Origin: an uncultured Alphaproteobacteria bacterium
Lineage (GTDB): Bacteria; Pseudomonadota; Alphaproteobacteria; Puniceispirillales; Puniceispirillaceae
DNA: 44,174 nucleotides
Direction: 5' to 3'
Assembly (NCBI GenBank): GCA_913042065.1
Contig: CAJWKB010000003.1
Location: 1-44,174, forward strand
The notes beneath the pieces were generated by a model. The model was not told the origin of the DNA, searched no databases, and was given only the letters and a program-made list of their open reading frames with translations. Positions 1-44,174 of this stretch are shown piece after piece. Position 1 is the first letter of the stretch, and each line of letters begins with the position of its first letter. A program made the translations under genes and the position numbers.

Positions 1-224
1 AAAACGCCATCAAGATCAACAAGGCCTATGCGTGTTACCTCCACCTGCAAACCTTGGTCGGTCCCAATCATGGAGGCGGCGCTTGACATTTCCACTTTCT
101 GGCCTGATTTATTTTGTCCATCGATGACAGTCTCGGTTTGCGCCGTTGCCTCACTGGCAAGCTTCACGCCCACAAGCAAAAAAAGTACGGTCGTCCAGAA
201 TGTTAAAAAAGAACCAATTTTCAC
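1..224 (-). CDS. skp: OmpH/Skp-like periplasmic chaperone, N-terminal part (cut by window edge)
   Basis: Reading from a GTG at 224, the protein begins MKIGSFLTFW, followed by a hydrophobic stretch and a likely signal-peptidase site after about residue 24 (ASEATAQT). Residues RIGLVDLDGV at the cut end match the start of the mature OmpH/Skp domain (family pattern IGVVD...). The family is a trimeric periplasmic holdase that carries outer-membrane proteins to BamA. It starts 17 bases after the bamA stop, in the bamA-skp-lpxD-fabZ-lpxA order usual for proteobacteria. Only about 74 codons are present. The start is inferred: it is the only start codon that places the signal peptide well, and the ribosome site is weak. 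Confidence 0.75.
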   Translation of the reverse strand, partial: MKIGSFLTFWTTVLFLLVGVKLASEATAQTETVIDGQNKSGQKVEMSSAASMIGTDQGLQVEVTRIGLVDLDGV

Positions 225-241
225 CCTGTAAATAACCACCA

Positions 242-2521
242 TTACAATCTTGTTCCGATAGCAAACTGAAAGCGTTTCAAGCCATCGTAAGATTCTTTCG
301 AAATAGCGTCCGCCCAATAGAAGGAAAGTGGCCCAATTGCAGTATCCCAAAGTAATCCAGCGCCAAGTGATGTACGTAACGAGCTATCATCCGCCCCCTG
401 AACGCCAGTTGGATAATCAGTTTCCCACACTGAACCGATATCGCTAAATACAGTCCAGCGCAAACCAAGGTCCTTATTTAGACCGGCCGTTGACACAATT
501 TCGAGTGTGCCATTCGCAATATTGTTGCCACCAACAGCGGCATTGCTGCCGTTGTCACGGGGGCCAATGCCACCATTGCTGAAGCCTCGTACCTTGTAGC
601 CGCCTAAGAAGAAACGTTGCGACTGCGTGACTTTTTCACCAAGACCATTTATGTGCCCGATCTCGCCCCGTGCACCAAAAACGACGGTGTTAAATATATA
701 TGGCTTGTAATAGGCGCCAGTGACTATAGTCTTGGCGTAAGTAACATCACCGCCAAAGCCCGAAATTTCCTCGAAAAACTCCAAAAGGCTACCCTTGGAG
801 GGGTCAAACCTGCTATCACGCGTATCTCTGCCGATCGTATAGCTAGCTGCTGACTGCGTCAGGGTCTTGCCATCCTCTCCAGTCACGGAGTCTGCCGTGG
901 TTGACTTAATGGTCGTTTGCGCCTGTGCTAGCTTATAGCCAACCCGGTGATAGATGTTGTTTGCAGCGCTGAACCTTACGCCAAAATCAACACCAGTCCT
1001 GTCAACATTTGTGCTATTCCGCTCAATCTGCTGATTAAATACAGACGCATTACCGCGCAAATTACGGCCAAGCAAATAAGGCTCGGTGATGCCAATACGG
1101 ATATCGGTGCGGCTGTCAGATGCGCCAATCGTCGCTTCAAGTCCGCGTCCCGTGCCAAGAAAATTGCGCTCATTTATTCCGACGTTGAAACTGGCCTTGT
1201 CCAACGATGAGTAGCCAACACCAAAGGATAGCTCACCCGTTGACTGCTCCTCAACCTCGATCTCGGTGATTGTCTGCTCGGCTCGGCTACCGGCAATGTT
1301 GCGAACCGAAACATCAGCGAAATAACCGAGATTTCGGACATTTCTTAGCGAGCGTTCAAGTTTTAATGAATTAAAGGCGTCACCCTCAACCAATTCTAAC
1401 TCACGCCGGATTACCGTATCAGTTGTCCGCGTATTATTGATAATCTCGATGCGCTCGACATAGTTTTTCTGCGCCTCGCCGATGTTCAGCAGAATTTTCG
1501 CAATTTCAGTGTCGGTATCCGTAATCACTTCAGGAAGCACATCAACGAAAGCATAGCCGTAATTGCCAAGCTCGTTGGTAATATTGAGTAGTCCCTGTTC
1601 TAAAGCGCGAACGTCATACCAGCCTTCATCACCGAAATCGAATAGCCCTTTCATCAATTCCAGATCAATGTTAGCAATCTGGCTCGTAATTTCTATATCA
1701 CCAACCTTGTAACGCGGCCCTTCGTTCAGCAGAAAAGTCACAGCAAAACCAGTGCGGTCCGGCAACAAGCCACCTTGTACTCGAGTCACGGTAATGTCTG
1801 CATACCCCCGCGCCAGATAAAACTGACGCAACAGACGAACATCATATTCAAGCCGCCCCTCGTCATATTTGTCAGTGCTAGATAGAAAAGCCCACCAACG
1901 TTTCTCACGACTAGCAATGACCGTCTTCAATTTTTTATCGCTAAACAACTTATTACCAGAAAAGGTAATCGAGCTGATCTTGATCAATGGACCCTCGTTA
2001 ACCTCGAAAATAAGATCAACACGGTTCTCATCAAGCTCGATGATCTGTGGTTCTACTACTGCCGCATAGCGACCGCTTGCCTGATAAACTCGCAATAACC
2101 GCTGTGCGCCCTCTATTGCCATCTCGCGTGTGTAAACACGGCGCGGCTGAATATCGAGAAACTCGAGTAGATTCTCATCATTGAGGACATCATTGCCCTC
2201 GATGTTGACACGGTTGATGATTGGATTCTCAGTAACCTTGACCGTTAGAACGCCGTCTACCACGTCTAGGCTGATATCTGCAAACAGATCGGTTCCATAA
2301 AGCCGTTCAATAGCGGTATTCATTGAACTAGCCGTCACTAAATCTCCGACACGCAGCGACATGTAGGACAGGACCGTGCCACCGGAAACTCTTTTGTTTC
2401 CTTTAATTTCAATGGTTTCAATACGCGCATTGTCTTTTGTTGACTGGGCTAAGGCCGACAATGATGACAGAAGACAACCACCAACCATCAGCACGATTAA
2501 AAACACCGCTGCAAAACGCAT
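242..2521 (-). CDS. bamA: Outer membrane protein assembly factor BamA
   Basis: About 759 residues, the usual BamA length. A signal peptide (residues 1-26, ending SALAQ) is followed by POTRA repeats over roughly residues 35-350 and a C-terminal 16-strand barrel. The conserved loop-6 motif VRGF is at about residue 644, followed by the expected glycine-rich IGPRD. BamA is the core insertase of the BAM complex and folds beta-barrel proteins into the outer membrane. The start at 2521 is preferred over one 17 codons upstream because it begins the signal peptide and has a GGAG site 8-10 bases ahead. The last residue is Leu (GTRL) where the barrel signal usually ends in Phe. It sits between rseP and skp, as in most proteobacteria. 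Confidence 0.96.
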   Translation of the reverse strand: MRFAAVFLIVLMVGGCLLSSLSALAQSTKDNARIETIEIKGNKRVSGGTVLSYMSLRVGDLVTASSMNTAIERLYGTDLFADISLDVVDGVLTVKVTENPIINRVNIEGNDVLNDENLLEFLDIQPRRVYTREMAIEGAQRLLRVYQASGRYAAVVEPQIIELDENRVDLIFEVNEGPLIKISSITFSGNKLFSDKKLKTVIASREKRWWAFLSSTDKYDEGRLEYDVRLLRQFYLARGYADITVTRVQGGLLPDRTGFAVTFLLNEGPRYKVGDIEITSQIANIDLELMKGLFDFGDEGWYDVRALEQGLLNITNELGNYGYAFVDVLPEVITDTDTEIAKILLNIGEAQKNYVERIEIINNTRTTDTVIRRELELVEGDAFNSLKLERSLRNVRNLGYFADVSVRNIAGSRAEQTITEIEVEEQSTGELSFGVGYSSLDKASFNVGINERNFLGTGRGLEATIGASDSRTDIRIGITEPYLLGRNLRGNASVFNQQIERNSTNVDRTGVDFGVRFSAANNIYHRVGYKLAQAQTTIKSTTADSVTGEDGKTLTQSAASYTIGRDTRDSRFDPSKGSLLEFFEEISGFGGDVTYAKTIVTGAYYKPYIFNTVVFGARGEIGHINGLGEKVTQSQRFFLGGYKVRGFSNGGIGPRDNGSNAAVGGNNIANGTLEIVSTAGLNKDLGLRWTVFSDIGSVWETDYPTGVQGADDSSLRTSLGAGLLWDTAIGPLSFYWADAISKESYDGLKRFQFAIGTRL

Positions 2522-2620
2522 CACCCTGTCTCCGCGTAATTGACGACATACGACTATAGACACCCGCAGCACATTGTAAAAGAGACCTTTTCAGGAATGC
2601 GCAAATAAAGCTACCTAGAC

Positions 2621-3706
2621 CTATTGGAACAGTCTGTTGACATCAAAGATAATCAGAAACAGCATCAACGCCATCAGGATGGCAATTCCTCCCCGCATTA
2701 GTACTGCCTGTACCGCTAACGGCAGCGGTTTACCACGAACTGCCTCATAGATGAAAAACACCAAATGCCCGCCATCAAGCGCTGGCACCGGCAAAAGATT
2801 AATTAGTCCCAAATTTATTGAGATGATTGCCGTCAGCAGAATGAAAGGAATGATTCCCTGCTGCAGCGCCGAGCCGGAAATCTTCGCAATCCCGACTGGT
2901 CCCTGAATTTCACCACTCTGCATTTGTCCACTACCAAGCCGGGCCAGCCCCCGCAAGATCAATAGTGACATGTGAAACGCATCCGATGCGGCAGCGACAA
3001 GCGCGCTTCCGGGCAACATGCGCTCCCGCTCTCCGCCTGGTATTGAACGCACACCCAACAGCCCAATGTTCATCTTTAACGACTCATTAAAGCGCGACAT
3101 CGGTGTGACCAGCAGATCAATCTCGCGGCCTTCGCGCTCGATTGTGAACCGCAGTTCCTTGCCCGGACTCTCAATCACCAGACCGCGCATATCATTGAAA
3201 TCGCGAATAGAAAACCCATCAATCTCGGTGACTAGATCGCCGGTCTTGAGCCCAGCCTCTGCCGCCGCTGTCTGCGGTATCACCTCGCCTATTTCCGCTG
3301 GGAGGATCTGTTTGCCAGCCGTCATGTAGACCAGCGCGAACAGCAGAATGCCAAGAATAAAATTTGCTACAGGGCCGCCAAGGACGATCCCGATGCGCCA
3401 GCCAAGTGGCGCCCCCATGAAGGATCCAGGCGCCTGTTTCGCTGCCTCGGATGGGATGCTTGCCGGATCTTCATCACCGCGCATCTTGACGTAGCCACCA
3501 AGCGGGATCGCAGCAATCCGCCAGCGCGTTCCCGTCTGCTTCGAAGTCCAGCCGTAGATTTCAGGGCCAAAGCCGATGGAAAAGACCTCGACAATGACAC
3601 CGGCCTTGCGCGCCATCCAATAATGCCCTAGCTCATGAAAATACACCACGGGCGTCAGCAACAGTAAAAAGCCCAAAATGAGCTGGGTTATTCCAAGTTC
3701 AGGCAT
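2621..3706 (-). CDS. rseP: RIP metalloprotease RseP (site-2 protease family)
   Basis: About 361 residues. The zinc-binding HELGH motif lies at residues 24-28 in the first membrane helix. One PDZ domain follows (about residues 115-205), then the second catalytic motif NLLPVPALDGGH near residue 310 and a last membrane helix. The family cleaves membrane-embedded substrates such as anti-sigma factors and leftover signal peptides. It lies between dxr and bamA in the conserved envelope operon. A GTG at 3709 directly precedes the ATG at 3706; both are served by a GAGG site, so the start is uncertain by one codon. One PDZ domain, where E. coli has two, is common in Alphaproteobacteria. Confidence 0.95.
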   Translation of the reverse strand: MPELGITQLILGFLLLLTPVVYFHELGHYWMARKAGVIVEVFSIGFGPEIYGWTSKQTGTRWRIAAIPLGGYVKMRGDEDPASIPSEAAKQAPGSFMGAPLGWRIGIVLGGPVANFILGILLFALVYMTAGKQILPAEIGEVIPQTAAAEAGLKTGDLVTEIDGFSIRDFNDMRGLVIESPGKELRFTIEREGREIDLLVTPMSRFNESLKMNIGLLGVRSIPGGERERMLPGSALVAAASDAFHMSLLILRGLARLGSGQMQSGEIQGPVGIAKISGSALQQGIIPFILLTAIISINLGLINLLPVPALDGGHLVFFIYEAVRGKPLPLAVQAVLMRGGIAILMALMLFLIIFDVNRLFQ

Positions 3707-3759
3707 CACAAGTCATCCTCTGCTGCTTTTTTCATCGCCGCTAATTTATCTCTGCAGGT

Positions 3760-4980
3760 TTATATATGCTGGGTTTGTTTTTCAGCAAGACTGGCGACGC
3801 TCTCGCGGGCGATTGCCCGTGCTGCCTCATCCGCCACCATAACCTCGTCAAGGCTGGTGTCGCTTCCCACTGGTTCACGCTGCATAACATCATCAACCAA
3901 CGCGGAAATGGCGGTAAAATTTATCTTGCCAGCCAGAAATGCCTCGACGGCGACCTCATTAGCGGCGTTCAGGACTGCCGGCATTACCCCACCAGACGCA
4001 AGTGCCTGCCTTGCCAGCGCGAAACAGGGATAGCGGCGCTCATCAACCGCGTGGAAATCAAGTCGTCCAAGCGCTACAAGATCAAGTGGCTCTGGATCCC
4101 AAATCAGCCGGTTTGGCCATTCAAGCGCATAGGAAATCGGAGTTTTCATATCGGCTGTTCCCAGCTGTCCGATGACCGATCCATCACGGAAATAAACCAG
4201 CCCATGAATTGCTACCTGCGGATGTACCAGTACTTCGATCGCATCACCAACAAGACCGAACAGCCACGCCGCCTCAATCACCTCAAGCCCCTTATTCATC
4301 ATTGTTGCACTGTCGACCGATATCTTCCGCCCCATACTCCACTTCGGATGTCTGACCGCCTGCGCCGGGGTAATGGCCGAAAAATCGGCCAACGGCAGGC
4401 TGCGGAACGGCCCGCCGGAAGCGGTAAGACAGATATGGCTGATCTCCTGCAAACCATTACGCTTAGGCACCCGAAGTTCGGGATGCTGCGACTGCCATCC
4501 TGCCCAGCACTGAAAGATGGCGCTATGTTCACTATCAAGCGGCAGAATTCGCGCTCCATTCTTGTGCGCGGCCTGCATCACGATCCGGCCTGCCGATGCA
4601 AGCGATTCCTTGTTGGCAAGCGCCAGCGTCTGACCCGCTTCCACCGCCGCCATCACCGAGCCAAGACCGGCAAGGCCGGTGATCCCGGCAATGACGATAT
4701 CGACTGGAATGCGCGCCAGCCCGTCACAGTCATGCTGCCCGGCAACGATCTCAATGCCAGAACCAGCAAGCGCCGCCTGTAATGCCGCCAGCCCGGTCTC
4801 ATCGCGCAGACCAACAATCCGTGGCCGGAATTTTAGCGCTTGTTTAGCTAGCAACGCATGATTGCCACCAGCGACCAGACACTCGACTTTGAACCGCTTA
4901 GCTGCAGCATCTACAAGCGCCAAGGTGCTGATGCCAATCGAACCGGTTGAGCCGAATATGGAGAGGCAGCGCTGTAACAT
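3760..4980 (-). CDS. dxr: 1-deoxy-D-xylulose 5-phosphate reductoisomerase
   Basis: The 406-residue product opens with the NADPH-binding motif GSTGSIG (residues 10-16) and contains LANKESLASAG in the substrate region and SVDSATMMNKGLE, which is typical of the family. Dxr converts 1-deoxy-D-xylulose 5-phosphate to 2-C-methyl-D-erythritol 4-phosphate, the committed step of the non-mevalonate isoprenoid pathway, and is the fosmidomycin target. It lies downstream of cdsA and upstream of rseP. Isoprenoid supply fits the nearby uppS, which makes the undecaprenyl carrier. The ATG at 4980 has GGAAG about five bases upstream. Confidence 0.96.
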   Translation of the reverse strand: MLQRCLSIFGSTGSIGISTLALVDAAAKRFKVECLVAGGNHALLAKQALKFRPRIVGLRDETGLAALQAALAGSGIEIVAGQHDCDGLARIPVDIVIAGITGLAGLGSVMAAVEAGQTLALANKESLASAGRIVMQAAHKNGARILPLDSEHSAIFQCWAGWQSQHPELRVPKRNGLQEISHICLTASGGPFRSLPLADFSAITPAQAVRHPKWSMGRKISVDSATMMNKGLEVIEAAWLFGLVGDAIEVLVHPQVAIHGLVYFRDGSVIGQLGTADMKTPISYALEWPNRLIWDPEPLDLVALGRLDFHAVDERRYPCFALARQALASGGVMPAVLNAANEVAVEAFLAGKINFTAISALVDDVMQREPVGSDTSLDEVMVADEAARAIARESVASLAEKQTQHI

Positions 4981-5017
4981 GGGCTTCCAAAAATCAAAAA
5001 TGAAAAATAATAATGTT

Positions 5018-5857
5018 TCAAAGAAACATAAAGAACAAAATCATTACTGGCAAAGTCAACAGATAACCGTCAAATCGGTCGAGAACACCGCCATGGCCGG
5101 GAATCAATTGGCTGCTGTCCTTGAAACCCCGACGACGCTTCAGCGCGGATTCAAACAGATCACCGAGCTGCGCCAGCAGCCCGACCACCAAACCACCTGC
5201 AATGACTTTTGGCCATGATAGCCTCACTCTCTCGCCATTGATGAAAAAATCCAGATCAATCATCTCCATCGGGCCGAATAGCAGCACCGCGGCTAGCAGC
5301 GCCGCCAAAATGCCACCAAGCCCCCCCGAAATGGTCTTGTTCGGGCTAATTTTGGGCGCTAGCCGCGGCCCTCCCACTGCCCTGCCAACAAAATAGGCAG
5401 CGCTGTCGCAGCTGGCGATCACCAGCGCCAGCGCCAGCAGCAGAAAACGTCCCTCCGGCACCGCTAGAACAAAGCTGCCACTGGCTACGCAGGTAACCAT
5501 CAGGAAACAGAAATCACCAATCTGGCGATCACCGGTCCGGCGGACAAAACCAATTCTGCAGATTAAGGCAAGGCCAATGACAAAGGCAAACATTGTCTGC
5601 AGTGACCAGGCATAGCTATTGGCAGCAAACGGCCAGATATTGATCAGCCCGCCCAGCAGCAGCAGCATGGCTAGCGGCAAACCACTTAAGCCCACCATAT
5701 GACCAAATTCTCGGAACATCAGCACAGAGATCAGCAGAAATATGATCTGCGCCAGATTGGCCGAATACCAGAAAGCAGCGATCAGCGGCAGCAATACAAG
5801 GAAACCAAGAAAACGCTGGGCAGTTCCAGATAGAGTATTTGACTGGATCACCTGCAC
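5018..5857 (-). CDS. cdsA: Phosphatidate cytidylyltransferase (CDP-diglyceride synthase)
   Basis: A 279-residue, very hydrophobic protein with about seven or eight membrane helices. The family signature is near the C-terminus (about residues 230-265): SALKRRRGFKDSS, then IPGHGGVLDRFDG. CdsA makes CDP-diacylglycerol from phosphatidic acid and CTP, the branch point for phosphatidylglycerol and phosphatidylethanolamine in the inner membrane. The gene starts seven bases after the uppS stop and precedes dxr, so co-transcription in the rpsB-to-bamA operon is very likely. Confidence 0.95.
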   Translation of the reverse strand: MQVIQSNTLSGTAQRFLGFLVLLPLIAAFWYSANLAQIIFLLISVLMFREFGHMVGLSGLPLAMLLLLGGLINIWPFAANSYAWSLQTMFAFVIGLALICRIGFVRRTGDRQIGDFCFLMVTCVASGSFVLAVPEGRFLLLALALVIASCDSAAYFVGRAVGGPRLAPKISPNKTISGGLGGILAALLAAVLLFGPMEMIDLDFFINGERVRLSWPKVIAGGLVVGLLAQLGDLFESALKRRRGFKDSSQLIPGHGGVLDRFDGYLLTLPVMILFFMFL

Positions 5858-5864
5858 CTGTCCT

Positions 5865-6614
5865 TTACTGCAAATTTTGTGGCGGCTCGACGGTGCTGTT
5901 CATCTCGCCAAGTGCATCACCGCCAAAACGCCGTTCGCGCCTGCCAAACTCATCAAGAGCCCGGCCAAGATCGGCAACCGAGAAATCCGGCCAATAGACA
6001 GGCGTGAAATGCAGCTCCGCATAAGACAGATCCCAGAGCATGAAATTTGAAATTCTGTATTCACCACCGGTGCGGATCAACATGTCAATCTGCGGCAGCA
6101 TTGAAGAGCTCATCCGCGATTTGACAAGATCCTCATTGATTTCCGCCACCGTTATGATGCCATTGGCGACTTCCTCGGCAAGCAGGCGCGCCGCATCCAT
6201 GATTTCCTGCTGCCCACCATAGTCAATAGCGATTGTCAGGTTCAACCCGTTGTTGCCGTTGGTTCTGGTCTCCACGTCTTCAATCAGCGTAATAAGATCA
6301 TCTGTAAGCCTATCGCGGCGGCCAATCACCCTGAATTTGACACTTTCCTTAAGCAGTTCTTCGGCGTCCGCTTGCAGAAACCGCCGCATCAGCATCATGA
6401 GCCCGTCAACCTCATTTCGTGGCCGTGACCAGTTCTCTGCGGAAAAAGCAAACACAGTAAGCCATCTGACCCCGCTATCATATGCATATCTAGAGATATC
6501 CTTCAGCGTATCTGCCCCGCGGTTGTGACCACGCAGTACATTCAATCCCCGTTCCCGGGCCCAGCGCCTGTTGCCATCCATAATGATGGCAAGATGATGC
6601 GGTTGCTCTGACAT
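5865..6614 (-). CDS. uppS: Isoprenyl transferase (undecaprenyl diphosphate synthase)
   Basis: The 249-residue product begins with the cis-prenyltransferase motif HLAIIMDGNRRWA, whose Asp13 binds the diphosphate with Mg. It also contains FAFSAENWSRP and the C-terminal signature RTGGEYRISNFMLWDLSYAE. The family condenses isopentenyl diphosphate onto farnesyl diphosphate to make the C55 carrier for peptidoglycan and O-antigen synthesis. It is cytosolic and membrane-associated. It follows frr after a 138-base gap that contains an inverted repeat, and abuts cdsA. Confidence 0.96.
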   Translation of the reverse strand: MSEQPHHLAIIMDGNRRWARERGLNVLRGHNRGADTLKDISRYAYDSGVRWLTVFAFSAENWSRPRNEVDGLMMLMRRFLQADAEELLKESVKFRVIGRRDRLTDDLITLIEDVETRTNGNNGLNLTIAIDYGGQQEIMDAARLLAEEVANGIITVAEINEDLVKSRMSSSMLPQIDMLIRTGGEYRISNFMLWDLSYAELHFTPVYWPDFSVADLGRALDEFGRRERRFGGDALGEMNSTVEPPQNLQ

Positions 6615-6667
6615 CTGTTATCCTGTTCTCCCTGCCTGTCGCTTTTCAGTCAACTACCAACCAAGAT

Positions 6668-6709
6668 CCACGGTCACTCCGGATCGTCTAGCCTGTGCCA
6701 TCACCGTGG
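6668..6709. repeat. Inverted repeat between uppS and frr
   Basis: CCACGGT (6668-6674) pairs with ACCGTGG (6703-6709) around a 28-base loop. On the transcribed minus strand no T-run follows, so it is not a typical intrinsic terminator. It may be an RNA-processing or mRNA-stability hairpin in the operon, or chance. The rest of the 138-base gap shows nothing recognisable. Confidence 0.3.
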
Positions 6710-6752
6710 TTTTAGTATCGATTGCAACCCAACAGTCAGAAAATAAGTTGCG

Positions 6753-7310
6753 TCAAACCTGTGTGATTTCCCTCTCCTTGCCCGTCAGCGTCTCATCGAT
6801 CAGATTGACAAAGCTATCAGTCAGCTTTTGGACCTCACCCTCTTCGGCGTGCCGCTCATCCTCGGACAATAATCCGTCCTTCTCAGCCTTACGAATGGCT
6901 TCGATACCATCTCGACGGACATTGCGAACAGCAACCCGTGCTGACTCGGCATAGCGTCCTGCCACCTTTACCATGTCCTTGCGGCGTTCTTCAGAGAGAT
7001 CAGGAATTGGCACCCGAATCAATGTACCCTCGGCCATCGGGTTCAGCCCCAAATCGGACTCACGGATGGCCTTTTCAACGGATGACGTCATCGAAGAGTC
7101 CCACACTGTTACCGTCAGGAGACGTGGCTCAGGGACCGAAATATTGCCAACCTGGTTAATCGGCATTTTCGACCCGTAGGCGTCAACCATTATCGGCTCA
7201 AGCATCGCGGTTGACGCACGCCCAGCCCGCAGCCCCGTGAATTCGGTTTTCAGGTTTGCCACGCTACCCTCCATCCGGCGCTTGATATCATCAAGATCAT
7301 AGTCTGGCAT
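6753..7310 (-). CDS. frr: Ribosome recycling factor
   Basis: A 185-residue protein of the expected length. It carries the family landmarks [15 protein letters not shown] near residue 28, [14 protein letters not shown] in the middle, and the conserved [10 protein letters not shown] helix region near residue 115. RRF works with EF-G to split post-termination ribosomes. Its place after pyrH in the rpsB-tsf-pyrH-frr order is nearly universal in bacteria. Confidence 0.97.
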
Positions 7311-7384
7311 GTTGCTCTCCCTGCTCCTGTCTAAATCTCCGGATCGGCCCCGAGTAATTACTTAACTGCGTGTATTAACCAGCT

Positions 7385-8119
7385 TTAATTCACGATGGTA
7401 AAGGCGCCTTCCTCGTTCAGTACGCGCTGAAAGCCGCCAGAATTCTGTATGGAAAACACCAGAATGGGAATGTTGTTCTCACGCGCTAGCGAAATAGCCG
7501 ATGCATCCATCACCCGTAGGTCGTCTGACAACACCTGGAGATAGGACAGCCGATCATAGCGCGTTGCCGAAGGGTCCTTTTCAGGATCGGCCGAATAGAC
7601 GCCGTCAACACGCGTTCCCTTGAGCAACGCATTACAATTCATTTCCAAGGCCCTAAGTGCAGCTGCCGTATCGGTAGTAAAAAATGGATTGCCGGTTCCT
7701 GCGGCAAAAATCACCACCCGGCCCTTTTCCAGATGCCGCGTCGCGCGGCGGCGGATATAAGGTTCGCACACAGCGCTGATCGGTAATGCCGACATCACCC
7801 TCACCGGCACATTAAACTGTTCCAGCGCGTTCTGCATCGCCAGCGCATTCATCACAGTTGCCAGCATGCCCATATAGTCTCCGGTGGCGCGTTCCATACC
7901 GGCAGCCGCACCCGAAACACCACGGAAGATATTGCCACCACCGATGACGAGACAGACCTCAACACCGTCGGCAACAACATCCTTGACTTCCCTGGCAACG
8001 CTGGCGACCATTTCGGTATCAATTCCATAGGCCTGCTGGCCCATGAGTGACTCACCGGAAATTTTTAACAGAACACGAGAGTATTTATGCGCCGTGCCTG
8101 TGGTTTCGCTGTCTACCAT
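7385..8119 (-). CDS. pyrH: Uridylate (UMP) kinase
   Basis: A 244-residue hexameric-type UMP kinase of the amino-acid-kinase fold. Visible motifs are [11 protein letters not shown] at the N-terminus, [10 protein letters not shown] near residue 60, and the nucleotide-binding stretch [20 protein letters not shown] around residues 137-156. It phosphorylates UMP to UDP for pyrimidine nucleotide synthesis and is usually controlled by GTP and UTP. It lies 24 bases after the tsf stop and 74 bases before frr. Confidence 0.97.
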
Positions 8120-8143
8120 GGATTATCTCCCCGGGGCCTGGTG

Positions 8144-9061
8144 CTAGGACAGTTGTGCGGCCACCTCGGCTGCAAAATTTGTATCTTCTTTTTCGATGCC
8201 TTCGCCCAAATTAAACCGGACAAATCCTGTCAGCGCAATATCCGCACCGGCGTCCTTGCCAGCATTGGCAACAACATCGGCAATGCGTGTCTCGCCGTCA
8301 ATGACCGATGTCTGCTCAAGCAGCACGACTTCCTGATAATATTTCTTCATCCGTCCTTCGACCATCTTTTCGGCAATTTCCTGTGACTTGCCAGATGCCT
8401 TGGCTTGTTCGACCAACACCTCGCGCTCGCGTTGTGCGGCCTCGGCGTCCAGATCATCTATTGAAAGGCTGGCAGGTGATGTTGCCGCAATATGCATGGC
8501 GATTTGCTTGCCAAGCCCTGTCAGGCTGTCGCCATCAGCCGTTGATTCCAATGCTACCAGTACCCCAATTCGGCCAAGCCCATCAGCAGTTGTGTTGTGC
8601 ATATAGGAAACAACCGCACCATTCGAGACGGAAACGTGTTCCATCCGGCGCAGTGTCATGTTCTCTCCAATGGTTGCGATCCGCTGTGTCAGCTCATCCG
8701 CAACTTTGCGGCCAGTTTCTGGGAACTCAACCTCGCGCAAGGCATCAATGCCATCGGCATTTAGCGCTAAACCTGACAGCGCCCGAGCAAACTCCTGAAA
8801 TTCAGTGTTGCGGGCCACAAAATCTGTTTCAGCATTGAGCTCGATGACCGCGCCCTTAGTGCCGTCAACGGCGATCGCCACAAGCCCCTCTGAGGCCACA
8901 CGACCGGATTTCTTTGCCGCTGTTGCCAGCCCCTTTGTTCGCAGCCAGTCAATGGCGGCATCCATATTGCCACTAGTCTCACCAAGAGCTCTCTTACAAT
9001 CCATCATACCCGCGCCGGATTTCTCGCGCAGTTCCTTGACCAGTGCAGCAGTTACACTCAT
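8144..9061 (-). CDS. tsf: Elongation factor Ts
   Basis: A 305-residue product starting MSVTAALVKELREKSGAGMM, the standard EF-Ts UBA-like N-terminus, followed by the core with ETDFVARNTEF near residue 80, which contacts EF-Tu. EF-Ts exchanges GDP for GTP on EF-Tu. The ATG at 9061 is chosen over one ten codons upstream because it matches the family start and has AGGAA directly ahead. It is co-transcribed with rpsB after a 97-base gap in which I see no clear terminator. Confidence 0.97.
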   Translation of the reverse strand: MSVTAALVKELREKSGAGMMDCKRALGETSGNMDAAIDWLRTKGLATAAKKSGRVASEGLVAIAVDGTKGAVIELNAETDFVARNTEFQEFARALSGLALNADGIDALREVEFPETGRKVADELTQRIATIGENMTLRRMEHVSVSNGAVVSYMHNTTADGLGRIGVLVALESTADGDSLTGLGKQIAMHIAATSPASLSIDDLDAEAAQREREVLVEQAKASGKSQEIAEKMVEGRMKKYYQEVVLLEQTSVIDGETRIADVVANAGKDAGADIALTGFVRFNLGEGIEKEDTNFAAEVAAQLS

Positions 9062-9158
9062 TTTCCTGTTCCTATCAAAATGTGTTTCCAAAGATGTTGC
9101 GCCTGCACCACCCCCGCTCTGGAGATCGCTCTGGCATTACAAAAGTTCTCTAGCGCTG

Positions 9159-10073
9159 TTACGCTGAAGCCTCACCAGCATCAGCTCCCTCACCCTCACC
9201 GGAAGCATCCGCTGCAGCTGTTGCTTCCTCAACCGCTGCTGTCTTTTCTGCTGGCACGTCTGCGGGCACCGCCTCTTTGGCTGGCACGTCTGCGGGCACC
9301 GCCTCTTCGGCTATCGGCTCCACGATCGCCGACTCAAGTGGCGCCTCGAAGGCGGCGCCGGCGTCACCGCCGCTCTTGATCAGTTCGGTCTGCAGCCCAT
9401 CAAGCACTGCCGCCTGGGCCAGCTCGCAATAGAAAGTGATCGCGCGCATAGCATCATCATTGCCCGGCACCAGATAATCAACACCATCGGGATTTGCGTT
9501 CGAATCCACGACCGCAACCACAGGGATGTTCAACCGATTGGCTTCCTGCACGGCAATAGCTTCCTTATTCGTATCAAGCACAAAAAGAATGTCGGGAAGA
9601 CCTCCCATTTCCTTGATCCCACCAAGGGTCCGTTCCAACTTTTCCTGCTCGCGGGTCAGCTGGAGGATTTCCTTTTTGGTAAGCTGGTTGATCTCACCGC
9701 TAGCCATCCTTTCTTCTAGTTCACGCAACCGACGGATCGACTGCGAGACAGTCGCCCAGTTGGTCAGCATACCACCAAGCCAGCGGTGGTTGACATAATA
9801 CTGGCCACAGCTCTTTGCGGTCTCGGCGATCTTTTCAGATGCCGCCCGCTTCGTGCCGACAAACAACACCCGTCCGCCGCGTGCCGCAACGTCGCCGATT
9901 GCTTTCAGCGCCGCATGAAACATTGGCATAGTCTGTTGCAGATCAAGGATATGGATTTTGTTCCGCTCGCCAAAAATATAAGGCTCCATGCGGGGGTTCC
10001 AGCGGCGGGTGTTGTGTCCAAAGTGCACACCAGCTTCAAGCATCTGGCGCATGGTAAATGTAGGGAGAGCCAT
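9159..10073 (-). CDS. rpsB: 30S ribosomal protein S2, with an acidic alanine-rich tail
   Basis: The 304-residue product starts [20 protein letters not shown], the usual S2 start, with AGGAG eight bases upstream. The S2 domain occupies about residues 1-230 and contains the Cys/Asn-rich [15 protein letters not shown] segment. The frame stays open 51 codons upstream, but those residues do not match S2. After residue 230 comes a tail of about 70 residues, rich in Ala, Glu, Val and Pro, containing two copies of [13 protein letters not shown] decapeptides. Tails of this kind are seen in some Alphaproteobacteria; the tail's role is unknown. S2 is a late-assembling 30S protein needed for mRNA docking and commonly represses its own operon. 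Confidence 0.96.
9251..9310 (-). repeat. Two-copy 30-bp tandem repeat in the rpsB tail
   Basis: Positions 9251-9280 and 9281-9310 are direct repeats of 30 bases that I see differing at a single base (ttg versus tcg near the end). Each copy encodes ten residues of the S2 tail. The near identity suggests a recent in-frame duplication. Confidence 0.85.
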
Positions 10074-10230
10074 TTCAAAAACTCCTGTTCTCCGGTTAAA
10101 CTTCCATGACGTGAAATGAAAGGCCGTAGCCCTCACCGGATGGCATTGCTTCTGGAATTTGCCAGAGCTGCCGCACCTCATGTGTGAATTGCTTTGGTTC
10201 TTACGCTTGCAATCAGGTAAATGCAAGCCA
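10074..10230 (-). promoter_or_regulatory. Structured 5' leader of rpsB (possible S2 autoregulatory site)
   Basis: In the minus-strand transcript, UCCGGU (10140-10135) can pair with ACCGGA (10096-10091), which ends a few bases before the AGGAG ribosome site at 10086-10081. Enclosed in this pairing is a small hairpin, AGGGC-UACG-GCCUU (10133-10120), closed by C-G with a UNCG-type tetraloop. Further upstream lies a 7-base inverted repeat (10205-10228). S2 is known to repress rpsB-tsf through the leader in enterobacteria; whether this fold does so is inference. No strong promoter consensus is evident. Confidence 0.4.
10205..10228. repeat. Inverted repeat upstream of rpsB
   Basis: GCTTGCA (10205-10211) and TGCAAGC (10222-10228) form a perfect 7-base inverted repeat with a 10-base loop. 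It could be a hairpin early in the rpsB leader, an operator, or a weak dnaE terminator stem. No T-run follows on the minus strand. Confidence 0.4.
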
Positions 10231-10319
10231 AAACCACAAAACCTTTCCTCAACGCAACAGCACCTAAAACCTTTGCCAGTCTGTCTGCCGTCAGGATAAG
10301 CGGCAATCTCTGTCGCCGA

Positions 10320-13300
10320 TCACAGTTCCCGCACATCAAGAACACCAGGGACACAACGCAAATTCTGCCGGAAATCGCCGCTCAGCTTATAATTTCCGGG
10401 CAGCGCTATGGATACCGCATGGTCTTTTATCATAATATTCAACTTGACCTCTGACTTGCCTGGGCCGTCAGCAACAAGCAAGTCCTTGATCTGCTCCAAT
10501 GGTTTCTGATCCTGCACCCAGATCCCGACCCCGCCATGCCAAGCGGCTATTGCATCATCGAGCAGCTTTACACGCGCTGCTAGCAAGCGCGGCCCATTTT
10601 CCTCGAGCTTCAAATTGGCCGAAACCAGCAAGGGCTTTTCACTATCCAGCATCTCCATGCTTTCTGCTAGAATGTCAGAAAAGAAGGTCAGCTCAAAAAC
10701 CCCTGTCTGATCGGTGAACTGAATAAAGGCGAATTTATTGCCCCGCTGTGAGACACGCACTTGTTTGGCTGTCACTGATCCTGCCAAATTGACCCGCGAC
10801 TGCACCCGCCGTGCCTCGATCATGCTGTTCAGATCAGCTGACGAGATCACCCGCAACCGGCTCAACTGATTGGCATAGCCGTCGAGCGGGTGCGCCGACA
10901 AATACAGACCCAGCGCCTCAAATTCCTCTTTCAACCGGTCCATTGCCGCCCAGTCTTCGCAGGGTTGTAACCTGATCTCTTGGCTAGCCGCATCGCCGCC
11001 GCCAAACAAATTGTCCTGACTAGACTCTGCCTCCCGGCGCAGACTTTCGGCATGTGCCAGAAGCATATCCATGTTCTGCAGTAATTCGCGCCGGTTGCGG
11101 TGCAGGCTGTCAAAAGCCCCTGCTCGGACCAAATTTTCCATCTGCCGGCGGTTGCTGACCTCGCGCGGAATGCGTTTGAGAAAATCCATTAGGCTGGTAA
11201 ATTGGCCATCAGTATGACGCAATTCAGCAAGCCGGGACATCGCGTCAGCGCCGACATTCTTCACTGCGCCCAGTGCATAGCGGATCGCCATTCCACCTCT
11301 ATCATCGACTGGCTCCACATCAAAGCTAGACCCAGATGCGTTCAGATCCGGCGGCAGAATGGCTATTTCCTTTTGCTGGCATTCCTGTCTGAACACTGCC
11401 AGCTTTTCGGTGCTTCCTGCATCAAGCGCCATCGAGGCGGCCAGGAACTCAACCGGATAATTCGCCTTAAGATAGGCGGTCTGATAGGACACTAGCGCAT
11501 AGGCTGCCGCATGCGACTTGTTAAAGCCATATCCGGCAAAGGCGGAAATCTGATCAAACACATCCGACGCTAGCTGCTCGCTAAGACCGTTCTGAGTTGC
11601 GCCACTAACAAAAATCTGCCGCTGCTGATCCATCTCGGCCTGAATTTTCTTGCCCATCGCGCGGCGCAGAATATCTGCTCCACCCAACGTGTAGCCAGCC
11701 AGCACCCGTGCCGCCTGCTGCACCTGCTCTTGGTAGATCATAATGCCATAGGTCTCGGCCAGCACCGGCTCAAGATCGGGATGCATGTAGGAAATCTGGT
11801 TTGGATCATGCTTACGCGCCACATAATCCTTGATGTTTTCCATCGGCCCCGGTCGATACAACGCGACAACGGCGATGATATCCTCGAATCTGTCCGGCTT
11901 AAGGCCGCGAAGCACATCCCGCATGCCACTCGATTCAAGCTGGAACACGCCAACCGTATCACCCTGTGACAGCATCTCGAAGGTCTTGGGGTCATCGAGT
12001 GGAATATCCGCCAAATCAATCTCGCCACCTTGTTTGACAATGAACTCGATCGCGCGCTGTAACACTGTTAGCGTTTTCAGGCCAAGAAAATCAAATTTGA
12101 CCAGCCCAGCCTTCTCCACCCATTTCATATTGAACTGCGTCACTGGCATATCGGAACGGGGGTCACGGTAAAGCGGGACCAGCTCGCTAAGCGGGCGATC
12201 GCCAATCACCAGCCCCGCAGCATGCGTCGAGGCATGTCTATAAAGGCCTTCGATCTTCATCGACATGTTAACAAGATCGGAGACTTGCTCATCACTTCTG
12301 CGTTGCTGCCTTAACTCCTTCTCGCTCTCCAGCGCTTTTGCAATGGTCGTCGGATTAGCTGGGTTGTTGGGGATCAGCTTGGCGATCCTGTCAACCTGTG
12401 GATAGGGCATTTCTAGAACACGCCCAACATCACGGAGCGCTGCCCGAGCCTGCAGCGATCCAAAGGTGATGATCTGCGCCACCCGGTCCTGTCCATACTT
12501 ACCCTGCACGTAACCGATCACCTCATCGCGCCGATCCTGACAGAAATCAATATCAAAATCCGGCATGGAAATACGTTCGGGGTTCAAGAAGCGTTCAAAC
12601 AACAGCCCGAAGCGCAGGGGGTCAAGATCAGTGATTGATAACGCCCACGCCACTAATGATCCCGCTCCCGAGCCGCGCCCCGGCCCGACCGGAATATTTT
12701 GTCTCTTCGCCCATTGAATAAAATCTGCCACGATAAGGAAATAGCCGGGAAAACCCATTTGGTTTATCGTTTGTAATTCAAATTCTAGACGGTCGAAATA
12801 GGGTTTGCCGACGCTCTCACGTTTACATGCATTCATTTTTATTGTGTAGACATGGCGGTCCAGCCGCTTCGCTAGTCCCGCATGCGCCTGAAAGTCCAGC
12901 TCGTCGGATTCACTGCGACCCTCATCAAGGGTGAATGCGGGCAGAATTGGTGCCCGTTCTTCAGCCATGACACTGCACCTTTTGGCAATCACGAGACTGT
13001 TGGTGATCGCCTCTGGAATATCAGCGAACAGCTTCTCCATCTCTCTAGCGGTACGAAAATAATGCTGGTTAGAATAACGGATCCGGTCATCCTCAGACAT
13101 TTTGCGTCCGGTGCCAATACAGATCAGCGCATCATGCGGCTGATGCATTTCCGGTGTGTCATAACGGCAGTCATTGGTCGCCACAAGCGGCAATTGCAAC
13201 TCGACGGCCAATTCTAGAAGCCCTGACTCCGCCCTAGCTTCCTCAGGCAAGTCATGGCGCTGCAACTCCACATAGACACGCCCGGGAAACAGCGCCATTA

Positions 13301-13763
13301 GTGTTTCAAGGCGTTTTCTAGCCAATACCAGCCGGCCATCTGCAGCCGGTGCCGCAACAAAACCGGCCATGGCACCGCCTGACAGCACGAGCAACCCATC
13401 CGCATTTACTGCAAGCATGCCCATGCTTGCAGAGGGTTCGCTAGTAGCATCCGCGCCTAGTAGTGCCTGCGACTGCAATCGGCATAAATTTATATAGCCG
13501 GCCTCATTCATCGCCAGCAACACAACCTCACCGCAGCCAGCAGCATCGCTGAGTGTCATCTGCGTGCCAATGATTGGCTGCACACCGGCCGCTACCATAG
13601 CCTGAGAAAACTCCAGCGCACCAAACATATTGTTGGTGTCGGTAATCGCTGCCGCCGGTTGATGATCAACACTAACAAGTGCCGAAAGCTGTTTGATCCT
13701 TAGCGTTGATTCTGCTAGCGAATAGGCGGAATGTAGTCGAAGGTGAACAAAAGGCGCGTGCAT
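10320..13763 (-). CDS. dnaE: DNA polymerase III alpha subunit
   Basis: An 1147-residue DnaE1-type replicative polymerase. The N-terminal PHP domain begins HLRLHSAYSLAE. The polymerase core has GPGRGSGAGS at residues 360-369 and the catalytic aspartates in PDFDIDF at about 401-407. A helix-hairpin-helix region with RRAMGKK and an OB-fold near residue 990 complete the usual order. It is the catalytic subunit of the chromosomal replicase and works with the beta clamp and clamp loader. The gene lies between lolD and rpsB. A candidate promoter is just upstream, so it may be transcribed apart from lolCD. Confidence 0.97.
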   Translation of the reverse strand: MHAPFVHLRLHSAYSLAESTLRIKQLSALVSVDHQPAAAITDTNNMFGALEFSQAMVAAGVQPIIGTQMTLSDAAGCGEVVLLAMNEAGYINLCRLQSQALLGADATSEPSASMGMLAVNADGLLVLSGGAMAGFVAAPAADGRLVLARKRLETLMALFPGRVYVELQRHDLPEEARAESGLLELAVELQLPLVATNDCRYDTPEMHQPHDALICIGTGRKMSEDDRIRYSNQHYFRTAREMEKLFADIPEAITNSLVIAKRCSVMAEERAPILPAFTLDEGRSESDELDFQAHAGLAKRLDRHVYTIKMNACKRESVGKPYFDRLEFELQTINQMGFPGYFLIVADFIQWAKRQNIPVGPGRGSGAGSLVAWALSITDLDPLRFGLLFERFLNPERISMPDFDIDFCQDRRDEVIGYVQGKYGQDRVAQIITFGSLQARAALRDVGRVLEMPYPQVDRIAKLIPNNPANPTTIAKALESEKELRQQRRSDEQVSDLVNMSMKIEGLYRHASTHAAGLVIGDRPLSELVPLYRDPRSDMPVTQFNMKWVEKAGLVKFDFLGLKTLTVLQRAIEFIVKQGGEIDLADIPLDDPKTFEMLSQGDTVGVFQLESSGMRDVLRGLKPDRFEDIIAVVALYRPGPMENIKDYVARKHDPNQISYMHPDLEPVLAETYGIMIYQEQVQQAARVLAGYTLGGADILRRAMGKKIQAEMDQQRQIFVSGATQNGLSEQLASDVFDQISAFAGYGFNKSHAAAYALVSYQTAYLKANYPVEFLAASMALDAGSTEKLAVFRQECQQKEIAILPPDLNASGSSFDVEPVDDRGGMAIRYALGAVKNVGADAMSRLAELRHTDGQFTSLMDFLKRIPREVSNRRQMENLVRAGAFDSLHRNRRELLQNMDMLLAHAESLRREAESSQDNLFGGGDAASQEIRLQPCEDWAAMDRLKEEFEALGLYLSAHPLDGYANQLSRLRVISSADLNSMIEARRVQSRVNLAGSVTAKQVRVSQRGNKFAFIQFTDQTGVFELTFFSDILAESMEMLDSEKPLLVSANLKLEENGPRLLAARVKLLDDAIAAWHGGVGIWVQDQKPLEQIKDLLVADGPGKSEVKLNIMIKDHAVSIALPGNYKLSGDFRQNLRCVPGVLDVREL

Positions 13764-13799
13764 AATGGTGATTCCAGGTCAAAAAATGGTACGACCCTC

Positions 13800-13827
13800 A
13801 TGATACAATAATCACCTGCCCTAGCAA
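13800..13827 (-). promoter_or_regulatory. Candidate sigma-70 promoter for dnaE
   Basis: On the minus strand, TTGCTA (13827-13822) and TATCAT (13805-13800) are separated by 16 bases. The -10 matches TATAAT at five of six positions and the -35 matches TTGACA at about four. The implied start of transcription is about 30 bases before the dnaE ATG at 13763. It is judged by eye only. Confidence 0.35.
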
Positions 13828-13839
13828 CATCACGGGCAG
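13816..13839. terminator. Weak hairpin between lolD and dnaE
   Basis: CTGCCC (13816-13821) pairs with GGGCAG (13834-13839) around 12 bases, about 25 bases past the lolD stop. No T-run follows on the minus strand, so it is at best a weak terminator. It overlaps the candidate dnaE promoter, so it could also be an operator. Confidence 0.25.
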
Positions 13840-13864
13840 CTAAATTGCATGCTTTGGAAAAAAG

Positions 13865-14569
13865 CTAGACAACCTCTATCGCACCATTACGGATCGTCAG
13901 CGTGCGATCCATAGTAATGGCGAGGCCGTGATTATGCGTGACGATCAGTGCCGCTGTGTGAGTGGCATGGACGATGTTGGCGATATGTTCAAACACCTCA
14001 TCTGCAGTTTCTGGGTCGAGATTGCCGGTTGGTTCATCGGCTAGCAGGATACGCGGCGCATTGGCCACAGCCCTAGCAACGGCAACACGTTGCTGTTCAC
14101 CGCCTGAAAGCATTCCAGGCCGATGATCGTGCCGGTTGCCAAGCCCAACCATGGCGAGCAATTGTTCGGCACGGTCATGTGCCGCAGCTTGCGTCAAGCC
14201 ATTTAACATCTGAGGAATCATTACATTTTCAATCGCTGAGAACTCCGTCAGCAAGCGATGAAATTGAAATACAAAGCCAATATGGCTGCGCCTCAAACGC
14301 TCGCAGAACCGCTGGCTAAGTCGTGCTGTTACGGCACCATCGACAATAACATCACCACCGGTCGGCTTTTCCAAAAGCCCGGCAATATTTAGTAAAGTTG
14401 ATTTACCACATCCAGAAGGGCCGACAAGCGCCGTCAGTTCACCAGCATGCAGGGACAAACTAGCACTACGTAGAACATCGATACGCTGGTCACCCTGCAT
14501 GTAATGGCGCTGGACGTTTTTCATTTCCAGCAAAATTTGTGGCTTGGACATTGCTGGACCATTATTCAT
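13865..14569 (-). CDS. lolD: Lipoprotein-releasing ABC transporter ATPase LolD
   Basis: A 234-residue ABC ATPase. Walker A is GPSGCGKST, the signature is [14 protein letters not shown] and Walker B is [12 protein letters not shown]. The length and the pairing with lolC point to LolD of the LolCDE complex, which extracts outer-membrane lipoproteins from the inner membrane and passes them to LolA. The ATG at 14569 overlaps the lolC stop by eight bases (ATGAATAA) and has GAGG nine bases upstream. A later ATG at 14551 is an alternative with a poorer ribosome site. MacB-type export ATPases look similar, but the partner gene decides. Confidence 0.93.
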
Positions 14570-15818
14570 AACGCAGCGCCTCAGCAGGCGCAACACGCGC
14601 CGCCCGCCAAGCCGGATAGAGACTTGCCAAAAATGACAGACCCAGCGCCATAGCGATCACTAATCCAATCTCACCCGGATCGACCTTCGCCGGCAGCGTG
14701 GATAGGAAATAAATTTCTGCTGCAAATAAATCAGCTCCTGAAATACCTTCAATTAATCCCTGTATTGAACCGATTTTCCAGCAAAACAATAGCCCCAAAA
14801 TTGTTCCGACCGCGGTCCCGAAAAGGCCAATACTTAAACCGGTCATTAGGAACACCCGCATCACCGCGCCACTGCTCGCCCCCATTGCCCGCAACACGGC
14901 GATATCGGCATTTTTTGAGCGAACTAGCATGATCATTGATGAGATGATGTTAAAGGCGGCAACCAATATGATCAGCGTTAAGATTAGAAACATAACGTTG
15001 CGCTCCACCCGAAGTGCATTGATGAAAGAGCGGTTGCGCTCCAGCCAGTCAAAGGCGCGCAGGCCGGGCGCCAGATCCTCGGCAACAATAGCGCGAAGTT
15101 CCGCGATATGCTGCGGGGCATTAGTGTAGATTTCCAGCCCCGAAGCACGCTCACCAAGGCCAAAAAATTTCCCTGCGACCTTGAGAGGCATGAAAACGAA
15201 ACTCGAGTCATATTCATGCATTCCGACGTTGAAAATGCCGGCAATTTCAAAGCGGCGGCGTTTTGGCAGGGTACCAAAGGCCGTCGCCTCTCCCTTGGCC
15301 GCGGTCAATGTGATCACGTCACCGGTTTTCAAACCCATCTTGAAAGCCATCGTCTCGCCAATCAGCACGCCGCCCGAATCTCTGAATCTTGCAATTTCCA
15401 GCTCTTCAAGTGCATTCCACAGAGGCTTTCGCACCGCGAGATCAGACCAGCGGACACCTCGCACGACAGCGCCAAGATTAACCGTATTAGCCGTGACCAT
15501 CGCTTGCCCCTCGATCTGCGGTGTCACCGCAATCACTGTTGGCATTTCGGCCAGTGACAATGCCAGCCTGTCAAAATCCTCAATGCCGCCTGATTTTGCC
15601 GCATAAACGGCAACATGACCGTTCAACCCGAGGATCCGCCCAATCAATTCGGCACGGAAACCATTCATCACTGACATTACGATAATCAGAGTGGCAACGC
15701 CGAGGGTAATACCAGCAAGGGAGAACCAGGCGATTACAGAAATAAAACCCTCAGCCCGGCGGGAACGCACATAGCGTGCTGCCAACATTCTTTCTACTGG
15801 TGAAAAAAACAGCCGCAT
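14562..15818 (-). CDS. lolC: Lipoprotein-releasing ABC transporter permease (LolC/LolE family)
   Basis: About 418 residues with the FtsX/MacB permease layout: a cytoplasmic start (SPVERMLAARYVRSRR), a first membrane helix near residues 20-45, a large periplasmic domain (about 50-265), then three C-terminal helices ending [18 protein letters not shown]. This final motif is typical of LolC/E. Alphaproteobacteria usually carry one such permease, which would act as a homodimer with LolD. The ATG at 15818 is preferred; a GTG four codons upstream (15830) is possible. It follows proS after a short gap. Confidence 0.93.
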   Translation of the reverse strand: MRLFFSPVERMLAARYVRSRRAEGFISVIAWFSLAGITLGVATLIIVMSVMNGFRAELIGRILGLNGHVAVYAAKSGGIEDFDRLALSLAEMPTVIAVTPQIEGQAMVTANTVNLGAVVRGVRWSDLAVRKPLWNALEELEIARFRDSGGVLIGETMAFKMGLKTGDVITLTAAKGEATAFGTLPKRRRFEIAGIFNVGMHEYDSSFVFMPLKVAGKFFGLGERASGLEIYTNAPQHIAELRAIVAEDLAPGLRAFDWLERNRSFINALRVERNVMFLILTLIILVAAFNIISSMIMLVRSKNADIAVLRAMGASSGAVMRVFLMTGLSIGLFGTAVGTILGLLFCWKIGSIQGLIEGISGADLFAAEIYFLSTLPAKVDPGEIGLVIAMALGLSFLASLYPAWRAARVAPAEALRYE

Positions 15819-15860
15819 TTTTCCAATCACTTCACAGACGCCACCTATCGCGGCAACGGA

Positions 15861-17171
15861 TTAACCAAGCACCTTGATGACCGCAGATTCAGGCGAAATT
15901 TCGACGGACTCGCCACTTTTCCTGTGCTTTACCTCGACTAAACCATTTTCTATGCCCCGCGGTCCGACAACAATCTGCCACGGAATACCAATCAAATCCA
16001 TGCTTGCTAGCTTTGAGCCAGGACGCTCATCTCTATCATCAAGCAGTGGGTCAAGGCCGGCCTTAACAAGTTTTTCATAAAGATCCTCAGCGGACTTGTC
16101 ACACACTGCATTGCCCGGTTTCAAATTTACTATAGCGGCGCCAAATGGAGCCACCGATTCAGGCCAAATAATGCCCTTTTCATCATGGCTCGCCTCGATG
16201 ATGCCGCCAACAAGGCGCGATACGCCAATGCCATAGGAACCCATATGCACTGGCACCGGCTTGCCATTGGGGCCGGACACGGTGGCACCCATGGCAGTTG
16301 AATATTTTTCACCAAAATAAAAAATATGGCCAATTTCGATGCCGCGCAAAGTCATTAGATCCACGGAATCGATTGGGCAATTATCGGGATCATGCTTTTC
16401 ATCCGCCCGGGCATACAGCGAGGTGAACCGATCAACCACCGGCTGCAGATTTTGATCATAGTCAATATCTGTAACAAAATCGGTATCGAGCCAGTCCTTG
16501 TGGAAATACACACCGCTCTCACCAGTTTCGGCAAGAATAATGAACTCATGACTCATGTCACCGCCAATTGGACCAGTGTCAGCTTCCATTGGTATAGCTG
16601 TTAGGCCCATCCGGGCAAATGTTTTCAGGTAGGATACAAACATCTTATTATACGCTATGCGCGCATTGTTGGAATCCAGATCGAAAGAATAGGCATCCTT
16701 CATCAGGAATTCGCGACCGCGCATAATTCCAAAGCGGGGCCGTACCTCATCCCGGAATTTCCACTGGATATGGTACATGTTCAGCGGCAGCGCCTTGTAA
16801 CTACGTACGTGCGAGCGGAAAATATCAGTGATCTGCTCCTCATTTGTTGGCCCATACAGCATGTCGCGGTCATGCCGATCACGGATCCGCAGCATTTCCG
16901 CCCCATAATCATCATAGCGACCCGATTCCTGCCATAACTCGGCTGGCTGGATTGTTGGCATAAGAATTTCTAGCGCTCCTGCTCGGTTCTGTTCGTCCCG
17001 GACAATATCCCCAATTTTGTCCAGCATCCTCTTGCCGAGTGGCAGCCAGGAATAGATCCCAGCGCTTGACTGTTGGATCATGCCGGCGCGCAGCATCAAC
17101 CGATGCGAGGCAATCTGCGCTTCCTTCGGAGTTTCTTTCAACAGGGGCAGAAAATACTGGCTCAGGCGCAT
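15861..17171 (-). CDS. proS: Prolyl-tRNA synthetase (short alphaproteobacterial form)
   Basis: At 436 residues this is the compact ProS that lacks the editing insertion between class II motifs 2 and 3, as in most Alphaproteobacteria. The product starts [20 protein letters not shown]. Motif 2 is [17 protein letters not shown] (about residues 136-152), motif 3 is around [16 protein letters not shown], and a C-terminal anticodon-binding domain follows. It charges tRNA-Pro. Without the insertion domain, any editing of mischarged Ala-tRNA-Pro would need a separate protein, which I do not see here. proS-lolC-lolD-dnaE is a common alphaproteobacterial order. Confidence 0.96.
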
Positions 17172-17270
17172 TACACTTTCCTTCGAATAGCCATCTCTTA
17201 AAACAGAAGGACAGCAGGTTGGCGACGGGTGACCGCCTTTTCAATGCGCCAATCTAAGGGCCAGCTCGCC

Positions 17271-18338
17271 TTAACGCAAGACTGGCATACCGGCAGTTGC
17301 AAAAACATCATCAACCATATTTTGGCTAACATCGGCAAGCTGTGACGGCTGCCAGCTAGCGTCGTTTGTTTTGTCGATCAACACTGCACGTACGCCCTCG
17401 ACAAAATCCGGCCGCGCCGTCATTTTGATGGCAAGCTGAAAATCCAGCGCCAGCGCATCAGGCAGTGTTGTGATCGCCTCCGCCTCCTGGAGTAGCCGCA
17501 AATAGACGTGATGCGTCATCGGGCATTTCTCTGCCAGCGCCTTTGCTACCTCCACCGCCACCCCGTTACCCGTGGTCTGCGCTAAATCGACGGCCCGCCG
17601 CTGAATCTCACCGAGATCACTATCACTGAAAATATGCTCAAGCACTACCTGCATTTTGGGTAGGTGCGCGGCTCCAGGATCGCCGCGAAACCTATCGATC
17701 ACAATCTCTATCTGATTTGTTTCGCACCGCATCAGCGCATCTTGCAACTGGGCCATTTGTGAAGCCGGAGTCATCGCTTCGGCTAGTCCCAAACGCAGAC
17801 AGTCAGCTGCACCAAGAAAATGCCCGGAAATCCCTAGATAAAGAGCAATCTCGCGGGGACAGCGCCCTAAAAATAGACTTGCACCTGCATCGGGAAACAA
17901 CCCAATGGCCGCCTCCGGCATCGCTAGCCTCGTCGCATCACTGATCACAAAATAACGACAGGCCTGCGCCAATCCAGCCCCACCACCGATAACCAATCCG
18001 TCGGCCAATGCTATCACCGGTTTATCAAATTCTGCAACCGTAACATCCATCATATACTCGGCACGGAAAAACGCAGTAACGCTGTTCTTGTTATTCTCAG
18101 CGATGTGGCTGTATACCTCTCGAACGTCACCGCCAGCAGAAAAAACCCTTGCCGCCGAACTAGCAATCACCACATGGCCAACGCGATCGTCGTCGCGCCA
18201 TAACTGCAGCTGACGGGTAATTGCCGACGCCATTTGCGTGTTAATTGCATTCAGCGCTGACGGCCGATCAAGATAAATAAGGCCGGCCTTGTTTTCCAGT
18301 GAAAATCGCAAAGATTGCAACGGTTCGGATAGGTGCAT
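17271..18338 (-). CDS. 3-hydroxyisobutyryl-CoA hydrolase / enoyl-CoA hydratase family protein
   Basis: A 355-residue crotonase-fold protein. RPSALNAIN (residues 25-33), FSAGGDVREVY near residue 66 (oxyanion hole) and MPEAAIGLFPDAGAS near residue 139 are the crotonase landmarks. The C-terminal FVEGVRAVLIDK, followed by a Trp-Pro pair, is characteristic of 3-hydroxyisobutyryl-CoA hydrolases rather than hydratases. The likely reaction frees 3-hydroxyisobutyrate during valine breakdown. AGGAGG lies about ten bases before the ATG. It is divergent from hemB and about 100 bases upstream of proS; no other valine-catabolism gene is nearby, so the substrate is inferred from the family. Confidence 0.82.
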   Translation of the reverse strand: MHLSEPLQSLRFSLENKAGLIYLDRPSALNAINTQMASAITRQLQLWRDDDRVGHVVIASSAARVFSAGGDVREVYSHIAENNKNSVTAFFRAEYMMDVTVAEFDKPVIALADGLVIGGGAGLAQACRYFVISDATRLAMPEAAIGLFPDAGASLFLGRCPREIALYLGISGHFLGAADCLRLGLAEAMTPASQMAQLQDALMRCETNQIEIVIDRFRGDPGAAHLPKMQVVLEHIFSDSDLGEIQRRAVDLAQTTGNGVAVEVAKALAEKCPMTHHVYLRLLQEAEAITTLPDALALDFQLAIKMTARPDFVEGVRAVLIDKTNDASWQPSQLADVSQNMVDDVFATAGMPVLR

Positions 18339-18407
18339 TGATAAAATTCCTCCTTCTGTATATTTAATAACCTCAGTACCACACTAAATTAGCCTATCGG
18401 AGATGGC

Positions 18408-19403
18408 ATGAGTAGAGGCGAATATCCAGCCACACGAATGCGCCGCAACAGGATGAAGGCATTTTCCCGCCGTCTTGTTGCCGAGAATAGCATCAGCATT
18501 GACGATCTGATCTGGCCCTTATTCGTGATTGAGGGTTCGGACAAAATCGAACCTGTTGGTTCCATGCCTGGCGTCAGCCGCTTGTCGATCGACCATCTCG
18601 TCGAGCAGGCCGGACTTGCTCTTTCCCTCGGCATTCCGGCAATTGCTATTTTCCCCTGCATCGATACGGCGCAAAAGGATGCCGCAGGATCGCTGGCCCG
18701 CGATGATAATAATCTAGTCTGCCGCGCCGTTGCTGCCGTAAAGTCAGCACATCCAAACATTGGCATTATCTGTGATGTTGCGCTTGATCCGTTTACTGAT
18801 CACGGCCATGACGGAGTGCTTGTTGATGGCCAAATTCTCAATGATGAAACTGTCGCGGTTCTGTGCGAACAAGCAGTGCATCAGGCAAATGCTGGCTGTG
18901 ATATAATCGCGCCATCTGATATGATGGACGGACGCATTGGCGCGATCCGGGTTGCCCTTGATAGGGCTGGTCATCAAGATTTGCAGATCATGGCCTATGC
19001 GGCCAAATACGCATCAGGTTTCTATGGGCCGTTCCGTGAAGCCGTCAATGTCTGCAACAAGCTTAGTGCTAGTAGCAAAGCGACCTATCAGATGGACCCG
19101 GCAAATAGCAACGAGGCGCTGCATGAGATTGCGCTTGATTTGGCTGAAGGTGCTGACATCGTTATTATTAAACCGGGAATGCCCTACCTTGATATCCTGC
19201 ACCGTGCGAAAACCGAATTTAGCGTTCCCTGCGTTGCCTATCAGGTTTCAGGGGAATATGCGATGCTTTGCGCCGCCGCCAAAAACGGCTGGCTTGACCG
19301 TGATCGGGTTATGCTAGAGTCCATCCTTGCCTTCAAACGGGCCGGTGCAGATGCAGTTTTGACCTATTTCGCCCCCGAAATCGCCAAAATTTTACAGAAA
19401 TAA
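18408..19403 (+). CDS. hemB: Delta-aminolevulinic acid dehydratase (porphobilinogen synthase)
   Basis: A 331-residue HemB. The two Schiff-base lysines are Lys200 (AYAAKYASGFYGPFREA) and Lys255 (VIIKPGMPYLD). The metal site reads DVALDPFTDHGHDG (about residues 123-136), with aspartates where zinc enzymes have cysteines, so it belongs to the Mg-responsive, zinc-independent class common in Alphaproteobacteria. It joins two 5-aminolevulinate molecules into porphobilinogen for haem, and for the corrin ring where that is made. The ATG at 18408 has GGAG five bases ahead and is divergent from the hydrolase gene. Confidence 0.97.
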   Translation: MSRGEYPATRMRRNRMKAFSRRLVAENSISIDDLIWPLFVIEGSDKIEPVGSMPGVSRLSIDHLVEQAGLALSLGIPAIAIFPCIDTAQKDAAGSLARDDNNLVCRAVAAVKSAHPNIGIICDVALDPFTDHGHDGVLVDGQILNDETVAVLCEQAVHQANAGCDIIAPSDMMDGRIGAIRVALDRAGHQDLQIMAYAAKYASGFYGPFREAVNVCNKLSASSKATYQMDPANSNEALHEIALDLAEGADIVIIKPGMPYLDILHRAKTEFSVPCVAYQVSGEYAMLCAAAKNGWLDRDRVMLESILAFKRAGADAVLTYFAPEIAKILQK

Positions 19404-19426
19404 GCGAACCCAAATCAATTTCTGGC

Positions 19427-19443
19427 TGGTAATGGTATTACCA
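19427..19443. repeat. Perfect 7-base inverted repeat downstream of hemB
   Basis: TGGTAAT-GGT-ATTACCA forms a 7-base palindrome with a three-base centre, 24 bases after the hemB stop. There is no T-run after it. It could be an operator for the next gene or a weak 3' hairpin. The rest of the 189-base gap shows no clear promoter. Confidence 0.35.
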
Positions 19444-19592
19444 ATTCTCAATACTATGTCGCCGCGAAATGGGCAGGAAAAGCGCTCGACACTATAAGCC
19501 TGCCAAAAAATCCCCTATAGTTGCCATCTTGGCTAGAGCTACAGTCATAAGCTTAGAAACCAAAGGTCAGCAATTTGTACCGGAGAGAATTA

Positions 19593-20813
19593 ATGACTGT
19601 TACCGCCGAGAATATCCGCAATGCCGCCAAGTGTCTCGAGGGACAGATCCTGCCCACCCCGTTTGTCGATGCCCCTATGCTATCCCGTACCCTCGGCTGT
19701 GATCTGGTTCTCAAGCTCGAATGTCTGCAACACACCTCATCTTTCAAGGTACGTGGTGCCTATGTCGCTATGAAAGCGCTTGACTCTGGCCAAAGACAGC
19801 GCGGCGTGATCGCTATGTCAGCTGGCAATCACGCGCAAGCTGTTGCCTTTCATGCCCAGCGAATGGGTATTCCCGCGGTTATTGTGATGCCAGCGCAAAC
19901 GCCCTTTGCAAAAGTGGCCCGTACCCGGAGCTTTGGTGCCGAGGTCGTCCTTGAAGGCCGCAATCTGAACGAATGTGAAAGTACCGTTGGTACGCTAATT
20001 GAACAGCGTAAGCTTACACTGATTCACCCCTATGACAATGAATTAGTGATGACTGGGCAGGGAACAGCCGGCCTCGAGATGCTCACTGACAGGCCTGATC
20101 TCGATATTCTGCTGGTGCCAATTGGTGGTGGCGGATTGATTGGCGGCATAGCCACAATTGCCCGCGACATGAGGCCCAATCTAAAAATCTATGGCGTCCA
20201 GACCGAGCTCTATCCGACAATGAAAATGGCCGTTGCAGGCGAGGAAATTGTTTGCGGCGGCGAAACACTTGCCGAGGGAATCGCAGTGAAAAAGCCTGGC
20301 GTAGTTACCAAACCCGTTGTCAACAAACTAGTTGATGACATCCTGTTGGTACATGAACAATCTCTTGAATGGGCGGTTGGCGCGCTTGTGGAACAGCAGC
20401 GTGTCGTCTCGGAAGGTGCTGGCGCTGCCAGTATTGCCGCCGTCTACCAGTATCCAAAACTGTTTTCCAACAAAAATGTAGGCGCTGTGATCTGTGGTGG
20501 CAATATCGACCCTCGCTTACTTGCTTCAATCCTCAACCGAAACATGGCGTCCGATGGTCGGATAGCGCGTTTGCGAATTGATATTTCCGATGAGCCCGGA
20601 ATGTTAGCTGCAATCACTGCGTCCATCGGGCGCTGTGGCGGCAATATTGTCGAAATCTACCACCAGCGCCTCTTCTATGATGTGCCGGCAAAATTGGCAA
20701 AAATTGACGCTGTGATAGAAACCCGCGGGGCAGAGCATGTCGACGAAATTATCGCCGACTTGCGCGCGGCAGCTTTCATAGTCAACCAGCTTGATGACAG
20801 CACCGGCCACTGA
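19593..20813 (+). CDS. ilvA: Threonine dehydratase with ACT domain
   Basis: A 406-residue fold-type II PLP enzyme. The PLP lysine is Lys52 in SSFKVRGA, the SAGNHAQ loop is at 76-82 and the phosphate-binding GGGGLIGG at 178-185. An ACT-like domain follows from about residue 327 (RLRIDISDEPGMLAAI). This matches the approximately 400-residue threonine ammonia-lyases that make 2-oxobutanoate, for isoleucine synthesis or threonine catabolism; the ACT domain suggests feedback control. The ATG at 19593 has GGAGAG five bases upstream and is preferred over a TTG at 19575. A second PLP dehydratase without ACT lies at 35,493. Confidence 0.92.
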   Translation: MTVTAENIRNAAKCLEGQILPTPFVDAPMLSRTLGCDLVLKLECLQHTSSFKVRGAYVAMKALDSGQRQRGVIAMSAGNHAQAVAFHAQRMGIPAVIVMPAQTPFAKVARTRSFGAEVVLEGRNLNECESTVGTLIEQRKLTLIHPYDNELVMTGQGTAGLEMLTDRPDLDILLVPIGGGGLIGGIATIARDMRPNLKIYGVQTELYPTMKMAVAGEEIVCGGETLAEGIAVKKPGVVTKPVVNKLVDDILLVHEQSLEWAVGALVEQQRVVSEGAGAASIAAVYQYPKLFSNKNVGAVICGGNIDPRLLASILNRNMASDGRIARLRIDISDEPGMLAAITASIGRCGGNIVEIYHQRLFYDVPAKLAKIDAVIETRGAEHVDEIIADLRAAAFIVNQLDDSTGH

Positions 20814-20916
20814 CCGACTATCTATCCATCAGTTTACACCCAACGCATATCGCACATCCAGCAGCTGTGAAAGTTTCGATCTTGCCGCTGTTCATGTAAA
20901 CAGGCATCATTGACTT

Positions 20917-21654
20917 ATGGATCAGGACAAACGCCTTCATTTTGCAACCCCTCTCCAGCTCCGCCTGAGCATGAGCAGTGAGTGTCCCTACTTGCCAGGC
21001 AGGACAGAGCAGCGCGTTGCTGTTGACCTCAATGAAAATCCTGCTCGTCACGATCAATTAGCGCGGGCCGGCTTTCGTCGGGTCGAAAACTGGGTCTACA
21101 AACCAGCCTGCCCAGCCTGTAATGCCTGCCTACCATGGAGAGTCGACTGTAACGCCTTTCGGCCAAGTCGCAACATGGCAAGGATATGGCGTACAAACGG
21201 TAACTTAAAACGCTCAATGGCACCAATCCGGCTGGTCGAGGATCATTTCACGCTGTTCGACCGCTACATCACCTCTCGCCATGCTGATGGTCAGATGGCA
21301 CAGATGACCCGCAATGAATTTATTACTATGATTGAAAACAGCCCGATCGAAACATTAATGGTAAATTACTATACATCTGACGAGCGTCTTATCGCCGCGG
21401 TTCTGACCGATGTTCAGGGTGATGGTTTGAGCGCAGTCTATTCCTTTTTCGACCCCGACGAAAATGCACGCTCGCTCGGCACTTTCATCATCCTCGATCT
21501 GATTGACCGCTGCTGTGAGGCAGAACTTCCTTGGCTGTATCTCGGCTATTATGTCGAGAACAGCCAGAAAATGATGTATAAAGCCCGCTTTCAGCCAGCT
21601 GAGGTCTATCGCGAAGGTCGCTGGCAGCCCTATTTAATACCTGATCAACAATAG
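20917..21654 (+). CDS. bpt: Aspartate/glutamate leucyltransferase (Bpt, N-end rule)
   Basis: A 245-residue protein with family landmarks CPYLPGRTEQRVAVDL near residue 24, the cysteine cluster PACPACNACLPWRVD near residue 63, and SRNMARIWRTNGNL. The C-terminal GNAT-like half holds SAVYSFFDPDENARSLG and LYLGYYVENSQKMMYKA. Bacterial Bpt moves Leu from Leu-tRNA to proteins with N-terminal Asp or Glu and so marks them for ClpS/ClpAP. It was long annotated as arginyl-tRNA-protein transferase. The hemB-bpt-parC neighbourhood recurs in Alphaproteobacteria. It converges on parC with an 18-base gap. Confidence 0.93.
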   Translation: MDQDKRLHFATPLQLRLSMSSECPYLPGRTEQRVAVDLNENPARHDQLARAGFRRVENWVYKPACPACNACLPWRVDCNAFRPSRNMARIWRTNGNLKRSMAPIRLVEDHFTLFDRYITSRHADGQMAQMTRNEFITMIENSPIETLMVNYYTSDERLIAAVLTDVQGDGLSAVYSFFDPDENARSLGTFIILDLIDRCCEAELPWLYLGYYVENSQKMMYKARFQPAEVYREGRWQPYLIPDQQ

Positions 21655-21672
21655 TTTGAGGGCAGCTATGCT

Positions 21673-23895
21673 TCAGGTGAAGCGAGCGGGACGCGGAAAG
21701 CCTGTTGGTGGCAATTTGCCAGCGCCACCACGCCGACCTTTCCATGGTTCAAGGTCGGTTTCGGTCCGGGTCCTGCCTCCACCCGCCTGCCACGCAAGCC
21801 CTTTTGCGCTTTCGAAGACAGTCACATCGGCCAATCCGCCGTCCTTAAAACGCTGCAGGATCACCCCGCGGCCACGGGTCATTTCCGGCACCTCTTCGAC
21901 CGCAAAGACAAGCATCTTGCGGTTGACTCCAACCGACGCAACCATGTCACCCTCGACCGAACAACAGGCCACGGCCCGAGAATCACCGGGCACATTGAGC
22001 ACCTGTTTGCCACTGCGGGTCTGCGCCAACGCTGCCTCTGTCTCGACGATGAGGCCATGTCCGGTGCTTGCTGCAACCAACAGCTTTTTGCCATTCGCCC
22101 GCATCAGCCGAACAATATCAATATCTGCCGGTAGATCGACCATCAAACTGACCGGCTCGCCAAAGCCGCGTCCACGCGGCAACTTGTCTCCCGCTAGCGT
22201 GTAGAACCGCCCATTTTCGGCGAACAGTAATATTTTGTCGGTGGTCTCGGCATGCAGGAAAAAGCCCGGGCCGTCACCTTCCTTGTATTTGAATTTAGTA
22301 TCCAGCTCGAGGTGGCCCTTCATAGCCCTGATCCATCCCTTTTCCGAACAGATGACGGTAATTGCCTCGCGCTCGACGAGGATTTCATTTGGATCAAAAT
22401 CAATTTCTGGTGCGACAGCACATTCGGTAAGACGTTTATCTGATTTCATAAAAAAAGATTTTATATTATTGATTTCTTTTGTAATTTTTTTCCATTGTAG
22501 CCCTTCATCGCGTAACAACGCCTCAAGACCTACCTGCTCCGCAATCAGTTTGTCACGCTCTGTGCGGAGCGCCACTTCCTCCAGTCGTCGCAATGACCGC
22601 AGGCGCATATCTAGAATCGCATTGGCCTGGGTTTCCGTCAGTTCAAAACGTTTCATCAATTTTTCGCGCGGATTGTCAGCCTCACGGATGATGACAATCA
22701 CCTCGTCTAAATTAAGGTAGACGATCAGATAACCCTCAAGCACCTCCAAACGGTCGACAATCCTGCTAAGCCGAAACTGCGTGCGGCGCTGCAGTACCAC
22801 GCGGCGATGCGCTAGCCATGCATTCAACGCGCCGCGTAGATCCAGCACACTGGGTCGGCCATTGCCATCGAGTACATTCATATTGAGCGGTACCCGTGTT
22901 TCCAGATCAGACATCTTGAACAGGCTTTCCATCACGATTTCAGCTTCAAGCCGGCGTGATTTTGGTTCCAGAACAATCCGTAAATCTTCTGCCGACTCAT
23001 CACGGATGTCACCAAGGAAGGGCAGTTTCTTCGCCTGCAGCATTTCGGCAAGGCGCTCAATCAACCGCGATTTTTGGACCTGGTAGGGTATCTCGGTAAC
23101 GATGATCTGCCACGCACCGCCCTTTTCTTTTTCTATGGACCATTTTGCCCGCACCCTGAAACCGCCACGGCCTGTAGCATAGGCCTCACGAATTGACGCC
23201 TGCGGTTCGACTATCACGCCGCCCGTAGGGAAATCTGGTCCCTTTACATATCTCAGCAGCGTATCGACCGACACATTTGGATGTTTGATCAGATGCAGCG
23301 AAGCATCGGCCAGCTCGATCACATTATGCGGCGGGATCGACGTGGCCATACCAACGGCAATTCCCTGCGCCCCGTTCGCCAGCAAATTGGGAAATCCAGA
23401 AGGCAATAGGCAGGGTTCTTCCGACTCACCGTCATAAGTCGGCCGAAAATCAACCGCGTCCTCGTCAATGCCGTCGAGCAGAAGCCGGGCCACCTCGGTC
23501 ATGCGGGCTTCGGTGTAGCGCATTGCCGCAGCGTTATCACCGTCGATATTACCAAAATTGCCTTGCCCGTCGACAAGCCGGTAGCGCATCGCAAACTCCT
23601 GGGCAAGTCGCACCATCGCATCATAGATGGCAGCATCACCATGCGGGTGAAATTTACCCATGACATCGCCGACCACACGCGCCGATTTCTTGAACCCTTC
23701 CCCGGGATCAAGTTTCAACTGTCGCATCGCAAACAATAGCCTTCGATGCACTGGTTTCAATCCATCGCGCACATCGGGCAATGACCGCGAGGTAATTGTC
23801 GAAAGCGCATAGGCAAGATAGCGTTCACTCAGCGCTGAGGAAAAACTAGTGTGGACAATCTGCTCGCCAGGATTGGTCTTTACATCATCTGTCAT
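21673..23895 (-). CDS. parC: DNA topoisomerase IV subunit A
   Basis: A 740-residue GyrA/ParC protein. The catalytic tyrosine is Tyr127 in AAMRYTEAR. The length, shorter than GyrA, the absence of a clear GyrA box in the C-terminal blades, and the chromosomal context point to ParC. Topoisomerase IV, with ParE, separates replicated chromosomes. The quinolone-determining segment reads HPHGDAAIYDAMV (residues 83-95), with Ala88 at the E. coli Ser80 position and Asp92 at the Glu84 position. It is the last gene of the rpoZ-to-recO run, about 97 bases after recO. Confidence 0.93.
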   Translation of the reverse strand: MTDDVKTNPGEQIVHTSFSSALSERYLAYALSTITSRSLPDVRDGLKPVHRRLLFAMRQLKLDPGEGFKKSARVVGDVMGKFHPHGDAAIYDAMVRLAQEFAMRYRLVDGQGNFGNIDGDNAAAMRYTEARMTEVARLLLDGIDEDAVDFRPTYDGESEEPCLLPSGFPNLLANGAQGIAVGMATSIPPHNVIELADASLHLIKHPNVSVDTLLRYVKGPDFPTGGVIVEPQASIREAYATGRGGFRVRAKWSIEKEKGGAWQIIVTEIPYQVQKSRLIERLAEMLQAKKLPFLGDIRDESAEDLRIVLEPKSRRLEAEIVMESLFKMSDLETRVPLNMNVLDGNGRPSVLDLRGALNAWLAHRRVVLQRRTQFRLSRIVDRLEVLEGYLIVYLNLDEVIVIIREADNPREKLMKRFELTETQANAILDMRLRSLRRLEEVALRTERDKLIAEQVGLEALLRDEGLQWKKITKEINNIKSFFMKSDKRLTECAVAPEIDFDPNEILVEREAITVICSEKGWIRAMKGHLELDTKFKYKEGDGPGFFLHAETTDKILLFAENGRFYTLAGDKLPRGRGFGEPVSLMVDLPADIDIVRLMRANGKKLLVAASTGHGLIVETEAALAQTRSGKQVLNVPGDSRAVACCSVEGDMVASVGVNRKMLVFAVEEVPEMTRGRGVILQRFKDGGLADVTVFESAKGLAWQAGGGRTRTETDLEPWKGRRGGAGKLPPTGFPRPARFT

Positions 23896-23992
23896 GAATA
23901 GCGTCTCAGGGTCATGCGGGAAGATTTCAGATCACTGCCGACGACATCGCCAATTTTCCGAATATTCAAAAGCCATTAACTTTATATATCGT

Positions 23993-24730
23993 CTAACCAC
24001 CATATATGCCAGTCACGATATCGGCCAAACGTCGCCGTTGCGGTGGAATATCCTGATTATATGCGCCGAAAAGCCGGCGCGCCAGAAAATGCCCGGTGAG
24101 TGACAGGCCGGCATCGTAATCATGCCGGTTGCAGGCAACACCCCCGAGGAATGTGGGAAGCGTCAGCATTCTATTAACAAATCCACCGGCCTGCCCTGCG
24201 GCCACGGCACTTCCTGACCGCGGGCTGACATAGGCTAGCTGATCAGTTGTGCCACTGGCTGCACAGCGGGTAAGATCAAGTTGGAAGCCAGCTGCATTTA
24301 GCAATCCCAGCTCCCACCGAATATAGCCCTCAAGCCAGCGGTTGCTGCTGTCATCGATTGAGATCAGATCAAGCAGGACATTTGTTCCGACAAATAATTC
24401 GGGCTGCGCCTCACGTTCTGGCAGACTGCCATCTAGCAATGCACAGACCGACGAGAGACCAGCCAGCCGCAAAGCATCATCCAACAAAAGCGCTGGAATT
24501 GATTGCACAAGCTCAAGCTGCATCTGGCCCAATTGTTCGGATAAGCGTGCCCGCCAGGCAGCCCGCACCCGGTTACCAGGCTGGAGAACGCCGCGCATGC
24601 GGGACGATGCCCCCCCACGCACCAGTCCAGTATGTCTACCTGCGTCGGCTGTCAGTACGGTCACGACAACGCTTCCTTCACCATGTGGTCGTGTTGACAG
24701 AACCAGCGCGTCAGCCTGCCATTCAGGCAT
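23993..24730 (-). CDS. recO: DNA repair protein RecO
   Basis: A 245-residue RecO. The start MPEWQADALVLSTRPHGEGS gives the N-terminal OB-fold, and GLVRGGASSRMRGVLQPGN near residue 37 is typical. The C-terminal region contains CAASG and the FLARRLFG-type helix. RecO loads RecA onto SSB-coated DNA in the RecFOR pathway. The ATG at 24730 lies inside the last codons of era (overlap eight bases), so translation is probably coupled. An upstream start at 24769 would add 13 unrelated residues. Confidence 0.92.
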   Translation of the reverse strand: MPEWQADALVLSTRPHGEGSVVVTVLTADAGRHTGLVRGGASSRMRGVLQPGNRVRAAWRARLSEQLGQMQLELVQSIPALLLDDALRLAGLSSVCALLDGSLPEREAQPELFVGTNVLLDLISIDDSSNRWLEGYIRWELGLLNAAGFQLDLTRCAASGTTDQLAYVSPRSGSAVAAGQAGGFVNRMLTLPTFLGGVACNRHDYDAGLSLTGHFLARRLFGAYNQDIPPQRRRLADIVTGIYGG

Positions 24731-25661
24731 CGTAATCGAGATCCCACACTGAATAACGCGCCGAGTCATTCATCCAGTCCTTGCGATATTTCACATGGCT
24801 GAACAGATGGATACGCTGGTCAAGCGCCGCCTCTAACTCCTTTCGCGCGGCAGTGCCGATCCGTCTTATCGACTGCCCATTCTTACCCAATATGATGCCG
24901 CGATGCCCCTCGCGGGCGACAAAGATTGACAGATGCACTTCTGCGCTGCCATCCTCACGATCTTCCCAACTGTCCGTCTCGACTGTCAACTGATAAGGCA
25001 GTTCCTGATGCAGATTCAAAAACAGCTTTTCGCGCAGGATTTCCGCCGCTAGTAGCCGCAACGGCATATCCGACAGATCGCAGGGATCGAACAGATAAGG
25101 GCTTATCGGCATTTTTTCTGCAAGCCAGCCCTTCAGATCATCAATGCCATTGCGGGTTTCGGCTGACACCATGAAAATTTTCTCGAACTTATACAGTTCT
25201 GCCATCTCGCTGGCGCGTGACAGCAGTCGTTTGTGCGGCGCCAAATCGATCTTGTTCAGCACCAGCGAGGCAGGCCGACCACTCTCGGCCAGCTTTTCAA
25301 TAATTTTGAGCGTATCCCCATCCGGCTCGCGCCGCGCGCAATCATGGACCAGTAGAAGCACGTCACCGTCTTCAGCGCCCTGCCAGGCGGCATTGACCAT
25401 GGCCCTGTCCAACCGCCGTTTGGGTGTAAAAATGCCCGGGGTATCAACAAAAATGATCTGGGCTGCATCATGCATGGTAATACCCCGGATGCGGCTTCGC
25501 GTGGTCTGCACCTTTGGCGTCACGATTGACACCTTCTGACCGATCATAACATTCATCAGTGTTGATTTGCCAGCATTGGGCGCTCCGATCAACGAAGCAA
25601 ACCCGGCTTGCGTGGGATCGGCCGGGGTCGCATCCTGCAGATTTATGCCGTCACCGTTCAT
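24723..25661 (-). CDS. era: GTPase Era
   Basis: A 312-residue protein. G1 is GAPNAGKS (residues 26-33), G3 DTPG (73-76) and G4 NKID (136-139). The C-terminal KH domain contains the GKNGQSIRRIG RNA-binding loop. Era binds the 3' end of 16S rRNA and checks 30S assembly. Its ATG overlaps the rnc stop (TAATG), and its end overlaps recO; rnc-era-recO is a widely conserved order. Confidence 0.97.
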   Translation of the reverse strand: MNGDGINLQDATPADPTQAGFASLIGAPNAGKSTLMNVMIGQKVSIVTPKVQTTRSRIRGITMHDAAQIIFVDTPGIFTPKRRLDRAMVNAAWQGAEDGDVLLLVHDCARREPDGDTLKIIEKLAESGRPASLVLNKIDLAPHKRLLSRASEMAELYKFEKIFMVSAETRNGIDDLKGWLAEKMPISPYLFDPCDLSDMPLRLLAAEILREKLFLNLHQELPYQLTVETDSWEDREDGSAEVHLSIFVAREGHRGIILGKNGQSIRRIGTAARKELEAALDQRIHLFSHVKYRKDWMNDSARYSVWDLDYDA

Positions 25662-26383
25662 TATCCCGTCTTTCCTTTTTCCTGTTGCGGTACTGTAATT
25701 AGCTGTTCAAGCAACATAGATGCTGCCTGCTGTTCAGCTAATTTGCGATTGCCAGCCGTTGCCGACACCGGCACCATTCCATCGAGCTGAACCTCGTAGG
25801 TCATTTGCGGCGCGTGGTCAGGTCCTGTCCGTTCAACCAGTCGGTATTTCGGCAGGTCAAGCCCGCGTTCCATTGCCACTTCCTGTAGGCGGGATTTGGC
25901 GTCTTTCTCACGATGGCTGATTGGCCCGGTTTCAAACGACCAATATCTGCGAATAAAGCTCTCCGCGGCGTGGATACCGGCATCAAGATACAGTGCAGCG
26001 ATTAAGCTTTCGACAACATCCGAGAGGATCGAGTCATTCTGGCTGACATCCATTCCTGTTTGCGCCCTGATAAGAGGTGCAAGGTCAATTTCACGGGCAA
26101 TTTCAACGAGAGCTGATTGCCGGGCCAACGCATGCAGCCGCAGCGACAACTGCCCTTCATCATCATCCGGACAGGAATGGAAATATTCGTTTGCGAGAAC
26201 CAGGCCGAGCACCCTGTCGCCAAGAAATTCCAGCCGTTCATAATCTTGCCCTGTTGAGGCGCTAGCATGGGTCAGTGCCACCTGCACAAGACCTCTATTT
26301 CTGAATACATGCCCAAGCGCCACCTCAAGCCGGTCCTGGCACTTCTCGTCCCCGGATTTCTCCCTGCTACGGCTCCGCGTCAA
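25661..26383 (-). CDS. rnc: Ribonuclease III
   Basis: An RNase III of about 240 residues. The catalytic signature is YERLEFLGDRVLGLVLA, the second acidic cluster is VVESLIAALYLDAG, and a C-terminal double-stranded RNA-binding domain follows (about residues 160-230). It cleaves double-stranded RNA, including the rRNA precursor. The proposed start is a TTG at 26383 overlapping the lepB stop, with GGAG about ten bases upstream. An ATG at 26434 would add 17 residues that merely read through the lepB end. The start is the least certain point. Confidence 0.94.
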   Translation of the reverse strand: MTRSRSREKSGDEKCQDRLEVALGHVFRNRGLVQVALTHASASTGQDYERLEFLGDRVLGLVLANEYFHSCPDDDEGQLSLRLHALARQSALVEIAREIDLAPLIRAQTGMDVSQNDSILSDVVESLIAALYLDAGIHAAESFIRRYWSFETGPISHREKDAKSRLQEVAMERGLDLPKYRLVERTGPDHAPQMTYEVQLDGMVPVSATAGNRKLAEQQAASMLLEQLITVPQQEKGKTG

Positions 26384-27114
26384 GTGATTCGGTCTCCCAA
26401 CCGCCCATAACGAATAGCAAAGGGCCATTTCCAAATTTCCCAGATCCGCGCACTGCTGTTATGGCTGTAGAACAGCCGTTGTGCCTTTCCAATTAAATTC
26501 TGCGCCGGCACCATGCCAACTGCGGATGTTCGGCTGTCACGTGAATTGTCACGATTATCACCCATCATAAAATAATGTCCGGGCAATACCGTAAACATTA
26601 CGGTATCATCAAGGCTGCCCCGATCGCCCATCTCCTGGATTAGATGTGTCCGTCCGCTAGGCAATGTCTCCTGATAAACGCTATAGGACATTACAGAGAC
26701 ACCATTGGTTGCCGTTCCCTCGCCCACGTGTCGGCGCTCGACGGCCGTACCATTAATGTGGAGGATACCACCCTTGACCTGTATCCGGTCACCCGGCAAG
26801 CCAACAATCCGTTTGATAAAGGTTATAGATGTCTTGTTTGGCTGGCGGAACACGGCGATATCGCCACGTTCTGGCAGGCTCTCTGCAATCCGCCCATCAA
26901 ACGCGATTAGCCCAAGCGGAAAGGAGTAGCGGGAATAACCATAACTGTATTTGGAAACGAAGAGATAATCACCAACAAGTAGTGTCGGCATCATCGATCC
27001 AGAAGGGATATTGAACGGCTCAAACAAAAATGAACGAAAGCCAATGGCGATCAGCCCGGCAACGCATATGGTGCGTAATGGCTCGAATCTGCTCTCTTTT
27101 TTCTTAACGCTCAT
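26380..27114 (-). CDS. lepB: Signal peptidase I
   Basis: A 244-residue type I signal peptidase. One N-terminal membrane helix (about residues 13-31) is followed by the catalytic Ser40 in IPSGSMMPTL and Lys101 in FIKRIVGLPGD. Box E, GDNRDNSRDSR, is near residue 177. It removes signal peptides from exported proteins at the outer face of the inner membrane. Its ATG overlaps the acpS stop by four bases (ATGA). Confidence 0.96.
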   Translation of the reverse strand: MSVKKKESRFEPLRTICVAGLIAIGFRSFLFEPFNIPSGSMMPTLLVGDYLFVSKYSYGYSRYSFPLGLIAFDGRIAESLPERGDIAVFRQPNKTSITFIKRIVGLPGDRIQVKGGILHINGTAVERRHVGEGTATNGVSVMSYSVYQETLPSGRTHLIQEMGDRGSLDDTVMFTVLPGHYFMMGDNRDNSRDSRTSAVGMVPAQNLIGKAQRLFYSHNSSARIWEIWKWPFAIRYGRLGDRIT

Positions 27115-27542
27115 CTTCCAGTTCCACCTAATTCTTGCGGCCCGTTTGACGGCCCTGCTGAGATAACCACAAAAGCCACCGCATAGGGTGGCTCGTCACT
27201 TAATGACAGATTTACCGAGGCCTTATACCCGTCGGGGGTGACCGCCTCAAGCGCCCTTTTGCACGGGCCGGACAAAGTCAGAACCGGTGCACCACCGGCA
27301 GCGCTCAAAATTTCTGCGTCATGCCAGCCAAATCCGGCCACCGGGGCGGCCGACAGCGCCTTGTAAACAGCTTCCTTAGCGGCAAACCGCTTGGCAAAGA
27401 AAAGGCTTTCATCGGACCGGCTACCAGCGAGAGCAACTTCGGCTTCAGTAAAAATCCGCGCGCGAAACCGGTCATTGAATTTCTTCAACGCCGCCGCAAT
27501 CCGCCGCGCGTCGCAAATGTCGGTACCCACGCCAATTATCAA
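27111..27542 (-). CDS. acpS: Holo-[acyl-carrier-protein] synthase
   Basis: Reading from a TTG at 27542, the product (about 143 residues) begins MIIGVGTDICDARRI, the canonical AcpS start with the Mg-binding Asp8. The second signature, FAAKEAVYKAL, holds the catalytic Glu. AcpS moves 4'-phosphopantetheine from CoA to ACP. AGGG lies about nine bases before the TTG. A GTG at 27578 would add 12 residues not seen in the family and overlap pdxJ. pdxJ-acpS-lepB is a conserved proteobacterial order. Confidence 0.9.
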   Translation of the reverse strand: MIIGVGTDICDARRIAAALKKFNDRFRARIFTEAEVALAGSRSDESLFFAKRFAAKEAVYKALSAAPVAGFGWHDAEILSAAGGAPVLTLSGPCKRALEAVTPDGYKASVNLSLSDEPPYAVAFVVISAGPSNGPQELGGTGR

Positions 27543-27570
27543 AGTGAAGAACCCTGCTTTCTGCCCTGTT

Positions 27571-28341
27571 TCATGCACGCGCCGACTGCATCAACTGCCG
27601 CATTTTGGCAATCGCCGCAGGCAGACCTGTAAAAATGCTTTCACCAATCAAAAAATGCCCAATATTCAACTCGACTATTTCCGGTATCGCCGCAACAGCG
27701 CTGACCGTATCATAATCAAGGCCATGGCCCGCATGACACTCCAGTCCGAGGCTTTGCGCCAGCCTTGCTGCTCTGGTAAGCCTTGCCAACTCATCGCTGC
27801 GCCCTACGGAGTCATGGCAATAGCGGCCTGTATGCAGCTCGACGATGTCAGCACCAATGGCCGCTGCTGCCCTGATTTCCACCTCACTTGCCTCGATGAA
27901 CAGGGATAGGCGAAGCCCCGCCTTCCTAATTGGAGCGAATAATCCCATCAATCGTACCTCATGACCCGCAACGGCCAGACCACCCTCAGTTGTCACCTCC
28001 TCGCGGCGCTCCGGCACGATACAAGCGGCATTAGGCATAAGTTCAACAGCCAGCGCCACCATTTCCTTGGTTGCCGCCATTTCAAAATTTAATGGAATGT
28101 TGATCGCCGCCCTGATCGCCGCCATGTCAGCATCTCGAATATGGCGCCTGTCTTCACGTAGGTGTGCCGTTACACCGTCAGCACCGGCGTTCTCTGCCAT
28201 GATTGCCGCTCGGACAGGGTCAGGGTGTGAACCACCACGCGCGTTACGAACGGTCGCTACATGGTCGATGTTCACCCCAAGTCGCAAAGCCTGCATCGAG
28301 CCGTCACTATTGTGATCCATCTGATCACTCCCGTCGTTCAT
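27571..28341 (-). CDS. pdxJ: Pyridoxine 5'-phosphate synthase
   Basis: A 256-residue TIM-barrel protein. LGVNIDHVATVRNARGG near the N-terminus, HLREDRRHI around residue 60, and GHGLDYDTV near residue 210 are the PdxJ landmarks. It condenses 1-deoxy-D-xylulose 5-phosphate with aminoacetone phosphate to form pyridoxine phosphate. The substrate is also used by dxr elsewhere in this window. The ATG at 28341 overlaps the previous stop (ATGA); in-frame ATGs at residues 8 and 16 are alternatives, and the last fits the family start best. Confidence 0.95.
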   Translation of the reverse strand: MNDGSDQMDHNSDGSMQALRLGVNIDHVATVRNARGGSHPDPVRAAIMAENAGADGVTAHLREDRRHIRDADMAAIRAAINIPLNFEMAATKEMVALAVELMPNAACIVPERREEVTTEGGLAVAGHEVRLMGLFAPIRKAGLRLSLFIEASEVEIRAAAAIGADIVELHTGRYCHDSVGRSDELARLTRAARLAQSLGLECHAGHGLDYDTVSAVAAIPEIVELNIGHFLIGESIFTGLPAAIAKMRQLMQSARA

Positions 28342-29012
28342 TTCTGTTCCGTTGAGGTCGTCTTTATTGCATTATCTTGGCTGTCCCGCTCAATCTCAAC
28401 AGACACATCATGGTTTTGGCCAGTCCCGTTCTTGCTAACAACCTCAGTTTTTGGCATCTGAAAATATCTGCGGTTCCGACCCTCGGCCAGTCGACGCGCT
28501 CGATGCTCCCGCCACCATGTTAGTGCCCAATAGGCCATACCAAACGTCGCGAACCACGCAACAACGCCCATAATAAGCCCGCCCATCATCATCGGCAGCA
28601 ACAACGGCATAAGATTGCTTAATGGGTCTGCTAGGATCTCGCTGATCGACAAATCTACATTTGGTGGCATCATGCCTAGTCGCACCACCCCCCAACTACC
28701 TATTGTAAAATCAGCACTGATGATAAAGGGAAAGGTCCATGGGTTGCCAACTATCGTACCAATCGCCGAAGCAAATATGTTCCCCCGAAGCAAATAGGCC
28801 AGAAATGCTCCAAGCAGAAAATGAAACCCGATGAACGGCGTGAACGAGACCGAGACACCGCAGGCTACGCCAATCGCAATCGACAGCGGACTTCCAGGCA
28901 TACGTGCAACGCGTTGCAACAGATACGAAAAAAGCCGCCTAAAACCGCGTTCCGGCCAAATAACGCCCCGGATTTGCGTCATAAACGATTGTGAACGCCG
29001 TCTTCTGAACAT
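28338..29012 (-). CDS. DUF2062 membrane protein
   Basis: About 224 residues. The central region (about residues 40-165) matches DUF2062: PLSIAIGVACGVSVSFTPF, then LGAFLAYLLRGN and GTIVGNPWTFPF. At least three hydrophobic segments can be seen, followed by a charged, basic C-terminal tail. Function is unknown; the family often sits next to pdxJ and rsh in Alphaproteobacteria, as here. The ATG at 29012 with AGG eight bases upstream is preferred over a TTG two codons earlier. It is co-transcribed with rsh and pdxJ. Confidence 0.85.
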   Translation of the reverse strand: MFRRRRSQSFMTQIRGVIWPERGFRRLFSYLLQRVARMPGSPLSIAIGVACGVSVSFTPFIGFHFLLGAFLAYLLRGNIFASAIGTIVGNPWTFPFIISADFTIGSWGVVRLGMMPPNVDLSISEILADPLSNLMPLLLPMMMGGLIMGVVAWFATFGMAYWALTWWREHRARRLAEGRNRRYFQMPKTEVVSKNGTGQNHDVSVEIERDSQDNAIKTTSTEQK

Positions 29013-29043
29013 TAGCAAACCTGATAATTTTTGGCCATTGCCA

Positions 29044-31176
29044 TCAGGCGTTTGCCGCCCGATCTACACTCTCTACATACTTGTTAGTCTGCAGAACTGC
29101 AATAATCGTGCGCATATGTTCCACATCTTTTACCTCAAGATCGAGCAGAATATGGAAAAAGTCTGGATTTCTATCCGACAGCCGGATGTTCGAAATGTTG
29201 CCACCCTGCTGGCTGATTACTGCAGCGACTGAAGCAAGACTGCCCGGCTCATTAGACAGCACGGTGTTGAGCCGCCCATTGACCATCCGAGTGGTATCAT
29301 CCTCCCAATCTACATCAAGCCACAATTCTGGCGTATCGTTAAATTTACTCAAAGTTGCGCATCCGATGGTATGGACTGTCACTCCTTTCCCGGTTGTAAA
29401 AATACCAACAATTGACTCTCCCGGCAGTGGATGGCAGCAACGCGCCATCATCACCGCTGTCCCGGAATTGTCACCCCGAATGGTGAGGCTTGGTTTGCTG
29501 TTTTTCCTCGGAGTATTTGGCGGAAAAGCACCACCTTCATCTGTGACCACATCAGGATATAACTTTTCAAGCACCCTCCGCGAAGACAAACGGTCCTCGC
29601 CAACAAGAGCAAATAAATCTTCAAGCCTTGTAACGTCAAATGCGCCTAGCGCCCGTTCAAGCGAACGACTGCGGAACGGCTTGCCATGCTCACGAAAGGT
29701 TTTCTGTATCAAGGCTTTGCCAATGCGGCTGAACTCGCTGGCGCGCTGGGCCCTGATAAAACGACGAATAGCCGATTTTGCTCGCCCGGTTAAAACAAAG
29801 CTCTCCCAATCTGCCTTCGGCTTGGCGCTAGGTTCGGTCAAAATTTCAATTTGGTCACCGTTTTCTAGTTCGGTGGCAAGTTGTCTGGTCTTCCCATTAA
29901 TTCGCACACCAACACACGTCTCGCCAATTTTCGTGTGGACAGCAAAAGCGAAATCAACTGCCGTTGCTCCTTTCGGCATCGCTATCAAATCACCGCGCGG
30001 GGTGAAACAGAACACTTGGTCCTTGTAAAGATCGAGCTTTGTGTGTTCGAGGAATTCATCGGCACCGGCCTCTTCATCAAGAATTCCGACAAGCTCCTGT
30101 ATCCATTTTATTTTACGTGTATTCATCTCCTTTGCCGAGTCCTTGTAATTCCAATGTGCTGCCACACCATGTTCGGCGATATTGTGCATTTCTGGTGTTC
30201 TAATCTGCACCTCGATCTTGTGATTTTCCGGACCAATAACGCCGGTATGCAGTGATTGATATCCATTTCGTTTTGGGGTCGAGATATAATCCTTGAACCT
30301 TCCCATAACCGTCGGGTAATTCAGATGCAACTGGCCAAGCGCGCGATAGCAGTCATTAACATCGGGCACCAGAACTCGGAACGCCATGATGTCAGCTAGT
30401 TGATCCATCGACACTTTTTTGCGCTGCATCTTTACCCAGATCGAATAAGGTGTTTTCATCCTCCCATTTACGCTTGATTCAATGCCAATCTGTTCCAGCT
30501 TTGATTGTAGCTCGACACTAATCATAGGGATCAGAATTTCGGACTCCGAAATCATAAAATCAAGACGGTTGATTATCCCCTGCCGCATCTCGGCGTCTAG
30601 CACCTCAAACGCTGTGTCCTCAAGTTCGTTTTGCAGACTCGTAACCCCAATCCGCTCAGCAAGGGGAGCAAAAATATCCATTGTTTCGCGAGCAATCCGT
30701 CGCCGCTTTTCTTCCTTACGGATGAAGGACAGCGTTCGCATATTGTGCGTGCGGTCTGCCAGCTTTACTAAAAGCACCCTCACATCCTCACTCATCGCTA
30801 GCAGCAATTTACGGAAATTCTCGGCTTGCGCGCTGCTTGGTGAGGATTGGATAGCAATACGCGACAATTTCGTCACGCCATCGACTAACTGCGCAACGTC
30901 ATCACCGAACTGTTCGGCAAGTGTTGGCAATTTGACGCCGCAATCCTCGACTGTGTCGTGCAGAAGAGCAGTAATAACGGTATCGACATCAAGGCGCATA
31001 TCAATGAGCAGATTTGCGACTGCAACCGGGTGCGTGAAATAAGGCTCTCCAGAGGCGCGCAACTGACCATCGTGCGCTGTCTTGCCAAGCTCAAACGCTT
31101 GTTCGAGGCGATTACCATCGATATACGGATCATAACCTCGTATTCGATCAATCAATGAATTTGCTGTTCCGATCAT
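29044..31176 (-). CDS. rsh: Bifunctional (p)ppGpp synthetase/hydrolase (Rsh, SpoT/RelA family)
   Basis: About 710 residues with the full long-RSH layout. The HD hydrolase domain (about 25-200) has FTHPVAVA and LLHDTVEDCG. The synthetase domain (about 235-350) has RFKDYISTPKRNGYQSLHT and EVQIRTPEMH. TGS (about 385-445) and a C-terminal ACT domain follow. The intact HDxxED-type motif and the RFKD signature indicate both hydrolysis and synthesis of (p)ppGpp, as in most Alphaproteobacteria with one Rsh. The ATG at 31176 is preferred over a TTG three codons upstream. It follows rpoZ, as in E. coli rpoZ-spoT. Confidence 0.96.
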   Translation of the reverse strand: MIGTANSLIDRIRGYDPYIDGNRLEQAFELGKTAHDGQLRASGEPYFTHPVAVANLLIDMRLDVDTVITALLHDTVEDCGVKLPTLAEQFGDDVAQLVDGVTKLSRIAIQSSPSSAQAENFRKLLLAMSEDVRVLLVKLADRTHNMRTLSFIRKEEKRRRIARETMDIFAPLAERIGVTSLQNELEDTAFEVLDAEMRQGIINRLDFMISESEILIPMISVELQSKLEQIGIESSVNGRMKTPYSIWVKMQRKKVSMDQLADIMAFRVLVPDVNDCYRALGQLHLNYPTVMGRFKDYISTPKRNGYQSLHTGVIGPENHKIEVQIRTPEMHNIAEHGVAAHWNYKDSAKEMNTRKIKWIQELVGILDEEAGADEFLEHTKLDLYKDQVFCFTPRGDLIAMPKGATAVDFAFAVHTKIGETCVGVRINGKTRQLATELENGDQIEILTEPSAKPKADWESFVLTGRAKSAIRRFIRAQRASEFSRIGKALIQKTFREHGKPFRSRSLERALGAFDVTRLEDLFALVGEDRLSSRRVLEKLYPDVVTDEGGAFPPNTPRKNSKPSLTIRGDNSGTAVMMARCCHPLPGESIVGIFTTGKGVTVHTIGCATLSKFNDTPELWLDVDWEDDTTRMVNGRLNTVLSNEPGSLASVAAVISQQGGNISNIRLSDRNPDFFHILLDLEVKDVEHMRTIIAVLQTNKYVESVDRAANA

Positions 31177-31247
31177 TTCCGCCAAGCTGGTTAAGGACGC
31201 TCAGCCTTCACGTTTATTATGACGCAACAATAAATGGCTGAAGAAGC

Positions 31248-31658
31248 TTAATCTTCGCCCTGGATTTCTGTTAGGTCAACATCTTCAAAACCCGATGTTT
31301 CCAGTTCTTCGCTGCTACCAATGTGTATACCGGCGTCTTCTGCCTCTTCACCGGCATAGTCACCGACCATTTCTGACAGATCCACTTCGGCGACTTTTGC
31401 TGCATCATCCTGGACTTCCTGCTCTTCCCGCACAGATAGACGCTGCAACTTTTGAACCAGCCCATCCTGTAAAACATCGAGATCGACGGTCTCTGCTGCA
31501 ATCTCGCGAAGTGCGACAACTGGATTCTTATCATTGTCGCGATCTAATGTCGGCTGATCCCCCTTTAGGATCCCGCGCGCGCGCTGGCCCGCTGTCAGCA
31601 CAAGATCAAAACGGTTGGGAATTTTTTCTATGCAATCTTCAACTGTCACGCGCGCCAT
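31248..31658 (-). CDS. rpoZ: RNA polymerase omega subunit
   Basis: A 136-residue product starting [20 protein letters not shown], with the family's [12 protein letters not shown] and [10 protein letters not shown] following. Omega helps assemble beta-prime and forms part of the ppGpp binding site on polymerase, which fits its place before rsh. The acidic C-terminal half (rich in Glu and Asp) is longer than in E. coli. GGAG lies six bases before the ATG at 31658. The 172-base gap upstream probably holds its promoter; it includes a TATATAA stretch near 31,740, but I could not settle a -35 and -10 pair. Confidence 0.95.
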
Positions 31659-31830
31659 GTGGTTCTCCATTATGTTGAGTCTGATACACGAAGAGGCCAG
31701 TCACAACGTAATGTGAGTGTTTGCCTGTATCTGCAGTTTATATAGTCCAATTGTTCAAAGGTGAGCTTCGGTTCAACGAAATACAGCAATTCAGCATAAC
31801 TGGCAATAGTGCTTATCATTGGTTTTGCAG

Positions 31831-32364
31831 TTAGCAAACGTTGTCCGAATCACTATCACCAATCGGTCGAACCAACTGATCATTGGGCAACGCCGCGATG
31901 AGCGCGCCAAGGTCGCTGCGGGTGATTGGGTGATGCCAATCAGGTACTACATCGCGCAATGGCAACAGAACGAAGGCACGTTCATGCATACGCGGATGCG
32001 GTAAGGTTAAACTCTCACCGTCGGTCACCATGCCGCCAAAATCGACTAGGTCAATATCTAGAACGCGCGCCTCGTTCCGCAAATTGCGGGTGCGCCCAAA
32101 CCGGGCTTCAATTTGATGCAGCACCAAAAGAGTGGCCGCCGCTGTTAACGACGTTTCGGCGACAATGACAGCATTGATATACCAAGGTTGATCAGAAATG
32201 GGCACTGGCGCTGTCTCATACCATCGAGATTGATCAAGAACTTGGATATCATGCCGTGCAAGTTGCCCGATTGCCGCATCGCACCCCTGTTGCAGTGTCT
32301 TATAGCCATTGGGCACAAGATTGCCGCCAATTCCAAGGATAATTCGGGTAACAGGAGGCTTCAC
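31831..32364 (-). CDS. folK: 2-amino-4-hydroxy-6-hydroxymethyldihydropteridine pyrophosphokinase
   Basis: About 177 residues. RIILGIGGNLVPNG opens the fold, followed by SRWYETAPVPISDQPWYINA. The signature RNEARVLDIDLVDFG holds the Mg-binding aspartates, and LTLPHPRMHERAFVLLPL is also typical. HPPK transfers pyrophosphate from ATP to the pterin in folate synthesis. No in-frame ATG fits the start. I propose GTG at 32364; a TTG at 32397 would add 11 residues. It lies upstream of rpoZ and is divergent from the NYN gene. Confidence 0.92.
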   Translation of the reverse strand: MKPPVTRIILGIGGNLVPNGYKTLQQGCDAAIGQLARHDIQVLDQSRWYETAPVPISDQPWYINAVIVAETSLTAAATLLVLHQIEARFGRTRNLRNEARVLDIDLVDFGGMVTDGESLTLPHPRMHERAFVLLPLRDVVPDWHHPITRSDLGALIAALPNDQLVRPIGDSDSDNVC

Positions 32365-32549
32365 TGATTTTCTCTTAATAAAAATGACAGGCCACAAATT
32401 GACAGGAGCATCAAGCTTGGAAGGAAATCATAATCTCTAAAGGTTGTTGCGCTGTTCGATTTGACTGGATAAACAAGGTGACATATTTTTTTTGTTGTCT
32501 GTTGTAACTTCATAACACCGAATCTAATAAGTTTTTCTATTGAACTCAA

Positions 32550-32578
32550 TTGAATAACCCGTCTGTAAGATTTATACG
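32550..32578 (+). promoter_or_regulatory. Candidate sigma-70 promoter for the NYN gene
   Basis: TTGAAT (32550-32555) and TATACG (32573-32578) are spaced by exactly 17 bases, and the ATG at 32605 is 26 bases further on. The -35 matches TTGACA at four positions; the -10 matches TATAAT at four. The 240-base divergent gap between folK and this gene is AT-rich and shows no other clear element. Confidence 0.4.
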
Positions 32579-32604
32579 ACTGACTTTCTTTAAATAGGTA
32601 AGAC

Positions 32605-33177
32605 ATGACAGTGACCAATGCCAACGAGCGTACCGCTCTCTTTATTGATGGGTCTAATTTCTATGCTGCTGCTCGGGCGCTTAGCATGGATATTGATTAC
32701 GCCAAAATGCGCGCTTTCTTTGCCGAGGACACTAACCTCCTACGCGCCTACTACTACACCGCTCTGCCAGAAGATCAAGAATTCTCGCCGCTGCGCCCAC
32801 TGATCGACTGGTTGGACTACAATGGCTATGCCGTAGTCAGCAAGCTGACGCGTGAATTTACCGACCCTGACTCGGGAAAGCGGCGGGTCAAAGGGAATAT
32901 GGATATGGAACTGGCACTCGATATGTTGAAGCTTGCACCACATATCGACCACGCGGTACTGTTTTCTGGTGACGGAGACTTTTGCCGCTTGCTTGAGGAT
33001 GTGCAGGGCATGGCAGTAAAAGTGACGGTGGTATCCAGCACCAAGACATCACCACCGATGGTCGCCGACTCGCTTCGACGGATGGCCGATGAATTCATCG
33101 AGATGGAGAGCATTCGCCACCAGATTACCCGTGCGATCCGGCAGAAGTCGGAAAGCAGCGACGAAAATGGTGATTGA
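32605..33177 (+). CDS. NYN domain (LabA/DUF88-like) predicted ribonuclease
   Basis: A 190-residue PIN-like protein. The acidic motifs are ALFIDGSNFY (Asp15, early), GNMDMELALDML near residue 96, and LFSGDGDFCRLLE near residue 114. They match the conserved aspartates of the NYN/LabA family (metal-dependent endonuclease fold, usually RNA-directed). The C-terminal quarter is charged and has no recognised domain. The next gene, a uracil-DNA glycosylase, overlaps it by 11 bases, so the two are probably translated together. The target is unknown. Confidence 0.85.
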   Translation: MTVTNANERTALFIDGSNFYAAARALSMDIDYAKMRAFFAEDTNLLRAYYYTALPEDQEFSPLRPLIDWLDYNGYAVVSKLTREFTDPDSGKRRVKGNMDMELALDMLKLAPHIDHAVLFSGDGDFCRLLEDVQGMAVKVTVVSSTKTSPPMVADSLRRMADEFIEMESIRHQITRAIRQKSESSDENGD

Positions 33178-33862
33178 TCAGCGTGTCTTAAAACATATGA
33201 CAGCCGTAGCCAAGTTTACCCCACCCCCACCTAATTGTGACAAATGTCCGCGCCTTCGCCGTTTTCGCAATAAGTATCGTCATAGCCACCCGCATTGGCA
33301 CAACGCGCCGGTCAATGCTGTCGGCCCATTTTCCGCGCAGCTTTTAATTGTCGGTCTGGCGCCAGGTCTGAAAGGTGCAAATGCCACTGGTCGACCATTT
33401 ACCGGGGACTCTGCCGGCGGTTACCTTTATCAGATGCTTAATCGTTTTGGATTGGCGACTGGCACCTATAGCGGTCATGCGGGTGATGGGGTGATACTTC
33501 ATGGTGTGCGCATCACAAATGCAGTCCGCTGCGTCCCGCCACAGAACAAGCCCATCGCCTCAGAAACCAGGTCATGTCAGTTCTTTTTGATGCGTGAAAT
33601 TTTAGCGATGACCAACCTTCGGACTATCCTTGCTCTTGGCAAATTAGCCCATGATTCTGTGCTTCGCTGTTTTAACTGTAGATTAGCCACCTACCCATTT
33701 GCCCATCAAAGCAACCATCTGATTGCCAGCAAATATCGGCTAATCAGCTCTTATCATTGCTCGCGCTACAACACTCAGACTGGACGTCTGACCGATGCAA
33801 TGTTTACAGCGGTGTTTACAGACATCACCCGCGCGATGAGCACGCAGAAAAAGTATGATTGA
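33167..33862 (+). CDS. Uracil-DNA glycosylase, family 5-like (Fe-S type)
   Basis: About 231 residues. The N-terminal CDKCPRLRRFR and later cysteines (RSCQFFLMREI, SYHCSRYN) fit the four-Cys Fe-S pattern of family 4/5 enzymes. The active-site region reads GLAPGLKGANATGRPFTGD, which is typical of family 5 (UdgB), and ITNAVRCVPPQNKP and SYHCSRYNTQTGRLT agree. The family removes uracil, and some members other deaminated bases, from DNA. The ATG at 33167 overlaps the NYN gene by 11 bases; ATG at 33197 is an alternative. It converges on smpB with six bases between them. Confidence 0.88.
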   Translation: MVIDQRVLKHMTAVAKFTPPPPNCDKCPRLRRFRNKYRHSHPHWHNAPVNAVGPFSAQLLIVGLAPGLKGANATGRPFTGDSAGGYLYQMLNRFGLATGTYSGHAGDGVILHGVRITNAVRCVPPQNKPIASETRSCQFFLMREILAMTNLRTILALGKLAHDSVLRCFNCRLATYPFAHQSNHLIASKYRLISSYHCSRYNTQTGRLTDAMFTAVFTDITRAMSTQKKYD

Positions 33863-33868
33863 AGGCGT

Positions 33869-34336
33869 TCAGCCCTTGGCGCGCAGCAGCCGAGCCTTTT
33901 CCCGACCCCAATCACGATCCTTTGCCGCCTGCCGCTTATCCTGCTTTCTGCGTCCCTTGGCCAGACCGATTTGCAGCTTGGCAAGGCCACGATCATTGAA
34001 ATAGAGATTCAATGGCACCAACGTCATGCCCTCACGCCTGATCAGGCCCAGCAGCCGGCTCCGTTCCTTCACCCTGACCAACAACTCGCGCGGGCGCTTT
34101 GGCTCATGATTGAGCCGAGCTGGCTCATAAATCGGAATGTTGGCATTAAACAGCATCAATCGGCCCCGATCCTCGCCGGCATATGATTCGGCAATGCTAG
34201 CACGGCCGGTACGCAGTGATTTGACCTCGCTGCCCTGCAGGATTATGCCGGCCTCAATACGGTCTTCGATTTCATATTCGTGACGTGCCTTGCGGTTTTC
34301 CGCAATTCTACCAGTCGTAATATGTCCTGTGGCCAT
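33869..34336 (-). CDS. smpB: SsrA-binding protein SmpB
   Basis: A 155-residue SmpB with [18 protein letters not shown] near the start, [29 protein letters not shown], and a basic C-terminal tail ([16 protein letters not shown]). SmpB carries tmRNA to stalled ribosomes for trans-translation. dapA-smpB is a common alphaproteobacterial pair. The ssrA gene itself is not in the window. Confidence 0.96.
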
Positions 34337-34401
34337 TTTCCGCCCCTAACCGCTCGTCACCTGTCACCTGTCTCTACGATGACAGATCAGCAGTAGCTTT
34401 C

Positions 34402-35304
34402 CTATGTCAAAAGCCCAGCGCTGACCAGAGCTGCCTTTACCTGAACCTTACTGTCATCCGCGATCTCACACAAAGGCAGCCGCGTTTCCGACCCGCAAAT
34501 TCCTAGCAACCTAGCTGCATATTTCACCGGTCCCGGACTTGCCTCACAGAACATGGCGTCATGCACAGGCATTAGACGCCGGTTTAATTCCTGTGCATTG
34601 GCAATGTCACCGGCGCGCCACGCATTGTGCATATCGGAAACCTGTCGTGGTGCAATGTTAGATGTCACCGAAATCGCGCCATGTCCACCAGCGGCCAGGT
34701 AAGGAAGCGTTGTCGCGTCCTCTCCCGACATCTGCGAAAACCCATTGCCAAACAGAGTGACCAGCTTCGGTGGACGGGCAACATCACTTGTTGCATCTTT
34801 GATACCGCTGATATTTGGATAATCAGCCGCCATCCTTGCCAGCGTGTTGTCACTAACACGGACAATTGAACGTCCAGGGATATCATAGACGACCACCGGT
34901 ACCTCGACAGCCCGGGCAACTGCAGTGAAATGGCAATAGAGACCGTCCTGCGTCGGCTTGTTGTAATAAGGGCTCACGATCAACACTGCGTCTGCGCCCG
35001 CCTTGGCGGCGTGTTCGGCAAGCCGCACGGCCTCGGCAGTGCTGTTTGAGCCAGCACCGGCAATCACAGGAATACGGCCAGCCGCCTGTTCAATGCAGAT
35101 CTCAATCACCCTGTCATGTTCGGCATGCGAAAGAGTTGGCGATTCACCGGTGGTACCGACAGGAACCAGCCCATTGGTTCCACTCTCAATCTGCCAGTCG
35201 ACAAGTTTTCGAAACGCGACCTCATCCACCTTGCCATCGGCAAAGGGTGTGATAAGAGCGGTGTAGGAGCCGGCAAATTGCGGTGTTGCGTTCTGATCTG
35301 TCAT
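34402..35304 (-). CDS. dapA: 4-hydroxy-tetrahydrodipicolinate synthase
   Basis: A 300-residue TIM-barrel lyase. GTTGES is at 50-55, catalytic Tyr140 is in VVYDIPGR and the Schiff-base Lys169 is in SGIKDATSD; SPYYNKPTQDG also fits. DapA condenses pyruvate with aspartate semialdehyde, the first step toward lysine and meso-diaminopimelate for peptidoglycan. The ATG at 35304 has GGAAAAG just ahead. Upstream ATGs at 35316 and 35421 would add residues outside the family. It is divergent from the PLP dehydratase gene. Confidence 0.95.
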   Translation of the reverse strand: MTDQNATPQFAGSYTALITPFADGKVDEVAFRKLVDWQIESGTNGLVPVGTTGESPTLSHAEHDRVIEICIEQAAGRIPVIAGAGSNSTAEAVRLAEHAAKAGADAVLIVSPYYNKPTQDGLYCHFTAVARAVEVPVVVYDIPGRSIVRVSDNTLARMAADYPNISGIKDATSDVARPPKLVTLFGNGFSQMSGEDATTLPYLAAGGHGAISVTSNIAPRQVSDMHNAWRAGDIANAQELNRRLMPVHDAMFCEASPGPVKYAARLLGICGSETRLPLCEIADDSKVQVKAALVSAGLLT

Positions 35305-35492
35305 TGTCTTTTCCATTTCAGGAGTGAATGGCTCACCCGGTGTGGCCTTCGCCCAAAATAAGCGGGTAACAGGGCAAAAACAACCCGGCAAAATAAACCC
35401 CTGGCAAACCGTGATGGACAATTGTCGACGACAGCTTCACAGTCTAAAATTGGAGTCGTTGACGATTTGGGGTTTGACGGGAGCAGCCAGTG

Positions 35493-36503
35493 ATGACAGA
35501 TGAGTTTACCGGTGTTGAAGCAGCCAACAGACTCGACCTCGATACCATCGAAGCGGCGGCACAGCGCATTGCACCACATATTGTCACGACACCTCTTCTG
35601 GAATCACCTAGGCTGAACGACTGGCTTGGCTTTCGGCTGTTGATCAAAGCTGAAAATCTGCAAAATACCGGCTCTTTCAAACTGCGTGGTGCGAGCAATG
35701 CCATCTGGTCACTAGATGATGATGTAAGAAAGGTATTCGCCTATTCCAGTGGCAATCATGCGCAGGGCGTTGCACACGCCGCGACAACCCGCGGCCTGCA
35801 GGCGACAATTCTGATGCCGGAGGATTCACCCCGGGTCAAAATTGCGGGAACGCGCGCCTTTGGTGGTACCGTCATCACATATGATCGCTACGTCGAAAAT
35901 CGTGAGGACATTGGTGAGCGCATAGCTGCCGAAACCGGTGCTATTCTCATCCGTCCCTATGAGGACACGCGGGTCATTGCCGGACAGGGAACCGTAGGGC
36001 TTGAAATTGCTGCTCAATGCGCAGCGATGGGCGTCACTCCCGATCATCTGGTCTGCTGTTGCGGTGGTGGTGGCCTGATCGCCGGCATCAGTACCGTGCT
36101 TCGCGCCAAAATGCCCACCACCCAAATATGGGCGGCGGAACCAAGTGGCTATGATGACACCATTCGGTCACTTGCGTCCGGCAGACGCGAACGTGCCGAC
36201 ACCTCGCACCATTCGATCTGCGATGCTATTGTCACACCGCAGCCGGGTGAGATGACCTTTGTGATCAATCAGAAAACACTTGCCGGTGGCTTTGCCATTG
36301 AGGACTCCCTGGCCCTTCAAAGCATGGCGGTTGCCTTTGATCACCTAAAGCTGGTAGTCGAACCCGGCGGTGCAGTGGCGCTGGCAGCGGCGCTAGACCG
36401 CAGACTGCCAAAGGGTGCTAACATTATTGTTGCCGTAATCTCAGGCGGCAATGTGGATGCTGATATTTTTGAACGCGCGCTGGAGACTCCACCACTGCTG
36501 TAA
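35493..36503 (+). CDS. PLP-dependent threonine/serine dehydratase or serine racemase family protein
   Basis: A 336-residue fold-type II PLP enzyme without an ACT domain. Lys63 in TGSFKLRGA binds PLP, SSGNHAQGVA (85-94) is the substrate loop, and GGGGLIAG (191-198) holds the phosphate. The size fits L-threo-3-hydroxyaspartate dehydratases, serine racemases and catabolic threonine dehydratases, which cannot be told apart by eye. GGGAG lies about nine bases before the ATG; a GTG one codon earlier is possible. It lies 90 bases upstream of cobU on the same strand, but a shared function is not obvious. Confidence 0.85.
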   Translation: MTDEFTGVEAANRLDLDTIEAAAQRIAPHIVTTPLLESPRLNDWLGFRLLIKAENLQNTGSFKLRGASNAIWSLDDDVRKVFAYSSGNHAQGVAHAATTRGLQATILMPEDSPRVKIAGTRAFGGTVITYDRYVENREDIGERIAAETGAILIRPYEDTRVIAGQGTVGLEIAAQCAAMGVTPDHLVCCCGGGGLIAGISTVLRAKMPTTQIWAAEPSGYDDTIRSLASGRRERADTSHHSICDAIVTPQPGEMTFVINQKTLAGGFAIEDSLALQSMAVAFDHLKLVVEPGGAVALAAALDRRLPKGANIIVAVISGGNVDADIFERALETPPLL

Positions 36504-36592
36504 AATTCAAAGCCACCAATCCATAAAATTTCGCTTTCACTTAAACCTGGAACAGGCGATAACAGCCACCAGCCTGCAATCGGATGTCAGCC

Positions 36593-37132
36593 ATGAGCAC
36601 GAACCAGAACTTCCGCAAAATCAGTTTTGTACTTGGCGGTGCCCGATCCGGCAAATCACTCCATGCTGAAACATTGGCAAAAACGCAGCACAACGCACCC
36701 GGTCAGCTTGTCTATCTTGCCACAGCCCAGATTTTTGACGAGGAAATGCAGACCCGCATTGATCTGCACAGGCAACGCCGGGGCGGCGAATGGGTGCTTG
36801 CCGAGGCACCGATAGACCTCGTGGACACGCTTCGCAGCTTTGATCATCCAAACAATGTCGTTCTTGTCGACTGTCTGAGTGTCTGGGTGACAAATCTGAT
36901 CATTAACGGGCATGATGTTGCTACTGCGCGTGACGGGCTGATTGCACATTTGGCGAAAAGCATTTCCTCACTAACGTTTGTGGCGAGCGAGACAGGCCTT
37001 GGCATTGTCCCCGACAACGAATTGTCACGTCAATTCCGAGATGAGAGTGGTCGTTTGAACCAGATGGTCGCCGCAGCGTCAGACGATGTCTTTTTCGTAA
37101 CAGCGGGCATTGCCCAGAAGATAAAACCATAG
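36593..37132 (+). CDS. cobU: Adenosylcobinamide kinase / adenosylcobinamide-phosphate guanylyltransferase
   Basis: A 179-residue product with the P-loop GGARSGKS (residues 15-22) and RIDLHRQRRGGEW, containing the His guanylylated in CobU. VDCLSVWVTNLI and the C-terminal RDESGRLNQMVAAASDDVFFV also match. It makes GDP-cobinamide, the activated corrin half of B12. A start at 36584 would add three residues; 36593 has a better upstream GGAT. No cobalamin riboswitch can be recognised in the short gap before it. It is the first gene of a four-gene B12 cassette. Confidence 0.92.
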   Translation: MSTNQNFRKISFVLGGARSGKSLHAETLAKTQHNAPGQLVYLATAQIFDEEMQTRIDLHRQRRGGEWVLAEAPIDLVDTLRSFDHPNNVVLVDCLSVWVTNLIINGHDVATARDGLIAHLAKSISSLTFVASETGLGIVPDNELSRQFRDESGRLNQMVAAASDDVFFVTAGIAQKIKP

Positions 37133-37170
37133 CGGTTTGCGTATCATCCTTTCCAATCGTCAATGAGCGT

Positions 37171-38190
37171 ATGATGTCCTCGTTTGCTTCTTCCAATCAT
37201 ATAACTGAAATTATTGGTAATCTACCAAATGGCTCAGTGGTCACGATGAAAAAAGCGCGTGAACGTCAGGCACAATTGACAAAGCCACCGGGATCGCTTG
37301 GCAAGCTCGAGGATATCGCCGTCTGGCTGGCCGGATGGCAGGGTGTGGCAGAACCCCAGATTAACAATGGCCAATGCCTAATTTTTGCTGGCAGTCACGG
37401 TGTGGTGGCAAAGGGCGTCAGCCCCTTTCCTGCCGAGGTGACAACGCAGATGGTGATGAATTTCGAAGCAGGAGGCGCTGCAATCAACCAACTCTGCCGC
37501 GAGGCTGGATTGTCTCTGACCGTGGTGCCATTGCAACTTGACGTTCCAACAGGAGACATTTCCGAGGGTATGGCAATGACGCCTGATGAGGTGATTGCCG
37601 CGATGAATGCCGGCGCTGACGCGCTTGATGACAGCTGTGACTATCTAGTTGTTGGCGAAATGGGCATCGGCAACACAACTGCAGCTGCAGCATTGACGAT
37701 GGGTCGATTTGGTGGTGACGCTAGCAGATGGGTAGGCCCTGGCACAGGCCTTGATGCTGAGGGTGTTGCCCATAAGGCAAAAATTGTCGATCAAGCCTTC
37801 GCCAGACATGGCCGGCTCAATGGCGACCCTGTGTCGCTGCTGGCCCATTATGGCGGGCGTGAGCTGGCGGCAATCGCTGGAGCGGTTCTGGCAGCACGCA
37901 TGCGCTCAATTCCGGTGATGCTTGACGGCTTCATCAGCTCGGCCGCGGCATCGGCACTGACGGCAGGCAACCGGCTGTCGGTACTGGATCATTGCGAAAT
38001 TTCTCACATGTCGGCTGAACCAGGCCATTTACAACTTGCCGTTGCCCTCCATAAGCAACCGATCGTCGACCTTAACATGCGCCTAGGTGAAGGTAGCGGC
38101 GCGGCAACTGCAACATTGCTGGTGCGCGCAGCCTTGGCAACACATAATGGCATGGCAACTTTTGCCGAAGCAGGAGTCAGCAAAGCATAA
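37171..38190 (+). CDS. cobT: Nicotinate-nucleotide-dimethylbenzimidazole phosphoribosyltransferase
   Basis: A 339-residue CobT. The early segment TKPPGSLGKLEDIAVWLAGW, the motif AGSHGVVAKGVSPFP, VVGEMGIGNTTAAAAL in the middle, and LRLGEGSGAA (carrying the catalytic Glu) near the end are all conserved. It activates the lower ligand base to alpha-ribazole phosphate. The ATG at 37171 is followed at once by a second ATG. The cobS start overlaps its stop (TAATG). Confidence 0.95.
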   Translation: MMSSFASSNHITEIIGNLPNGSVVTMKKARERQAQLTKPPGSLGKLEDIAVWLAGWQGVAEPQINNGQCLIFAGSHGVVAKGVSPFPAEVTTQMVMNFEAGGAAINQLCREAGLSLTVVPLQLDVPTGDISEGMAMTPDEVIAAMNAGADALDDSCDYLVVGEMGIGNTTAAAALTMGRFGGDASRWVGPGTGLDAEGVAHKAKIVDQAFARHGRLNGDPVSLLAHYGGRELAAIAGAVLAARMRSIPVMLDGFISSAAASALTAGNRLSVLDHCEISHMSAEPGHLQLAVALHKQPIVDLNMRLGEGSGAATATLLVRAALATHNGMATFAEAGVSKA

Positions 38191-39053
38191 TGGCACCACA
38201 GACGAAAAAATTTACGGACCAGCATGCAGAAAAGACTCAGCAGAAATACAGGGGACCGGGCAGCATTTCACAGCCTCCGCTGGCTGATCTTGCTGCTGCC
38301 TTTTTGCTGTTGAGCCGACTCCCGGTGTTTTGGCATAACTTTGACCATGATTCACCGCCTGACTTTATTGCTGCCCAATGGGCGTTTCCCGTCGTTGGCC
38401 TTATTGTCGGTAGTATCGCCGGGCTAGTTTTGTGGCTGGCCATTTCGCTTGATTTTCCTTTGATTGTCGCCGCCACACTTGCACTGGCCGTTATGCTGGC
38501 AATTACCGGTGCAATGCATGAAGATGGCCTCGCTGACACTATTGACGGATTTGGCGGTGGCGGCGACCCCAAGACCAAGGCGAGAATCATGCATGATAGC
38601 CACATTGGCAGTTATGGGGTCATGGGGTTATGCCTCTCGACCATTGCTCGTGTCGGGTTACTGGTCGCACTAGCAGAACATAGTGAAGGCTGGTCGCTCG
38701 TCATCATCATGGCTGTTGTTGGCGCGGGCGCCCGCTTTCAGGTGCTTGCTATGCTGCGGCTCTATCCCATCAGCAACTATGCTAAACTTGGAATGCTGAC
38801 TGGCCAGCCAAATGTCAGACGCGGCCTATTAGGGATGGCAATATGGGTTTTGCCATTGATGATAGTTGTTCCCCAGATCGGTGTTATCGCGGCAGTCGTT
38901 GGTGCAACCGCTATAAGCCTATGGCTCGGCAAGCTTGCCGTCAGCCAGATTGGCGGGCTTAGCGGCGATGTCATGGGAGCGTCGATCATTCTTGGTGAAA
39001 TCAGCATTCTCAGCTGTGTCATCATTGCGCTCACGGGCGGATATGGCATATGA
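38190..39053 (+). CDS. cobS: Adenosylcobinamide-GDP ribazoletransferase (cobalamin synthase)
   Basis: A 287-residue polytopic membrane protein with about six or seven helices. LLLSRLPVFW near residue 40, AMHEDGLADTIDGFGGGGDP near residue 112 (the Asp-rich active-site motif), and MHDSHIGSYGVMG are the CobS signatures. It joins GDP-cobinamide to alpha-ribazole (phosphate) at the inner membrane. The N-terminal 30 residues are longer and more polar than usual. It overlaps cobT by one base and the phosphatase by four. Confidence 0.94.
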   Translation: MAPQTKKFTDQHAEKTQQKYRGPGSISQPPLADLAAAFLLLSRLPVFWHNFDHDSPPDFIAAQWAFPVVGLIVGSIAGLVLWLAISLDFPLIVAATLALAVMLAITGAMHEDGLADTIDGFGGGGDPKTKARIMHDSHIGSYGVMGLCLSTIARVGLLVALAEHSEGWSLVIIMAVVGAGARFQVLAMLRLYPISNYAKLGMLTGQPNVRRGLLGMAIWVLPLMIVVPQIGVIAAVVGATAISLWLGKLAVSQIGGLSGDVMGASIILGEISILSCVIIALTGGYGI

Positions 39054-39667
39054 CGCATCCAGCGATTACCGACTTCTATTTCATTCGGCACGCACCGGTG
39101 ATCAAACGCGAGGGACATTTGCCGCCGCACGACCCGCCCATCAAGAGGGAGCCCTATAATCTGGAACCGCTGAAGGCACGGCTGCCTCAAAATGCCGACT
39201 GGCATATCTCACCCCTGCTTAGAACTCGTCAAACCGCAGATCTACTGATGCCTGAACTTGTTCCGGGATCAGTGATCGTTGATGACAGGCTTATTGAAAT
39301 GGATTTTGGTCAATGGCATGACCAGCCAATCGCAGAAGTTTGGGCCGAAATTGCCGAAGGTCCCCGTCACAATTGGTCATTTATAATGCCAGATACGCAG
39401 CCACCTGGCGGCGAGAGTTTTAACGCCCAATGCAAACGCATTGCCAGTTGGCTTGATGAAAGGGCGGCGCAACCCGCAACCAACCCTCAGATCATTATCA
39501 CCCATGCTGGCGTGATAACCGCCGTTCTTAGTCATATTCTTAAGATATCGTCGCAACAGGCAATCGGCGTCACAGTGCCAAATTTAGCTGTTCTTCAAAC
39601 CAGTTTGATGGAACCAGACAGAGCTACCAATGCTGGTGGTCCATGGCAGATGGTGTCTTTCGGCTAG
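39050..39667 (+). CDS. Histidine phosphatase family protein, probable alpha-ribazole phosphatase (CobC-like)
   Basis: A 205-residue phosphoglycerate-mutase-fold protein. The phosphohistidine motif is FIRHAPV (His14), TRQTADLL follows near residue 61, the acidic residue lies in LIEMDFGQWHD near residue 85, and the second His in IITHAGVITAVL near residue 151. The position at the end of cobU-cobT-cobS, with an ATGA overlap, suggests it removes the 5' phosphate from alpha-ribazole phosphate or cobalamin phosphate. Fold evidence alone would only say phosphatase. Confidence 0.82.
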   Translation: MTHPAITDFYFIRHAPVIKREGHLPPHDPPIKREPYNLEPLKARLPQNADWHISPLLRTRQTADLLMPELVPGSVIVDDRLIEMDFGQWHDQPIAEVWAEIAEGPRHNWSFIMPDTQPPGGESFNAQCKRIASWLDERAAQPATNPQIIITHAGVITAVLSHILKISSQQAIGVTVPNLAVLQTSLMEPDRATNAGGPWQMVSFG

Positions 39668-39695
39668 CGCGTGTTGGCTATCTGCCAATACCTTT

Positions 39696-39878
39696 TTAAA
39701 CTGTCAGCTGGCGGGTCCCGCGTGGATCAATCCACCCGATGGAACCATCACTTCGCCGGTGCACGACATTCAGGCCAAAATGGCCGGCATTGCGGAACAT
39801 CATCATATTTTCGCCGCTCAGTTCGATCCGCATCACCGCCTGCTCAACCGTTAGCACCTCGATGTCGTAGGACAGATC
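39696..39878 (-). pseudogene. hpf: C-terminal domain fragment of long-form ribosome hibernation promoting factor (HPF)
   Basis: The last 59-60 codons of this reading frame match the C-terminal dimerisation domain of long HPF: LTVEQAVMRIELSG, then MMMFRNAGHFGLNVVHRR and DGSIGWIDP. The family pattern is AVMRMEL...FRNA...LNVVYRRxDGxxGxIxP. This domain pairs 70S ribosomes into 100S dimers. The N-terminal ribosome-binding domain is missing; glycosyltransferase sequence takes its place. GC in this stretch (33 of 60 bases in each of lines 39721 and 39781) resembles the left-hand genome. The gene converges on the phosphatase. Confidence 0.78.
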
Positions 39879-40775
39879 GGCAACCACCGGCAGGCCGGCG
39901 GCCATCGCTTCCACGACGGCGATGGGAAACTGCTCCGACCGGCTGGAGAGCGCGAACATGTCGAACAGGCCGATCAGCTTGGCAGGCTCCGCCACGAAAC
40001 CGGGCAGGTGCACGCGGTCTTCCACGCCCACGCGCTCCGCCTCGGCCAGCAGGGCATCGCGCTCCGGCCCCTCGCCCGCGATCACCAGTTGCCATTCGGG
40101 CGGCATCCATTCCATCACCCGCACCAGCACGTCGAGCTGCTTGACCGCGCGCAGGCCCGCCATGGCGCCCAACCAGAACTCGTCTTTGTGCTTGATGAGG
40201 CCGGGCAGGATGTCGCGCTTTGGCGGGGCGGCAAAGGCGCGGGTATCGATGCCGTTGGGAATGCGCCGCACGCGAGTGCGCGGCTGGCTCCATACGTTGA
40301 GAGCGATATCCTCAAGCTTGGCAGAGGGCACCACCAGCGCCGCCGTGCGGCCCAGCGCGATCTTGCGATACCAGTTGCGCCGCTTCTTCAGGCGCTTCGC
40401 CTCGTCCTCGTTGAAGCCATCCTCGTGGTGCACCAGCGGCGGCAGCTTGAAGGCATCGGCAAAGACCGTGTGCGCCATTACCGCATCGATCGCGCCCCAG
40501 TTGTAGGTGCAGACCAGGTCGTAGCCCCGCATCGCCTTGGCCAGTGCCGCCAGCCGGCCCGGCGTGGGCCTGCCCTGCAGCGGCGGGAACTTGGGCCACG
40601 AAACGCGCGCCTTCTTGCCCAGCATCGCTGCCGCGCCGCGCTTTTCCAGATCGCCCGAAACTATGGCGTGGTCCACTTCCTTGCCCCATTCGTTGATGAG
40701 GCGGACGTTGCGCAACTCCTTGCCCCCTGGATCGAAAGTGGAGTGCAGGTGCAGTATCTTCGGTGTCTTGCTCAT
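39696..40775 (-). CDS. GT4 glycosyltransferase, C-terminally truncated and fused in frame to an HPF tail
   Basis: The first 300 or so of 359 residues are a GT-B glycosyltransferase. KILHLHSTFDPGGKELRNVR is the N-terminal fold, RIPNGIDTRAF the interdomain motif, AGEGPERDALL the donor-domain start, and SEQFPIAVVEAMAAGLPVVA the E-x7-E-type donor site. Normal GT4 proteins continue with GD-type loops and a C-terminal helix for 70-80 more residues; here the sequence changes into the HPF domain. The natural acceptor is unknown. The ATG at 40775 overlaps the hydrolase stop (ATGA). Codon use becomes strongly GC-rich here. Confidence 0.8.
   Translation of the reverse strand: MSKTPKILHLHSTFDPGGKELRNVRLINEWGKEVDHAIVSGDLEKRGAAAMLGKKARVSWPKFPPLQGRPTPGRLAALAKAMRGYDLVCTYNWGAIDAVMAHTVFADAFKLPPLVHHEDGFNEDEAKRLKKRRNWYRKIALGRTAALVVPSAKLEDIALNVWSQPRTRVRRIPNGIDTRAFAAPPKRDILPGLIKHKDEFWLGAMAGLRAVKQLDVLVRVMEWMPPEWQLVIAGEGPERDALLAEAERVGVEDRVHLPGFVAEPAKLIGLFDMFALSSRSEQFPIAVVEAMAAGLPVVADLSYDIEVLTVEQAVMRIELSGENMMMFRNAGHFGLNVVHRRSDGSIGWIDPRGTRQLTV
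39870..39892. other. Putative chimeric junction between two genomes
   Basis: Here the protein reading changes from glycosyltransferase (AAGLPVVA) to HPF linker (DLSYDIEVLT). Hand-counted GC rises from 55% (39721-39840) to 63-65% (39901-40020) and 80% (40021-40080). Both families can plausibly read PVVA at this point, so a few bases of microhomology may lie at the join. The exact base cannot be fixed by eye. Confidence 0.7.
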
Positions 40776-41638
40776 GCCTGTGCCACCTTGGCCAGCAGCC
40801 ACGCGATAGCCTCCAGCGCGGCGGGTTCTTCAAGCGTTGGTGCATGGCCGACACCCGGCACGGTGACGAGTTCCATGCCCTTCACTTCCTCCCCCATGCG
40901 GCGGAAAGTGGCATCCGACAGCAGGTCCGAGAGTTCACCCCGCAGGGCCAGCAAGGGCAGGCCCTCAAGAGACTTGAGCGCAGGCCACAGGTCCATGCCC
41001 AGCCCGCCGCCGGGCTGCGCGAACGGAAGGGCGATCTTCATGTCGTAGTCGTAGGCGATGCGCCCGTTGCCCGACACGCACATCAGCCGCTTGGTGTAGC
41101 GCAGCCAGTCCTCGATATCGAAACCGGGATAGATGTGGCTCGCCCCGTCGCGCGTGGCCCAGGCGGCGTGCATCCACGTTGGATAGCTGCGGCCCTGCCC
41201 CACGTAGTCGCGAATGCGGGCCATCCCGTCTTCCTCGATCACGGGACCGATATCGTTGATGACGGCTCCTGCGAATTTCACCCCCGCCTGCGCCAGCAGC
41301 ATGGTGATGATCCCGCCAAGCGAGGTACCCACGGCTACCACTTCACCCAGGTTCGCCTGCTCGATCAGGGCAGTGACGTCCTCGATGTAGTGCGCAGGCG
41401 TATAGCTGGCCGGATCCTTGGCATAGTCGCTCTGCCCGCGCCCGCGCAGGTCTGCGCAGACCACTCGCCATTCCCCCGCGAAAGTCTCTGCCAGCGGCTC
41501 GAAATCGCGGGCGTTGCGGGTAAGGCCGGGGATGCACAGGATCGCCGGGCGGTCGGCCCGTCCCGGATAGTCCCGGTAATGCAGCGTCAGCCCGTCGCTG
41601 CTTTCCCATGTGCCTGTCGAGTAGGCCGCGTCGCTCAA
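40772..41638 (-). CDS. Alpha/beta hydrolase fold protein
   Basis: About 288 residues. The nucleophile elbow is GTSLGG (Ser106), the oxyanion strand reads ILCIPGLTRNARDFEPLA, ADLRGRGQSDY is the usual strand-4 turn, and the catalytic His is in VPGVGHAPTLEEP near the end. The family includes esterases and epoxide- or lactone-type hydrolases; the substrate cannot be read from sequence. No ATG fits the start; a TTG at 41638 with AAAGG about eight bases upstream gives a normal N-terminus. It is co-transcribed with the glycosyltransferase (ATGA) and divergent from selO. Confidence 0.85.
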   Translation of the reverse strand: MSDAAYSTGTWESSDGLTLHYRDYPGRADRPAILCIPGLTRNARDFEPLAETFAGEWRVVCADLRGRGQSDYAKDPASYTPAHYIEDVTALIEQANLGEVVAVGTSLGGIITMLLAQAGVKFAGAVINDIGPVIEEDGMARIRDYVGQGRSYPTWMHAAWATRDGASHIYPGFDIEDWLRYTKRLMCVSGNGRIAYDYDMKIALPFAQPGGGLGMDLWPALKSLEGLPLLALRGELSDLLSDATFRRMGEEVKGMELVTVPGVGHAPTLEEPAALEAIAWLLAKVAQA

Positions 41639-41699
41639 ATCATGTCCCTTTGTCCCGCGCGCCTTGCGGTGCGCCTTGCGAAGGGCCACTAATGGATTG

Positions 41700-43100
41700 A
41701 TGCGACACGAACCGCAACCGGCCAAGTACACTCCCGACACACGAATCGAAGAGGTGGCGGATTTCCTCGCCGATCCGGTTGTTGCCGCCGACTTCCCGAA
41801 GCACGTGCTGCGCTTCCGCAATGAAAGGTGGGACAAGGCCGTGGGCCTGGGTTCGCTGTCGGAGGAGGACTGGCTGCGCCACTTCGGCAGGTTCGAACCA
41901 CTTCCCGATAACCTGCCCAAGCCTCTCGCGCTCAGGTATCACGGCCACCAGTTCCGCGTGTACAACCCCGAAATCGGCGACGGTCGCGGGTTTCTGTTCG
42001 CGCAGATGAGGGACGGCGAAGGCCGCCTGCTGGACCTCGGCACCAAGGGCAGCGGCACCACGCCCTACAGCCGCACCGCCGACGGACGCCTGACGCTGAA
42101 AGGCGGGGTGCGCGAGATTCTCGCCACCGAAATGCTGGAAGCTCTGGGCGCGAATACATCCAAGACCTTCTCCATCGTCGAGACCGCAGAGGCGCTGGAA
42201 CGCGGGGACGAGCCCTCCCCCACCCGCTCCGCCGTGATGGTGCGCCTCAGCCACGGGCACATCCGCATCGGCAGCTTCCAGCGGCTGATGGCGTTCGAGG
42301 AAAACGAGCACCTCGCCCGGCTGGTCGACTATTGCCTCGCCACCTATCCCGGCCCCCCGCCGCCCGAAGACGCGCCGGGACGCGACGAGCCTGCGATCCG
42401 GCTGATGCACCAGGTGACGGAACGGATGGCGGACCTTGCCGCCAGTTACATGGTGGCAGGCTTCGTCCACGGCGTGCTCAACACCGACAACATGAACATC
42501 AGCGGGGAAAGCTTCGATTACGGGCCGTGGCGCTGGCTGCCTCGGTGGGACCCCGGCTTCACCGCCGCCTACTTCGACCAGACCGGCCTCTACGCCTTCG
42601 GCCGCCAGCCCGAAGCGATCCGCTGGAACCTCGGTCAGTTCGCCATCGCCCTGCGCCCGCTGGTTGAGGCAGAGCCGCTGGTCGCCGCGCTGGAGCGGTT
42701 CGGCACGCTCTACCATCACGCAATGGCGCGCCGGTTCTGCTGGCGGCTGGGGATCGAGGAGCGCGGACTGGAGACCGATGCCGCTGTCATCAATGCTGCC
42801 GAGGGCACGATGCGGGAAGGCAAGATGGGGCCGGACGAATTCTTCTATCGCCATCGCGGCGGCAGGAACGCGCAAGGGGCGCTGGCAGAAGCCCTCGAAG
42901 GCAGCAGCCCTCTCGATTCCAGCCACGATTACTGGCGCGAGGGCGCACCGGAAACGATGCTGATCGACGAGGTCGAGACGCTGTGGTCCGCCATCGACGA
43001 GCGCGACGACTGGGCACCGCTCTACGACAAGATCGCCCGCTTGCGCCGCATGGGCGATGCACTGGGCGAACCGCCCGCTCCGCCTGCTCACGAGGGATGA
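41700..43100 (+). CDS. selO: SelO/YdiU family protein adenylyltransferase (pseudokinase fold)
   Basis: About 466 residues. YHGHQFRVYNPEIGDGRG (80-97), LGTKGSGTTPYSRTADGR (113-130), VREILATEML, HGVLNTDNMN (257-266) and DYGPWRW (273-279) are SelO landmarks. The kinase-like metal-binding residues Asn and Asp are present. SelO proteins transfer AMP to Ser, Thr or Tyr of target proteins in an inverted ATP-binding mode. This copy is slightly short and its tail (EPPAPPAHEG) lacks the C-terminal redox Cys/Sec motif of many family members. The ATG at 41700 is the family-consistent start; its ribosome site is weak. Confidence 0.88.
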   Translation: MRHEPQPAKYTPDTRIEEVADFLADPVVAADFPKHVLRFRNERWDKAVGLGSLSEEDWLRHFGRFEPLPDNLPKPLALRYHGHQFRVYNPEIGDGRGFLFAQMRDGEGRLLDLGTKGSGTTPYSRTADGRLTLKGGVREILATEMLEALGANTSKTFSIVETAEALERGDEPSPTRSAVMVRLSHGHIRIGSFQRLMAFEENEHLARLVDYCLATYPGPPPPEDAPGRDEPAIRLMHQVTERMADLAASYMVAGFVHGVLNTDNMNISGESFDYGPWRWLPRWDPGFTAAYFDQTGLYAFGRQPEAIRWNLGQFAIALRPLVEAEPLVAALERFGTLYHHAMARRFCWRLGIEERGLETDAAVINAAEGTMREGKMGPDEFFYRHRGGRNAQGALAEALEGSSPLDSSHDYWREGAPETMLIDEVETLWSAIDERDDWAPLYDKIARLRRMGDALGEPPAPPAHEG

Positions 43101-43166
43101 TTGGCGCTGCGCCCCCTGATTTGATAGTCTGCCGTGCAATTGCCGCATCCAATCAGGGGGAAAACC

Positions 43167-43625
43167 ATGCGCAAGCTAGCAATCGTTGGTATCGCAACCG
43201 CCGCCATCGCCACTTCGGCCTGGGCCATCGAACCGGGCAACTGGGAAACCAACAGCCGCCTCGCCGATCTACAGCTGCCGGCAGACATGCCGCCGCAAGC
43301 GGCTGACATGATGCGTCAGATCATGGGCGGCGAAGGCATGACGGCGCAGAACTGCATCACGCAGGACCAGATCGACAATTCGCCCGAGCGCATCTTCGAG
43401 GAAACCAACGGCGAATGCCGTTACACCGAGTTCGACATGTCGGGCGGCGAAATCCATGCCGTGGCCCAGTGCGAGAGCGACGAGGGCACGATGGATATGA
43501 CCATGGACGGGACCTACACAGCGTCCACGTACGACATGACCATGACGATGCGCGGGAACATGGGCATGGGGCCGATGACCATGACTTTCGATGTGACCGG
43601 ACGCCGTCTTGGCGCTTGTGGATGA
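43167..43625 (+). CDS. DUF3617-like exported protein
   Basis: A 152-residue secreted protein. The signal peptide (residues 1-21, ending TSAWA) is followed by IEPGNWETNSRL, the usual start of DUF3617 proteins (pattern PGxWE). The two middle cysteines (NCITQDQ, ECRYTEF) and a late Cys also fit. The C-terminal half is rich in Met and Thr (repeated TMTM-type segments, expected beta strands). The function of the family is unknown; it is frequent in Sphingomonadales. AGGGGG lies just before the ATG at 43167. Confidence 0.8.
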   Translation: MRKLAIVGIATAAIATSAWAIEPGNWETNSRLADLQLPADMPPQAADMMRQIMGGEGMTAQNCITQDQIDNSPERIFEETNGECRYTEFDMSGGEIHAVAQCESDEGTMDMTMDGTYTASTYDMTMTMRGNMGMGPMTMTFDVTGRRLGACG

Positions 43626-43636
43626 GAGGCGGGGCG

Positions 43637-43660
43637 AGGCCGGAGTTGACAATCCGGCCT
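43637..43660. terminator. Hairpin after the DUF3617 gene
   Basis: AGGCCGGA (43637-43644) pairs perfectly with TCCGGCCT (43653-43660) around an 8-base loop, 12 bases past the stop. No T-run follows, so it is a candidate terminator of the U-less kind. A TTGACA in the loop could be misread as a -35 box. Another weak inverted repeat (about 43673-43692) follows. The remaining gap to astD shows nothing else. Confidence 0.4.
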
Positions 43661-43794
43661 GAACGATAAATCTGGTTTAAATTGAAACCGGTTTGCTGCG
43701 CGGGGATTTCCCTCGTGAGTTAACCCCACTTTGCCCGCACGCAGCAATTCTGTAAGCCGCGCGGGACGATCATCCTGAAGAAGGGCAGACCGCC

Positions 43795-44174
43795 TTGAGC
43801 CAAACCGCCGAACTCATCTCGTACGAGCCTGCCACCGGAGCCGAACTGTGGCGCGCACCCCACGGCGATGTGGACGAACTGGTCGACCGCGCACGGCGCG
43901 CATGGCCCGCCTGGGCGTCCGAGCCGCTATCGAGGCGTATCGAACTGGTGCGCCGCTTCGCAATCCAGGTGGAAAAGGACCAGGAGGCTTTTGCCCGGCT
44001 GATCGCGCGCGAAACGGGCAAGCCGCTGTGGGAAGCGCGCACGGAAGTGTCCGCCGTGATCGCTAAGGTCGATATCTCGATAAAAGCCTATTCGGAGCGA
44101 ACCGGCCAGCGAAAACTCGACAGCGCGCTGCAAGGCTCTGCCGCGCTGCGCCACAAGCCGCACGCGGTCTGCAT
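43795..44174 (+). CDS. astD: N-succinylglutamate 5-semialdehyde dehydrogenase, N-terminal part (cut by window edge)
   Basis: The visible 126 codons read MSQTAELISYEPATGAELWR, then an aldehyde-dehydrogenase N-terminal domain with LIARETGKPLWEARTEV and KVDISIKAYSERTG. This last segment and LRHKPHAV closely follow AstD rather than other aldehyde dehydrogenases. AstD oxidises succinylglutamate semialdehyde in the arginine succinyltransferase pathway. No in-frame ATG exists after the stop codon at 43753, so the TTG at 43795 (AAGGG nine bases upstream) is taken as the start. The catalytic Cys lies beyond the window. No other ast gene is visible. Confidence 0.85.
   Translation, partial: MSQTAELISYEPATGAELWRAPHGDVDELVDRARRAWPAWASEPLSRRIELVRRFAIQVEKDQEAFARLIARETGKPLWEARTEVSAVIAKVDISIKAYSERTGQRKLDSALQGSAALRHKPHAVC

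Follow-up and report, generated by a model that had tools for sequence, protein, structure and literature searches.

The window analysed here (i.e. the whole stretch of 44,174 nt) contains two sets of genes that meet within one open reading frame (ORF) on the minus strand at 39696–40802 (Table 1). From its ATG, the frame comprises 359 codons and spans a piece of a glycosyltransferase (GT) and a piece of an HPF protein. Pfam analysis of this ORF returns two unrelated families, family 4 GT domains and then Ribosom_S30AE_C, and both the family and the closest relatives change after about residue 299. This agrees with the preliminary description, which had noted a change of protein identity inside one reading frame: the ORF is an in-frame GT::HPF fusion.

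Table 1. Features of the window on both sides of the join
Feature	Position	Strand	Remarks
SAR116 side	1..39882	.	52–53% GC; ends with PALP-family enzyme gene, cobU, cobT, cobS, cobC and hpf 3' end
cobC-like histidine phosphatase	39050..39667	+	PF00300, E 2.7e-24; last intact gene of SAR116 side
hpf/raiA 3' end, C-terminal domain only	39696..39878	-	PF16321, E 8.5e-13 on 39699–39875
Join	39883..39895	.	13 bases common to window, SAR116 hpf (L107) and Erythrobacteraceae GT (L095)
Family 4 glycosyltransferase, residues 1–298	39882..40775	-	native last ~80 residues absent
Alpha/beta hydrolase	40775..41635	-	PF12697, E 2.2e-19; 85% identity in L125
selO (protein adenylyltransferase)	41700..43100	+	PF02696, E 5.3e-123; 88% identity in L125
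DUF3617 protein	43167..43625	+	PF12276, E 7.3e-23; 83% identity in L125
Aldehyde dehydrogenase, cut by window end	43795..44172	+	PF00171, E 1.2e-17; 93% identity in L125

Both pieces of the ORF are incomplete. The best matches of the ORF are glycosyltransferases with up to 93% identity across 85% of its length, and the named ones among them belong to Aurantiacibacter. In an alignment with 11 GT relatives, identity breaks off after the motif GLPVVA, and PF00534 covers profile positions 13–121 of 172 in the window versus 11–171 in an intact relative (P0002). In all 22 right-hand loci inspected (L083–L104, 3.6–3.9 kb each, fetched from about 145 distinct GT places), the GT gene continues past the join position to its own C-terminus and lies beside the hydrolase gene. 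The HPF piece consists of the C-terminal 60 codons, with PF16321 starting at residue 297 (E 3.4e-12 when the entire ORF is scanned, 8.5e-13 for the piece alone), and 59 of its 60 residues are identical to those of P0241, the top HPF match among those listed (an intact protein of 205 aa from a cluster of 110 sequences). The combination of PF02482 and PF16321 that characterizes long-form HPF/RaiA is present in P0241 and in the L002 protein; the ORF in the window contains PF16321 only. In the best 16 HPF matches, the linker before the C-terminal domain is variable and the following DLSYDIEVLTVEQAV stretch is near-constant.

A native, working protein that combines a glycosyltransferase with an HPF C-terminal domain would be in keeping with the single 359-codon frame that holds both domains. 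However, the GT stops inside PF00534 (position 121 of 172), the HPF N-terminal domain is missing, GC content and k-mers change over in the same region, and a GT::HPF fusion occurs neither among the 120 listed matches of the GT search, which scored only the 8000 candidates with most words in common, nor among the 120 of the HPF search. We regard such a native fusion as extremely improbable.

We then examined the relatives of both sides. The left-hand side belongs to the SAR116 cluster, i.e. Puniceispirillales in taxonomy. Pfam scans of left-hand proteins gave family matches for cobU, cobT, dnaE and cobS; the CobS protein has a 100% identical counterpart on a 2-kb contig (P0121) and an 85% identical one named Candidatus Puniceispirillaceae (P0122), and cobC shares 74–82% identity with the three nearest SAR116 contigs. 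Contigs of three SAR116-family genomes are collinear with the window across the parts they hold, the longest of them starting at the dnaE 5' end (about 13215) and reaching the hpf C-terminus, while positions 1–13214 are assigned to this side by composition only. With that qualification, the coherent alphaproteobacterial backbone described previously is a SAR116 one. Among SAR116-family loci (L105–L124, the best 20 of 36 places from the family search, 2.2–3.9 kb each), cobC is present in 19 and hpf is convergent to it in 17; the exceptions are L118 (contig end), L123 (hpf absent from the stretch examined) and L124 (cobC absent). In L107, one of the 17, a contig end cuts hpf further on, and the join position is still covered. 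Another 12 loci (L001–L012), largely the same contigs, were left out of these synteny counts. Five SAR116-family genomes gave only weak GT matches (31–41% identity, best E 6.4e-12).

The right-hand side is Aurantiacibacter-like, a genus of the family Erythrobacteraceae, as the earlier suggestion of Sphingomonadales/Erythrobacteraceae-like content had anticipated. The GT, hydrolase, selO, DUF3617 and aldehyde dehydrogenase genes occur in L125 (93% GT identity) in the order and orientation of the window and with near-equal spacing; three further loci (L126–L128) keep the order and lack a DUF3617 match. In a class-wide draw, a GT match at E 1e-60 or better was found in 4 of 385 genomes; within the family of the best of these, 143 of 397 genomes have one at E 1e-100 or better. 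At the window end, 4.3 kb past the join, the sequence is still Aurantiacibacter-like. Protein searches on the two sides, which the preliminary description had proposed as a check, thus lead to SAR116 on the left and to Aurantiacibacter-like bacteria on the right.

Composition changes in the same way. GC content is 52–53% in five left-hand blocks of ~8 kb and 53.9% in a sixth block that overlaps them (35500–39870), versus 65.2% to the right of the join (39890–44174). Tetranucleotide profiles of the five left blocks correlate at 0.86–0.94 with three SAR116 references and at 0.69–0.87 with four right-hand references (0.90–0.92 and 0.67–0.77, respectively, for block 35500–39870); for the right block, the corresponding values are 0.60–0.68 and 0.81–0.88. 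The profile therefore passes from SAR116-like to Erythrobacteraceae-like at the join. GC alone cannot place the join finely because the change-point interval is broad: the two top-scoring positions (39811 and 39877) are almost equal, and all positions within 2 log-likelihood units of the best lie inside 39700–39895. The join lies within 39860–39900, where an abrupt genome switch had been proposed on the basis of rising GC, and the profiles of the two sides differ as they should if that proposal is right.

The adjacency of the two sides was not seen in the relatives' loci. No GT match was found in the 20 left-hand loci and no hpf match in the 22 right-hand loci, i.e. none of these relatives has the adjacency that would have spoken for a contiguous genome. 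ARAGORN detected no tRNA in the window, and a scan of eight proteins near the join gave no match to a mobile-element family, which bears out the earlier statement that neither a mobile element nor a tRNA marks the boundary. None of the signs expected at the border of a horizontally transferred island (integrase, transposase or tRNA) turned up in these scans. Two plasmid records contain sequence matching a portion of the GT, and neither goes across the join. On these three grounds (tRNA, protein scan and plasmid matches), we rejected a mobile-element explanation. In viral_contigs, the GT alignment yielded 27 pattern matches, of which none is a relative, and the exact 44-base junction pattern had no match in the same set.

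At the join itself lies a short word that both parental genes appear to have in common, as judged from relatives. In a register alignment, the SAR116 hpf of L107 equals the window without mismatch over 39868–39895, and the Erythrobacteraceae GT of L095 does so over 39883–39914. This comparison took in 17 of the 22 GT loci and, for hpf, 26 of the 30 loci (L001–L012 and L105–L122), the remainder falling outside the anchor pattern; the longest run in any compared pair is 15 bases (L090 versus L002 or L106), with one base unlike the window. At the protein level, AGLPVVA is exact in 82 of the 120 listed GT matches. In the HPF linker before the C-terminal domain, GLPVVA occurs in 5 and AGLPVVA in 2 of the 120 listed matches (106 of which could be compared with the window piece; the anchor motif is missing in the remaining 14). 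P0241, the closest listed HPF, has AGLPVVA just before its C-terminal piece and in the same frame as the GT, and L001 likewise encodes AGLPVVADLSYDI. If the true left parent, like P0241, encodes AGLPVVA, the overlap may extend to 21 bases (39879–39899, the AGLPVVA codons). This longer estimate is derived from protein rather than DNA, and mainly from P0241, given the rarity of AGLPVVA among listed HPF matches (2 of 120); synonymous codons could shorten it. The junction 21-mer does not occur in the 86 loci searched. Its absence fits true parents that lie outside those loci and does not directly prove that the overlap measures 21 bases.

For comparison, right-hand sequence (67 kb) and left-hand sequence (95 kb, including the left part of the window) have 466 words of 13 bases in common, 39 of 15 and 2 (overlapping) of 17, and none of at least 19. 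Words of 13 bases thus do occur between such genomes; we infer that one located exactly at the join is not there by chance. The earlier statement that no repeat marks the boundary needs refinement in this respect: a word (13 exact bases in one pair of relatives, perhaps 21 in the parents) appears to be common to both parental genes, and the boundary does seem to be marked by it, although it shows up only if the two parents are set side by side. What this adds to the preliminary description is a probable reason why the join sits at this position and why it is in frame. The fusion would be in frame because both parents encode (A)GLPVVA in the same frame, and no function of the fused product needs to be invoked.

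These results suggest that the contig is very likely a chimera of a SAR116 bacterium and an Aurantiacibacter-like bacterium, joined at a shared word during assembly or amplification. The SAR116 hpf and the Aurantiacibacter-like GT would share an exact word (13 bases in one pair of relatives, perhaps 21 in the parents); a crossing between the genomes inside that word, due either to an assembler or to template switching by a polymerase in whole-genome amplification, would have created an in-frame, meaningless GT::HPF ORF. The crossing would have occurred in vitro or in silico, not inside a cell. The sides come from different organisms (SAR116 versus Aurantiacibacter-like), a short shared sequence lies at the join and the adjacency is absent from relatives, as expected of a chimeric contig. 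The parents compared here are relatives rather than the source genomes (83–93% identity to L125 on the right side). The in-frame fusion, which resembles a natural one, could be held against a chimera, but the shared word accounts for the frame. Assembly k-mers in common use are longer than 13 bases; the assembly route needs the longer overlap suggested by the proteins, which would have to be at least as long as the k of the assembler.

Alternatively, a real recombination event at the 13–21-base word in a living cell could have brought Aurantiacibacter-like DNA into a SAR116 chromosome, or vice versa. Illegitimate recombination could likewise make use of such a short word, and the ORF remains open. 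Such an event would, however, break two genes that are uninterrupted at the join position in every relative's locus where they were found (17 for hpf and 22 for GT); the right segment retains the composition of its source group, the fusion is absent among the listed protein matches, and the tRNA or mobile-element family that might have accompanied a transfer is missing from the window and from the eight scanned proteins, respectively. We consider recombination in a cell very unlikely. A recombinant chromosome, if real, would be an inter-order one with both hpf and GT broken, which is just as doubtful. An assembly or amplification chimera, already favoured over transfer in the preliminary description, is better supported by the relatives of both sides, by the lack of a shared adjacency in the loci compared and by the lack of the fusion among the listed protein matches.

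The join closely resembles known artefacts. It shares with intergenomic chimeric metagenome contigs the two taxa, the abrupt switch in composition, the shared word at the join, and an adjacency and fusion that were not found elsewhere in the searched sets; we found no difference from such contigs. Chimeric contigs in metagenome assembly have been evaluated previously (e.g. PMC3100316). For multiple displacement amplification (MDA), Lasken and Stockwell (2007; PMC1855051) report chimera priming at 2–21 complementary bases in >70% of junctions. The short shared word at our junction lies inside that reported range. In contrast, their data concern one E. coli cell, in which >85% of rearrangements were inversions, whereas two species are joined here.

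The feature is thus most likely an artefact that holds no new biology. Genes on opposite sides of the join should not be taken as neighbours, and the earlier advice to distrust any link between the cob cassette and the right-hand genes is justified, as the sides represent different bacteria. The contig should be split at about 39879–39899 before any use. Left unsplit, it would attribute the cobalamin genes of SAR116 to an Erythrobacteraceae genome, or vice versa, and introduce a spurious GT-HPF fusion protein into databases. More generally, a short peptide shared by chance can yield an in-frame artefact that resembles a domain fusion.

Some minor observations concern the SAR116 side. It contains two PALP-family (PF00291) enzyme genes (19575–20813 and 35490–36503), both of which we take to be threonine dehydratase-like, and the second lies directly before cobU-T-S-C, both in the window and in the three SAR116 contigs used for comparison. 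In a SAR116 relative (L129:10837–11726, G793 contig 48), cobS is split over two frames: residues 1–62 and 58–287 match separately, with an internal TAA, perhaps reflecting a sequencing or assembly error there.
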